Below, piece by piece: positions 1 through 64,000 of a DNA stretch of 64,000 bases. The notes beneath the pieces are model-generated. The model worked only from the letters and a program-made list of their open reading frames with translations. It made no database searches and had not been told where the DNA came from. Within the stretch, counting starts at the first letter, position 1. Each line of letters begins with the position of its first letter. The DNA is taken from positions 43,744,390 through 43,808,389 of the forward strand of contig NC_030384.2 in the NCBI RefSeq assembly GCF_001625215.2, in the 5' to 3' direction. A program made the translations under genes and the position numbers. Source of the stretch: Daucus carota subsp. sativus (taxonomy: Eukaryota > Streptophyta > Magnoliopsida > Apiales > Apiaceae).

Positions 1-62
1 AAGACCATTGCATACAAAGCTGTAACCAAAAGATCTTTTGGCTCTGCGTATATATTAAGTAC

Positions 63-3000
63 CTGCCTTGGAGCTGGACCTGATGGGATTTTTACCATCT
101 TTGATGTCACTTCTAGAACCCTTTTAGTAAGAGGCAGGTCTGAAGCAGAATTGCCCTTTTCAGGCCAAAGATGAAGTCTAACCCCAGAACAGGGAACAAG
201 GTTCGTAACAAATACGAAGTGGCCTTTTCCATTCAGCCCCTATGCAAAAAAATAAAACACCAAATGCAAATTAATGAAGATACTAATGTGTCAAGTCCAT
301 TCTGTAATAAAGCATTAAATCTCATCACTACAGAACTAACACACTCCATTTCCAAAACTAAATGTTCATACTACATCAAAAAAACCATGACGGTAACTGT
401 TTAATGCCTGGTAACAAATAAACCCTAGTCCAGAAGGGGAGAAGCGAATTGTAAAACCTTAAACAAAAATGAGGCGGGGTATTCAGATCCAGGGCAAGAC
501 CCAACTAAATTGAGATGTCATTCTACTATGTCCTACACTGTAACTTGGGAGCTTTGACTGACCAGTTTTTTAATGTCCAGCCACCGTCTTCTGCCATCCA
601 TTGCTAAAACAGTAACAGTAGGGGTTTGAATGTATAGATCCCTTTCTAATCCAGCCTCGTTCCAACGAATAGTACTAGGGCAGGCAGGTAAAGTGTGCAC
701 ATGAGATCCTGCAAAATAAAAAGATTAGTGGTCCATCTGTTTCCAGTTAAATGTGCAAAGCTAATGAATATGTATTTGTCCATTCTTTTTCCCTTTCACG
801 CCAACTATCTGCAGACTTTTTATTTAACTAGGCTGAATTCCATGTCATATCATGACAACCCTACAGCACTATCATTGGCTGAAAACAAAAAAACACGATG
901 ATATGGCCCATGGGCAAAGGCAAACCAAGATATTAAGAATGGTGGGAGCAATATTTGTTTTTTCTATTAAAAAAAGTACAGGAAAAGTCTTTGTTCTCCT
1001 GTACACAAAAAAGTGACATTTATCATTTTAATCGGTCCAATTAATTTAATCTATTTCATTTCTGAGATTTAATATCTTATCATTTTCTGCAAATACTTAA
1101 TCTAACATAATAATATGTACATTTAAAAATCACTGCTGATTGAATTTTTCAGACACTATAGAGCGAAATTTTTAATTGTACTTTTTCAATCAGACAGATT
1201 GACCGGTATATTAGAAACCACCACTTCTTTTTGCGGACGAAAGGAGTAACATTCCAAATATAGAATGATGTCATAATTTCTTGTGTTTAATATGTTGTTA
1301 ATTTAGAGGTAATAATATCATGAACAAAAAATCAAGGACACCACACTATATTATATAAAACTAAAAATGAACTATGTGCAGAACTATTTAAAACATGTGA
1401 GATGCTAATGTGAAGCAAAGAAAAAAGATTAAAAAAAAAACACTAGAAAATCTTACACAGAAAGTTGATATCCATTACACTTCCATACCAAAAATCCTAC
1501 TCTTTCAAGCATATTTTAGTATTGTACCAGACATTTCCAACTAAGCCAAAAAATTCTGGATACTAAGAAATTGATAGATCCAGAATTTCTTTTGCTAATA
1601 CGCGCAAAATTTTTCTCATCCTAATGAACATTTTACTTCTATAGTTCTATGTAAATATATGTGAAACATGTGTAAGGAAAAATGTATTTTTTAAGGTGAA
1701 TTGATTAGGCAAGATAAAGTATGAGAGAATGATGACAAAATTGTTAAAGCTATAGAGGTGTAGATAGACTTGTTCGGCAAAGAAAGTATCACTCAGTATA
1801 TAGAATAACTCAAAAAATCTCTTATCTGAAAAGCAGATGTCGTAGTAATAGCAAAGTGAAGAAGTTAATAACCAGCATTAACTTTTGCTAAAAAAACTGA
1901 GGTCTACTATCAAAATCACACAGTGATACTTAAAATTGGTTTCGAAATCGAGTTATCAATACAAAAAGACTGAAATTCCATGTTATTAACAAAAGCTTAT
2001 CATATCCAGCTAGAGTATTAGAAATTAGCATTTTAGATTTATTTCAATACAGCATTACTTAAAAAATGTGCGGGTGCGAATGTAACAACTAATGATACAA
2101 TTTCATATAGACATACAACTCTAAAGGTCCTACCACCACTGGGTCAAGGATTTAGATAAGTGGCAGATCAGATAGGTAGGTTCACATAAACGAGTTACAG
2201 ATTGATGATACCTGGTAGGATTCCATTCTTTGAAGAAGCGTGTAGGGATTTCTGAGTTGCTTGCGACTGTTTCAACCAACTTTCTGGTACTCCACTATGT
2301 AACATTTTGGTAAATATTGCGAGCCTTTCTCTTGATTCGGTAAATGGTTGGCTGGTTTTAGAGTCAATTAGATGAAGCAGAGTATGTGACACCTTAATAA
2401 TCACTTCAAAAATTCAGTACTAGATTCGTCTAAAAGGAAAATTTATATTCATATTACAGATAATGGATGCTTATATAACTTACTTGCACAACGACTTGAT
2501 TGCACCATAAAATAACTTGGTGCTCCATTGACAGCCAAACATTCTGCATGCTTGTAGTACTAATCATAAAACCATGGGTAGGTGGCACAATCCCATCAAG
2601 GGATTCTAATTTTGACCGTACCTAATATCAGAAACCAAGGAATAAGAATTAAACTATTGCACCCAAGGCTCAAGGTATGTAAAGCACTTGAACTATTCAT
2701 TCTACCACGAACCCTTATAATACAAAGCAAGTTCAAGTCAAAGTCATTAATATATAAAATGTAGTGACTACTATTATAAGGAAGCAATACTAGTTATGAA
2801 ATATGATTGATAGAAAGTTCACTAGGCTTTATGACATCAAAGTTATTTACAATCAGAGTTGCGATTCATAGTAAACCTAACAAAAATTTATGGATGAAAA
2901 CCATCACCTAAATTATTAGTATTAAATTTTCACATGCAATGGTCAAGTATATTTACTCAACCGAGTATAGTATTAAGATCACTTGTTATTCCAGAGGAAC

Positions 3001-6000
3001 ACAAACTTTACAGGTCAACCGTCATTAGACGTGTAATTCAACACTGTGCAATGTTTATAGTTCAAAACTAGTGCCAAATACACAAAGCAAAAAGTTAGAT
3101 CCTGCAGCAGCATGAAACGAAAACATTTGTTCAGGTCATATCGTATCAGCAGGGGAAATGGCATTTCTATCTTTGTACTAGGTTGGGTAGCATTTTGGCA
3201 CTAAACATGTTCAACATCATACACTGTTGCACCCATTGACATTTAATTTACGGATTACAAGGATTTGACCAAGCAGTTCACTCAATATTATTGGAAAAAA
3301 ATCACATGATATTACCATATTGAATTCACTAGCAGTATAATTATTAAGTAGCAGAGCTCTTGATGGCTTACAGTTCAGCACACCAATTTGCATGAGAAAT
3401 TTACCTGATATACTTATAATATAGTTCGAAATTTAAAAATCTTCAGCACTCATCCAAATCAAAATGATAAATTATGTTGTAGTTTCAAAGATTCAAATTA
3501 GAGATATTTTAATTAAGCAAATAGTTGATTGAGTTGATTACCTTAGTAAGCTATAAATTTAATTGCCACTTACGATTAATTTGTTAATTACCTACATTCA
3601 TTTTAATTGATAATATATAAAATGACAAAAAGTGATTGCTAGATTATTATAAAGAAAATGTAGGGTCCAGAAGTACATGTGTACACATATATGTGAAGAA
3701 TGTGCAGATGGTAACACATAGGTCATAGTCAGTTACCGTACATGTTAAAGAATATCTACTCAACTACTACAATTCTAGAACAACTAATCTCTAAACAAGT
3801 GAGATATACCACTGCTAATAAGCTTAGGTAAGACATCTATATATTAGAAAGGTAACTATGACAAAAGCTGTTGCAGAACGCAGTATACAAGGGAACTTGC
3901 AGAGAACATCGAACCCAAAGTGAACTGGATAACAACTTCCTAGATTGGATTTAAGATAAAGAAACTTTGCAACTCTTATCTATTGATAAAAATATGGATA
4001 CACATATCCAGATTAAGCATGTAACAGTTTCCATTACAAGTAGCAGAATAAAATTCAAACAGAATTTACCTGAAAATCATGGATACCACCGGAAATGGAA
4101 ACGACAACTATGTGGCCAAGTTTTGGACCAGATATGTAATGTCCACTTCGAGAGGTATGGACCTCGTATCCCTTTCTCCATTCCTGATTTACGTGTGTAT
4201 AATAGTGACCTAAGGATGGCTGCAGTGTCACAGGAGGTGACCTGAACAGAGTAGAAGAAACCAGTAATTAAGTAAATAACCTATAAATGAATAAAATGCA
4301 GCCTTAAGAGAAACAAAGAAGCTCACTGGTGCGGGGTTGAGAGCGTAATAATAGTTTCCACTGCAGACTTTCTTAAATGCGAGTGAACTATTGCTGCTCT
4401 TGCAACAAAACCACCCATAGAGTGGCCAACTAGTATAACACTTCGAGGTAAACTTCCATATATGGCTGCACCTTCACTTTTCCGGGCATCACGAGATTCT
4501 TTATATTGATCCAAGATCTATGTATATGGGACAAATAGAAGGAAGTGAAAAAGAGTACTTCAATCAGAAACCAATCAAGAGGTATATATATGTCAAAAAC
4601 CAGTTTAAAGAGTAATATGAGTTGACATGTGCATTGCACTAAGACAAACAGATAAGTGGCTAATCAATTTCTAAAATCAACTTTAGTCATCTTTGTTAGG
4701 AATATATATTTCTAAAACCAACTTTGCTTATCTTCAATTGGTTAACTTAACCTAGATAAAAAGGAAGTACTGGTGAAAATCAAGTTGGAGAAGTAGTAGT
4801 ACAGATAAATGCAAAACATGCAAGGAAATATTGCTGATACACATATAAAAATTTCATATCAGTTGCAGAAGTCAGCAATAAGCCCACACGTAAGAAATTA
4901 TTGCGAAGTGAAAAATGTGATACCCTGTGAATAGCATATACTACGTATTCTGTGTGTTCTTCAAGTATTTGACCATCCATTGCAGAATGTTCACCTTCAA
5001 GATCCACAGCAAACCAGTCCATGAAGGAACTATACTGGGTAGGTACTGAAATGTTATTTACATTTATAGGTCCTCCATCCTCTTCAAGTGTTAGAGTAGC
5101 TTGTTGGTAAAGCTCATTTTCAAGTGGGCCTCCTTGATAAGCCCTTTCGGACTCTGCTGCCAAGGACCTTACCTGTATGAGAATCAAATTATAATGGAAG
5201 AATAAAGATAAAAAAATGCAAAACATGTTAATTTGAAAATTACTATCTGACATGATGGGTTAACATTTTTATCATAATCCTAACCGATTGAAGTACATGA
5301 TTCACAGTTTCACACCAAGTGTCAGTGTCTGGCACCTAAAATATAATATCTTGTTCTCCTAGAAATGCATCAATAATAATTTTTCATGAGCTTTCGGTGC
5401 TCTGAAGTCCAAAGATAGCCTGAAGAAAACAGTATATACAGATGGTGGATAGAATCATTAAAATTTCACAGGTCTGCCAAATTGTCGAAGAAATTTTTTT
5501 ATTTATTAAAGCTACAAGCCTGCCTCTGTAAGACAAAGTTTGAACTGTCATGTCAAATATATGGGATCTCACTATTCAAGCCCAAGTTACTTAAGACAGG
5601 AACATGCATATATGGTCTAGAAGCACCACTACTGCTTAACTGTTAATTGAGATTTATGTAAGACTAGAGGGAAAACTCAGAATAACATGTTTAAACTAGC
5701 CACAAAGGTTCAGATGGTACAATCATCAAATAGTTTGCATAAAACGCCATTAAGCCTGAAAAGCAGAATACAGATCAACCTGTTTGTAGCTACCCCCGTT
5801 CCCTGGGATAAATAAAACTGGAGTTCCACTAAGCTGCTTAATATGCTCATCAAAATCAATCTTTTGCCATCCTTCGTGATACAAGTACAAACCATACTTC
5901 TCAGCTGACACATTTTTTGGCGTGGAAATGGGGATATAAGTAGGATACATGTACGTCATGGTACAACCATTCGAAATCGGTTTTAGCAGACCATATATAG

Positions 6001-6094
6001 ATGCAGCAGCGATCCCTAATGTAATAAGCACAAGAACTATTACACTGAACTTAGCTCTAACACCCTGCATTACTGACTTCATTCTCATCGCCAT
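63..6094 (-). CDS. PGAP1: GPI inositol-deacylase PGAP1-like (5' part, gene continues past left edge)
   Basis: PGAP1-family ER lipase that removes the acyl chain from the inositol of GPI anchors, allowing GPI-anchored proteins to leave the ER. Eight exons are visible on the minus strand: 6094-5780, 5172-4924, 4517-4327, 4241-4070, 2621-2484, 2392-2212, 708-563 and 239-63. Phases join without a break and give 523 codons; the last exon ends at a GT donor, so bases 1-62 are intron and the C-terminal half lies outside. Residues about 16-37 form a membrane anchor; a PVLFIPGNGGSYK segment follows near residue 91; the lipase nucleophile motif VGHSMGG places the catalytic Ser at residue 221. The SPP..LQPSLGH and ILWCNQ segments are typical of plant PGAP1. 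The start is the first ATG of the exon; an internal ATG eight codons downstream (MQGVRAK) is an alternative. Large introns (709-2211, 2622-4069, 5173-5779) show nothing else recognisable. Confidence 0.9.
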
Positions 6095-6570
6095 CTCAAG
6101 TTCATATCAAATATCCCCCGCGATCCTTCACAGCCAACCTAATTGCAACACGCAAACCCAAAACAAACAGCATTCATCAACCGAATTTCAATTATTACGA
6201 GGTAATCAACAAGTCACTTGTCCAAGCACAACACAACACTCACCAATGAACAATTCGGTAATAATTGATCCAATTATCCTTGTTCACTAGTTATCATCAA
6301 GTCCAAAAACTAATCCTAAAAAAAACAGAAAGTAAGATAAGAAATCTGAGTGTGCAGCTGTAATTACAACAATAATGTAACTGTAATAACATATGAAACA
6401 GATAGAAGAAGACAAGGGGCATAAAATGATGAAATCGAGGTGGATCTAGAGCAGGAACATACCTGGAACCGAGTTAAACTCAACAGCTTCTTGTTGTGTA
6501 ATTGATGATGCAGTTTGAATGAATCTAAGTTTAAATTTGGAGTTAGAACAGAGTTTGTAGTAAACACGTT
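6095..6570 (-). promoter_or_regulatory. Probable 5' UTR with leader intron of the PGAP1-like gene
   Basis: Read on the minus strand, a good donor (CCAG/GTATGTTCC, about 6463-6472) lies upstream of the start codon and a pyrimidine-poor but usable acceptor (TTGCAATTAG/G, about 6140) lies 45 bases before the ATG. This suggests a leader exon near 6470-6560 and a leader intron of roughly 320 bp. No transcript evidence is available, so the limits are approximate. Confidence 0.4.
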
Positions 6571-7132
6571 TACCTAGACGGACATTCTTAAAAATTACGG
6601 TTACAACAAGACTTATTTTAATATCTGAATCTCGTTAGCTTCTCCGATCTCAACTAGCTTTGTGACCAAATTTTCAAAACAGTCCTCCCCATCTTGTGTA
6701 AATATTTCTTTTTTGTTCTGCAGCTTTTTCTATTTCTTTTTTAGTTTTAACTTTTAATGTTGTTTTGATTGAAAAAAGTAGCTTTTGCAGTTTCTAATTA
6801 TGACACGCGCGACGCGTCAGACAAATACAAATGAAAAATTGGAACTGGTCGGCTAATTTTCAGATTTAAAATTTGTTAAAAAATTATAAGAAGATTTTTA
6901 TAAATTGAAATTTTTAATTCAATCAAAATACTTTGGAAAAAAATAACCGATTGAGAGATTTTTGTAACACTAGTTGTTTTGGGCTTATTGCTGATTTCAG
7001 TTCATTAATTGAAAACTCGAAAGGGAAATGTAAACTGGATTCGGGCCTAACGTAAAGTTTTTTATTTGGGCCGGACTGCCAGCCCAACCCGAATCGAAGG
7101 CAATCATGAAATACTGAAATGTTCATGGGGAA
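6571..7132. promoter_or_regulatory. Divergent promoter region between PGAP1-like and methyltransferase-like genes
   Basis: About 560 bp separates two head-to-head genes. Near the plus-strand gene are several TGGGCC/T-type site II motifs: TTTTGGGCTTA at about 6977-6987, TCGGGCC at about 7041, TTTGGGCCGG at about 7065-7074 and AGCCCAAC at 7081-7088. Such motifs are known from promoters of plant housekeeping and organelle-related genes. A GC-rich palindromic stretch (ACGCGCGACGCGT) lies near 6804-6818. The two-way promoter role is inferred from gene orientation. Confidence 0.45.
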
Positions 7133-7852
7133 GTGTGGATAGGGGAAGGAAGAGCATTAAATCAAAGCTTCGAACTTTCGGAAGGAGATGAATTAAGCTA
7201 CTTTTTTTGTGTTGAGGTAGGTCTTTATATGATTAGATTTACATGTTTGTATGCATCTGCTTGTATGCTCTTACTAAATGTTAGTATTTCACTGAATTGG
7301 TTGCTTATGAATATAATTGAGGTTGAGAGTTGAGATTAGTAAGTAATTAGCGCAACCCGTTTATAATCCGGAACTGTATAGTTGTTTTAGCTCTTGTTTT
7401 GAAACAGTAATTAATGTAGTAATGGAGTGGTACAGTGGTACTAAAACAAGAAAATGAAATTAGAGGACAATTTGTAGTTACCCTATTTCCAGACGGAGGA
7501 ATTGTATGCATTTGTTTACACTTTTTCGACATTGCAACACAATCGTGTTCTTGGATGTTCTCTTTGTTTTGATCCGTAATTATGATCCACTATGTTTTTT
7601 GAAGACAAACTTTATATGTGTTTGTTGCAGGATAATTGAATTGTTAATCGAGTTGTTTAGGATTTCCGTAATATAGATGAGCTGATGAAGAGATAAGCAC
7701 GGCGTTTAGAGGCTGCAAAAACATTATTACCTTGGCTTCAAGTATTAGTCCAGAAATTTGATATCATTAACGTATCAATTTTGCCTTCCTACAGGAAAAC
7801 AATATAAAGCTTATAACAGTAAACCTCTATTTACCGATTTTGTGTGAATCCT

Positions 7853-9252
7853 ATGATGAGTTCTCCAGTTTTATCAACCCCTTTCCCGCTCCATAAACTA
7901 CCAGCATCGAGGCATCATTCACTGCGTCAGCAGACTTGCTCTTATTATCACCTACCCATAAGTCGTTCTTCCATCACCCGTCCTTTCAAAAATGGTTATT
8001 TATCAATTAGTGTAGTAACTCCTGCAAATGAAGGTGCAATCCCTGTCATGAATTTTGAAGACCTTTTAGAGAAAGATTGGTCATTTCTTGATACAGACCA
8101 TACACGTGCTGCTGAAGTAGATAAGAAGATTGAGAGGATCATGTCTGCTGGAGAAATTGGGCAGAGTTCAATGGTTTTAGTTTCTATAGGTTCAGAACAA
8201 TTTGTGGATAAATTGGTTGAATCATCACCCTGTCAGCAATTACTTATTGTCCATGATTCACTTTTAACATTAGCCTGCATAAAGGAGAAGTATGACAAGG
8301 TTAGTTGTTGGCAGGGAGAACTAATCCATCTACCAGAAAAGTGGGCATCTTTTGATGTTGTGTTCCTCTACTTTTTGCCCTCGCTGACATTTTTACTTGA
8401 TCAAGTGTTACAATCACTTGCTAGTCGTTGTTTGCCAGGTAATCTTGACCTTGATACGCATCGTTTCTCTATAAAGTTAAAGTTTGTATAATCTTTCAGC
8501 TATTGGTGGGATGTATGCGGGTCAAGTTTATGCCTGTTGTAAAACTGTTTAGTGGATAAAATGAAGAGGAGGGATGGATTGGGCTGCTTTTTATCTTTCT
8601 TGAGAGTAAATCCTGAAGTTTGCCGGTTCATTATATGTTTTTGAGGAAAAAATAAATAACATTTCATACCACAAGAATGGGTAAACAGACATCTTTACCA
8701 AATAAAAGTTTCAAGAACGCTAAGTGCAGTGGTGTGCTATAGTTACGTACTTCTATTATAGTAACCTATTGGCATTAAAATTCATAGGTTCTCCCTGGGC
8801 AACAAAATATTTCCGTTGCATGGACTCCCTAATATTCTTGATTACGCATAGCTGAACATTCACATCTAGGAAATATGTTAATTTTGTACCTGTGATTTCT
8901 GTATACTGATTTGGAGAACTTGGGAGTCTTTATGCTGTGCTCTTTATTTTATGTGTATTTCACCTAAATCCATCCAAGTCCATGTAAGATTGCTGTTCAT
9001 TTGCTTCATTACAGTTTTATCTGTTACTGAAAGTCTCCAGCTTATACAGGTGCAAGACTTGTAATCAGTCATCCAGGCGGGAGGGAAGAGCTTGAACGAC
9101 AGCGACAACAATATCCTGATGTTATAGTCTCCAACTTGCCTGATGAGATGTCCTTGGAAAATGCTGCAGCAAGCAGCGCATTTGAGGTGATCGAGTTCGT
9201 TGACGAACCTGATTTTTACTTGGCAGTTTTAAAAATCAAAGCAAAATGTTGA
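7853..9252 (+). CDS. Probable plastid-targeted methyltransferase-fold protein (two exons)
   Basis: Exon 1 is 7853-8438, ending CCAG/GTAATC; exon 2 is 9050-9252, starting after TTATACAG and ending TGA. Phase 1 joins across the 611-bp intron to give 262 residues. The first ATG of the frame is at 7853; the frame is open a little further upstream but only from a GTG. The first about 55 residues are rich in Ser, His and Arg and lack acidic residues, as in chloroplast transit peptides. The body has the alternating strand/helix pattern of a Rossmann-like SAM methyltransferase: MVLVSIGSE near residue 100, FDVVFLYFLPSL near 170 and GARLVISHPGG at the exon join. I do not recognise a characterised family member, and the SAM-binding glycine motif is weak, so catalysis is uncertain. 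A leader exon near 7133-7216 with an intron ending at about 7630 (TTGTTGCAG) is plausible. Confidence 0.75.
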
Positions 9253-11055
9253 TAAGTTAGTAAATTTGATCCTGAAACTGGTCACTTTCGGGATATATGA
9301 GTTTAAAGATTAGCATTAAATAGCTTTTTTGCTTATTTTTCTTTGACAATATTTTTTTTGCTTATTTTAGTAAATGCTTGGTTTCATTTGTTAACTGGTT
9401 TCTACAAAAATATAGGGGTAGCTGGGTCGACCTGGGATAAATGGACAATAATAGCCAACTCTGAACGCTTATTGTAACAATAATATATTTTATTTATAAC
9501 AATTTGAAATATTAATAACATGTCATATTTTTAAATATAATTAATTAATATAATCAATTTTATCGGAAAATTTATCATGTGACTGTTCCATAGACTGTCA
9601 AGTGTATCAAGACTTAACCCCGTCAAATTCGGCTCACATGTGCACCACAAATTTTAAGAAAAATATAATAACTTAAATATAATCTTCACCTGAGGCCCAG
9701 TTACTTTAAATAACTGATAAACTTTAAGTTTAAATGTTCTTTTTGCAAAAATAAAAAGTTTAAATGTCTTGATGAAATATCACTAGGATCAATGGCTTTC
9801 AGGGACATGTATAATAGCGTGCTATATTTTATTTGATATTAGAATGACATATGATAAAGACCAAAATTATATTATAAAATTATTTTATTATATTATTTTA
9901 TTGAAAATTATTTATAGTATTAAATTATATTTACCGCTTGTTGGCTCCAACTTAATTTTTGTATATACATATACATATTAAAAATTTTCATAAATACAAT
10001 TAATGAGCTTATATCTATTTCTTATGGAATATTTAGTTTAATATATCTAAATATTAATGTCAGTATATTACAATTTGGAGGTTAAATATTAGTATCATAT
10101 TTTTATATCATATATTTTTCCATATAAAAGTATGATTTTTTTTTTTCCTGACAAAAAATATAAAATCATTTCTTAATGTTATTTGTTCTAAAAAGAAAAA
10201 ATTAATATGAATTATGAATATTTTAGTATTTGTTTGTCTAACCAAAATTCTCACTTTGGTTAGGCATTATAATTTTACATATTTTTCTAATATTCTTTAT
10301 AAGTTCTATTATTCTTATTGTTAAATAATATATCATGTTTTTTTTAAAGACATATATGTCATTATCGGATTTAAATTTTTCACATAATATATGCTTTTTT
10401 ACTTAAATTCTCCTTGCTTGTTTTGATTTTCAAGATTCTCATGGCTTTTCTACGGCTTATTGTATCTATAATACAAACTCGTAGAATGTAGACCCTGACA
10501 AAAAAAAAAAAAACCAAAATTCACTATTTCAGATTTGTATATTTATATTTAAAAATATGATATAACTTTAATTAGTTAATTTTAAAATAAGATTTTATTT
10601 AGCAAAATCAAAATAAAAAATAGAATAAGATTTAGAATAGCAAATTGATGCTAAGACGGGCTATATTTTGTGTGCGTGTGTGTGTTTGCAACTTCAGGTT
10701 CGTTGTGCACAATTATTTCTACAGAGAGAAAAATTAAAATATTCAAATTCATCTATTGAAAAAGAAATAAAAGCCAGCTATAGCAATTGCCATAACCGGG
10801 TATACTTAAATAGACCACCAGTTGTAATGCCAAAAGCATTCAAACATTATGTCTTTCTCAATTCTCTCTATAATAAGGAAAAGTTATGAGATAAGATAAA
10901 ATCAAACAAAACTAAAGCACAAACAGATGCCAACTTTGTTCTTTTGGGGACGATTATTGTGTACCATATAACCAAGTGACCAAACTCCAGTTACCTGAAT
11001 ATGAAGATAGCAGGAACTGGTATATCTGGTAGCCTCACACTTCCGTCACACTAAT
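9253..11055. other. AT-rich intergenic region
   Basis: Tail-to-tail space between the methyltransferase-like gene and the NST1-like gene. It is strongly AT-rich with many short homopolymer runs (for example poly-T near 10138 and poly-A near 10500) and a TG repeat near 10671-10685. I see no convincing gene, RNA gene or complete mobile element. Confidence 0.6.
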
Positions 11056-14000
11056 TTAGAAAAAGGAGAACCTTATTCCATTACTAGCAGCAAATAGATT
11101 GTATTGCCCGACAGCCTCTTCCTTCTTTGAGTTGTGATCACCAACGACATGATCAGTTGACTTGCTGGATGTAAGATGACCAACTGCTTCCTTTGGTGGC
11201 AAAGGAGTTGACTTATAGCCATTAGCAAGAGCAACTGGACCACCACAATGGAAAAGCGAGAAGCCTGCATTACCGGATTCTGGTTCTATTCCACATTTTC
11301 TATCTGGCTCAGACTCAGCATTTATCTGTGCTTCCACCGGACCTTGTTCTGTTTTGGTGACTGCTTGAATGTTAACTTCTTGATGAGCATCTTTAACATC
11401 AGCAAAGTCAGATTTGTTTACACGCACCTTTGAGTTCACGTCGTTGATATGGGAAACTGGCTGGTAAACTGGTACACTGCCTGCGTTAAGGATGGGAGGT
11501 GGCATATGTGGTAGGCTACTATATGGCACAAAATGGGAGTTCCCATTGATATCATATCTGAAAGGGCTGGGGAATAGATAGTGATTACGAGGGGGCAAAG
11601 CCACCAAACCATTTGAAGCTGCTGGCCAAGAAACTGGAGTTTGATGATAATAACCAATCGAAGCAGGCTGAAACAAAGGATAGGGTAAGCTTTGCGGATG
11701 CAATGAGGGAAGCACGCCATGAGGTTGTGGATTCATATTGCTAACATTCGGCAGTCCATTTTTGTACTCTTGGGCATTTTTTACAGAAAAACTCCCTGGC
11801 TCGTTGTTTACTCCACTATCCATAACTTTGTTTATAAATTGCTCACCTCCATCTGCACTTTGTTTCTTTTCCATCCTGGCATCTTGATGTTTATCAAAGG
11901 AATTTTGAAGCCTTCTTGACTGTTCTCTTCCTTCTGAGTGTTGGCTAGCATCATCTGAATCGGATGCAGAAGAGGTTTCAGGATTTGGAGGATTTAACCC
12001 ATTGCTGTCTCCTTCACTAAGGCATGATGAACAGCTGTCAGAGTTGGATGTGCTGCTCATAGATGGGTCAGAAGTGCCAGTTAAGGATGAGGATGTCATG
12101 GGGCTCGAATCAGCCTCCTCATCGGGCACTTCCTTTTTAAAGTACAGAGAGGATTTCGTTTCAATGTGGAATCCCCCCTGGAAGTTTTTGTCATTGTCAA
12201 CATACTTGTTGGAAGCAGTATTCCCATCGGCTGCAGCACAACTAATGGCATCAGACGATTCAAGTGGTTTATTGGGTTCTGTTGTTTCATTGCTGAAAGT
12301 GGATCTCATCGTAACATCAGAATATGAAGTGCTTCTAACGGACTTCTTCTGTGACTCCATAGGTTCCCAAACTTGCTTTGTATGAGGTGAATCTCTTGTA
12401 TAAGAATTGCTCCCTACAACAAATTTAGTTTTGGGTCTCCCAATACCCTCGCGTGTATGATCTATTTGAGTATACTTGGTACCACGATAATATGGCTTCA
12501 AAACATCTGAGGTGGATTCAGACTTACAAACTGATTTTCCATCCCGACCTGTTCTGGCAGAAGAATGTGACTCTATCTTTGTTCTGTAATCATTGTGCTG
12601 GTAACAACTACAACTATGATAGTCATATCTCTCGCTCACCCTGTTGGAACCGTGCAACTTCTCAGCAAATTTGGACCCAGCGGTCCTAGGATTGGTTTTT
12701 GCAGCACTACACCGAGATTGCTTATTCAGTCCATTGACAGCCCTTGAAGTGTCAACATGATCTCCCTGGTAATTATTGTCCAATTTGCTATTCATGCCCC
12801 CATTTTCAGAAACAGATGAAAACCGTCTTCTATCAGACCATTTTGGCTCCATTTGGAAGTCTTTCCGATGCTTCAATTTCTGGCGAGAATAATTTGAGTG
12901 CTCAGCTCCACATGAAGCACTCTCATCTTTGAAAGTGGAAAACCCATCATCAGGACTGCCATCAGAGTAGTTCTGCATGCTTGAAAGATGATAACCATTT
13001 AAGACGTGTTCGTCTTGAATATCTGGGGATGCAAGCCTGGGTGATACGACATCACCTGTTTCACTATTAATTAGATCCTCATTGACGATAATATTAGGCT
13101 CCTCTTCAACACTTGGTGTTACTTCTTCAATAGTAACATCAGGAGCTACATGCTGGCCAGTTTCAGAATTTTTTTTCCCTTTGTCCTTTTCCTTCTCTCT
13201 TATTCTCTCTTTTCTTCGGAGTTTTTTTTCCTTTTCTTTCATTCTCCTCCTTTCCTTTCGCTCCTCTTCTTCACGCTTTTCCTTCTCCTCTTCTTCAAGA
13301 AGTTTCGTCTATAAACAAATATTAAACTAGAAATCAGGATGGTTCCTCGGGGAATTATCAGCCTTTAATAAAAAAAATTACCTGTTTTTCCAAAGTGACA
13401 ATTTCCTTACAAGCAACATGAACTTTTTCTTCCAGCAATTTAAGTGCAAGAGATACAAAAATGCTGTGTGCATTTTGACGTGCAGTACCCTCCCTGAAAG
13501 CCTTTTCAACCTGTAAAATTATGCCAAGTAGTTATAATCAGCCAACAATACATCCATCAAGAGCAACCCCAAATGGTGCTGGCACTTGGGCAAACAATTA
13601 TGAAGTATTGACTAGCTAAAATTTCTTAGTCAAAATTCTTTTTTCCGCCAATCATGCTAACCAAATTGGCTTGCTAATTCATCACTTCGTTATAATATCC
13701 AAAACCAAACAAAAAAATATAGGAAAGATGAGATTGTGCGGCATTTTTTTGTTGGCAAAGGTGGCAGGTAGTGAAAATAAGATATATTATAAAAAAATCC
13801 CCCCCCCCCCCCCCCCCCAAATTAAATCTAGATAAAAGAAATCAATAGAATTGGGGGATTTTTTTAGACAGATTAATTTTAGACACACAATTGGGAATTT
13901 TTGGTTTGATGTTCAGTAAATCAAAGTAGAAGAACAAATCAAGGTTGAAGGTGTCAAGAGAAAATAGAAAAACAAGTATGTGTATATATGTGTGTGTGTG

Positions 14001-17000
14001 TGTTTTAATGTACCTCTTTATATATAATTTCGGTTTATTTTTATTCTATGAGACACGTAAAATGCTTCATCTTGTGACTGGGATTCACGTGAGTGCTTGT
14101 TCTTTTTGTTTTATTATTAAAATATAAGAGTAAGAGGCAGTAGAACATTCTTTGTGTACATACCTGCTCTTTGAAAATAACAGTTGCAGCATCTAGAAGA
14201 AACTCTCGTGCAAGTTCAGGACTCTTCGCATGTTTTTGGGGACGAGAGCATTCTCCATCGAGGTCATTGCCATCCTTATCCATGGAATCATCATCCTGTA
14301 AATAAAGCATTATATATCACAACGGACAAATAAGCACCAGCACCAAAAAAAATTATATGAACAGAGTAACTAGTCTCACAAAACTTGCCTCTTCTTCCTC
14401 GGCCTCTTCAGCATGTTCAAAAAACCTTCTAATGCTTTCTCCTCTAGTAATTGTGACAAAACCATCTCCAACCACAAGCCGGCAATGAACACATTGCTGC
14501 CCTTTTAATGCATGAGCTTTGACGGAAAGTTCAGTGCAGCGTCCATCCATTTTCCATGCCCTCAGAGTGATATAGCATGCATTCAAACCACAAAGATCTA
14601 GACCATTCACTTGCACCCTTCCGCTTAAACCAACATTTTCATACTCTAAAATGTCAGATTTTCCTTCTCCAGTTCCAACTGCCCATTCAAAGTGATGGTA
14701 TGTTGCGAAGCTTTCTAGGAAGGTTTGATGCCAGTCAGCTTGGACTGTATCGTGTGATACCTGTATGCCAAGAGAGAACATGTGTCACGCTTAAAAAAAT
14801 ACAAAAAAATAGTATAACAAGAATGAAACATGTAAACATCTAGCAGGTTTGTTGAAATTAAAACCAAGTGTGACAAAACTCCAAGTCCAGTGTGAAAAAG
14901 GTAAGCTTGTGTGTGAAGATTCTAACAGATCAGCACACACCTCATATTGGAAGCTTGTATCCGCTCCGCAAAACCAACTAGTGCAGCGAGGTTCCCTTCG
15001 TATGCGCTTCAGCTCCTTCAATTCTTTGAACTCTCGAATAACATTCCTTCTGCAATCTCTACAAAATCTCTTGCTGTCAAACCTGTCATATAAGACTAGT
15101 CATTTAATTGAAAAGGTATAAAGGCATAATATTAAGTCTTCTAAATTACCTTTGCATTTCTCATATTTTCATCTTTTCTTTTAAACAATTATGTGATATT
15201 TATCTCATAGTTTATAGCATTATACAACTCAAATTCTTCTCGGGCACAAGGACAGAGGTTCTTTAGCAACTTGATCACCTACATAATTATACAGGATGCT
15301 AGACTTATTTTATAAATGTGCTTCATCAAGCCAACCCCTTCTTTCTTTATAAAGGTTGACAAAAGCAAAAGCTAATAGTTTCTAAGAAACCTCTCATAAC
15401 TGATGCTGCAAAACTTGGATTGAACAATATTACAGGCTTAGGAAGCAGTCTTAAAATAATTTGTATTTATAGTGTTGCTATCTAACTTAATATTATCTTT
15501 GAAATTTAACTAATTAATTCTGTTTAGCTTTTAAGTATATGAAGGGATCAACTATCAAGGGTTTGAATAAATTTAAATTGTATTTTTGTCCTCACTTGAG
15601 AGGTCAGAAGTCCTGGAAATGACCAAAAGAGGGAGCTTTTCCAAAAGCACTTTCCCGTACCTGTTCCCGCCCAATAATCCTATGAAGCCTCGGAGTCAGG
15701 AATACTTCACAACAAGCTTCCGGAACTAAGGATGTCCGAGCTCAAAGAAACAATTCTTCAGCAAGTATACTTGACACAACACTCTTAAGATGCCTGACTT
15801 TCCGATACCAACGACTACTACTAAAACAGTGTTAGCAGGACTCACTGGCTAAAATGCCAACTTCCAGTTAAACTTAAAAACAAACTCAACGTGTAACTTT
15901 ATTCAATACACGGCTGGAAACTGACATGTCGCTTTGTCGGTTTCTTTACATGTGATCTGGAATTATCCACTAAATGATAAGTTATCCTGTACCACGTCAA
16001 TTACATTATCTCCTTAGTCAGGATGTTTCCATGTGCTCTGAAATTATCAACTTGGTGATACGTAATCTTGTACCAAGTCAATTACCATATCTTGGTTCTA
16101 GATTTCTCACCAATCCAGACTCCAGGGCATTACTTGTTTCAGTTAGCACTACGTCCTTAGTAACGATTTTTCCTTCTAGAAGTTACAATGCATTTGTTAT
16201 ACTCTGTGCTACTCTTGCCCCAGCAGAGCCCATACTCTTTATTCAGATAGTTATCAATTCCCAAATAACATTAAGTTCCTCACACAATGCCCCAGTTTGT
16301 CCTAGCGATTATTTGGTATATAAGTCTTGTGTTAGGATATAATATTAAGCACAAAGAGGGATGTTTAGCCACAAAAGAAACACAAGTAGGAAGATAAAAA
16401 GAACTGCTGATGCAATGCTGACCAATAGCAATTTTATACCAAATAACAGACCAGAAAGATAGGTGTTACTATCGCATGAAACTTAATTGTTATTTAATCC
16501 CATATAGCACTAAATATAATAATTTAATTGCATGTTGAGGTTGGTCTCGTAATTTCCCTTGTTCTTACTGGTTTATGGAAGAGATATTTCTAACAGTCAC
16601 CCTTTCTAGAGCTGCTGAACTAAAGAATGCCCTTTGTAGGGATAGCAAGAACAAAGATAGCAGAAGATAGTCTAGTCAGCAATGGTAAAGCTATTCTGGA
16701 GAAAACCAAGTACAGAAAGCAGAGGACAAACCTGTACATTAGCCTCTCAATAAAATCCTCTTCTTTCATTCTTAAGAGAGATTGTCGAGTCTCGTCTCCT
16801 AGCGCTGACCAAAAATCAACCAATGTGTCAACAGAAAGCCTGGCAGTATGCAACGCACACGTTTCTCTCGTCCCATGACCTCTACCATAACTGGTCATTG
16901 CTTGACTTATCCATCCTCGACCTCCACCACCACAAGCATCTGGATAAAGCAGCTCCCTTTCTCTTTCTCTTGCTCGGGCACTATCGAATACCTGATTTAA

Positions 17001-18206
17001 AAAAATTTCAACTTACAATTAGTTACGAAACAAATAGAGAGGACAGTGGATAAACAAAAACAGATAGGTAATTACAATTTGAAGCCCCTTAAGGGATTTT
17101 GAATACAAATAGCAATCCAAAAGGGTAAGTGTGCCATCTCTAGTGGTGGTCAGACCTCCCCAGGGATGGACGGATGGTTCTTGGAAATCATCTTGACACC
17201 CATTGGCAACGCACAAATCACTATCGCTTTTACTTTTCAAAGTCACAACTCTATTACAAGGAAGAGGTACAACAGCTCCATCCTGCAGCAGAGACTTCCC
17301 ATACATAACAATCTGCAAAAACCCTTCGAGCAGCAAACCATTACATCTTGAACAGTACATATTCTTGCGTGTTTGCTCAAAAAGGGTTTGCTTATCAATT
17401 TTCAAGAGTTCTTGACGAGATTGCGGCGACAACTCACTCCAAAACTACAACACAGAAGATACCCGTTATCAGTTTTATGGCACACAAGTTAAAGTATTTC
17501 ATGCTAATTAATACTGATAAAACAAAATTTCTGTTCAATCTTAACTCTAGATAACTACTTCTATTCTACCCCAGTTGCCCTGACAAACACTTGGGAAGTA
17601 GCTCCTTATTTGCAAGAACGAGATGGTGCAAACACATTTTGTGAAATGCGAGGATGGCAAACAATGTTATATGAAAAACAAAATTATGTGGTTCCTAGAG
17701 ACTATATTTACTCAAAAACAAATATATGACTTCTGCCAGCACACAATTTAATAATTCATATACAACAATAGACATTCCAGTAAAAACTAACCAAATACAC
17801 ATACCCATATACCAAAATTTAAAACTATGTTGAATCCGATTAAACACTCAAAGCACAATCAGGCACGATGTCAGACACTTACAAGCCGCCACGAATCACC
17901 ACCATTCAATTTTAGATCCAAAATTCAACTCGAAACAATCCAGTGACAAAATACTCCAATGTCACCGCAACAAAATCATTACACTTGCAATTAAGTACAA
18001 ACACAAACACTACACTAAAATCACAAATCACAAACAATCTCGATACAAAATAAGCAAAATCAGACAGGCACCTTCTGGAGCTGATTGTAGCTAATATCAC
18101 CCCGCTGTTTAGACCAGAATCCATTAACCGAAACTGATCCTCCATTCAACGGCGTCGTAATGCTACTACTAAATTGATTACAATCGTTCCCCGGTAATCC
18201 AGGCAT
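11056..18206 (-). CDS. Conserved plant NST1-like protein with Cys-rich N-terminal half and charged coiled coil (eight exons)
   Basis: Eight minus-strand exons: 18206-18072, 17444-17076, 16991-16732, 15082-14941, 14760-14389, 14295-14164, 13510-13382 and 13308-11056. All phases join to give 1,263 residues ending IRFSFF. The N-terminal half is strongly patterned: MYCSRCNGLLLEG (Cys76, Cys79), YPDACGGGGRGW, RETCALHTARLS, RFCRDCRRN (Cys262, Cys265) and SWFCGAD, suggesting metal-binding Cys/His clusters. An acidic EEAEEEEDDD patch is followed by a Lys/Glu/Arg-rich coiled coil at about 485-560. The C-terminal half is Ser/Asn/Pro-rich and low in complexity. I recall plant homologues annotated as 'stress response protein NST1-like'; biochemical function is not evident. 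The intron between exons 5 and 6 appears to be GC-AG (GAG/GCAAGT). Introns 15083-16731 and 17445-18071 are long. The other reading of the exon 5 end, a GT nine bases further on, keeps frame and adds three residues. Confidence 0.85.
13799..13818. repeat. Poly-C homopolymer in an intron
   Basis: An uninterrupted run of about 20 cytosines after an A-rich stretch, within the intron between exons 6 and 7 of the NST1-like gene. Long C runs are uncommon in plant introns and error-prone in sequencing; the exact length should not be trusted. Confidence 0.85.
15942..16095. repeat. Imperfect tandem repeat (about 81-bp period) in a long intron
   Basis: Segments at about 15942-16013 and 16023-16095 align over most of their length: each has TGTG.TCTG.AATTATC followed by CCTGTACCACGTCAATTAC or CTTGTACCAAGTCAATTAC. 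They lie in the 1.65-kb intron between exons 3 and 4 of the NST1-like gene, in a stretch (about 15600-16340) less AT-rich than the rest of the intron. This looks like inserted repetitive DNA, but no terminal repeats or target duplication were found. Confidence 0.55.
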
Positions 18207-19020
18207 CTTTTTAAACTCTTTTAAATTGATTAACCAATCCTTCCATTACAATTCAAACCCCTAGACATATAAAAAGCACCAATAACACTAATACAAATCA
18301 ATTCAATCAATAATTAACCGATTCAACGCAGATCGAGCGAGAGAGTGAATCTAATTCAGATCGATTTATGTGTGTGAATCCGATTGCGTACGGATTGAAA
18401 AGCGATGGTGAATTCGATTCGAACAGAATAGATAATTAAGAGGATATGTATGTATAGATAGAGGCGACGTAGGGGTTTTCGCTGATGAGATTTGTTTGTG
18501 TGCGATAATATTAATAATAATATAGAGAGAAAAATAGAGAGTATTTTGAGGCTTGAAAGCTAAAACAACCGGAGCGATTGCGCACGGTTAATTATTGTAT
18601 GTAGAGAAAGATTAAAACTAAAAGGAGTTGATGTTTTACCGGTTTACAGCTCCTTTGTGTTGTTTTTTATACGTTGTGTGCGGTTTAGGGACAATTTATA
18701 TTCTAGTACCTTCTTCTCTTGTGATTTTGATTTACAAATTCGAGGGTTTGATATTGTGGAATGAATATTGTCACATCGGGGTTTTTGAACTTAATTGAAC
18801 ACATCATGCTGTCGTATTTTTCATCAAACTATCGCGTATTTTTATATTAACTTATAATAATTTTATACTGTATAATTTTAAAGTGCCTAATATCAATAAT
18901 AAATTATAAATATCAATTACATTAAAATAAATAATAATATATCTTATTTGTATTCGAAGATTTAAATTATATACATACATATATATGTGTAAGGATATGA
19001 TCAAATAAAAAATTTTTTAA
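18207..19020. other. Promoter/leader of the NST1-like gene and AT-rich flank
   Basis: The first 300 bases upstream of the start codon hold the probable leader and promoter of the minus-strand NST1-like gene, including a GA-rich stretch near 18525-18545. Beyond 18700 the DNA is plain AT-rich intergenic sequence. No TATA box could be placed with confidence. Confidence 0.4.
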
Positions 19021-19406
19021 GTTACAAACTTACAAACTTTTTTTTTATTCTCCCATCGTGTTAATCCTTAGTTATAGAAAGTATCCATGTTGAAAATTCT
19101 TGAAAAAACATCACAATATTTTTTAAAAATGCATAAATAAATCGTGCATTCAACACATTTGTAACTGGGATTCAACATCGGGTGTTGAACACTAATTATC
19201 ATTGTGTTGAATATATCTATAACGATGCTTAAACTTTAGAAACATAAATATTAGTTATATAATACGTTTAATTTAGTTTTTATGTTGAAAAATTAGTTTA
19301 TGTACTTCTCCAACACAATTTTAGTCGATGTTCAACAAAATATGTTAAAAAAATGTTGAACTCAAATTATATATATGTTGAACGTATAAAGTTTGTAAGT
19401 TTGTAC
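19021..19406. mobile_element. MITE with about 19-bp terminal inverted repeats
   Basis: The left end GTTACAAACTTACAAACTTT is matched in inverse by the right end AAAGTTTGTAAGTTTGTAC, one base shorter. The 386-bp element has no ORF and contains several subterminal GTTGAA / TTCAAC words in both orientations. No clear target duplication was found, so the superfamily is not assigned. Confidence 0.7.
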
Positions 19407-22400
19407 CAGAACCCACCCCGGATGTGTATATGTGAATATATACAATTTTATTATGTCATTTACTTAATTCTAATCATATATTTTGACATTTTAGATTAAA
19501 TATTAGAATATAAATATTTTAATATATTGTTGTTATTCGGATATTTGCATCTTTAACATCATCTTACATAACGAAATATAAAAAATTTAATATAAAGGTT
19601 GATCAATTAGATATAAGTGATCTCAGTGTATAACCTGTCATCAAATTTTTGCGTGTTTGTTTTTAATAAATTTAACATAGAAAAAGATGGTGTTCGATTT
19701 GTACGATAAATTTAATGAGACCTGCAATGAAAAATACATTAAAAAGGATGATTTGGAAGTATTTTTCATGTTTAAAGAAGAAAAAAATGAATCACAAGAA
19801 TATTATTATATATTTGTATTTAGGGTTGGTAAGCCCAACACAGAACAAGACTAAAATGCATAATAGAAAATTGAAATGTCATTTCTTCAACGTCAAATCG
19901 GGCCGAAATTTTGTTATACACCAGATCTGAATGAATTGGTTTTAAATAAAATTAAAATTCATGATATAATAAAAAATAATATCAATTAATTATCATGACT
20001 CCACAAAATATATGTAATAGTAGACAAGTAGTTATTATTTATAAAATATTTATATAGAATATAAATTTATATTTATATCATATATAATTCAGACTAGTTT
20101 ATTCATACTCGTTTCCGATTTGTAACAGTATAAGTTGCCTAAAATATATATATTAGTGTAAGACACTTGTTCATACTCTTTTCAAATTTGTACTAAAAAA
20201 TAACGTTGATCAACTTAATATAATACAAATAAGATCATAAAAAGATCCACCGGGCGTGCAAAGTTCAATCAAGATCATAATGATCTTCTAGTCAACTCGA
20301 ACGTACAGAAAGAAATACAAACAGAAATAGGTATTCATACGTATAGAACTCAGCAGGGATATTCATACTGATACAACTCAGCAGAAATAACGATATTACG
20401 CCTGTATAACTGCGTCTTGCAAATTCTTCCTTTTCAATTGATCTAGCTAGTTTGCAGTTGAGTCTTTGTTTCACCGCGGATTTGTAGGCCTGGCCTCAAA
20501 GGTTACTCTTAGAACAGAGCAAAGGATCTCCTGTATGAATCAAAAAGACACAAATATACAACTGTGATAGAGGAGACCATCTATCTGAATGCCCTTTACT
20601 CATCCCTTATTCAAAAAATTATAAAGAACATATCACCTCATTCGTGAAAATATAAACAGAATAACTAGTTCGACAAGTTACCACATGAAACCATGTAAAG
20701 CAGCCATTAAAATCTTTCTACCTGTGTTGATTTCTTACAACATTACAAACCTAAGAGAACAACCCACTACAACGCACTAAGTATTAACTTCAGCTAAAAA
20801 CGTTTAGTAAAACTAAAAAGGCACAACCAAGAATTCCACCTCTAAAGCTGGAGAGAATTTTAATTCAAAGATGATGTGAAATGCACCACGTAATGAGCTG
20901 AAAGTACTTTACTACTCCCTGAACAACTGTTAACTCTATCTAAAATACATAGTACCAATTTTAACAGGGATTGTGATTGAACAGAAGGATTAAGCCGTAA
21001 AATGGATTCCCACTTGGCACCGTCAACAACTAAAATAAACATTTGAAGGTAGAAAGAAAAACAGGAATATAGAAAATAACGCATACTAGGAAAAATTAAT
21101 TTGTTTGATTACTACTGATGTGCGCAATGTTAAAATCCTAATGAAATCATTCAGTCAAGAACATGTGAAAAATAATTAAAGAAATGCCTCTGGTCCATTA
21201 AAGAAGTAAAAGAGCGCGGAAAACCATATTGTCAATAAAAAGATATTCTGGGAGGGACACACATCATCTATATGATGATTCAAAAAGATCGCAAGAAATT
21301 TATTTATTTATTAATTCTTGACAAATTGTAATATATACAAAGATCGGAGAATACAATGTCTGGATGAACAGAATTTTAGTTAGATTTTATTAGGAAACAA
21401 AAGCAAGCACTTGAAATCCTCATTTTCTTTGTTAGTTTTGCAATATTATTAGTTGCAGTGGTCAAGTTTTCATATAAAGCTTTTCATTTTGCAAATTTAT
21501 CAGCCCAGAAAATCTAACGAGATCACAGAAGCCTGATACTCATTTATTTAATATTTACTAATGTTATTGTACCCTTAAAGGTTATGCAAGTTTTTGTCAG
21601 TCACATATTCCAATGGATGAGCCTGTTCATGAGTAAAAACTAGAGTTTGGTCAGGTTGCTCCAGAGCTAAAAGGAGAAAATAATATAACGAAGGTCCATA
21701 CAGAGTATCGTCCACCCAAAAATATAGAGATATCATATGTACTTATCCACATTCTACAGTGGGCCTTTGTCCACAATACGCGATGCAGGCCGAATTCTAC
21801 CTATGCATGTACTGATCTTCAATGCACAAGGGACAGCTCCCGCCTCCTAGTTGATATCAGTGACACGGGTTCACTGCCTGGTCATTAAATTTACCCTGCT
21901 TAACTTTTTCTTAAATCTTCAAGTGAATAATCTCTATACCCATTAATTTTCATATATAACTACTCCCGAATTCCTTTTGTCATGTAAAGACGAAAATAAA
22001 TTTAAATCCAAAAATAATAATTCCCACTCCTTGAAGCACAAGCTCTATTTTCTTTTTCTCCTTTAGCTAGTCTAGTAATTTAATTCTTCTATATTTTCAA
22101 AAAATATAAAATTAAAAATCCACTTATCAACACATCCACAGTCTAATATAATCCACTTCTTTAAATTTATAAGTAAATCAGTTCAGATTTCTACAAGTCA
22201 CTTCCTTTGGCTACCTCGAAGCTTTGAAAGTGAGCCACCTAACACAAACACGTCTTGCCACTTTCGTACATATCCAGGCCTTTTATTTTTTTTTCCAGCC
22301 TTTTACGCACCCTATCACCTATTCTTCTTCTCTTCATATTCGCATTTATTTTCTCGAACAAATCTTCTTCGGGCCCCGTATCCCACTCCTTTCTTTTTGA

Positions 22401-22489
22401 CTCCGCCTCATTGTGCTTGTGCTACTATCATGTTGTTTTCTATTAATCCCCAATATCATATTTCTTTGATTTCACACAGGTTCGCATCA
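19407..22489. other. Intergenic region without recognisable genes
   Basis: Mostly AT-rich. Moderately less AT-rich stretches at about 20230-20530 and 21590-21900 could be non-coding transcripts or old repeats, but they contain only short unrecognised ORFs. The stretch 22200-22480 is pyrimidine-rich on the plus strand. Confidence 0.45.
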
Positions 22490-23270
22490 CTAATGTTAAG
22501 TTCTCCGCCCCGCTGTCTAATATAGTTAGGTCACACATGAATTGAATCAAGTAGGTAGGAATATAAAAGTACTGCTACTTTTTTGTTCAAGCCAATCGAA
22601 CAATTAAAAGTTCTATTTTGACTTCGCTTCAATTGGATTCAGTTTATTTATAGACTTTTGTGGAGGTGTCCTTGTGTTTACAAGCGTCTTGATGTATCTT
22701 CTTAACAATTTCACCAATAAAAAAGAAAAAAAGAGCAAGCATGTCCATTTTCATGAAGACAAGCACATGAATGCGATCCACCAAAAGAGGAAAAACATGT
22801 GCATATGTATGTGTACCGCATGGATATGAATAATAGTGCGAACATAGTTTAACTACAAATATAGAGGTAGAGTTACATACCTCGATTAATGTCTTGTGAA
22901 AAAAGAGGATGAACCAGATGAATACAAAGAACTTAGACGAGATACTGAGTGTCTAAGATGGATGATCGAAGCCAACCCAAATTTTGGAATTTCTTGCGAG
23001 AATATTTAGAAGAGCCCTTACTTGAACAAGGGGTTAATTAGAAGAAGCAGGCGGTGAAATTGTTAACAAGATACATCAAGACGCTTGTGAACACAAGGAG
23101 ACCTCCACAAAAGTTTATAAATAAACTGAATCCAATTAAAGCGAAGTCAAAATAGAACTTTAATTGTTCGATTGGCCTGAACAAAAAAGTAGCGGTACTT
23201 ATATATTGCTACCTACTTGATTTAGATCATGTGTGACCTAATTATATTAGACAGCGGGGCATAACATTAG
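22490..23270. mobile_element. Foldback element: about 220-bp inverted repeat arms around a 337-bp spacer
   Basis: The left arm (22490-22715) and the reverse complement of the right arm (23053-23270) match over nearly their whole length, with scattered substitutions and small indels; I estimate about 90% identity by eye. Shared words include CCCCGCTGTCTAATATA, TAGGTCACACATGA, CCAATCGAACAATTAAA and CAAGCGTCTTGATGTATCTT. The spacer has a 27-codon ORF (22958-23041) with no recognised homology. A transcript would fold into a hairpin of roughly 220 bp. It could be a foldback transposon, or a recently formed inverted duplication acting as a small-RNA locus. Confidence 0.8.
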
Positions 23271-23972
23271 AAAGGCAAGCCCACGTCAAATTTGAAAAGG
23301 AAAAGAACTAAAAATGATATATCACTAACTCGGTAACGCATGCCTACAATATGCTTCCATTTAAACTTTAAGTGAAGAATGACACCCACTATATATTACT
23401 TTTTGACTTCTAATAAAGATGGGCTAGAAAAGAAAATAAGAATGTGATTATCGTAAGGAATATAAGCTCTCAAGTGGTTATCCTTGCGTGTTTTTATTAT
23501 TCGTTATTATAAAGTTGTGAGTAATGGTTAAAGGCAATTCTAATATAATAAGCTAGAAGGCAGGGATTCTTAATGAACCCGCAACACTGCGCACTTAATT
23601 TTTGGTTCTTGTTTAATAATTAATTTTGTAATTAGTTAATTACTTATTCACTTAACTACTTTATAATGCAGCAATTGTGCTATCAAATAATTATTATATA
23701 AATTGTTAAGAATAAACTTAATTTTTGATTATTTAGTTTAAATATATATGACTCTTAAAATACATGCATAATATATATTTTTAATATATTATTATTTGCC
23801 GAATCCCCATATTTTAAATTTGTCAAATTCTCGTATCCCCGTACCGCGCACTCCCGCGCCCACACTCATGCTTCCTAGATTATAAGCAACAATAGTTTAG
23901 GCATATAATATATGCTACCTACTTGTGTTACGAGCAAATATATAAAGCTTAAATGATTTCATCCTAATCACT
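23271..23972. other. AT-rich intergenic stretch
   Basis: About 700 bp between the foldback element and a MITE cluster. I see no gene or repeat structure apart from short AT-rich runs. Confidence 0.5.
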
Positions 23973-23975
23973 TTA

Positions 23976-24351
23976 GAGCAAGTCCAACAGCTGCCCTATT
24001 TAGTGTCCTAAGTCATAATATAGGGCATTTGATGAAAAAACTTGATCCAACAATGTCCTAGTGATGCCCTATATCACTAGGACAACCCATTCAAGCCTTA
24101 TTTTTGAGGCACTCTCTCTCCTTGCCCTATCCCATATTTCATAATAAATTCTTACCAACACTCTCTTTCTATCTCTATTTTATATTATGTTTTAATGATG
24201 AAAGTGAACTTTTAATAATAAAATATTAAACATATAGTGAAAATAAGGCTCATTGTTGGAGTTGAAATTAGTAGAATATGTCCTAAACTACTAGGATATA
24301 ATTTTTTATATTATATTTAGGGCTCCAACTAGGACACTGTTGGACTTGCTC
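23976..24351. mobile_element. PIF/Harbinger (Tourist-like) MITE with TTA target duplication
   Basis: Ends are GAGCAAGTCCAACAG and CTGTTGGACTTGCTC, perfect inverted repeats, flanked by TTA at 23973-23975 and 24352-24354. A 3-bp TTA/TAA target duplication with GRGCAAGTCCAAC-type termini is the hallmark of PIF/Harbinger MITEs. The element is 376 bp, AT-rich and has no coding capacity. Confidence 0.9.
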
Positions 24352-24363
24352 TTATGCAAAGTA

Positions 24364-24532
24364 CAGTAAAACCTTGATTAATTAATAATCCGTGATAAAT
24401 TAATATTTGAACTAAGGTTTTTTTCCCCAAAAATAATAGTGACAGTATATATTTAACCTCAATTATTTAATAATCTCGATAAATTGATAAAATTTAGCAA
24501 TCCAGACGTATTAATTGATAGAGGTCTTACTG
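24364..24532. mobile_element. Emigrant/Lemi-type (pogo-like) MITE with TA target duplication
   Basis: The left end CAGTAAAACCTTGATTAATT and right end ATTAATTGATAGAGGTCTTACTG are imperfect inverted repeats flanked by TA. The CAGTAAAACCTCTATAAATTAATA consensus is typical of Emigrant-like MITEs mobilised by pogo-type transposases. It sits only 12 bp from the Harbinger MITE. Confidence 0.85.
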
Positions 24533-24798
24533 TACTAGAGAAAAGACACAAGAAAATGTAGTTCTTCTGTCTTAGTACAACCTTTATTCGTGTTTATTTT
24601 GTCTTCCCCCTTTCCCCATCTTATTGAACTATATGTCTCTTGTTTACTTTTTTGTATCTATACTATATACACACTACTTTTCACAGAACAGAGCATCAAC
24701 TCGACCTTGATTTGGACTTGATAAAAGATATTCCCAAAACGTGATATGAACATAATTTATCATACCTGTAATTCATAGTTCACAACATTTTGTTCAGC

Positions 24799-25494
24799 TC
24801 AATCCTGTGGAGAGTGGAGGTCATCAAAAAGCCCATCGAGCTGAGAGGAAAGAGGTGGAGAAGTTTCATGAAACACATTTGATTTCACATCATAAGCAAC
24901 TATTTCTTCTACCAATGTCAGGTTTTCAAGGTATGGTTTTCCACCTCAAACACAAAAAACTGTGACAGCCTTCTGCAACATTCAGAAATATATACGGTTA
25001 AAATACTAATGGCAGCCAGCAGAAACCAAAGTCCTTTTAATTACTTAATTTAAATCTACATACAATTGGATTGAATAATGGGATACAATATTCATCAGTA
25101 TGAATCACAAAGACCGAAACATATCTAATGAGTAATGCCGCAGAAGCTAATGCCTGAAACAAAGACAATGAAAGTAATGACTAATATGATTTCACATCAT
25201 AAGCAACTATTTCTTCTACCAATGTCAGGTTTTCAAGGTATGGTTTTCCACCTCAAACACAAAAAACTGTGACAGCCTTCTGCAACATTCAGAAATATAT
25301 ACGGTTAAAATACTAATGGCAGCCAGCAGAAACCAAAGTCCTTTTAATTACTTAATTTAAATCTACATACAATTGGATTGAATAATGGGATACAATATTC
25401 ATCAGTATGAATCACAAAGACCGAAACATATCTAATGAGTAATGCCGCAGAAGCTAATGCCTGGAACAAAGACAATGAAAGTAATGACTAATAC
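24799..25494 (-). pseudogene. Broken kelch-like gene fragment inside a tandem duplication
   Basis: On the minus strand, an exon at 25153-25064 (30 codons, between TTTCAG and GTATGT) joins in phase 0 to a terminal exon at 24972-24799. The second reads KAVTVFCV, an in-frame TGA, then GGKPYLENLTLVEEIVAYDV and on to SPQD-stop. The GG...YD spacing resembles a kelch blade, but that is a weak assignment. The 307-bp tandem duplication (24881-25187 and 25188-25494) repeats the first exon and part of the second, so exon order is scrambled. With the internal stop and the duplication it is unlikely to make a normal protein. Confidence 0.35.
24881..25494. repeat. Near-perfect 307-bp tandem duplication
   Basis: Two head-to-tail copies, 24881-25187 and 25188-25494, each starting GATTTCACATCATAAGCAAC. 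I see only isolated differences, for example GCCTGAAAC versus GCCTGGAAC, so the duplication is recent or an assembly artefact. It ends directly at a poly-C tract. Confidence 0.95.
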
Positions 25495-25637
25495 CCCCCC
25501 CCCCCCACCCCCCACCCCCCCCCCCGGGGAAACCCCAAGATTCGAGTTCCAAACTCTGAACACATTACAACTGCATAAAAATCAATAGATTATACAAGTC
25601 CTCGTCACAAATCCGTAAAAAAAAAAAAAAAAAAAAC
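25494..25637. repeat. Poly-C tract and poly-A tract
   Basis: About 30 bases of almost pure C (25494-25525, with two A interruptions) are followed by GGGG, and a run of about 20 A lies near 25618-25637. The C tract abuts the 307-bp tandem duplication, so the local assembly may be unreliable. Confidence 0.85.
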
Positions 25638-27475
25638 TGAAACATGAATAACTCTTTTAATTTGTCAATTAATACCCCTTTCTAGTACTCAGAGTTTAAA
25701 ACCCAAAATACTGCAGCTGATAAAGCAAGAAATACAGCTTACAAGACATCAATTGCAGTGAAAAACAAGAAACAATTTATATGATTAGATTGCAGAAGAA
25801 TTTAAGGAAATCAATAAAAAGTAAAAACCGAGAACAAACAAACATTATGATTAAGATATCAGACCTTACTCAAACGCTCGGAAGATTGAACAATCAAGAA
25901 TTCAGACAGGCCGCGAGTACGAAAGTGGAAACAATTGCCCGCATAACATTCAGAAGTATTTGACGAGGTTTAGGTTTCCCGCGAAGATGTTTGGCGCCGA
26001 TGTCAGGCCCGCTTACTGTTTTTACTACTTGAACAGAATTGGGTGGGTCGGGTATGCAATTAATAATCTAGTACTAATTGAATTTTGAGGCTCAAAGTAT
26101 GGGGCGATGTGAAGTCAAAGCCCAATGTCTCCCTACGAAATCCAGTCAATTAATTTATACTCTATGGGCCGGTTTTGTTTAAAAAACTTTTAAGTACTTA
26201 TAAAGTTTTTCCTTTAAAAAAAGGTACTTATAAATTTGTTTATAAGTTATAAGTGAAAATTAGGTGGTGTTTGTTTGGGAGCTGCTTCTGCTTTTCTTGA
26301 CCTGCTTGTGTAAAGAAGTAGAAGCACTTTTAAGAAACTGCAAATGTCAGCTTCTCTCACAGCTTCTCCTTCTTTTCCAAACACTTTATCGACTTATTTA
26401 CTTCTCACTTTTACTCCACTTCTTTACTATAAGCAAGAATTCACTTCTTTTAAGCTAACCCAAACGACCAAACGACCCTTTAGTCTTTAACTTTTTTTTT
26501 TTTTTTTTGAAATACCCCTTAGTCTTTAACTTGTGCTCTTGTAAAATTATGTTAGATATTTACAAATTATTAGCTGTGCTAAAAAATCGATGAAAATTTA
26601 AAATTAATCAATGTTAATAGTTGTTTGGTCAAGTTCTGTTACGATTAAGTGTTAATTGGTTCAAAAATTATTTTTTGAAAAGACTGTCAAAGATCGGATT
26701 AATCAATCAGAAATCAGTATAGTCGGTCAAAACTCGGTCAATTATTAAAAAATTGAAAATTTAATTTTATTAGGATAAAAATAATAAAACAATACAGTCT
26801 TTTGTGTGATAAAATTAAAAGTACATATATTATTTTAGTGATAAATAAATTTTATAAATTAATGATGTATTGAGTTTATAAGATGATTATGAATTTATAC
26901 TATATGAACATATAGTTACATAAAAATTTAAATTTATATTGAATTAATTCTAGTTTTGCGATTAATCTTCGAGTATAACACGTTAGAGGCAACAAGATTT
27001 GACATGTTGGTTTCTCGTTATTTATATAATTTGTTATTTATTAATTAAAATAAGACAGAGATACAAACAATCCAAGAAAGAGTAAAATAAATTAACCAAA
27101 TTATAATAAAAATAGAAAAAATATTATAAATTAACTATGCACACCTATTATAGACTAGCTAGTATATTATACTATTCATATGATGTCGTTCTTATTATAT
27201 TATTTTTATAATTTACAGGCTCTGTTGAGTATTTAAAATTTGCTAATTATCATTATAATTAAGTTTAAATAGAAGTCACCAAATATGATATGAAATAGAA
27301 ATATATCAGATTATTCTGTATTGGTAAGTATGATATCTAACACTAATGCGTAAACATATGATTTGCATGGAGAAGAATTAAAGTTGATAGATATATATAG
27401 CTTTACCTGACAAAAAAAGAAGACATCTATGGTTTGAATATGTGAGTATTAAGTATAAGTATTGAGAAAAAATAT
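25638..27475. other. Intergenic region with a possible hAT-type MITE
   Basis: Mostly AT-rich. At about 26263-26478 a GGTGTTTGTTTGGG start and a CCCAAACGACC end give weak inverted termini typical of small hAT-like MITEs; confidence in this is low. A poly-T run lies at 26491-26509. Part of 25860-25990 could be an upstream exon of the broken kelch-like gene, but no start or splice frame could be secured. Confidence 0.35.
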
Positions 27476-27830
27476 TCATGATTCAACATCAAATCCTTGG
27501 AAAATCTGTATGGACGGTGATGTTTCAGCAACAGTTTCTGCAGAAACTAAATGTAGGAAGCTCAAACAGTGTGGATCCATGCATTGTATATTTGAATCCA
27601 TGTCAACCATCCTCATATTCTGTAGTACTGTCGGTGGGGCATCTGGTCCCTTGTTAGAGTACACTTCAAAATCACTAGCGAACTAAAGACAGCCATACAA
27701 AATGATAATATCTATATCAAACCAAAACAAGAAATAGGACAACTATATTACTCCATACCTGTTTCATAATTCTAGCGGGTCCCTTTGTGTTAATTCATTT
27801 GCGATCCTTTACAAGGCACGTATCAGAATT
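27476..27830 (-). pseudogene. Unrecognised exon pair, possibly a gene relic
   Basis: On the minus strand, a terminal exon from about 27685 (after TGTCTTTAG) to 27476 is open for about 69 codons, starting FASDFEVYSNKGPDAPP and ending FQGFDVES-stop. Upstream, INTKGPARIMKQ ends exactly at a GTATGG donor near 27760 and joins in phase 0, but a TGA interrupts that frame about 12 codons before the donor. I do not recognise the protein. It may be the 3' end of a degraded gene or a gene fragment carried by a transposon. Confidence 0.25.
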
Positions 27831-28058
27831 TGGAATTGATAAACTTTAATATATTGAACATAATTTAGTCAAGGTTACATTTGACACGTAATATTGAGGA
27901 TGTTCAGATGTTGAGAAAACCAAAGGTAACGGGAGGAGTTAGCTAATCAGACTATAGTTAAATTTGAGATTATTCAGAAAGAAAAAAAAATCGTGTATCC
28001 TATTTTGTCCTAATTTTTTTAAAATTAAAACAATTGACAAGAGAAAAAATTTGAGATA

Positions 28059-30560
28059 AACTCTTAACCATTGAGCGCTCAATCATGCATACTTTTAATC
28101 ATACTGATACCATAATATAATTGCCTTGTCGATCGATGATGCCATCACAAATTTTATTTTTATCTGTGATATGTGTATATATGATTTTGTACATACAATT
28201 TTTGATAAAACATGATAAAATTGATTTAAGATCGTAAAATAAATTATATATATTAAAATTTTTGAAAAAATACATAAAACCTTGATTCTTGAACCATGTT
28301 AAACTAAGTGAAAATAAGTGATATATTCAAATTTTATAACTGAATTTTGATCATAGATATATCATTTATTGTTTCAAATCAATTAATTATGTTCTACACA
28401 TAAAATGAGAGTATTATATGTGAAAAATGATAGTTAATGGAAAGGGAAAATACGATGAAATTATAGATTAAAGTGGTGGTACCACATCAAAATATCCTTT
28501 CTTTTTATATACATATTTTGGTTTCAGCATATGAGTTCTTTCATAAATTACTAGTAAAGTCCTGATCATCTTGGCTGATGACCAGTTATCGCCAAATTAA
28601 AGGACCAATATATAACGCTTTGTTATTTCGCCCTAACAGTTAACTACGTATAATAATGGCAAGTGAGGAGATTATCTACCCGATAGCATCAAGCAGCAGG
28701 CAGCAGCGTTGATATATATATGCAACATCTGAGAGGATGCTTTTGGTGGTCCAACACATACATGCATCCACTTCAGGACTCTTCTCAAATGGACAGTTAG
28801 AGCATCTTCAATGGTGCTCTTAAATCACTCTTTAAAATATAATATAATATTTGGCTCCTAGTGAATTAAGACATTGAAAAAGATTTCAACTTCAATGCTC
28901 CTCTTTGTACTTGCTCCTTATTCATATTTTATTCATATTAATGAGAGGGAAAAGTAAAAAGAGAGAGATGTTGGAGGTAAAGTTGGAGAGAACTAATATT
29001 ATATTCATGAAAAAAAAGTTAAGAGCTCTTACATGCTCTTTAAAAAAGAGGAGAGATGATGAGCTCTTAAATTTTTAAAGAGCTTCAAGGAGCCCATTGG
29101 AGCTCTAATTTTTGCTTTGCTCTTTAAATATGAAGTTAAGAGCTTATTTAGAGAGCCCCTTGGAGATGCTCTTAAGGGCTGATCATTTATATTATACCCC
29201 ATTTATTTTTGTGCTTGGTATATATGCATACACATGCTGCACACATAATATCCGATTTCCGGCTAATTCTGAATGATAAACGATTGAAAATTTTATGAGT
29301 AAAAGTTTCAGCCGGGTCGTTTTCTGTCACTGGCTCACTAAGGCGCTATCAAACCATATATATACCTGCTGCCTACACTCTACACAAACGCAGTAAGTAG
29401 TTATAACACGTATTTGAGAATAATTTTTTTACAAAAAAACAGAATTTTATAATAGGATCAAATGAATATATATAAAGTTTTATATCTAAATAATGATAGA
29501 GTATGAAAATGATAATGCATTCAAATAAAAATCATTATAATTATAATAAAATTTTAAATTTTAAAAAATAATTTAAATCGGTGTTTGACACGGGTTATAA
29601 GCGTAGATTATAATCATTATATCAATTGATTTGATCCACCCTAAAATTCTCTCTCTTTTTATTACTCTTAATTAAGCTCTTTTTAATGTTTCTTCAATAA
29701 TTTTCAATTTATTTAAGTTTTATTTGCTTTTCAAAAAAAAAAAAGTTTTATTTGGTTTTCCCTTAGTTTGATTTTTGTTTGGGTTTATTGTCGTTCATTC
29801 TGCCTGAGATTATACAGATCTGCGGAATTTTCTTCAATGATAAAAATTTATATTGAATGTATTTATGGTCGATTGCTCAAAACAAACGGTGAGAATATTA
29901 CACCATGTACACATCTCTTCAAAAAATTAGTTAGTTGCATATCAAAGAAGAAATAAATAAACAGCGATATGATTATGCGCTTGTTCAATTTCGATTATAT
30001 ATCTGTAAGATGCATGGTTTTTCATTAAATTATTTTTCTTTTTCAAAAAAATAAGAATATATATTTGATCATTCAATTTCACTGTACAGGGTATTAAAGT
30101 TAAAGGCTCAAATCTCCTAACCAAATAATAAAATAAATAATTAAATACACATATATTATCTAGTTATTAATATAAAACAAAGTATATTATACATGTTATA
30201 ATTTATTATTGACACAAGGTTTATTAAAATTACATTAAATTATTAAGGGGTGAACATAAATATTAAAAGAACGCACATGGTTTTATAATATGGTGTATAT
30301 AATTTATGAAGCAAATAATAATTGATTCCCGCATGATAACAAGACACATTGTGTTTTCGTCGAACAAAGAACAATGATGCATATGCTTGAGAATAAATCT
30401 TTTTATATATGATCCAGACAGACAGGATAAAGAGTTCTATCTCATAAGGAACACAGAAATGCTAAGCATGAAGATATAAAGATCATGGGTTCGTGGATTT
30501 GGGGGCATGTCAACCACTGATTAGCAAAAACACATTCTGCAGGGAAGAAAAAGAAAGGGG
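28059..30560. repeat. Copy A of a tandem segmental duplication
   Basis: This 2.5-kb segment aligns collinearly with 30852-33268. Shared blocks include the GATTATCTACCC / CATCTGAGAGGATGC region, AAATCGGTGTTTG.CACGGG, and the end block from GAACGCACATGG through CATTCTGCAGGGAAG. It contains the MITE at 28800-29171 and about 100 bp (about 29295-29395) absent from copy B. No ORF is conserved between copies, so the duplicated unit looks non-coding. Confidence 0.9.
28800..29171. mobile_element. PIF/Harbinger MITE inserted in copy A only
   Basis: Ends GAGCATCTTCAATGG and CCTTGGAGATGCTC are inverted and flanked by TTA (28797-28799 and 29172-29174). The matching place in copy B (about 31610-31622) runs straight through with no element, reading CAGTTGAGGG, so it is an empty-site allele of the same locus. 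The insertion is therefore younger than the duplication, unless copy B lost the element cleanly. Confidence 0.9.
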
Positions 30561-30851
30561 AAAAATTTGAGAACATTTTGATACCTAGCATTTTACTAAA
30601 AAACTAATTATAAATTAATTATGGAAACGACATATGCACACCCTTGATATATAAATTTCTTAAAATATATATATATGTCCAACCCTCCAAAAATTTTTAG
30701 TTAAAATTCAATATATTATACCATTATTAAAAATTATAAATAATATGCAAAATTTTATTTATTCCAATTAAACATTATCTTTGTCTGAAAATATAGTTAA
30801 TTCATTGATGTTGGCTATATATAACTAATATCTTGTAATAAGATTACACAT

Positions 30852-33268
30852 AACTCTTAACCATTGAACGCCTAATATGCATACTTTTAATCTCACTGAT
30901 ACCATAATATAATTGTCTTGTCAATGTTGCCATCACAAATTTTACCATAATATAATTGTCTTGTCAATGTTGCCATCACAAATTTTATTTTTCTGTGATA
31001 TATGTATATATGATTTTGTACATACAATGTTCCATAAAGCGTGATAAAATTGATTTAAGATCGTAAAATAAATTGTATATTTTAATTTTTTTAAAAAAAA
31101 TACATAAAACCTTGATTCTTGAAACATGTTAAACTAAGTGAAAATAAGTGATATATTCAAATTTTATAATTGAATCTTGATCATTAATATATCATATATT
31201 ATTTTAAATCAATTAATTATGTTCTACACATAAAATTAATGAGAATATTATATGTGAAAAATGAGAGTTAATGAAGGGAAAATATGATAGAAATTATAAA
31301 TTAAAGTGGTGGTACCACATCAAAATATCCTTTCTTTTTATATACATATTTTGCTGAAGTAAAGTCCTCATCTTCACTGATGACCAGTTATCGCCAAATT
31401 AAAGGACCAAGTATAACGCTTTACTATTATTTAGCCCTAACAGTTTGGCAGACGTGTAAAACCAACGTTAACTACGTATAATAATGGCAAGTGAGGAGAT
31501 TATCTACCCGGTAGCATCAAGCAGCAGCGTTGATATATGCAACATCTGAGAGGATGCTTTTGGTGGTCCAACACTACACATACCCACTTCAGGACTCTTC
31601 TCAAATTGACAGTTGAGGGTTGATCATTTATATTATACCCCATTTATTTTTGTGCTTGTTATATATGCATACACATGCTACACACATAATATCCATCCTC
31701 AAAAATTTACTCCGATTTCCGGCCAATTTTGAATAATAAACGATTGAAAATTTTCAGTAAGTAGACTTATAACGTCGAGAACAACAGATATGAGAAACGA
31801 AGAATATAGTTACGGTGACAGGTTCATCCAACACATCCACCCCAGGTGGGTGATCCAGTTACATGCACAGGCTGCAATCTCCAAAAGCCCATCTGCATGC
31901 CTCCTCATTGGTCGTGATTCATGGCTATTGACATCACATGATCGAGTTTTCTTTCGCACAAGCATTCAATTGATCAAGTATCCCTTGAGATGGAACGTCG
32001 AAAAGTACTAAATTATCAAAATTTGATTATTATTGTAAAAAAAATTATTGAATAAAATTTAATGTAAAACAGGGTATAAAAATAAAACAGAACACTGAAA
32101 TTAATTCATATCATAACACGTATTTTTTAGAATAATTTTTTTAGAAAAACAAAATTTTATAATAGGATCAAATTAATATATATAAAGTTTTATATCTAAA
32201 TAATGAAAATGATCGCGCAATCAAATAAAAATCATTCTAATTATAAAAATTTTAAATTTTAAAAATTTATTTAAATCGGTGTTTGGCACGGGTCATAAGC
32301 GTTGATTATAATCATTATATCAATTGATTTGATCCACCCTAAAATTCTCTCTCTTGGCATCTTTTTATTACTCTTAATTAAGCTCTTGTTAATTTTTCTT
32401 CAATATATAAGTTTTCAATTTATTTAAATTTTATTTGGTTTCTCCTTAGTTTGGTTTTTGTTTGGGTAATTTATTGTCGTTCATCATATTGACATTACAG
32501 ATCTACGGAATTTTCATGGTGTTGATTCAGCGATAAAGATTTATATGAGATGTATTTATGGTCGATTATTCAAAACAACCGTGAGAGTATTACACCATGT
32601 ACGTATCTCTTCAAAAAATTGCTTAGTTACATACCGAAGAAGAAATAATTAAACAACGATATGATTTTGCATTTGTTCAATTTCGATTATATATCTGCAT
32701 ATGTATGACTTTTCATTATTGAATTACTTTCCTTTTTCAAAAAAATAAGAATATATATTGGATCCTTCAAATTGAATTTCTAAATTTCACTATACAGGGT
32801 ATTAAAGTTAAAGGCTCAAATCCCGTAACTATATAATAAAATAAATAATTAAATAAACATATATTATCTAGTTATTAATATAAAACAAAGTATATTATAC
32901 ATGTTATAATTTATTATTGACACAAGGTTTATTAAAATTATATTAAATTATTAAGGGGTGAACATAAATATTAAAAGAACGCACATGGTTTTATAATATG
33001 GTGTATATAATTTATGAAGCAAATAATAATTAATTCCCGCATGATTACAAGACACATTGTGTTTTCGTCGAACAAAGAATAATGATGCATATGCTTCCGA
33101 ATAAATCTTTTTATATGTGATCCAGACAGACAGGATAAAGAGTTCTATCTCATAAGGAACACAGAAATGCTAAACATGAAGATATAAAGATCATGGGTTC
33201 GTGGATCTGGGGGCATGTCAACCACTGATTAGCAAAAACACATTCTGCAGGGAAGAAAAAGAAAGGGG
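30852..33268. repeat. Copy B of the tandem segmental duplication
   Basis: Collinear with 28059-30560. It differs by lacking the MITE, by a 43-bp internal tandem repeat (30901-30943 and 30944-30986), and by about 350 bp of private sequence (about 31757-32111). The end block from GAACGCACATGG to the purine-rich GAAGAAAAAGAAAGGGG is the best-preserved part; beyond it the copies diverge abruptly. Confidence 0.9.
30901..30986. repeat. Two perfect 43-bp tandem units
   Basis: The unit starting ACCATAATATAATTGTCTTG is present twice head to tail in copy B and once, in diverged form, in copy A, so this is a secondary duplication. Confidence 0.9.
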
Positions 33269-34640
33269 GAGAGGACCCAAGACAGTAGTTGTTCATAGGC
33301 AGAGTCATCATCAAGCCAACTTTTGTGAAAGCTGGGAAATCATGTATCAAGAGGAATAATTGAACACAAGAAAGCAACACCTCCCCTAAGAAGTCCAAAA
33401 CACATGACACACAGACAATATTTATGCACTCGCTCGCGACTGCCTGCTGCAGCTTCAGCGAGCTAGCGAGATGAGAAAAGGCCATATTATATTATTTGTA
33501 ATTTATGTAAGCAAATGTATATGCTAGGTACAGAAGAAGCCATATGATTTATAAAGAGAGAATGTGTGATTATTCTCAGGATGTTGACGCATCAATCTTG
33601 GTGGCCTCATTTGAGCCAGGGGGACCAAACATTTGGATCTAGAGTTTACAATTATTTCATGTCCACAAGTCCTGCACAAGTGGACACTAGTTACAATCTA
33701 TCATCATTATACCACATAGGATCGATTGATGCAATTATCTGCCAACTCTATACCAGAATTTGTTTAAATATGAAGGCATATATATATAATATCGATCTCA
33801 AGCAAGAGGCAAGAAGAGATGTGGCCACAAGATGACAAAATTCGAGAAGTATATTGAAAAGGAAATCATTAAGCAAAGTAATTAAGCGTCATTTATATAA
33901 ATATAGTTTTGGATTATATGATATATATGTAGGAATGAATCACAAGTGGTGCATGCAGTTGAAATGAAAAGTGGAAAGGCATGATAACTAAAATGAAATG
34001 GTCCCCTCAAAATCTAGCTAGCTCTCTTCATCTATTAAAACCACTTTGATTTTAATGGCAAGGGGACTCCAATCAATGAAGGGTTGTTGTTAGGGTTCTC
34101 TGATGTGGATTTTAAAGCAATGTCGATCGAGTACACCCCAGGGGGGACCATTTTATATATACACACACACATGTGAGTTGTGAGTTGTGTGTGTGCAGAG
34201 GTCGAATTTGAATAATCCTATATATATATATATGTTTAGGATAGTTGATTAAATAAGAAGGAAATTAAATAAAAGAAAAGGGCAGTGGGGTTGAAATAGT
34301 GATGAAGATAGTAAAAAGGCTAGGTAGCTGAGGAAGAAAGGAGGAGAGGGACTTGTCGTGTATAATGGAGAGGAAAAGGAAGGATTACTCGTATATAAGA
34401 AGAAGATGGGAACAGTAGCGGATAGGAATAATTTGCTATAAAGGTGAAGCATGCACACATATATAGCGGACAGACTGTAAATGCAGACAGATTACACCAT
34501 ATACATTGCTCTATGTGTATGAGTTTGTATCATTAAATTACCATTTTAGATGGATACTCTATGCAGACCTAGCTGACGCTCTGAACACATGCAACCCCCT
34601 ATAACTATCATTCTATCACACAATATATACCCGCAAGCCC
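33269..34640. other. Intergenic region downstream of the duplication
   Basis: No recognised gene. A 111-codon minus-strand ORF (33485-33150) runs into the duplicated block and has no recognisable domain; it is probably chance. A short TA repeat lies near 34219-34232 and CA/TG repeats near 34160-34194. Confidence 0.4.
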
Positions 34641-34647
34641 GCAACAA

Positions 34648-34673
34648 GACAATCAACTCCCCCTCTCTCTCTC

Positions 34674-34717
<44 letters not shown>

Positions 34718-34724
34718 CCTCCCT

Positions 34725-34777
<53 letters not shown>

Positions 34778-34856
34778 CCTCTCTCCCTCTCTCCCTCTCT
34801 CTCTCTCGCCCCCCCCTCCCTCTCTAGTCTCTCCCTCCCCCCCCCCCTCTCTCCCA
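34648..34856. repeat. CT/CCCT microsatellite
   Basis: About 200 bases of almost pure pyrimidine on the plus strand: (CT)n blocks interrupted by CCCT and poly-C segments. It lies 1.5 kb upstream of the zinc-finger gene. The 101-codon Ser/Leu ORF across it is only the translation of the repeat. Confidence 0.95.
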
Positions 34857-36325
34857 GATCTCTACATGATTCGCGTCAAAGTGGAAAAGAATAGCTTTTG
34901 AGTTTAACCGACAGTATAAAAGTATACTTCGATTGAGGAATCCGAGAAAGCAAGCAGTAGTGCAGTACTGATCAAGAAATCAATGGACTTTGACAAAAAA
35001 TTCTTTGGCATTTAGCTCTTTTGCCTCAATGCATGGATGTTAAATTAAAAATCACTCGGCTAAGGCCATTGACGTACGGTTAATTATATATATGCGAGTG
35101 ATCAAATAAAAACCACTAAACATACAACGGACATATAATCCGAAATAAGCAGCAAAGGAGACAGAGTTTACATTTTTCAAGTAAATGTACATTGTGCGAT
35201 TTACCGTAATACAAAATGTGTTCTTGGTTTTACCATTTACCTGTGCTTTAGTGCAAGTATAGTACAATGAGATAGAGAGAAAGAGGTGGCCCGAGGCTGG
35301 GCGATGTCCTTTGTAAATTTAGGGAGGGGAGAGGGATGATTATGTGTTCCCAAATGACTTAAACTTGATAACAAAGGAGAGGACCACACTGCGCCCCTGC
35401 AACATCACCTTGCCAAACATGTAAAATCATCCAATTAACCAGCTACGCCAACTTCAACTACCTGGTCCCTCCTCTCAATTCAACCCCTCCCATTTTTATC
35501 CATGTCAAATCCAATATTGCCCTCTTCTCTATTTATGTTAGCCTATGGCCGTTGAGTTTCTGATATAGCAAAATTGCTGTATATGCCAGTTGCCTTAGAA
35601 TATAGTAATAAACAGTATTAGTCCCTAACAGAAAGTGGCTACTGATTAAAGGATGATAACTTTTGCTTACAAGCAACTGATACCAAGGACGACATGTATA
35701 TAAAAGAGAGGATCCTGGTGCAGTAAGTAAATCAAGCTCTCATCCCAACCTAATTAAACTACTCTTCCCCCGTACTTGAGCGATATATATAAAGTACATG
35801 CACATAAATGGCTTTTTTGGTAACTCCAACTCATTATCAACGTTTAGAGTACTTTTATTCAGACGGGCGCACAGTGATTCAGACGAGAACAATTTTTGTC
35901 ATGAGAATTATATTATCATACAATTTTTTTATAGGGGAGAATAACTATTCTTACATTAAAGTTTGTTACTTAAATACAATACTGCATTTCTACATATGTA
36001 TGAACTAAATATATATAATTATGACAAAATCTTGTATTACATACATAAAGTTTGATGCATATTTTAAATTACAAGACAAGGGTCAGCTGCTCTAATTATC
36101 CATATATGTAACAATCCGACCAGTTAACTAGTTTGTTTGCCCCACCGAATTCTCTTCCCACACTGTACAAAGAACGACTCTTCCTCTCCACCCTTTTCTC
36201 ATTCTCCTAACCATTTCTTCCTCCTCATAATTTCCCACCAGCCTTTTCCAAGATAGTGTACGGCACACTAGTTCTCTTCTTCTTTCAAAATCTAGCTCAG
36301 TTCCTTACATACCCTCTTTTCTCTT
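34857..36325. promoter_or_regulatory. Upstream region of the C2H2 zinc-finger gene
   Basis: The last 200 bases before the start codon are CT-rich (about 36170-36320), as in many plant 5' leaders. Further upstream there is only AT-rich sequence without a recognised gene. No TATA box can be assigned with confidence. Confidence 0.35.
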
Positions 36326-37081
36326 ATGGAGAAGGAGACTCATGACTTCATGAATGTGGATTCCTTCTCCGAGTTGCCTTTTCTTCGACCGTCTCCCCCT
36401 GTCAAAGAAAAGGGCATTCGCCTATTCGGCAAACAATTCAGTAGCGGCGATGCTCACAAACTCTCCTCGGCCGACTCAGAATCCGCGGATGGAAACGGCC
36501 GAGGAGAGCTGAGCAGTGCCGCTACCAATGAAAACGAAAACGGAGAGAGTAACAGGAAGTTCGAGTGTCATTATTGCTGCAGGAACTTCCCTACTTCACA
36601 AGCCTTGGGAGGCCATCAAAACGCGCACAAGCGAGAGCGTCAACAAGCCAAGCGAGCGCACCTTCAGTCAGCCATGGTCCATGGCGGCTACCCCGAGGCA
36701 CACGTGTACGGGATCATGAACTACAATCGGTTCGGCTCGGCTCCATCACCCCCAGTCATGCCCTACCACTCTTCCTCGTCATGGAGTTCCACCACTATCG
36801 ATAATAACAGTAGATTTTACGGAGGCCACGGCCTTTATAATTCGCATAGGCCGCAGCCGATTACAGGAAGTCCGTTGGCTCTGTGGCGAGTTCCATCAGC
36901 GCACAGCCCGTCTGGTTATAGCTATGAGCGTGCCGTGAATCCTCCTCCATTGTTCGCAAACGATGAAATGAAAGCGTCGTCGCTGAATATTAATGCAGGC
37001 TCAAGCTCGCAGAACCGGTACCTATACGAATCCAAGGCGAGTCATGTGAAGGACCATGTGAGTTTGGATCTACATCTGTAG
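36326..37081 (+). CDS. Single-finger C2H2 transcription factor, GIS/ZFP8 type, with EAR motif
   Basis: Intronless gene for 251 residues. One plant-type C2H2 finger at about residues 79-101 (Cys81, Cys84, His97, His101) carries the QALGGH signature in FPTSQALGGHQNAHKRER. The N-terminus (MEKETHDFMNVDSFSELPF) and the IRLFGKQF block are characteristic of the ZFP5/ZFP6/ZFP8/GIS group. In Arabidopsis these nuclear factors promote trichome initiation downstream of gibberellin and cytokinin signals. The C-terminus ends LDLHL (247-251), an LxLxL EAR motif that can recruit co-repressors. The middle is Ser/Tyr/Pro-rich and disordered-looking. Assignment to ZFP8 rather than GIS or GIS2 needs a tree, so no symbol is given. 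Confidence 0.92.
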   Translation: MEKETHDFMNVDSFSELPFLRPSPPVKEKGIRLFGKQFSSGDAHKLSSADSESADGNGRGELSSAATNENENGESNRKFECHYCCRNFPTSQALGGHQNAHKRERQQAKRAHLQSAMVHGGYPEAHVYGIMNYNRFGSAPSPPVMPYHSSSSWSSTTIDNNSRFYGGHGLYNSHRPQPITGSPLALWRVPSAHSPSGYSYERAVNPPPLFANDEMKASSLNINAGSSSQNRYLYESKASHVKDHVSLDLHL

Positions 37082-38918
37082 TGATCGACTTATTTCAGAA
37101 TTGAATAAATTCATCTTTCATAATTAGGATATCTTTCTTTTTAATTCTACCCTAGTCAGGAGCAAAAATTTGAGCCGATTCATATATACGGTTGCTACCT
37201 TAATCTTACTAACAATATTTATTCTCTACACACGTACGTGAATGAAATATTTACTCAGTAGAGATAAATATATAGCAGTCATGAATAATAATATTGTAAC
37301 TTGACTTATTAGTTTGGTTTATTATGAACAATTTTGTTCTTTTCCTATATATACAATTCCAGCAAGATTCATGAGCCACTGCGTATGCTTGATTCTATGC
37401 CGAGCTTTTAATTGAAATCTAGGGCTTCCAAAATGCTTCAGTTTACATAATATTAAGAACTTCATAAGTTTAAGTGGAATCCGAGGTTTATGTCACCAAA
37501 TTTTATCACTGCATATTTGTCTGTTTGCGAGCAGTGTGTGAACAGATCCCACCAAATGTTCTTATTACAACAGTTGCCGATCCAAAATGAAGGAATATTG
37601 ATTGTCTTGTACGTATTTAGGTGTGATTATCAGTTGTGAACAGGTATATTATTTGTGCGCGCGTACCTGCGTCAATTCGAATATGGATCTTGTTGAATAA
37701 TTAACATAGCAAGCGAAGAATTGCCGGATCGATACTGGAGAGTGAAGGTTTGATCTATGACTATTTGAGTGGACACAGAAGGAACAACACTTTCTCTACA
37801 CTCAACGGCTACGAATTGACATAACCTCTCTTCAGTTCTCTTCAAAAAGTAAAATTTCAAATTAGCCTCTATATTATAGTTAGGCTAATAAGGCCGCAAT
37901 TTGCCAGGTTTCGACTGCAAAATCACACCTTTCTACTATCCATAATCCAAAGGTTAAAGCTATATATATATCGTAATCAATTTTTAATCTACTTTCTATT
38001 TGTACTTGATCTTTCTGCTTGCCTATCCTCGCCGGGCTAGTAGTAAACTCTAGCTAATATTGAAGAAAATGTATATAATTTTTATTCTTTCGATCATTAT
38101 ATTTTAAACTATTTGAATTAGAAATCTAATCCATATATTTTTGAATAAATGCTCATTTCACTTACTCGTTATATATTCTTATAATCTTCACAACCATGAA
38201 AAATATGAACTCACATATTTAATCATCATATTCTCCTACATTCTTCTTTCTCCACAAAACTCGTACATAATTTTCATTGCATTCTATTCTATTCAAGTGA
38301 ACGCAAACTAAATTGCTCATTGAAACTAAATATCAGCGGCTCGGTATTCTTCAGTATATATTCTGATACTTGATAGAGCAGAGCTGGATACAAATACTTC
38401 GCAACGTAATTGCTTAATTACACACATAATCTTCTAATATACATTAAAGTCATCTAGAGTAAGAGCCCTAATGTACAATTAAATTTCCTTTTCCATTACA
38501 AAAACGGTTGCAGTATGCACACTCAATGCTTAAAGTTTAAACGCACAAGTTTCTTTAAATCACACACATACACCAAACAGTTAACCCAAAACAAAACACA
38601 CACACCACACATGACCTTTATAAAACAGAAACTAAAGCATGAATGTACCCCTCTCGTCATTTATAGTAACTACTAGAAGTAGTTATACATTTAAGAGAAT
38701 TGACAGATTATTTCTTTTAAGTAGGACCAGTGAGCAGTTTATGTTAGTTTACAAGTTCAGCATCAATTATTTTTCTTAATGTCATCAAACCAAATTGAGA
38801 GAATCTTCTCCCTAACGTCTTACCATTAGATAATTCTCCTACATATCACTAATCTTTTTTTAATACATTCTAATTAAGATCACTGGCGAAGCTTAGGTGA
38901 TGTGTATGTTTTTAATTC
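37082..38918. other. Intergenic region downstream of the zinc-finger gene
   Basis: The first 200-300 bases probably include the 3' UTR of the zinc-finger gene. The remainder is AT-rich with no recognisable gene; short CA-rich stretches lie near 38570-38610. Confidence 0.45.
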
Positions 38919-39159
38919 CTCCCTCCGTCCCATAATAGTATACATGGAGTGTGACACGAAAGTTAAGAGAAAGTGTAATTTAGTGAAGAATTTTTTTTAA
39001 AAAATAGGTAAAGTGGTGGGATCAACTGTTATTTAATGTATAAAATAAATATAATGAAATTACTTAAAATTTATATTGTAAAACTTTACTATTTTTGAAT
39101 GTATACAATTGAAATAGAATCTAAAAAAGAAATTGTATGGAAATGAACGGGACAGGGGA
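38919..39159. mobile_element. Stowaway-like (mariner) MITE, degenerate
   Basis: The left end CTCCCTCCGTCCCATAATAG matches the well-known plant Stowaway terminus, and the right end GAACGGGACAGGGGA is its degenerate inverse. The interior is about 240 bp, AT-rich and non-coding. A clean TA duplication is not preserved at both ends. Confidence 0.7.
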
Positions 39160-40856
39160 ATATATATATTCTTGTAAACGTTCATGAATCCTCAAAGTCC
39201 ACCGTAGAAAATGCATGGAAAAAGAGGTGACAATTAAGGTTTCATATAACATTTAAAATGCGCAAAGGAAAATAAACCAAGATGGTAAGAAAATCTACTG
39301 GTATAAAGTATCCTCTTATATTTTGCCAAATTAAGATTTGAATACTTCCAAATGAGGGAAAATAGCAGTGATGGAAAAGTGTGTACAAGTGAGTGAAGGC
39401 ATAAAAAGAGGAATATAACAAGGTTAGGAAACGGTGGTTGAGCTTGCAGTACATACTACATACAGTGAGGAAGTGGTGTACTTTCTGAGCACTTCAATTC
39501 AATGTACCCCATGCATCGACATTCACGCCATGTATCTACTTACAACTCAGAGGTTAAATGCTGTATCTACTTTTCGTCTCGGTGAATTCGAGTTTTTACA
39601 TTTCACACCCCAATTTTCTGGTCTATTTACCACGTTTCCAGTTCATCCCCACATCCCTTCAGCAGACAATATCTTCACAGATCACTTATTAGTGTAAGAA
39701 AATGTCGATGTACAAGTACCATGGAGGTCACGCGCTTGTGGTAAAATAATCACTTAGTATTCAATGAAGGAAAGTAGCGGATATAAAGAGAAGTGTAAAG
39801 AAATGGTTGGGTACGTGACCAGAATTGTCCGAACGGATTATAGTTTCTCAGTTAGGTATCTCAACATTTAAGGGAATCGACAGTTGCATATATTTGGTTC
39901 GAGTTATTAAGAAGATGCAAATTAAAGACAATGAGGCCTCAGGTCACTTGACTCGGTGCAACGACTGAGACCGCGAAAATCGGGACCACAAAATGTATGA
40001 TATAGCGAAGTTGCAGCAGCATATGTAGATTGATTGGGATGGGGCAAACATGATAGCCCGATACATATATGCATCAGATACACATATGTTTAAAGTTAGA
40101 GAACCATAATATTGTGATAAAAGGAGGCACAAGGGGTAAAGGACTTGCATCAAACATAAGGACAGAGACAGTGAAGAAGTGTACACACATTTTCTTTTGG
40201 ACCACTGCCTCAATAGAGACCACTTGGGTGCCTGTTGATGAAATTCAACTTTGAATTCGAGTCTGGCTCCACCATTTAAACTACATTAATATAAGTACAC
40301 GAAATTACGCAGATTAGTGGCTTTTTAAGGATTGAATTAGTTTTCCAACATTAATCATGAATTATATGTACGTGGATTAGGTCCAATTTCCAGGCTATAT
40401 ATATGAGCAGATAAGCTGGTATCACTTAAAATTGCAACGCCAATTGATGTGGCCTTGGAATATGATCTTAAACTACTGACCATATTTTCTGTCTCCATTT
40501 GAAGGTCTCGTGTTGTGTTTAATTGGGATGAATAAATTTGGAAGAAATGAAATGAAATTTAAACTATGTTATTCGTAATTGTTTATAAATTTCATTTCTC
40601 TCTGCATTTCATGTTTGCACTCACTCAATTTTTTCCAAAACTTCCCTCTTTATCTCTGTTATGTTCAGTTATTTTTAGTAATTTCATTTCATTCTCTCAA
40701 ACCAAACACAACTCACCGGTCACCGTAGCACTGGGAATGAGCTATGATGATACAAGACAAACATTTCATCAGGCATGGGCACTCCCATTTGCGACCCTGC
40801 CTTGTCAAGTTATCCTAGTAAAATTATTAGACATCATCAGAATATCAGATCCAAAC
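39160..40856. other. Intergenic region before the CAF1 cluster
   Basis: No recognised gene. Several short ORFs (for example 39434-39697 and 40566-40937) lack recognisable domains and start contexts. The right end leads into the CAF1 3'-UTR relic. Confidence 0.4.
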
Positions 40857-41275
40857 AAGGAAGGGATATGTTGCCATTACATGTCCAAAAGGAGTAAAGG
40901 ACAAAACATACCAGATGCTCTGCATCGACAGCTATAATGCAATGTGTATATTAAGCGTTAAAATATTGTTTACTTGCAATATATCAGAACATCTGAATAG
41001 AAAAGAACAGGATAGTTGTAGACTCTTGGAAGCAGTTTTTCAATAGCATTTCAATGATATAATATGGTTGACTGTAGCTGTTTATCTACTTGAATCAACC
41101 ATAATAACTTGTTCTGCATCTTGTTATATGGATCTAATTAACGTCTAAAACTCAGAAAAACATCTGGCCAAAGTTCTTCTTCTTTTTTTTTTTTTCTCTC
41201 CACTTGACACCCTAAGCCTATTTTTGTGAAATCCCCATATAAATGTCACAAAAGATAGGAAGAGATTCAAAGTTC
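40857..41275 (+). pseudogene. Relic of a CAF1 gene 3' UTR
   Basis: The sequence GATATGTTGCCATTACATGT, then AGTAAAGGACAAAACA, AATGTGTATATTAAGCGTTA, TAATATGGTTGACTGTAG and finally AAAAGATAGGAAGAGATTCA, follows in order the 3' UTRs of the two intact CAF1 genes (from 43692 and 57644). It has two extra segments (about 37 bp and about 110 bp). No CAF1 coding sequence is recognisable upstream, so this is the tail of a lost copy. Confidence 0.75.
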
Positions 41276-41385
41276 TTGGGCCTTGGCAAGTCTAGGATTG
41301 GCCCCGGTGGGAAGGAAGTGCGGTAAAAAATGATTTCCGATCAAGGGACAAGAGCTCAACCACTACACCAACTTTTGTTGACTTG
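41276..41385 (-). mobile_element. Possible tRNA-derived SINE fragment
   Basis: On the minus strand, GTTGGTGTAGTGGTTGAGC resembles the A-box head of tRNA-derived SINEs. The B-box equivalent is degenerate (CTTGATCGGAAATC) and no poly-A or target duplication is clear. It begins where homology to the CAF1 3' UTR ends. Confidence 0.35.
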
Positions 41386-41604
41386 TGTATGACAATTAGT
41401 CTATATATAAATTTTTATTTTTTTTGAAATAGTCTATATATAAAATTTTTAATCACGTACAATAATTTGAAATAATTATTATTTTGAAACACGGAGAACA
41501 GAGCAGTAATGCACTTGCGGACTAGTCTTGTAGCTCTAGTGTCCATCAGTATGCAACTTTTTCCTCATCCTTGAGTAATGTTCATTAATGGTGAGAAATT
41601 AAGA

Positions 41605-41798
41605 GGGTGTTTGGTTCATGGTTAATCAGTCCCGTTAACAGAAATCGGAACCTTAATACAATGACAAATGTTATTAGTTATTTGGTGCTATGAAATGAGA
41701 ACCCCAATCTTTTAGGTGGTTAAATCATACTTTTACCATTCCCATTAACCCCCATTCTCATACTCCATTTTCATTCCCAACTTTAATCCAAACGCCCC
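41605..41798. mobile_element. Small hAT-like MITE
   Basis: Starts GGGTGTTTGGTTCA and ends AATCCAAACGCCCC, imperfect inverted termini of the type seen in short hAT-like MITEs. About 194 bp, non-coding. The flanks share TAAGA but no clean 8-bp duplication, so assignment is tentative. Confidence 0.45.
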
Positions 41799-41837
41799 GT
41801 AAGAATGTTAAAAACTACTATTGTTCAGCAAAGTCTA

Positions 41838-42845
41838 TTACATGTAATGTGATTTTCTGTCACGTTCGATAATGTGTGTTTCAAGAGGGTTTGGTAATGT
41901 GTTCATGTAGCTGTAAGAATAGATTGAATTATGAAATTTTGACCGGAATGAGATGGGGACTTTTGTTATCAGTAATGAGAATGTGATTTAAACATAAATA
42001 TATATTATATTTCATTTCTTCTCATCAATCTTGTTGAAATTCCACACATAATTTTAGAATTCTTCATGAATAATATATCTCAGTTGAAAAATCAACTACC
42101 TAATGATATATAATCAACTATATATCATAAAGTTATAAAGTTGTAATAAATCTACCTGCCTCACCCCGAAATTTCTTAGAACGGATACTTATTCGTAAGA
42201 TTATTAGTCATATTTGTCGGGAAAAGAGAGAAGTTATTTGTGATACAAAAAATTATTTTTTAGTATTTTTAATGTAAAACTTTAAATTATATTCATCATT
42301 AATAATAGTATATATTTGTAATCCTGTTTTTCATAGCAAGTACTTGGCAGTGATGAGTGACAAAAACTTATTTTGTGTTATGTCATATTCTTGGTTCGAT
42401 TCACCTTTATTCCGATTAAAACTTGTTTTTGTAAAACATATAGGTCTAATTATCCCATTGGTAGGAAAAATTTGCCCGGTAATCAAACTAGAAACCTGTA
42501 ATATATATGAGTATATTCTGTTAATTTACCACAATAGTAATTAATTACCAATTAAATAATAATAATCAAAATATATGGGATACGTGATTGTATTTTATTT
42601 AATTTACATAAAGAACTCTAAAACCCCCGAATTCGAAATCAAATCGAAAAAAAAAGGTAAGAAGTAAAAACCGAATCGTAAAAGGAAACGTTGTGCTTTC
42701 CTACTTCCTAGTGTGTTTAGAGTTCAAAAAGTTGGCCTCTACTCGACCTCTCCCTATAAATACCCACACATGTGCACAAACACTAATGACTAATTCTTCT
42801 CTCCTTTCTTCTCACCCAAAAAAACTAGGTTATTGTGTCGTTGTT
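41838..42845 (+). promoter_or_regulatory. Promoter and leader of CAF1 copy 1
   Basis: This region aligns in a broken fashion with 55978-56797 and 58728-60533, upstream of the other CAF1 loci. A TATAAATA box (42755-42762) lies 84 bases before the CAF1 start codon inside a conserved CCTATAAATACCCACACA block. The leader lacks about 18 bases present in copies 2 and 3, which puts an upstream ATG (42786) in frame with the CAF1 start. Confidence 0.7.
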
Positions 42846-43685
42846 ATGGAGTTGGCAAGAAGGCCGATTGCGATCATCGAAGTGTGGGATCACAATCTCG
42901 AAGAGGAGTTTTCTCGTATCCGAAGGGCCGTGATGTCGCACCCCTGCATCTCGATTGACACTGAGTTTCCAGGCACTGTTGTTCCTGACTTGAAGAAGCG
43001 CAAGTTCTATGAGCTGGAGCCAGAGGAGGCGTATTCGTTGATGAAGGCTAATGTGGATGCTTCGAAACTGATTCAGCTTGGTCTCACGCTGTCTGATCCG
43101 TACGGGAACCTCCCGGGTTTTGGCACGGAGATGGGTCATGTGTGGCAGTTCAACTTTCGAGAATTCGACGTGGACAAGGACGTGCAGAATATCAGTTCGA
43201 TCGAGTTGCTTAAGCGCCACGGAATTAATTTCTTGTGGAATAAGATGTATGGGGTTCGTTCTCAAGATTTCGCCAGGCTTTTTAGGGGCTGTTTTGGACC
43301 GAGGTGCACTTGGGTTACGTTTCATGGGGGGTATGATTTTGGGTATCTGGTGAAAGCCTTGACGAATTCTGATTTGCCTGGAGATTTGGGGACTTTTAAG
43401 GGTTTGCTGTGCAGGTTCTTTGGGAATTCGATGTATGATGTCAAGGCGATTATGGAGCGGTTTCGTTTACGTGGTGGTTTGGAGGCGTTGGCTACAGAGT
43501 TTAAGTTGGCTCGAGTTGCTGGGACTCCTCATCAGGCCGGTTCTGACAGTTTGCTGACCATGCAGCTCTTCATCAGGATGATTCAATGGTGTGGTCATCG
43601 TAACAACGGGACTGCATTGCGCCCTTGCATGCCCTATGGATTGAACCTAGAAGTGAACAAGCAAGTACAAGAAGCAGGTTTCTAA
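42846..43685 (+). CDS. CAF1: CCR4-associated factor 1 (CAF1) deadenylase, copy 1
   Basis: Intronless gene for 279 residues, the usual plant CAF1 length. CAF1 is the DEDD-type 3'-5' exoribonuclease of the CCR4-NOT complex that shortens mRNA poly(A) tails; several plant members are stress- or wound-induced. The catalytic residues are all present: Asp38 and Glu40 in SIDTEFPG, Asp164 in FHGGYDFGYL, and His229 and Asp234 in HQAGSDSLL. The VWDHNLEEEF block after the start is the normal CAF1 N-terminus. The start is chosen at 42846 because it is shared with copy 2; an in-frame ATG at 42786 could add 20 residues here only. The gene is convergent with the LRR gene to its right. One silent difference from copy 2 was found (a CCG versus CCA proline codon at residue 7). 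Confidence 0.95.
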   Translation: MELARRPIAIIEVWDHNLEEEFSRIRRAVMSHPCISIDTEFPGTVVPDLKKRKFYELEPEEAYSLMKANVDASKLIQLGLTLSDPYGNLPGFGTEMGHVWQFNFREFDVDKDVQNISSIELLKRHGINFLWNKMYGVRSQDFARLFRGCFGPRCTWVTFHGGYDFGYLVKALTNSDLPGDLGTFKGLLCRFFGNSMYDVKAIMERFRLRGGLEALATEFKLARVAGTPHQAGSDSLLTMQLFIRMIQWCGHRNNGTALRPCMPYGLNLEVNKQVQEAGF

Positions 43686-44149
43686 AGGAGTATTCATGGA
43701 AGAGATATGGTGCCATTACATGTCTAAAAAGAGTAAAGGACAAAACACAATGTGTATATTAAGCGTTATAATCTTGCTTCGTGTAATATGGTTGATTGTA
43801 GTTATTTTGATTTTTCTGCACCAACACTATAAGCGTATTTAAAATCCCTTGATAAATGCCCTATGGATTGAACCTAGAAGTGAACAAGCAAGTTAAAGTC
43901 TGAGAATGCTAGCAGAAAGTAGTGCAGGCCAGTTTCTAATGTATAGTTAACCCCTTTAATTTTTTCTTTTTTATTTTTTTATGTAAGGATGTCACTGAAT
44001 CAATGAAGTAATACTTTTTTCTTCTTAATTATTTCATTAGCAGAGTAGAATATAGGAGTATCATTACCACAACAGTAAATTTTACAATGCAATGCAACAG
44101 ATATTTGATCAAAGTGAGAAAGGAAAAACAAGATGTGAAGTTTCTGCAT
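43686..44149 (+). other. 3' UTR of CAF1 copy 1 with a fused CAF1 C-terminal stub
   Basis: The 3' UTR matches copy 2 until about 43855. There a 38-bp exact copy of the coding 3' end begins (43856-43893, identical to 43629-43666), followed by unrelated sequence. The distal part near 43970-44042 matches the block near 61040-61100 behind the third CAF1 locus. The rest up to 44149 is the convergent gap before the LRR gene stop codon. Confidence 0.75.
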
Positions 44150-45288
44150 CTATCTTCTGATCAACCTTTGCTGAGCTTTTTCAACGAACATTACAAATCG
44201 CCAAGGCTTTCCGGTTGTGAATACAATATATCCCATGGACAACCCGCCTGCCAATCCACTTCCATACCCCATCAGCATCATTTTCCAATCAAACCAATCG
44301 TCGTCATTATCATCATCAACTTCCGGTTTTGGCAACTCATCATATCTACATTTCTTGGTTAGAGGAAATCCACACAATGCCAGGTTACCTAGATATGAAT
44401 CATTGCTCATTGTGTCTAATTGCCTGCCTTGGGGAATTGATCCTGAAAGATTGTTGGCAGAAAGGTTCAAGAATGCAAGAAACGTCAGACTGGTCAATTG
44501 CCCAGGAATCATACCTGTCAAGTGGTTTAAAGAGAGATCTAAAGATTCAAGAAGACTCATGTTACCCAGCAGTGATGGTATATGTCCTGTAAGCTTGTTA
44601 TCCGAAAGGTTGAGCAGCCGGAGTGATTTAAGTTCTCCAAGGACTTTTGGAACACCGCCAGTGAACTTGTTGCTTGATAAATCTATGCTTGTGTATATAT
44701 AAAGAATTCTTTTCACTTCAAGATCCTCTCCCTTGACAACTAAGGAAATAGAAGCTTCGTAATATGAATCTCCTACTATTGTGGTATTCACTCCTATTCG
44801 TTGATCTGAATCTGCCATATCTTTGAAGTTATCAAAAAAATTGATTGGCAGGTTGCCACTGAATCGGTTGTGAGAGAGATCCATGATACGCAATTTAGGA
44901 AATGGATGTTTAATTACATTGCCAACACTCAAGTTACCATGCAGTCTATTAGAACGCAACACAAGGATTTGTAGCTTCGGAAGAGCTACTAGCCACCATG
45001 GAAATGTGTCTTTCAACTTGTTGTTTCCAAAATCAAGAATCTGTAACTGCGTACAGTTGGCCAAGGCTAGGGGTACCGATCCTTCGATATTATTACTGTT
45101 CATGTTGAAAGTTGTCAATTGGCAACTCTTGTTGAAGGTTAGTGATATTCTCCCTTGAAGTTGATTTTTATGAAGATCCACTACACAGAGCATCCAAATA
45201 TCTCCCAAACAGTGTGGAATTGTGCCGCTACCTGACAAATCAAGAGTCCTAAGAAATACCGACTTGCAAAGTGTTGAAGGAATTTCTC
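44150..45288 (-). CDS. LRR receptor-like protein, exon 2 (C-terminal LRRs, membrane anchor)
   Basis: Second exon of the gene starting at 47341. It joins by phase 1 across a 268-bp intron (45289-45556; donor TCTG/GTAAGC, acceptor TTTGACAG/GA). It encodes the last LRRs (DLSSNKFTGGVP, NLSDNKLTGHIP, DLSLNHLTGMIP, NLSANNLSGSIP), the QGRQLDTMSNDSYLGN.ALCGFPL cap, an acidic VDDDNDDDW juxtamembrane stretch, and one transmembrane helix with GxxxG spacing (GYGSGLAGGLSMGY). A short basic tail ends LIRR with no kinase. This is the layout of RLPs that signal with SOBIR1/BAK1-type kinases, often as pattern or effector receptors. One LRR near the exon start (LRTLDLSGSGTIPHCLGD) is about five residues short. 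Confidence 0.85.
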
Positions 45289-45556
45289 CTGTCAAACATA
45301 AAAGAGTGTGTTAACAAGTTACTCAAATCAGCAACCAGATCAGGCATCTCCTCGTAAACATGGTCTAATAATTTCACGACCGTTTTAGAATTTCAAGCAG
45401 TTTCCAACCTAGGGCCAATATTTACAGTTCCAGTAAGATTATAACTATGCTGGAGGGTGTTATCTTTTGTCAACAATAACTTGCGAATACAAAGTAGCAG
45501 TACAACATATTCCTACCGTATTTAAAGGATACACTTGAATGATTTGTAAAGCTTAC

Positions 45557-47341
45557 CAGAGAACTTGTTCTTTGATAAATCAACATAACCCAACCCACGA
45601 CCAGAATCATAAGTATAATTCCCCAAGTCCTTTGGAATGCTACCAGAAAACCTGTTGGAATAAAGGAAAGTACCCACAAGCAACTTAAATTGGAAATGGA
45701 ATCAGGCAATTTTCCGTTCAACTGGTTGTTGTTGGCATAAAGAATTTCCAGCTGTGTTGAGTTCCCAATCTCAGGTGGAATAGTTCCAGTAAGATTATTG
45801 GAGTCCAAATATAAGGAAAATAAACTGGTGAGGTTACCAGTTGTTGCTGGAATTGGACCTGCTAGATGGTTTCCTGTGAGGTATAACTCCTCAAGCCCTT
45901 TCAACTTTCCAATCTCTCTCGGAATGGGTCCTGTGAGATTATTACTAGACATAACGAGTTCGTTAAGATTTGTCAACATACCAATTTCAGGAGGAATATT
46001 ACCGCCCAAGGTATTGTTTGCAATGCGCAGTATTCTTAGCTCGGTCCAGTTGCTGATGACATGAGGTGAGAGCCCACCGGAAAGATGATTCCCGGATAGA
46101 TATAGTTCAGACAACTGTGTTAAATTTGAGAAGGACAAAGACAGAGGCCCAGTAAGCAGATTCTCAGATAGATCCAAGCTATTGAGTTTGGTGCACAATC
46201 CAATCCCAGGAGGAATACTTCCTTCAAATATATTTAAACCCAAATTAAGAAATTCGAGATTATGTAGATGACTAATACTATCAGGAATAAATCCCGAGAA
46301 ATTATTCCTGGATAGATATAGTTTAGACAACTGTGTTAAATTTGAAAAGGACATGGACAGAGGCCCAGTAAGCAGATTCTCAGATAAATCCAAGATATTG
46401 AGTCTGGTACACAATCCAAGCTCAGGAGGGATACTTCCTTCAAATGTATTCATACCCAACTTAAGAACCTCGAGATTATGTAGATGACCTATACTATAAG
46501 GAATAGACCCCGAGAAATTATTTGATTCTAGGTTCAGATATTTTAGCTTGGAAAGCTTGGAAATATTTTTGGGTACTGATCCTTCAAAGAAATTACCACT
46601 AAGATCTAGAAATTCAAGATTAGCCAAATGGGTAAACACTGACTCAGGTATGGAGCCTGTCAGATTATTCGATGACAAATCAAGACTAGTCAAATTCCTA
46701 AAAGTGATTGCAAAAGGTGGAAATTCTGAAGAAAGTTGATTGGAGTGTAAGAGGAGGGATGTCAAATATGGCATGTCGAAGAACATGGACCAGTTAGCAT
46801 CAACCAAGTAGTTTTCTCCCAAGTTTAGATACCTTAACTTTTGAAGACAACTAATTTGGTAAGGAATGGTACCACTGAAATAGTTGTTTTCAAAGCTCAA
46901 GTACTCAAGTTTGGTTAGATTTCCAATCTCTACTGGAATACTATCTGAAAGTCTGTTGTTGCTTATTTCCAAAGAGATGAGGTTTGGAAGTGAAGAGAAA
47001 TTGAAGGATGAAAGTGTACCAGACATCAGTTCTCCAATGGGTGGATCGGTTCTGCTTGGCGTCTTGTAGGAAAAGATTCTTGGCACAGTAAAGTTGAGTC
47101 TGGAAACTGTTCCTGCAGTATTGCAGGTGATGCCGTTCCAGTTACAAAGGTTGTTGAGATTTTCTAGGGACCAAGATTTTAGGGGCAAAGAAATGAGGTA
47201 TCGAAGTGGTAATAAAGTGTTCTTCCATTCGACAAGAGCTTCCCCTTCAGATTCTGGAGATGACGTTATATTGAGTGGAAGAACAAAGATGAAAAGAGAA
47301 TAAAATACTAAAGCAACACGAGGACTGTTTAATATAGCCAT
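45557..47341 (-). CDS. LRR receptor-like protein, exon 1 (signal peptide and N-terminal LRRs), frameshifted
   Basis: ATG at 47341 begins a signal peptide (about residues 1-27), then an LRR N-cap with LCNWNGITCN, then about 18 plant-type LRRs with LxGxIP cores. The frame holds until ISNLSCLWVLS, about residue 560. There the T run at 45661-45664 is one base short: the original frame drifts out, while the next frame reads FSGSIPKDLGNYTY and continues cleanly to the donor at 45557. As it stands the product stops early, without membrane anchor. Either the gene is a young pseudogene or one base is missing in the assembly. Residues encoded by 46095-46526 are an internal duplication of three LRRs. 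Confidence 0.85.
46095..46526 (-). repeat. 216-bp tandem duplication encoding three LRRs
   Basis: Segments 46095-46310 and 46311-46526 align end to end with a 216-base period, 72 codons or three 24-residue LRRs. Shared stretches include GACAACTGTGTTAAATTTGA and GAGGCCCAGTAAGCAGATTC. The encoded repeats both read LDLSENLLTGPLS.SFSNLTQ and differ at scattered residues, so the duplication is recent but not identical. Confidence 0.9.
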
Positions 47342-47563
47342 TGCTGTATCTGTTTAGCACGAGGTCTATACCTTCGCTTGCAACAACCTTTATTTTTTTA
47401 ATACCGTATAAACAACCTTCACTTATCGTTCAGAAGAACAGCATCACCGAGCTAGAAATTGAGCAAGAGAACTATCACCAGAGAGATGTAGTGTTGTGGT
47501 ATTGAGAAAGAGTAGATTGTGTTTAGATAATCCAAAACCCTACAATCTATAGGGGTATTTATA
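47342..47563 (-). promoter_or_regulatory. Leader and TATA box of the LRR receptor-like gene
   Basis: On the minus strand, CACCTATAAATACCCC contains a TATAAATA box at 47563-47556, about 215 bases upstream of the ATG, giving a leader of roughly 180-190 nt. Position and sequence fit a standard plant TATA promoter. Confidence 0.6.
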
Positions 47564-47616
47564 GGTGCGGAGAGACTTGTGTGCTACTCTTTCTCATAAT
47601 TAAATAATCGGAAACA

Positions 47617-47835
47617 AAATCAGATTAAAACTTTCAAGCTATTATATTCCATAAATAATCTGAAACAAAATCAGATTTTGAAACTTGCTTCCAATATATC
47701 CGAAACTTGCTTCTAATATATCCGAAACAAAAAAAGGTAGTTATATCGCTTCTCCTATACATAGAAACAAAATCAGATTAAAACTTTCAAGCTACTATAT
47801 TTCATAAATAATCTGAAACAAAATCAGATTCTGAA
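47617..47835. repeat. Direct repeats upstream of the LRR gene
   Basis: CAGATTAAAACTTTCAAGCT..TATAT, then ATAAATAATCTGAAACAAAA, occurs at about 47619-47675 and again at about 47773-47830. A shorter CCGAAACTTGCTTC.AATATAT repeat lies between. The spacing of about 152 bp could reflect duplicated regulatory DNA. Confidence 0.7.
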
Positions 47836-48520
47836 ACCGAAACTAAAAAAGGTAATTCTAATTTTTGATATTTTTCATCCAAAAATTCCAGAAAATTAGA
47901 AATATAGAACGGAGCTATGTGAGAGGAGCTGATTCCAGAAAATTAGAAATAAATTTACTCGGATTACTTGAACAATATAAGAGTTGAGAAATTACGTATA
48001 AGATACAGAAGTTATAGTAGAGTATACAAATTTTTCAAGAGTCTCATTCTTAAACCAAATATTTTATTTGTCTCACTTTTTCTTTTTCCACTTTGTACTT
48101 GTACGATTCCACTTCTATATCTTATACGTTGTAGGGTTCCCCTCTCTCTCTCAGTACTACAACCTCACGGATTTAAGTTATATGTTTTTGTGCACAGTCA
48201 ATCAAAAAAAATTGGAGGATGATGACAATGTAAGAACATGATTACTTTTCAAAAAAACAAAAATACAAATAAAATTAAGATTCGTCGTACTTTAAATTGT
48301 TAATTACGTGTATAAATTTATTTTCATTTTTTCAACATGAATTATAGCCCAATTTTGCAATTTTATATATTAGTATTGGTATTACATCAAGATATTTATA
48401 ATATAAAATTTATTTTATCCTACAAATATTAAATTTAAAATATTAATATACTTTTTATAGACAGCCACAAAATAATTTTTTTCTACAAATATTAATATTA
48501 AATCATTAATATAATTTTAT
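47836..48520. other. AT-rich intergenic region
   Basis: No recognisable gene; a short ORF at 47968-48222 has no domain features. Confidence 0.45.
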
Positions 48521-48552
48521 AGGCCGCCGCAACGCGCGGCTTCTCAACTAGT
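48521..48552 (+). mobile_element. Candidate Helitron 3' terminus
   Basis: A GC-rich hairpin-capable sequence (GCCGCCGCAACGCGCGGC, about 48523-48540) is followed after 7 bases by CTAG at 48548-48551 and then T. Helitrons end in CTRR with a short GC-rich hairpin just upstream, and insert 5' of a T. The 5' end was not found. Similar GC-rich words (CCCGCGCTACGCGAGC near 49689; CTCGCGTTACGCG near 49967) suggest related elements to the right. Confidence 0.45.
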
Positions 48553-48882
48553 TTTATAAAAAGAAAAGTTGTAAAGAAAAATATACGTCTAGGAAACAAA
48601 ATTTATGGAACATGCAGCTTTTATTAAAAAAGCCATCAAATAAGACTAGTGAAAATGTCCAAGAATATCACTTCAAATTTATAACAAATATCAATAATAA
48701 TTTTGATCTCAAACCTAACATGCATCAAACAAATTTCAGCCACACGTTTGCTTGTGACTTGCTTCATTGCCACCACCTCGCTATTCTTTTCACATAAATA
48801 TATAAATCTCAGCTAGTGAATGTGCTGACAACACATACAATGAAACACCAGAGGGACTCCGCATCGATTGTTGAGGGAAACC

Positions 48883-48960
48883 CTTATATGTTCGCCCATG
48901 GGGAGGGCGAACATATAAGAATCCTGTTTTAGTGTTCGCCCCTGGGAGGGGCGTTCATTA
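48883..48960. repeat. Perfect 15-bp-stem hairpin and adjacent imperfect hairpin
   Basis: CTTATATGTTCGCCC (48883-48897) pairs perfectly with GGGCGAACATATAAG (48905-48919) around a 7-base loop. About 15 bases on, GTTCGCCCC-TGGGA-GGGGCGTTC forms a second, imperfect hairpin, and ATGTTCGCCCATAG at about 48976 is an unpaired third copy of the arm. No coding sequence is linked to it. Confidence 0.85.
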
Positions 48961-51365
48961 AAAAAAGCTTGCACATGTTCGCCCATAGCTTGATTGAATT
49001 AGGGTGGTCAGTTCTGTGAAGTGAAAAAAAAGGTGGTTAGTTTTGTAAAGATTGTGTTTAGGGTGGTTAGAAATTTGAAGGAGCCTGCTTGTTACCATAG
49101 TTTCCGGGGATCTAGTAGTAATATATAAGGGATATTTTGTAGAAATTCGACCAAGTTGTCCCACTTTGTTAGCCTCGATCTTAGGGACTAATGACTTGAC
49201 AGAATGCTAATTTGAACATCTTCCACAGGTTTGAAGTTTTCTGATCTCTAAAACAGACTAATAGTTTGAAGGAGTAGCTGTTTTCTAGAGTACTATTTGG
49301 TTTGCATCGCAAATCGACTGGTCCAGTTTTTCTGTCCACTTGATAGCTATCAATTTTTGCAGAAAATCGTAGAAAAGAAAACGATTAACCATTTTGTAAG
49401 CCATAGAAATTTGTTTTGCATATCAAAATTATTTTAGAACCAATCACAAATCATTTATAAATTTTAGACCAATAATATTCGTAAATTTTATAAGTGTAAA
49501 TATATAATTATTATGAGATGAATAATATAAAATCAACACAAGATAGCATTTATAATTATTATTTTTTGAAAATCTTACAATGATTATTTATGATTTATTT
49601 AGACAAAATTTTCATTATTTTCATAAGTGAAATTTTACAAATTTATACTTTTATGGTTATGCTCTATTAGAAATACTAGGGAATTATGCCCGCGCTACGC
49701 GAGCTTCCATTAAAATTTATTTAACAATTAATAAAATAAAATATTGTGTATTTGCTTAAAATGCGAATTTTTAATATTATTACCAACTATTACATAAGCA
49801 AGGATGACCACGATTACTCTCCTTACTATGAATAATTCGTATACATCTATAGTGATCTTAGAGCTGTAATAATCTATTCGAAAAAAATAAAAATTTATAC
49901 TTATTCAGACTATTAATCAAAAAATCTGCTTACAAATTATTTTAACTGCTATCAAATCAATTATGCTCGCGTTACGCGTGCTAAGACCCTCATAAAAAAT
50001 TATATTTTTTTTATCCTCACAAAATTTAGAAGGTGGTATATTGTTAGGTGTAAGTGTAAAATTGAACTTTTATGCTCGCGCTATACCTGCTAAGACCTTG
50101 TATATTATCGACAAATAAGATTATCTATTGAAGTTCTGAATATTAAATATTAAAAAAATGAAAAAAGTAGAATCTAATAAAATATAGCTGATAATTGTAT
50201 TGAAATTATGTTTATTATATGAGAGTGTAATTTCGAAAAATATTCGTTGTATAACGAAAATAACACATTAAAATTTATCAAGCTAAGACTTTGATAAATA
50301 TAATAAACATCCTTCAGACAAATAATTGATAACTAATATTTCATTGTGATATTAACAATACTTTTAATAAATTTATTAAAAATTATATCATTTTAACTGA
50401 CATAAAAAAATAACTTTTAAACATCGATTTTAGTAACGCTTTAACTTTTCGTTAGGTATGAGATTTTAAAACAAAAATGATTTTCATATACATTTAGTAA
50501 TATAACAAAACCGACGATGTAAGAAAATACATAAAAAAATATAGTATATTTTGGATACAACTACGGAGTATTTTAATAGTTGTAATTGTTCCGACCCGAA
50601 CCCGATTTTTTTGGATCTGGATCTTATTTTTAGACCCACAAAAATTGGATCTCAGGTATTCTGAACCAAGGCCCGACCTATATTGATTGACAACTCCAAC
50701 AATAATCCTCATTTGTGTTTTTTATATTATTGCAATATTATATTCTATTTCTTTCAAGAAAAAGATAATAAAAAAAATATGGGAAAGAGGTTCCAAAAAA
50801 AATTTATGAAGAATGAGAATTGGATCCTAAATTTTAGGGGAATGAGCAGGACTCTCCTGGAATGAATTTTTGTCCATATTCCTCGAAACGTAGTCACTTT
50901 TTGATCCATAAGATGGGGTCCAAATAAGAAAAACCTAATGGTAGTTAAATACTGGTCAACAATACCCATGTCTTCTTTGATTTAGCTTTGATCAAATAAC
51001 TGACACACTTGGCCCTGGCACAACCCTTCAATACTGAATAAAAACTTTGAAGAGTATCAAAGGCTTTTGCCTCATTGTTCCTATTTCTGTAGTACATTTA
51101 GGAAGATTATAACAAACAAATATTTGCGGTGATTGTAGTGTTCAACACCCTCTGCTCTTTTTTTCCTGTCCATTATCAAAGTTGCTTTTGTATTTGAATT
51201 ATTGTGCAGCAATTGACAACAAAACATGGCAACATTTAAATAAACTTGACCAGAAAAAAAAAGGATATTGAAGAAAATAAAGAAAAAATTGTTCTTCCTC
51301 TTACGTTCCAGATTGCTAAATTATCCATAAACTACAAAGAAGATGAGAAACTTGCTAAAATCAAA
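48961..51365. other. AT-rich, repeat-like intergenic region
   Basis: Contains three related GGTGGTTAG-type words near 49004-49070, GC-rich Helitron-like words near 49689, 49967 and 50076 in otherwise very AT-rich DNA, and at about 50590-50690 a fragment resembling the ends of the element at 59353-60140 (GACCCGAACCCGATTTTTTT, then GGCCCGACC). No gene is recognisable. Confidence 0.45.
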
Positions 51366-54300
51366 TCAGCAGCTTCTCTTGTTCTCCTTGTCATCAGACT
51401 CCCACCCTGTATACTCACCACCTTGCACCTGTTGATCAATCCCCTGCATCATAAAATAATTCGTGTCATCAGGCTCTGACATGTACTCCTTTTCGACACA
51501 GATCAATCTGTTCTGCACTCGCTTCACATTTTTCTCTTTCTTCAATCCTTTGCTCCATTATTGTTAATTCTTCAGGATGCAGCTTACTGCCACTAACTCA
51601 TACTCTTTAACTTTATCACCCAAAATATCATCTACAGACCACATAGTCGCATCCACCTGTATATCCTTCTTCTGCTTAGCTTGATCTACTAACAGACTAT
51701 CACTACCTGCTCCTGATCAGCAGAAACTACATTAAACATAAAATAGAATTCAGTATCCTCTACATTGGAGGAGTGTTTCTGCGATCCCTTTAATTATATT
51801 TATGGCCGAAAAAAAATTACATTAAACATATAACTTACCCTCTGATTTTCCACAAACATCCATAGACGCTGGACTGTTCTCCTTGTCACTATTATACATA
51901 ACATTGAATTTTTTACCACTAACATGACCGCGACCAATACGGCTAACACCTGGATGCAAGGAATATTAGTACATACCATGATGGTTAGAGAATATAATCA
52001 ATTTGAAAATGAGTTCAGGCAACGTGCTTACCCCCAGAGGCAGAGTTCTCCGTTACAGAGGGATGATTCTCTATCTCCTCATCGATAAATTTGTGCACAG
52101 ATACAGGCCTTTCAAGAACACGTGCATAAAGTCATCAAGTTAAAGTCTTGTTAGACTCTGCAAGCACATCAAATTGGTTGCTTTCCTCTCTAAAACAGAC
52201 TTTAAATACTTGCTTGTGTATTTCTTCAGATAGTCTACTATTAAGTGATAAGTGAAACTTAGTGATTGGCATATTTTATAAAGCAGAATTATATTATCAA
52301 TGTCTGATGTGTTTTATATAAGAAGAGGTGCTTTAACTCATCCCTTTCACTCTGCTCTTGTCATTATTTCCACATTTTTTTGCTAAGCTGATATTTTACA
52401 AAGCTAGTGTCATTAAACTGAAACTTGTCTGGAACCATGAGTTGGAATAAACCTTTAGAAATAGGAATCTCAATAAAAGATAAAGTGATTATATATACCT
52501 GCAAATCAGTGTAAAAAACTTCCTATCACCTATACTGCCAGAATTTGCTACATCTTTGTGATTTAAATGTTACCATCTTCTGCAGAAGTCTGATTCTTTA
52601 TTGTGTTGCCACTTTCCTCGCCATATCTCTGTGCCAGAAGTTTCTCAACTCCTGGACGTCTACCTCTACGCCTAGGAGCTGCAAGTGAAATGAAATAACC
52701 TCCCTGAATTTTGGAAATATACATGATGCTTCTAAACAACCTTAATAAAATTACCAACTAATGGATCTTTGTGATGAGCAAGCACCGGTTGTTGGGAATT
52801 CCCCATATTGTTGACACCTGGACCACGACCTCGTAGCTTTTCCGCCGCATAATCGCACTCATATTTGTCAAATACCCCAGAATATGCTTATTCTGATAAA
52901 AAATACATGTGTTGACGGAAATTATACTCAGGAACGTATCAAAGATTCACAAAATTGTATTGTCAAGTTAATGAACCTTTATACCTTGTTGATAAATAAT
53001 AATATAGCATATTTACAGAAATTCAACTGTATAGTTCCAAATGAACACTAACTATCAGATGATGAGGCTGTGAATAAATCACATAATCACATTAGGGCTA
53101 AGTTGTTATGCTTCTCATTTCTAATACCAGAACCTGATTTACCTGTTTCAGCCAGGACATCTGTAGTTTTGCAACTAAGTCATTATTTTGTAAAGCTAAT
53201 CCAGGCTTAGCATTGCCCAAATATTCTCTTTATAGCTAAAGACCGTTGAAAAATATTCTCTTTATAGCTAAATGTGCCACACTTATAACATTGTAAATTG
53301 GAATATGATCGTTGTAAAAGAATATAAGATATCGGTGGTGAGGTTTTGATACTAAAGTAAATGACACTACCTCTGGAGATTGTAAAAAACAGAGACAATC
53401 TTGATGACATCTTCCGGTCTAAAAATTGGGATATTAGGATTTATATTTTCACCAAATTTAGCAATATTATTCGACTATTTGTACTTTCATTACCTTTTAT
53501 TTTTTTAAGCCAAGTACTGTATTCATATTCTAGTCGCAGCCTATGCTTTAGACCTAGATACAGAACCAAATTCTGAATCTTGATCATATTATGGTAAAAC
53601 CTCTATAGATCCTTCTGTCCTATACGCCTTTGAAATCACTGTTGGGACCCTTGATCTTGCAAGTAAAAGAACTCTAAGTTGTATGATCAGTAAAAAGGAC
53701 TGCTACTTATATTAGATTGAGATGTACCTTTATATTGACCATTTCCTCCGGTTCCGAGAAAGTCAAGATGCAATAATATCTTCGTTTAAGGATATGGGGA
53801 TAGCATTCTAATTCATTTTGTTGTTCACCGCAAGAATTGAGATTAGAATTCATACCAAGACCTGTAAAATCAATCCAACAAATTAGAGATTAAAATCTTG
53901 AATCCCGACATGGATGATAAGAAAATACAGAATAACGCCACATACAATATTAATTTCTACAACAGTCATCAAACACATACTCTTTTTTGGGTAAATGAGG
54001 GCGGCACCTCGTATAAATTTTATAACATAGAGAGAAAAAATAGAAAGAAAGGACTCCTATCTGGAAAACAAAACCTCGAATAACAAACTCAAAGAGGCAA
54101 AACAACCAACTAATTATAGAAAATAAATATGCATGTCCTCCAACGATAAAAATAAAAAGCAAGCCAAATAAAACTAAAAACTTCCTGCCAGAGATAACAG
54201 CACCCTCCCCAACCATTCCAAATAATTGAATCTACCACACAACACTCTGACCATGCACTGATCACTTCTGAGCAATACCAATGACCCACACAATAAGTCC

Positions 54301-54640
54301 CAGACAATCCAAAGCAGGAAAATATTATATAACCACTGAACTACTATCCCAATACAACCTGGCCAGCTTAAATGATTGAGAATAAAAATAGAGCTTGAAC
54401 ATGTTAGAATTAGAAAACGTACTAAATGGATCAAACAGAACAAACAATTTAGTTCAGGCGTTCTAACAAACACTTTATGACGTATCAATTATAGAAACCA
54501 TAGATTAGAACTCATACATGACAAATTATAAAAATAAATCAAAATAAATTAAATCCAGAATAAAACCTGCAGATCTTGTCGACATATTCTTGCCAGAAGT
54601 ATGAAGCGGAGGCACTGCTTCTTTTCAACAATAGCTCGTG
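51366..54640 (-). CDS. Unrecognised multi-exon RG-rich gene, partly degraded
   Basis: Minus-strand exon-like blocks with consensus splice sites: 54567 (donor end of an upstream block), 53861-53728, 52886-52755, 52678-52574, about 52120-52032, 51949-51839 and 51706-51564. The exons 52886-52755, 52678-52574, 51949-51839 and 51706-51564 are bounded by phase-1 junctions, which chance ORFs would not show. They read GVFDKYECDYAAEKLRGRG, APRRRGRRPGVEKLLAQRYG, GVSRIGRGHVSGKKFN and GSDSLLVDQAKQKKD. RRGRRPG resembles an AT-hook but is not canonical. Defects: 53861-53728 is one base off a multiple of three; the 5' junction of about 52120 is out of phase; and the last frame meets two TAA codons, then reopens to 51366 (KRVQNRLICVEKEYMSEPDD). 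I recognise no family; a decayed or domesticated element is possible. Confidence 0.35.
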
Positions 54641-55977
54641 CCCTGCCAATTTGCAGAACTTGAAACTATATTTAGTAGATGCAAAAATTTACATACACTT
54701 TCAGGTCTATGGAAAGTTTCTCGTGCCTATCTACCAGCTCTATACCCGGTCTGTGTCAATCTTAGATTTTTAAATTTAAGATATGTCACTCTGCAAAGTT
54801 ATGAACTTTGTCATGCATATTGCTAGGGTGTATTTCGATGACATGTGTGCTTGTATATTTATAAGAAGACCATTTCAGCTGGCAGAGTTTTTGAATACTG
54901 AATCATATGCATTTTGTGAATTGTATTAAGTAAATGTTTAACTACTGAGTTTTGTTCCTGAAATACTTGCCAGTGTTATAAACTATACTTCTATTTCAAT
55001 TCATATCTTATTTCTTTATTAAGTGAATGTAACAGGTTATGACAGTTTGTAGGCCTGGATGATTGGTACTAAATTAGACTCTATTCACATTGTTGTATTA
55101 GCCAAACAAAAATATAAAGGAAGGGTGATCAGCTCCCAAGGTTGGGGAAGGGGATTTGTTGGAGTGTAACAGGGGGGAGTTTATGCAAAATGAGATCATT
55201 GCCATTTACTTCATGTACTCCCCAATCTAAAATTGGTTCAATAATATGGCTACTTATATTATTTCCTAAAATATGGCTACAAAGACTAATCACGTAGATA
55301 CACATGAAATTATACGTAATAATCAACAAAATTCTATAACTATAATGAAATAATAAAGACTAATATTAGGGAATACATCCACTCAATCCGATCCGTGCTC
55401 AATTCCATGATACTTTATTCATACTTATCTCCTTCCAAAATGATCATATATATTATAAAAAATTGTGCATAAACATTATTGAAATTAATAAAAATAACAT
55501 AATTTTATATGTACTTTTGTTATTATTTTTTAAAATTTTATTATTTTATATTGTAATATAATTTATTAATGATAATTTATATTTATTTTTTAGTCATACG
55601 ATAATCAAATATTAATTCATATTCGATTAATTAATTAATTTTAAAATGATTATATTGTATATTAATTATCTTTTAAAATATTTAGAATTTTTCGCAAATT
55701 CTTGTTTTAATATCATTTGAAAATGGGGATGGAGTAGACATTAATGCCTCATCAAATGTTAGGGTGGATTTGGAGACCGATAGAATACTGAATACAGGGC
55801 TATCCGGTCAAGTGTCAAATCTTATTATTTTTAGTTTATCCAGATTTAAGTTTAGGATCTTTTATTCAAATATAAACTAATATTATATTTTTAATTTTTT
55901 AACCTTAAATTACGTATGTTTTCCTTACAACTTAAATTACGTTGCAGAAAATTAAAATGACATTTATTTTAGGATGG
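54641..55977. other. Intergenic region left of CAF1 copy 2
   Basis: AT-rich without a recognisable gene. Short ORFs at 54576-54826 and 55329-55129 lack domain features. Confidence 0.45.
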
Positions 55978-56797
55978 ACATGTAATGTGATTTTGTTTAA
56001 TAATGTGCGTTTCGAGAGGGTTTGGATAATGTGTTCATATAGCTGTAAAAATAGATTGAATTATGAAATTTCGACCGAAATGAGATTGGGACTTTTGTTA
56101 TCAGAAATGAGAATGTGATTTAAATATAAATATGAATTATATTTTCATTTCTCCTCATCAATCTTGTTGAAATTCCACATATAATTTCAAAATTCATGAA
56201 TAATATATATCTCAGTTGAAAAATCAACTATTTAATGATATATAATAAAGTATATATCATAAAATTGTAATATATATTGTATATAATTAAAAAAAGTTAT
56301 TTGTGATAAAAAAAAATACTTTTATGTAAAACGTTCTTTTGTCTGGTTATTAATGTAAAAAAATATTTGTTATTTACAATAGTATATATTTGTAATCCTG
56401 TTTTTCAGAGCATAATGTATAATGCTGGCAGTGATAAGTGATCAAGTGATAAAAACTTGTTTTGTATTATGTCATCTTGGTTCGATTCACCTTTATTCCA
56501 ACTAAAACTTTATGTCTAATTATCATTAAAAGAAAAAAATTGTGTATTTTATTTAATTTATATAAACAACTCTAAAAAAAACCCGAATCCGAAATCAAAT
56601 CGAAAAAGGGGTAAAAAGTAAAAACCAACTCCGAAGCGTAAAAGGAGACGTAGTTCAAAAACTTGGCCGCTACTCGATCTCTCCCTATAAATACCCACAC
56701 ATACATCGCACACAATTTTGCTACTTTAATCGATTTCTCCTTTCTTCCCACCCAAAAAAATTAGGTTATCGCGTATTGATTTGTTTGTGTCGTTGTT
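55978..56797 (+). promoter_or_regulatory. Promoter and leader of CAF1 copy 2
   Basis: Homologous to the upstream region of copy 1 but with many indels and substitutions. A TATAAATA box at 56686-56693 lies in the conserved CCTATAAATACCCACACA block. The leader keeps the TTATCGCGTATTGATTTGT stretch that copy 1 has lost, and has no in-frame upstream ATG. Confidence 0.7.
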
Positions 56798-57637
56798 ATG
56801 GAGTTGGCAAGAAGGCCAATTGCGATCATCGAAGTGTGGGATCACAATCTCGAAGAGGAGTTTTCTCGTATCCGAAGGGCCGTGATGTCGCACCCCTGCA
56901 TCTCGATTGACACTGAGTTTCCAGGCACTGTTGTTCCTGACTTGAAGAAGCGCAAGTTCTATGAGCTGGAGCCAGAGGAGGCGTATTCGTTGATGAAGGC
57001 TAATGTGGATGCTTCGAAACTGATTCAGCTTGGTCTCACGCTGTCTGATCCGTACGGGAACCTCCCGGGTTTTGGCACGGAGATGGGTCATGTGTGGCAG
57101 TTCAACTTTCGAGAATTCGACGTGGACAAGGACGTGCAGAATATCAGTTCGATCGAGTTGCTTAAGCGCCACGGAATTAATTTCTTGTGGAATAAGATGT
57201 ATGGGGTTCGTTCTCAAGATTTCGCCAGGCTTTTTAGGGGCTGTTTTGGACCGAGGTGCACTTGGGTTACGTTTCATGGGGGGTATGATTTTGGGTATCT
57301 GGTGAAAGCCTTGACGAATTCTGATTTGCCTGGAGATTTGGGGACTTTTAAGGGTTTGCTGTGCAGGTTCTTTGGGAATTCGATGTATGATGTCAAGGCG
57401 ATTATGGAGCGGTTTCGTTTACGTGGTGGTTTGGAGGCGTTGGCTACAGAGTTTAAGTTGGCTCGAGTTGCTGGGACTCCTCATCAGGCCGGTTCTGACA
57501 GTTTGCTGACCATGCAGCTCTTCATCAGGATGATTCAATGGTGTGGTCATCGTAACAACGGGACTGCATTGCGCCCTTGCATGCCCTATGGATTGAACCT
57601 AGAAGTGAACAAGCAAGTACAAGAAGCAGGTTTCTAA
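56798..57637 (+). CDS. CAF1: CCR4-associated factor 1 (CAF1) deadenylase, copy 2
   Basis: Intronless, 279 residues, same predicted protein as the gene at 42,846 with all DEDD residues (Asp38, Glu40, Asp164, Asp234, plus His229). By eye the coding sequences differ at a single silent base, while the regions upstream are clearly diverged, so the coding identity looks homogenised. The start is the only in-frame ATG before the conserved ELARRPIAIIEVWD. The 3' UTR has a 24-bp tandem duplication absent from copy 1. The two genes lie in the same orientation 13 kb apart. Confidence 0.95.
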   Translation: MELARRPIAIIEVWDHNLEEEFSRIRRAVMSHPCISIDTEFPGTVVPDLKKRKFYELEPEEAYSLMKANVDASKLIQLGLTLSDPYGNLPGFGTEMGHVWQFNFREFDVDKDVQNISSIELLKRHGINFLWNKMYGVRSQDFARLFRGCFGPRCTWVTFHGGYDFGYLVKALTNSDLPGDLGTFKGLLCRFFGNSMYDVKAIMERFRLRGGLEALATEFKLARVAGTPHQAGSDSLLTMQLFIRMIQWCGHRNNGTALRPCMPYGLNLEVNKQVQEAGF

Positions 57638-57690
57638 AGGAGTATTCATGGAAGAGATATGGTGCCATTACATGTCTAAAAAGAGTAAAG

Positions 57691-57738
57691 GACAAAACAC
57701 AATGTGTATATTAAGACAAAACACAATGTGTATATTAA
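57691..57738 (+). repeat. 24-bp tandem duplication in the 3' UTR of CAF1 copy 2
   Basis: GACAAAACACAATGTGTATA plus TTAA occurs twice head to tail (57691-57714 and 57715-57738); copy 1 and the relic at 40857 have it once. Confidence 0.95.
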
Positions 57739-58727
57739 GCGTTATAATCTTGTTTCGTGTAATATGGTTGATTGTAGTCATTTTGATTTTTCTGCACCTA
57801 CACTCTAAGCCTATTCTTTTTAAAATCCCTTGATAAATGACACAAAAGGTAAGAAGAGATTCAGAGTTCTTTTTCAAGTCTCAGTGGATCACGTAATTTT
57901 GAAAACTTCTGCTTTGATCATTTCCAAAAAAAAAAAAAAAATCTGATAAAATTGTATTGAGACATAAAAAAATATATTTCTATACAATATTTTTCAATTT
58001 TTTTAAAAATAAAAATACATATGTTAAATTTTTATCTAAAAAAAATAAGAAGATTTGAAAAACATTATATAAAAACATGTTACCCCTTTAAATTACATAT
58101 AAAAAAATAAAACAATTATCAGTTTTAAACATAGTAGCAGTAGCGTCAGTTGCAGCAATTACCGACCGCTCTTATAGCTCTAGCGTTGTGTATGATCTGA
58201 GTGAGAGTTTAAAATCGTTTCTCATTTTAAATTAAAAAAATATATGTTCTTATAATAAATTATAAATTGATTTGAAGTCAAAAGTAAGTCGGGAACTGAC
58301 ATAAAATCAGTGATTAATTTAAAGTATTATTTCAATGACTTGATTTATTTAATCCTTTTTTTGATAAAAACTATCTATAAATTATTTTTAACTTTATTAT
58401 TACACTTTTAATAACTCATAAATTATTAATAAGTCATGAATATTGAAATTTTAGATATTTTCAATTTTCAATTTATCATATTAACTCATAAGACCTAACT
58501 TTAAACCAAGTCAAACGGGTTTATAGTGTCCGCGTTATACGACAGTTTCCACTTCCTGGAGTAATATTTGACGGGGAGATTAAGAGTCTATTTGAAAGTG
58601 CTGTTAAAAATTGCTCTGTTGTCAAAAAAGGTGTTGATAATTTTTTGGTATGGGAAAATCAGCTTTTCAGGCTGTTGTTCGGAAAAACTGTTTCTTTTCA
58701 CCTGATTTACTTGTTCAGCAAATTCTG
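57739..58727. other. 3' flank of CAF1 copy 2
   Basis: The CAF1 3'-UTR homology continues to about 57880 (AAGAAGAGATTCAGAGTTCTT, shared with 41255-41275). Beyond this it is AT-rich with poly-A near 57927-57942 and no recognisable gene. Confidence 0.5.
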
Positions 58728-59352
58728 TTACATGTAATGTATTCTGTCACGTTCGATAATGTTTGTTTTTCAAGAGGGTTTGGGCGTTTGGCATTGTGTT
58801 CGTGTAGATGTAAAAATAGTTTGAATTATGAAATTTCAGCCAGTACGAGACGAGATTGAGATTATTGTTACCCCGAATGAGAATGCGGTTCAAATAAAAA
58901 ATTAAATTACATTTTCATTTCCGCACACCAATCTCATTGAAAATCGGCATCATTTTAAAATTTTCCATAAATAACATATCTCAACCGAAGAAATCGATGA
59001 TTTATTGTTAAATAATAAACGTATATCATAAAGAGTTTTATATCATAAAGTACGTTGTAATACATATTGTATATAACTAAAAAAGGTTATTTGTGATTAA
59101 AAAAATTATTAGTATTTTTAATGTTAAAGATTTGCTTATTATTATTAATAATATATAATTTGTAATCCTGTTTTTTCATAGCATTATGTAATGTTTTTGT
59201 GGTGATCAGTGATAGACTTTTTTTTTTAAACAATCAGTGATAAGGACTTATATTTTGCTGTCTCAAATTTTTGATTCAAATTATTGTTTATTTCAACTAA
59301 ACTTGTTTTTTAAGACATACTGGTGTAATTATCATCTAAAGAAAAAAATTAC

Positions 59353-60140
59353 ATAGGGATGACAAAATAATCCGATTCGATGATATTCGATTTGAAACCT
59401 GAAATTTTGCATTTATAGAACCCGATTTTTTGGATTTGGATTTAGATATGAATTTAATTTTGAAACCCAAAAAATTTTGAATTTGGGTTTGAATATTAGG
59501 TATACCGATCCAAAATCAGAAACTCAATCCAAACCCGATCTGAATCCGAAAAAACACCGAATATATAATATTTTTATATATATATAAATAAATTATATAT
59601 ATATAATTTAATAATTATATATATAATTTTATATATAATTTTATATATTACATATTATTATTATAAATATTATTGTATAATATAAGAACATATATTTATC
59701 TTGAACATAAAAATTGACTAATAATTAATAAAATTAAATTATAGCATAAAAAGGATAATGTGGTGATTAAATATTTTCTAATGAAAAATATTATAAGTTG
59801 TGTACATTTATAAATCAAAATGCTATTGTGTTATGATGATTGAAGTTGAAATATTGAAATTCTATCTCTTCCTAGTGCTCAATGTAGCGTGTACGATTCT
59901 AAGGGCTTGAAATATATATAATTATAAATATTTTCAGATTTCGGGTTTGGGTTTTGGATATTCAATCTAAAAAAATTCGCGTTTCGGGTACACCCGAATC
60001 CGATTCAAAATCTATTGGATCAGGTTTTGGTATTCATTTTCGGGTATTTTTCGGATTCAGAGCGGTTTCAGATATGAATAAAAATTTTGGGTCTGGATAT
60101 GAATTTTGCCATGTCCGACCCGACCCGATTGTCACCCCTC
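59353..60140. mobile_element. hAT-like non-autonomous element with about 7-bp target duplication
   Basis: Ends ATAGGGATGACAAAAT and ATTGTCACCCCTC are imperfect inverted repeats of the TAGGGRTGACAA type. AAATTAC is present just outside both ends (59346-59352 and 60141-60147). The matching uninterrupted sequence upstream of CAF1 copy 1 (AATTATCCCATTGGTAGGAA then GGTAATCAAAC, near 42450-42488) supports the insertion site. Interior arms hold repeated CCGAT/ATCGG-type words around a TATATA-rich centre; there is no transposase. Confidence 0.65.
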
Positions 60141-60533
60141 AAATTACCGTTAATCGAAAAAGAAAATTGTAATATAACTTACATTAATTAAAGTGGTATA
60201 ATAATTAATTAGTAATTAAATAATAATCAAAAACGAACAGTTTGATCGTATTATAATTAAATTACATAACTCTAAAAAACCGAATTTGAAAACAAATCGA
60301 AAAAAGGATAAAAATCAACGCTAAATTGTAAAAAAAAACGTTGTACTTTCCCGGTGTGTTTAGAATTCGAATATTGTTTCCTTATAAATACCCACACATA
60401 CGAAGTGTTTGCACAAATTCTATTCCCAACTTCATCGCATATGATTTTACAAGTTGAAATCGTTTTCTCTTTTTTACCGATCCAGAAAAATTAAAAAAAA
60501 AAAGAAGGTTATTGCGTATGTGTTTGTGTTGCT

Positions 60534-60722
60534 ATGGAGTTCGCAAGAAAGCTCATTGCGAACATTGAAACGAAACTTTCTCCGATCAATTCTCCGGCCA
60601 CCACCACTGTTATTCACGTTACCTCCCAAAACAAAACGCAACTACCGATCTCCACACATGCTTATGCCACCACCTCCACCACCATCTCGCCATGTCGTCG
60701 TTCCCTGACAATCTCAAAATAA
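60534..60722 (+). CDS. 62-codon orphan ORF starting from a CAF1 start region
   Basis: ATG at 60534 occupies the position of the CAF1 start codon behind a CAF1-type TATA box and leader. The first 12 or so residues (MEFARKLIANIE) derive from CAF1; the rest is Thr/Ser-rich (TTTVIHVTSQNKTQL, AYATTSTTISPC) and unlike CAF1 or any protein I recognise. No catalytic residue of CAF1 remains. It may be non-functional debris or a short new protein if the promoter is active despite the inserted element. Confidence 0.3.
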   Translation: MEFARKLIANIETKLSPINSPATTTVIHVTSQNKTQLPISTHAYATTSTTISPCRRSLTISK

Positions 60723-61105
60723 TATTGTGATTAACCGGTACCTTATCATTCGACATCAAAAAAAATTTCTTAATTATGTTAAAAAAGCAAGATTTTGTGA
60801 TATAATTATGTTATGCTCTTGATATAATTTCTACTAATAATTGAAGATTGTTCGTTTGTAATGAGAACTTAAATTGTTGTATTTGAATTTGAGGATTACA
60901 CCTTAAAGTTATTATATAATTCAATACAACATGCGAGAACTGCAATTGTTGGACTTTTCGGCAGTGTAGGTTTACCGATGCATTTGTTTTGTTCAAATAT
61001 GTGCATTTAATCTATGATATATAATTTAAGTAGCGGTTTGTTTTTATTATGCAGGGATGTCTTTGAATCATGGAATTAATACTTATTTTTTTTGAATTAT
61101 TTCAT

Positions 61106-61291
61106 ACCGTCTATCTTTTGGTTTGATTAATTAAATACCTTAAAAAAATTTGATTTGATTTTCGCCTTCATATATTACAATAATATAGTATAAAAGTTCA
61201 ATCTAAAAGGCAAAAAAAAGTTCGGCATAAAAAAAAATGGAAGAGACATGTAATCAATTAGTTCTTAGGTTTCTTCCGAGAAAAACAATAA
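61106..61291. other. Short AT-rich spacer
   Basis: Between the CAF1-derived 3' flank and a MITE; it ends with the TAA target duplication at 61289-61291. Nothing else seen. Confidence 0.5.
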
Positions 61292-61980
61292 GGGCAAATC
61301 CAACAGTGGCCTAAAGGTCCAAATTTGGGCCAGTTTCGGCCTAAATCTTCCCAACAGTGGCCTAAATCTTGGTCCAAATTTAGGTCGGTGAACAGTACCG
61401 GCCTAAATTTATGCTAGCACTATTCACCGGCCTAAATCTTTTTTCTATTATAATAATAACCTTTTATCTTTTATATATTATATATTTAGTTAATTGAATG
61501 ATTATATATTAATATAATTATTAAATATTTATAAATTATTTTTAATATATTTTACTTAAATAATTATATATATTAATTTTGAAATATAATAAAATTAAAC
61601 AATTTTAAAATAATTCAAATTAACAATATATTAAACATAAGATAAAGATTACATTCGATAAAGCTAAATTACAGATACACCTTACACGAAAACATAAAAA
61701 CTAAAATTTAACAAAATACAAACTAAAACTTGGACTTAATCAAATATAAATTGAGCATTTGTGGGAACAATATATGAATTTATTGGGTTTAATATTAATA
61801 TGAAATTTTATATTATTGTTAAAAGATTAGAATAATAATATAAAGATAGTTAGAAGAATAAAATATTGATATATGAATTTGGACCAAAATTTAGACCAAA
61901 CTGTTGGAATGGAAAGATGATTCGGTCTAAATTTTGATCAAGATTTAGGCCAAAAACCGGTTCCACTGTTGGAGATGGCC
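61292..61980. mobile_element. Long PIF/Harbinger-type MITE with TAA target duplication
   Basis: Starts GGGCAAATCCAACAGTGG and ends CCACTGTTGGAGATGGCC, flanked by TAA at 61289-61291 and 61981-61983. Subterminal regions carry many GGCCTAAAT / ATTTAGGCC words in both orientations. At 689 bp with no transposase ORF it is non-autonomous. Confidence 0.85.
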
Positions 61981-61983
61981 TAA

Positions 61984-64000
61984 GTGATGATGTAAAAGAG
62001 CTTTATAAAGTCAATTTATTTTCCACCTTGCAAACATTATATTGATGAAGGGAAACAATTTTTTCCTGGTCGTGAAGGAGTTTAGCTACTTAATTTTACG
62101 GAATAGATTTTTTTTTTTTCTAATTCATTAGTCTTCATATATTGATTACAAAAACAAGATCAACGGGACCTCAATGTTATGTAGGAACCAAAGCGGTTGT
62201 AAAACTCTGCCAACCCAATTTTTTAAAATTTGATAATATATTGTAAGAAACCAAATTTTACGTGAATAATTATCTTAAACTCATTGATATTTAAGAAACC
62301 AAATCACAAAAGTATTATGTTGTGAGTGGATCAAGAAACAAATTATATGGTCTCGTGTAGTCGTATTACTCACTCAACTCGAACTTTCAACAACATAAAT
62401 AAAAAATCTAAGTTATCAGCATATGGCACGTTAATAATGAAAAACTTGCAAATTATTCTATAACGGGATCCTTAGTTTAACTATAATATACTTTATATAT
62501 TATAAAATTATTATTTTTTTATTGAAAAATAGAATCACATTACCTATTCAGAACGAGGTTCAGGAATAAAAAGAATCCCTGTTCAAGGTTCGAGACGGGT
62601 TCAGAGATCGATACCGAATTTGGGGATCGGCAGCAGGGATAGCACTCCTTAACCTTGAAATACCTCGTGTGCATTCCTGATCACTAAAATCTGGTTTGTT
62701 TTATTTGGATACACTTTCAAGGAAAATGTTTGGTGTACATAATAGTGTACAAAAAATTATACATAATGATATGTGGTGGGTTTTAATTGGGATGACCTCA
62801 CTCCTATTAAAACTCACCACGTCAATTGTCACCTCATTATATATAAATTTTATATACGCAGTTTTGTGCACCTAGCCAATTCCATATAATCTTCGGCCTC
62901 CAAACAATGAGAGAGTAAAAAATAAAGACATAGTCAGCAAATATACAAAATCTATATAATTAAGGATAAACAAATCACTTTTAATTATTTTGTTTTGTCG
63001 AGAATTATCATTAAAACATATTAACTTATTCCAAAAAATAACTCCCAACAATGGGAATATCATTTATGGGAACAATATTTATAGTTCAATCCATCTGCAG
63101 CCGTGCAGGCCTGCAGGGAAACAAGTAAATGTACTTTAGTGTACACCGCACAATCTCAGTTAACCTGAGTTATAAATATGAAGGAAAATAAGTGAAGAGA
63201 TATAACTTTCACTCTTATTTGTGTTCTTAAGTTTTTTAAAATGATGAAAATAAATAAAAATAAATATAATTATAACATAATTTCACTACAAAATATTTTC
63301 ATACATTCACTCGCTTTCCTAAAAAAAACTCAGGGAGAATGGTATAAAACTTCAAGAAATCAAATATGAACGGACAATGAGCATTTAACGAAAAGAAAAC
63401 GGTTAAACAATCATCAAGTAGCTCGTGCAAAATAGAAATAAAAAAACTATCATCACACAGCAAGTCAATAATGAAAAACGTAAACGTCATATTCAACAAC
63501 AGCATTCCCACTGTTCAAGTCGAAAGCATGCGTCCGTGCCTCAGCATACCCCCGTGCAAACCGGAACACTCCGCTCCCTCCGACCACCGGTGATGTGCTA
63601 AAAATAAGATTTTAATCGCAAGTGCACGATCTCGTTTTAATACTTTTAGATTCGAACCACAAGGACTAGAATAATTTTCGCGAAAACTTAATTTCTAACT
63701 TAATCGAATTAGACCAATTAATTTTGTAGAGAATTTCGATTATTAATATCAACCTAATTGAAAATATTAACTTAAAGTAACTAATAACCGGAAGAAAAGA
63801 AAAACAAAATAACAAGCGGAGGTGATACGTGTGTGGACAGTACGTGAAATGAAACAAAAACGAAGACGAAAAGACGTGACTACCGAGCAACACAACAGAT
63901 CGAAAACAAAATTATTAATAATAATTAATAATAATATAAAAAGTGCACGCGGTCGAAACATGAAAAAGCCGTAGTGATTAAACAAAACAAACAGAAGATT
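61984..64000. other. Repeat-rich intergenic region to the right edge
   Basis: No gene recognised. Around 62715-62875, GGTGTACATAATAGTGTACA on the left and TTTTGTGCACC on the right could be degenerate ends of a small inverted-repeat element. Around 63600-63680, TTTTAATCGCAAGTGCACGA followed by ATTCGAACCACAAGGACTAG resembles a sequence often met in plant retroelement-derived repeats; I cannot name the family. ORFs here (for example 63511-63299) lack domain features. Confidence 0.35.

Follow-up and report, generated by a model that had tools for sequence, protein, structure and literature searches.

The window analysed here, a stretch of 64,000 nucleotides of the carrot genome, carries two intact copies of a gene for a CAF1-type deadenylase, named A and B (Table 1). 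Each copy is a single open reading frame of 279 codons, and the two encoded proteins are identical. Pairwise alignment over 840 bases gave 839 matches and 1 mismatch, the sole difference being at base 21 (codon 7), which is G in A and A in B and is silent. The stop codon of A and the ATG of B are separated by 13.1 kb. Both results agree with the initial annotation, which had described two 840-base coding sequences with one silent difference in genes lying 13 kb apart. The genome searched comprises 441 Mb in 11 contigs, with A and B placed on the same 51-Mb contig. An LRR receptor-like gene, the two halves of which are separated by stop codons, sits between A and B. The gene content of the window (CAF1, LRR receptor-like, and a weak C2H2 zinc-finger match that falls below the cut-off) is in keeping with a flowering plant. 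Neither RNA families at the gathering score nor tRNAs were found in the window.

Table 1. CAF1-related features of the locus, in positions of the window; C denotes a third, incomplete copy and R1 a relic
Feature	Position	Strand	Remarks
CAF1 copy A, CDS	42846-43685	+	Intronless, 279 aa, DEDDh residues present
CAF1 copy B, CDS	56798-57637	+	Same sequence as A apart from a silent change at CDS base 21
Promoter and 5' UTR of A	41821-42832	+	Dispersed repeat of ~65 bp (42155-42219) absent from B
Promoter and 5' UTR of B	55978-56784	+	Missing relative to A: ~114 bp (42475-42588 of A) and 29 bp (inside 42692-42720 of A)
Near-identical, putatively converted tract	A 42833-43776; B partner 56785-57752	+	A single substitution over 944 columns
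3' tail of A-B homology beyond the tract	43777-43858	+	5 of 82 columns differ, plus a 5-bp indel
38-bp exact copy of the CDS end (43629-43666)	43856-43893	+	Abuts the end of A-B homology
R1, relic 3' UTR of a further CAF1, without CDS	40856-41277	+	Two pieces, 78% and 82% like B
C, third CAF1 promoter	58711-60533	+	TATA region kept; insertion of ~0.8 kb between 59333 and 60198
C, CAF1 start codon and first 12 codons, then unrelated sequence	60534-60722	+	62-codon ORF, by eye
C, possible downstream remnant	61037-61105	+	69 bp, 81% like A 43970-44037, local search

Identity of the encoded protein

The protein encoded by A and B scored 60.8 bits against PF04857 (curated cut-off 24.2), with a best stretch covering residues 13-129 only, and a phmmer search aligned its residues 9-249 with a CNOT8 chain (E 4e-47). 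In A, an in-frame ATG further upstream, at 42786, would lengthen the protein by 20 residues if used. Its IDTEF, YDFGY and HQAGSD motifs line up with their counterparts in the five full-length canonical CAF1 paralogs from the same genome, to which the protein is 43-45% identical. Identity to the other aligned relatives is 40% for the split gene L056 and 23% for the distant ORFs L058 and L059. The catalytic D, E, D, H and D residues presumably occupy the positions assigned to them here. By domain and catalytic residues, A and B are classed as CAF1 deadenylases, for which deadenylase activity and binding to CCR4-NOT are predicted. A poplar study of these enzymes (PMC8155972) names DEDD plus His as the catalytic residues, and describes introns as absent in most CAF1 genes of two of three groups in poplar and Arabidopsis. 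The carrot copies are like CAF1/CNOT7-type deadenylases (PF04857) in domain and DEDDh residues, and stand apart from the canonical CAF1 proteins of their own genome by the low sequence identity given above.

A search for PF04857-type domains listed 17 stretches genome-wide. The paralog alignment had nine rows and did not include those of the 17 that lie on C5; the tree omitted L059 as well. No fork was supported in this small protein tree, and the A/B branch was long, at 2.59 changes per column, a value to be read with the tool's warning on long rows. Because the protein is this divergent from its paralogs, extreme constraint on it is an unlikely cause of the A-B identity, and constraint in general explains that identity less well.

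Extent of the near-identical tract and divergence of its flanks

On its left the near-identical tract stops at a 16-bp indel, 13 bases ahead of the ATG, and the 5' UTR beyond it is diverged. The right edge, where the identity fades, lies in the 3' UTR, near 43777, ~90 bases past the stop codon. Inside the tract the 3' UTR of B contains 24 bp extra, which represent a tandem duplication. Past the right edge, homology between A and B continues through a short tail and stops at 43858 in A and 57839 in B. Over the 3' flank (A 43686-43860) there were 168 matches and 5 mismatches in 173 columns, with 3 gaps, one of which is the end of A-B homology. Substitutions are denser in the tail than in the tract (Fisher P = 1.6e-5).

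Alignment of the upstream region A 41840-42845, whose last 13 bases already belong to the tract and are identical, with its counterpart in B gave 652 matches and 122 mismatches in 774 columns, with 19 indels. This count includes poorly alignable stretches; the good blocks diverge by 9-14%, with 27/290 and 13/151 differences in the two least diverged and 15/110 in the middle block. The blocks of ~114 and 29 bp missing from B are probably deletions in B, because A has both and C has them in part. These data bear out an earlier description of the promoters as homologous with many substitutions and indels. The further claim that they evolve separately holds at the level of sequence, but nothing points to different use, and the TATA region is conserved. 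A scan for seven known plant promoter motifs returned scattered matches too weak to use; ACGTG, for example, came up at two places in A (-264 and -985) and at none in B. A study of tandem duplicates in potato reports that the correlation of promoter similarity with Ks is only weak (PMC9131075).

The synonymous sites of the coding sequence were compared with this upstream divergence, the comparable sites numbering ~182 synonymous and 117 fourfold. Synonymous differences (1/~182) and fourfold differences (1/117) were both far below the 122/774 found upstream (Fisher P = 5e-11 and 4e-7, respectively), and the first of these comparisons means that slow synonymous change fails as an explanation. 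When only the two least diverged upstream blocks were used, picked as conservative and with the middle block left out, P was 1e-5 for synonymous and 1e-3 for fourfold sites. The longest substitution-free run spanned 910 of 1787 columns, and none of 5000 permutations reached it (longest 166). Reducing the CDS to its third codon positions gave a run of 364 (longest of 5000 permutations 108, none reaching it), and reducing it to its fourfold sites gave a run of 206 (longest 109, again 0 of 5000). The fourfold version is the fair one, since the permutations ignore rate differences between sites. The tract is thus significantly longer than expected, and the homologous sequence on either side of it is diverged.

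Remains of a larger tandem array

Three features absent from the initial annotation lie around the two intact genes: the 3'-UTR relic R1, a third promoter (C) with its coding sequence lost, and the 38-bp duplicate of the CDS end behind A. C and R1 provide short controls, from the one genome compared, for the region covered by the tract. In the stretch spanning the ATG, 7/42 positions separate C from A and likewise C from B, and A and B differ at 1/45; the start of C could not stay homogeneous because C lost the body of its CDS. In the 3' UTR (A 43695-43747), R1 differs from A at 5/53 positions, and A and B show no substitution there, only the 24-bp indel. Over these short stretches, sequence of the same region that would have escaped conversion is diverged.

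C was also used as an outgroup for the promoters. The distal and middle blocks diverge by 9% and 14% between A and B, as against 22-28% between A or B and C, and A and B are therefore sisters relative to C in both blocks. The block 42589-42770 is misaligned for C (A-C ~51%) and was left out of comparisons with C. In the 5' UTR (A 42771-42836) the sister relation fails: the differences there are 19/66 for A-B, 26/66 for A-C and 16/83 for B-C, so that B is nearer to C than to A. With C as outgroup, 10 changes are unique to A and 11 to B in the distal block. The corresponding counts are 9 and 3 in the middle block and 15 and 3 in the 5' UTR, both sets being small and from partly ambiguous alignment. 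It is A that stands out in the 5' UTR.

Genome-wide searches were carried out with three queries. The CDS returned 5 matches, comprising the 2 intact copies, the 38-bp fragment and 2 short matches (71-72%) to distant paralogs. The 3' UTR of B returned 3 matches, all inside the window. The promoter of A returned 35, of which 6 are in the CAF1 locus and 29 fall within query positions 335-420; these 29 outside matches are a dispersed repeat. No further array members were among the matches listed genome-wide for the CDS, promoter and 3'-UTR queries, in searches that score best candidates only and that further members could escape. Taken with the relics, the array once had at least three, and probably four, units in one direction, two of which survive.

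Two other stretches near C were considered. The relation of the possible downstream remnant of C to A carries little weight, and the remnant was not among the matches listed in a genome-wide search with A 43856-44140. The 62-codon ORF of C was considered as a new gene behind a CAF1 promoter and rejected, with no evidence for a gene; the only further genomic match to its stretch, of 125 bp at 81%, is ~0.5 Mb away on the same contig.

Origin of the near-identical coding sequences

With the tract, its edges, its statistical separation from the flanks and the relics of further copies all present at the locus, recent interlocus gene conversion of ~0.91-0.94 kb would best account for the pattern, and a probability of roughly 0.86 is assigned to this reading of the sequence. 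On this view an older array of tandem units, all of one divergent CAF1 deadenylase gene, has been reduced to A and B, whose promoters would have gathered ~9-16% substitutions and several indels during long separation. Later, a break in one copy was probably repaired by ectopic gene conversion with the other copy as template. The part replaced would begin 13 bases ahead of the ATG and reach ~90 bases beyond the stop codon. The promoters would have been left untouched, giving one deadenylase protein under two diverged promoters. Conversion of the CDS and proximal 3' UTR had been put forward from the initial reading, and the edges now located at the 16-bp indel of the 5' UTR and at ~43777 support it.

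A recent duplication of the whole gene, after which the promoters diverged fast under relaxed or positive selection, is very improbable. Promoters do change in large steps, A having gained a dispersed repeat and B having lost blocks, and the unique changes in the middle block and 5' UTR are unequal. However, substitutions as well as indels accumulate upstream, reaching 9-14% in well-aligned blocks, the two branches have nearly equal numbers of changes in the distal block, which is what ordinary neutral time would produce, and the 3' tail diverges too (5/82). Divergence is thus non-uniform over promoter, CDS and 3' tail, and uniform recent duplication is rejected, in line with the earlier view. 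Unequal crossing-over within the array could instead have produced a chimeric gene, the coding sequences of A and B being common by descent and one of them having acquired a promoter from elsewhere in the array. In favour of this, an array did exist, as C with its additional promoter and the 3' relic attest, but a simple crossover predicts identity through the downstream spacer, and substitutions restart at 43777 before homology ends at 43858/57839. The promoters of A and B are moreover each other's closest relatives in the distal and middle blocks, if not in the 5' UTR, and such an exchange is judged improbable.

Least credible is an error of assembly or polishing that wrote one CDS over the other. 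The tract is shorter than 1 kb, which speaks for it, but the flanks of A and B differ, the copies remain distinguishable by one silent base, an indel of 24 bp and 5 substitutions in the tail, and no N occurs in the 144 kb examined. That one copy might be a bare assembly duplicate had been raised initially; this is unlikely because the sequence outside the homologous unit differs on both sides and the two copies share one 51-Mb contig.

Within gene conversion as the preferred reading, further detail can be suggested. It is possible, if unlikely, that the template was cDNA, or that conversion occurred repeatedly with extension into the promoter selected against, keeping two regulatory programmes for one deadenylase apart. 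A cDNA template can be entertained because no part of the tract falls outside the likely transcript, which begins downstream of the TATA region; no observation demands one. The 38-bp repeat and the stretch behind it (43856-44037) might represent the original 3' end of A from before conversion, in which case the direction would be B to A. Against this, the downstream match between A and C is 69 bp only, from a local search, and the exact identity would follow equally well from a templated insertion of 38 bp. At several of the tail differences R1 agrees by eye with B and not with A, from which no direction of conversion follows.

Timing of duplication and conversion

A rate of 7e-9 per site per year was used for dating. 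The tract contains ~286 near-neutral sites (182 synonymous and 104 UTR) with one change, which gives a rough age of ~0.25 Myr. At this rate, and just as roughly, the 9-16% by which the upstream sequences diverge corresponds to ~7-13 Myr. The age of the duplication is read from the divergence of promoters and relics only.

Relation to known cases and significance

The event at A and B is of an already known kind, well supported and unsurprising to specialists in duplicate genes. At HMA4 of Arabidopsis halleri, ectopic gene conversion is reported: it homogenises the coding sequences of three tandem copies, which are 99-99.3% identical, and the promoter segments keep their own haplotype groups (PMC3749932). 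The carrot locus is like HMA4 in that tandem plant paralogs have homogenised coding sequences and distinct promoters. It differs in having two intact copies plus relics, one genome and a deadenylase, where the HMA4 account has three copies, population and expression data, and a metal pump. The same source describes the three HMA4 promoters as about equally active, and one individual with conversion between promoters also; caution is therefore needed, since diverged promoters need not mean different use.

Two further parallels were found outside plants. In beta-tubulin paralogs of Leishmania, coding regions are conserved and evolve in concert and non-coding sequence differs by locus (PMC1533823). 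The carrot pair shares this concerted coding and locus-specific non-coding sequence, whereas the Leishmania loci belong to a protist and lie on different chromosomes. The same coding and flanking pattern has been published for the hsp70 clusters of soldier flies (PMC3071340), which are also alike in carrying repeat insertions in their promoters. These clusters differ in having more copies and a concerted 5' flank of <200 bp in one species and >650 bp in the other, against 13 bp for the CAF1 pair. A literature search for CCR4-associated factor 1 together with tandem duplication and gene conversion found no paper.

The pair offers a clean small case in which conversion would keep coding sequences the same as promoters diverge, with the relics serving as an internal control. 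A date for the duplication of A and B taken from synonymous sites would be off by at least an order of magnitude. CAF1 is, in addition, a family in which the expression of individual copies is of interest.

Other features in the window

Additional features of the window. Coordinates are window-based.
Feature	Position	Strand	Description
Inverted repeat	22507-23260		arms of ~208 bp, 93% alike
Head-to-tail duplication	24877-25493		310 bp, 99.4% identity
Second tandem pair	28059-30560 and 30852-33268		units of ~2.5 kb
Dispersed-repeat fragment	42155-42219		within promoter A
LRR receptor-like gene	44150-47353	minus	between CAF1 copies A and B

The LRR receptor-like gene consists of two long halves with stops between them at 45311-45469, and it is probably broken, or else contains an intron. 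The inverted repeat is perhaps a mobile element. At least 29 further copies of the dispersed repeat in promoter A, which covers the promoter and 5' UTR of copy A, are found in the genome.

As in the CAF1 pair, divergence is uneven across the second tandem pair, reaching 5-16% over much of its length and 1-4% in the final 400 bases, with ~600 bases that could not be aligned. No ORF longer than 113 aa was found in this pair. Directly behind promoter C, the relic promoter of a third CAF1 gene, a 62-codon ORF was read by eye (60534-60722), in which 12 CAF1 codons are followed by unrelated sequence; this stretch has one match elsewhere, on the same contig (125 bp, 81%).

An upstream ATG in CAF1 copy A

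CAF1 copy A contains an extra in-frame ATG at 42786, 60 bases 5' of the start codon common to copies A and B, and the intervening frame (42786-42845) is open, with no stops. The corresponding frame of copy B is open for just 6 codons 5' of the start and contains no ATG. Because the extra ATG lies only ~30 bases downstream of the TATA box of copy A, it is probably located at or 5' of the transcript start. If used, it would lengthen the protein by 20 residues.
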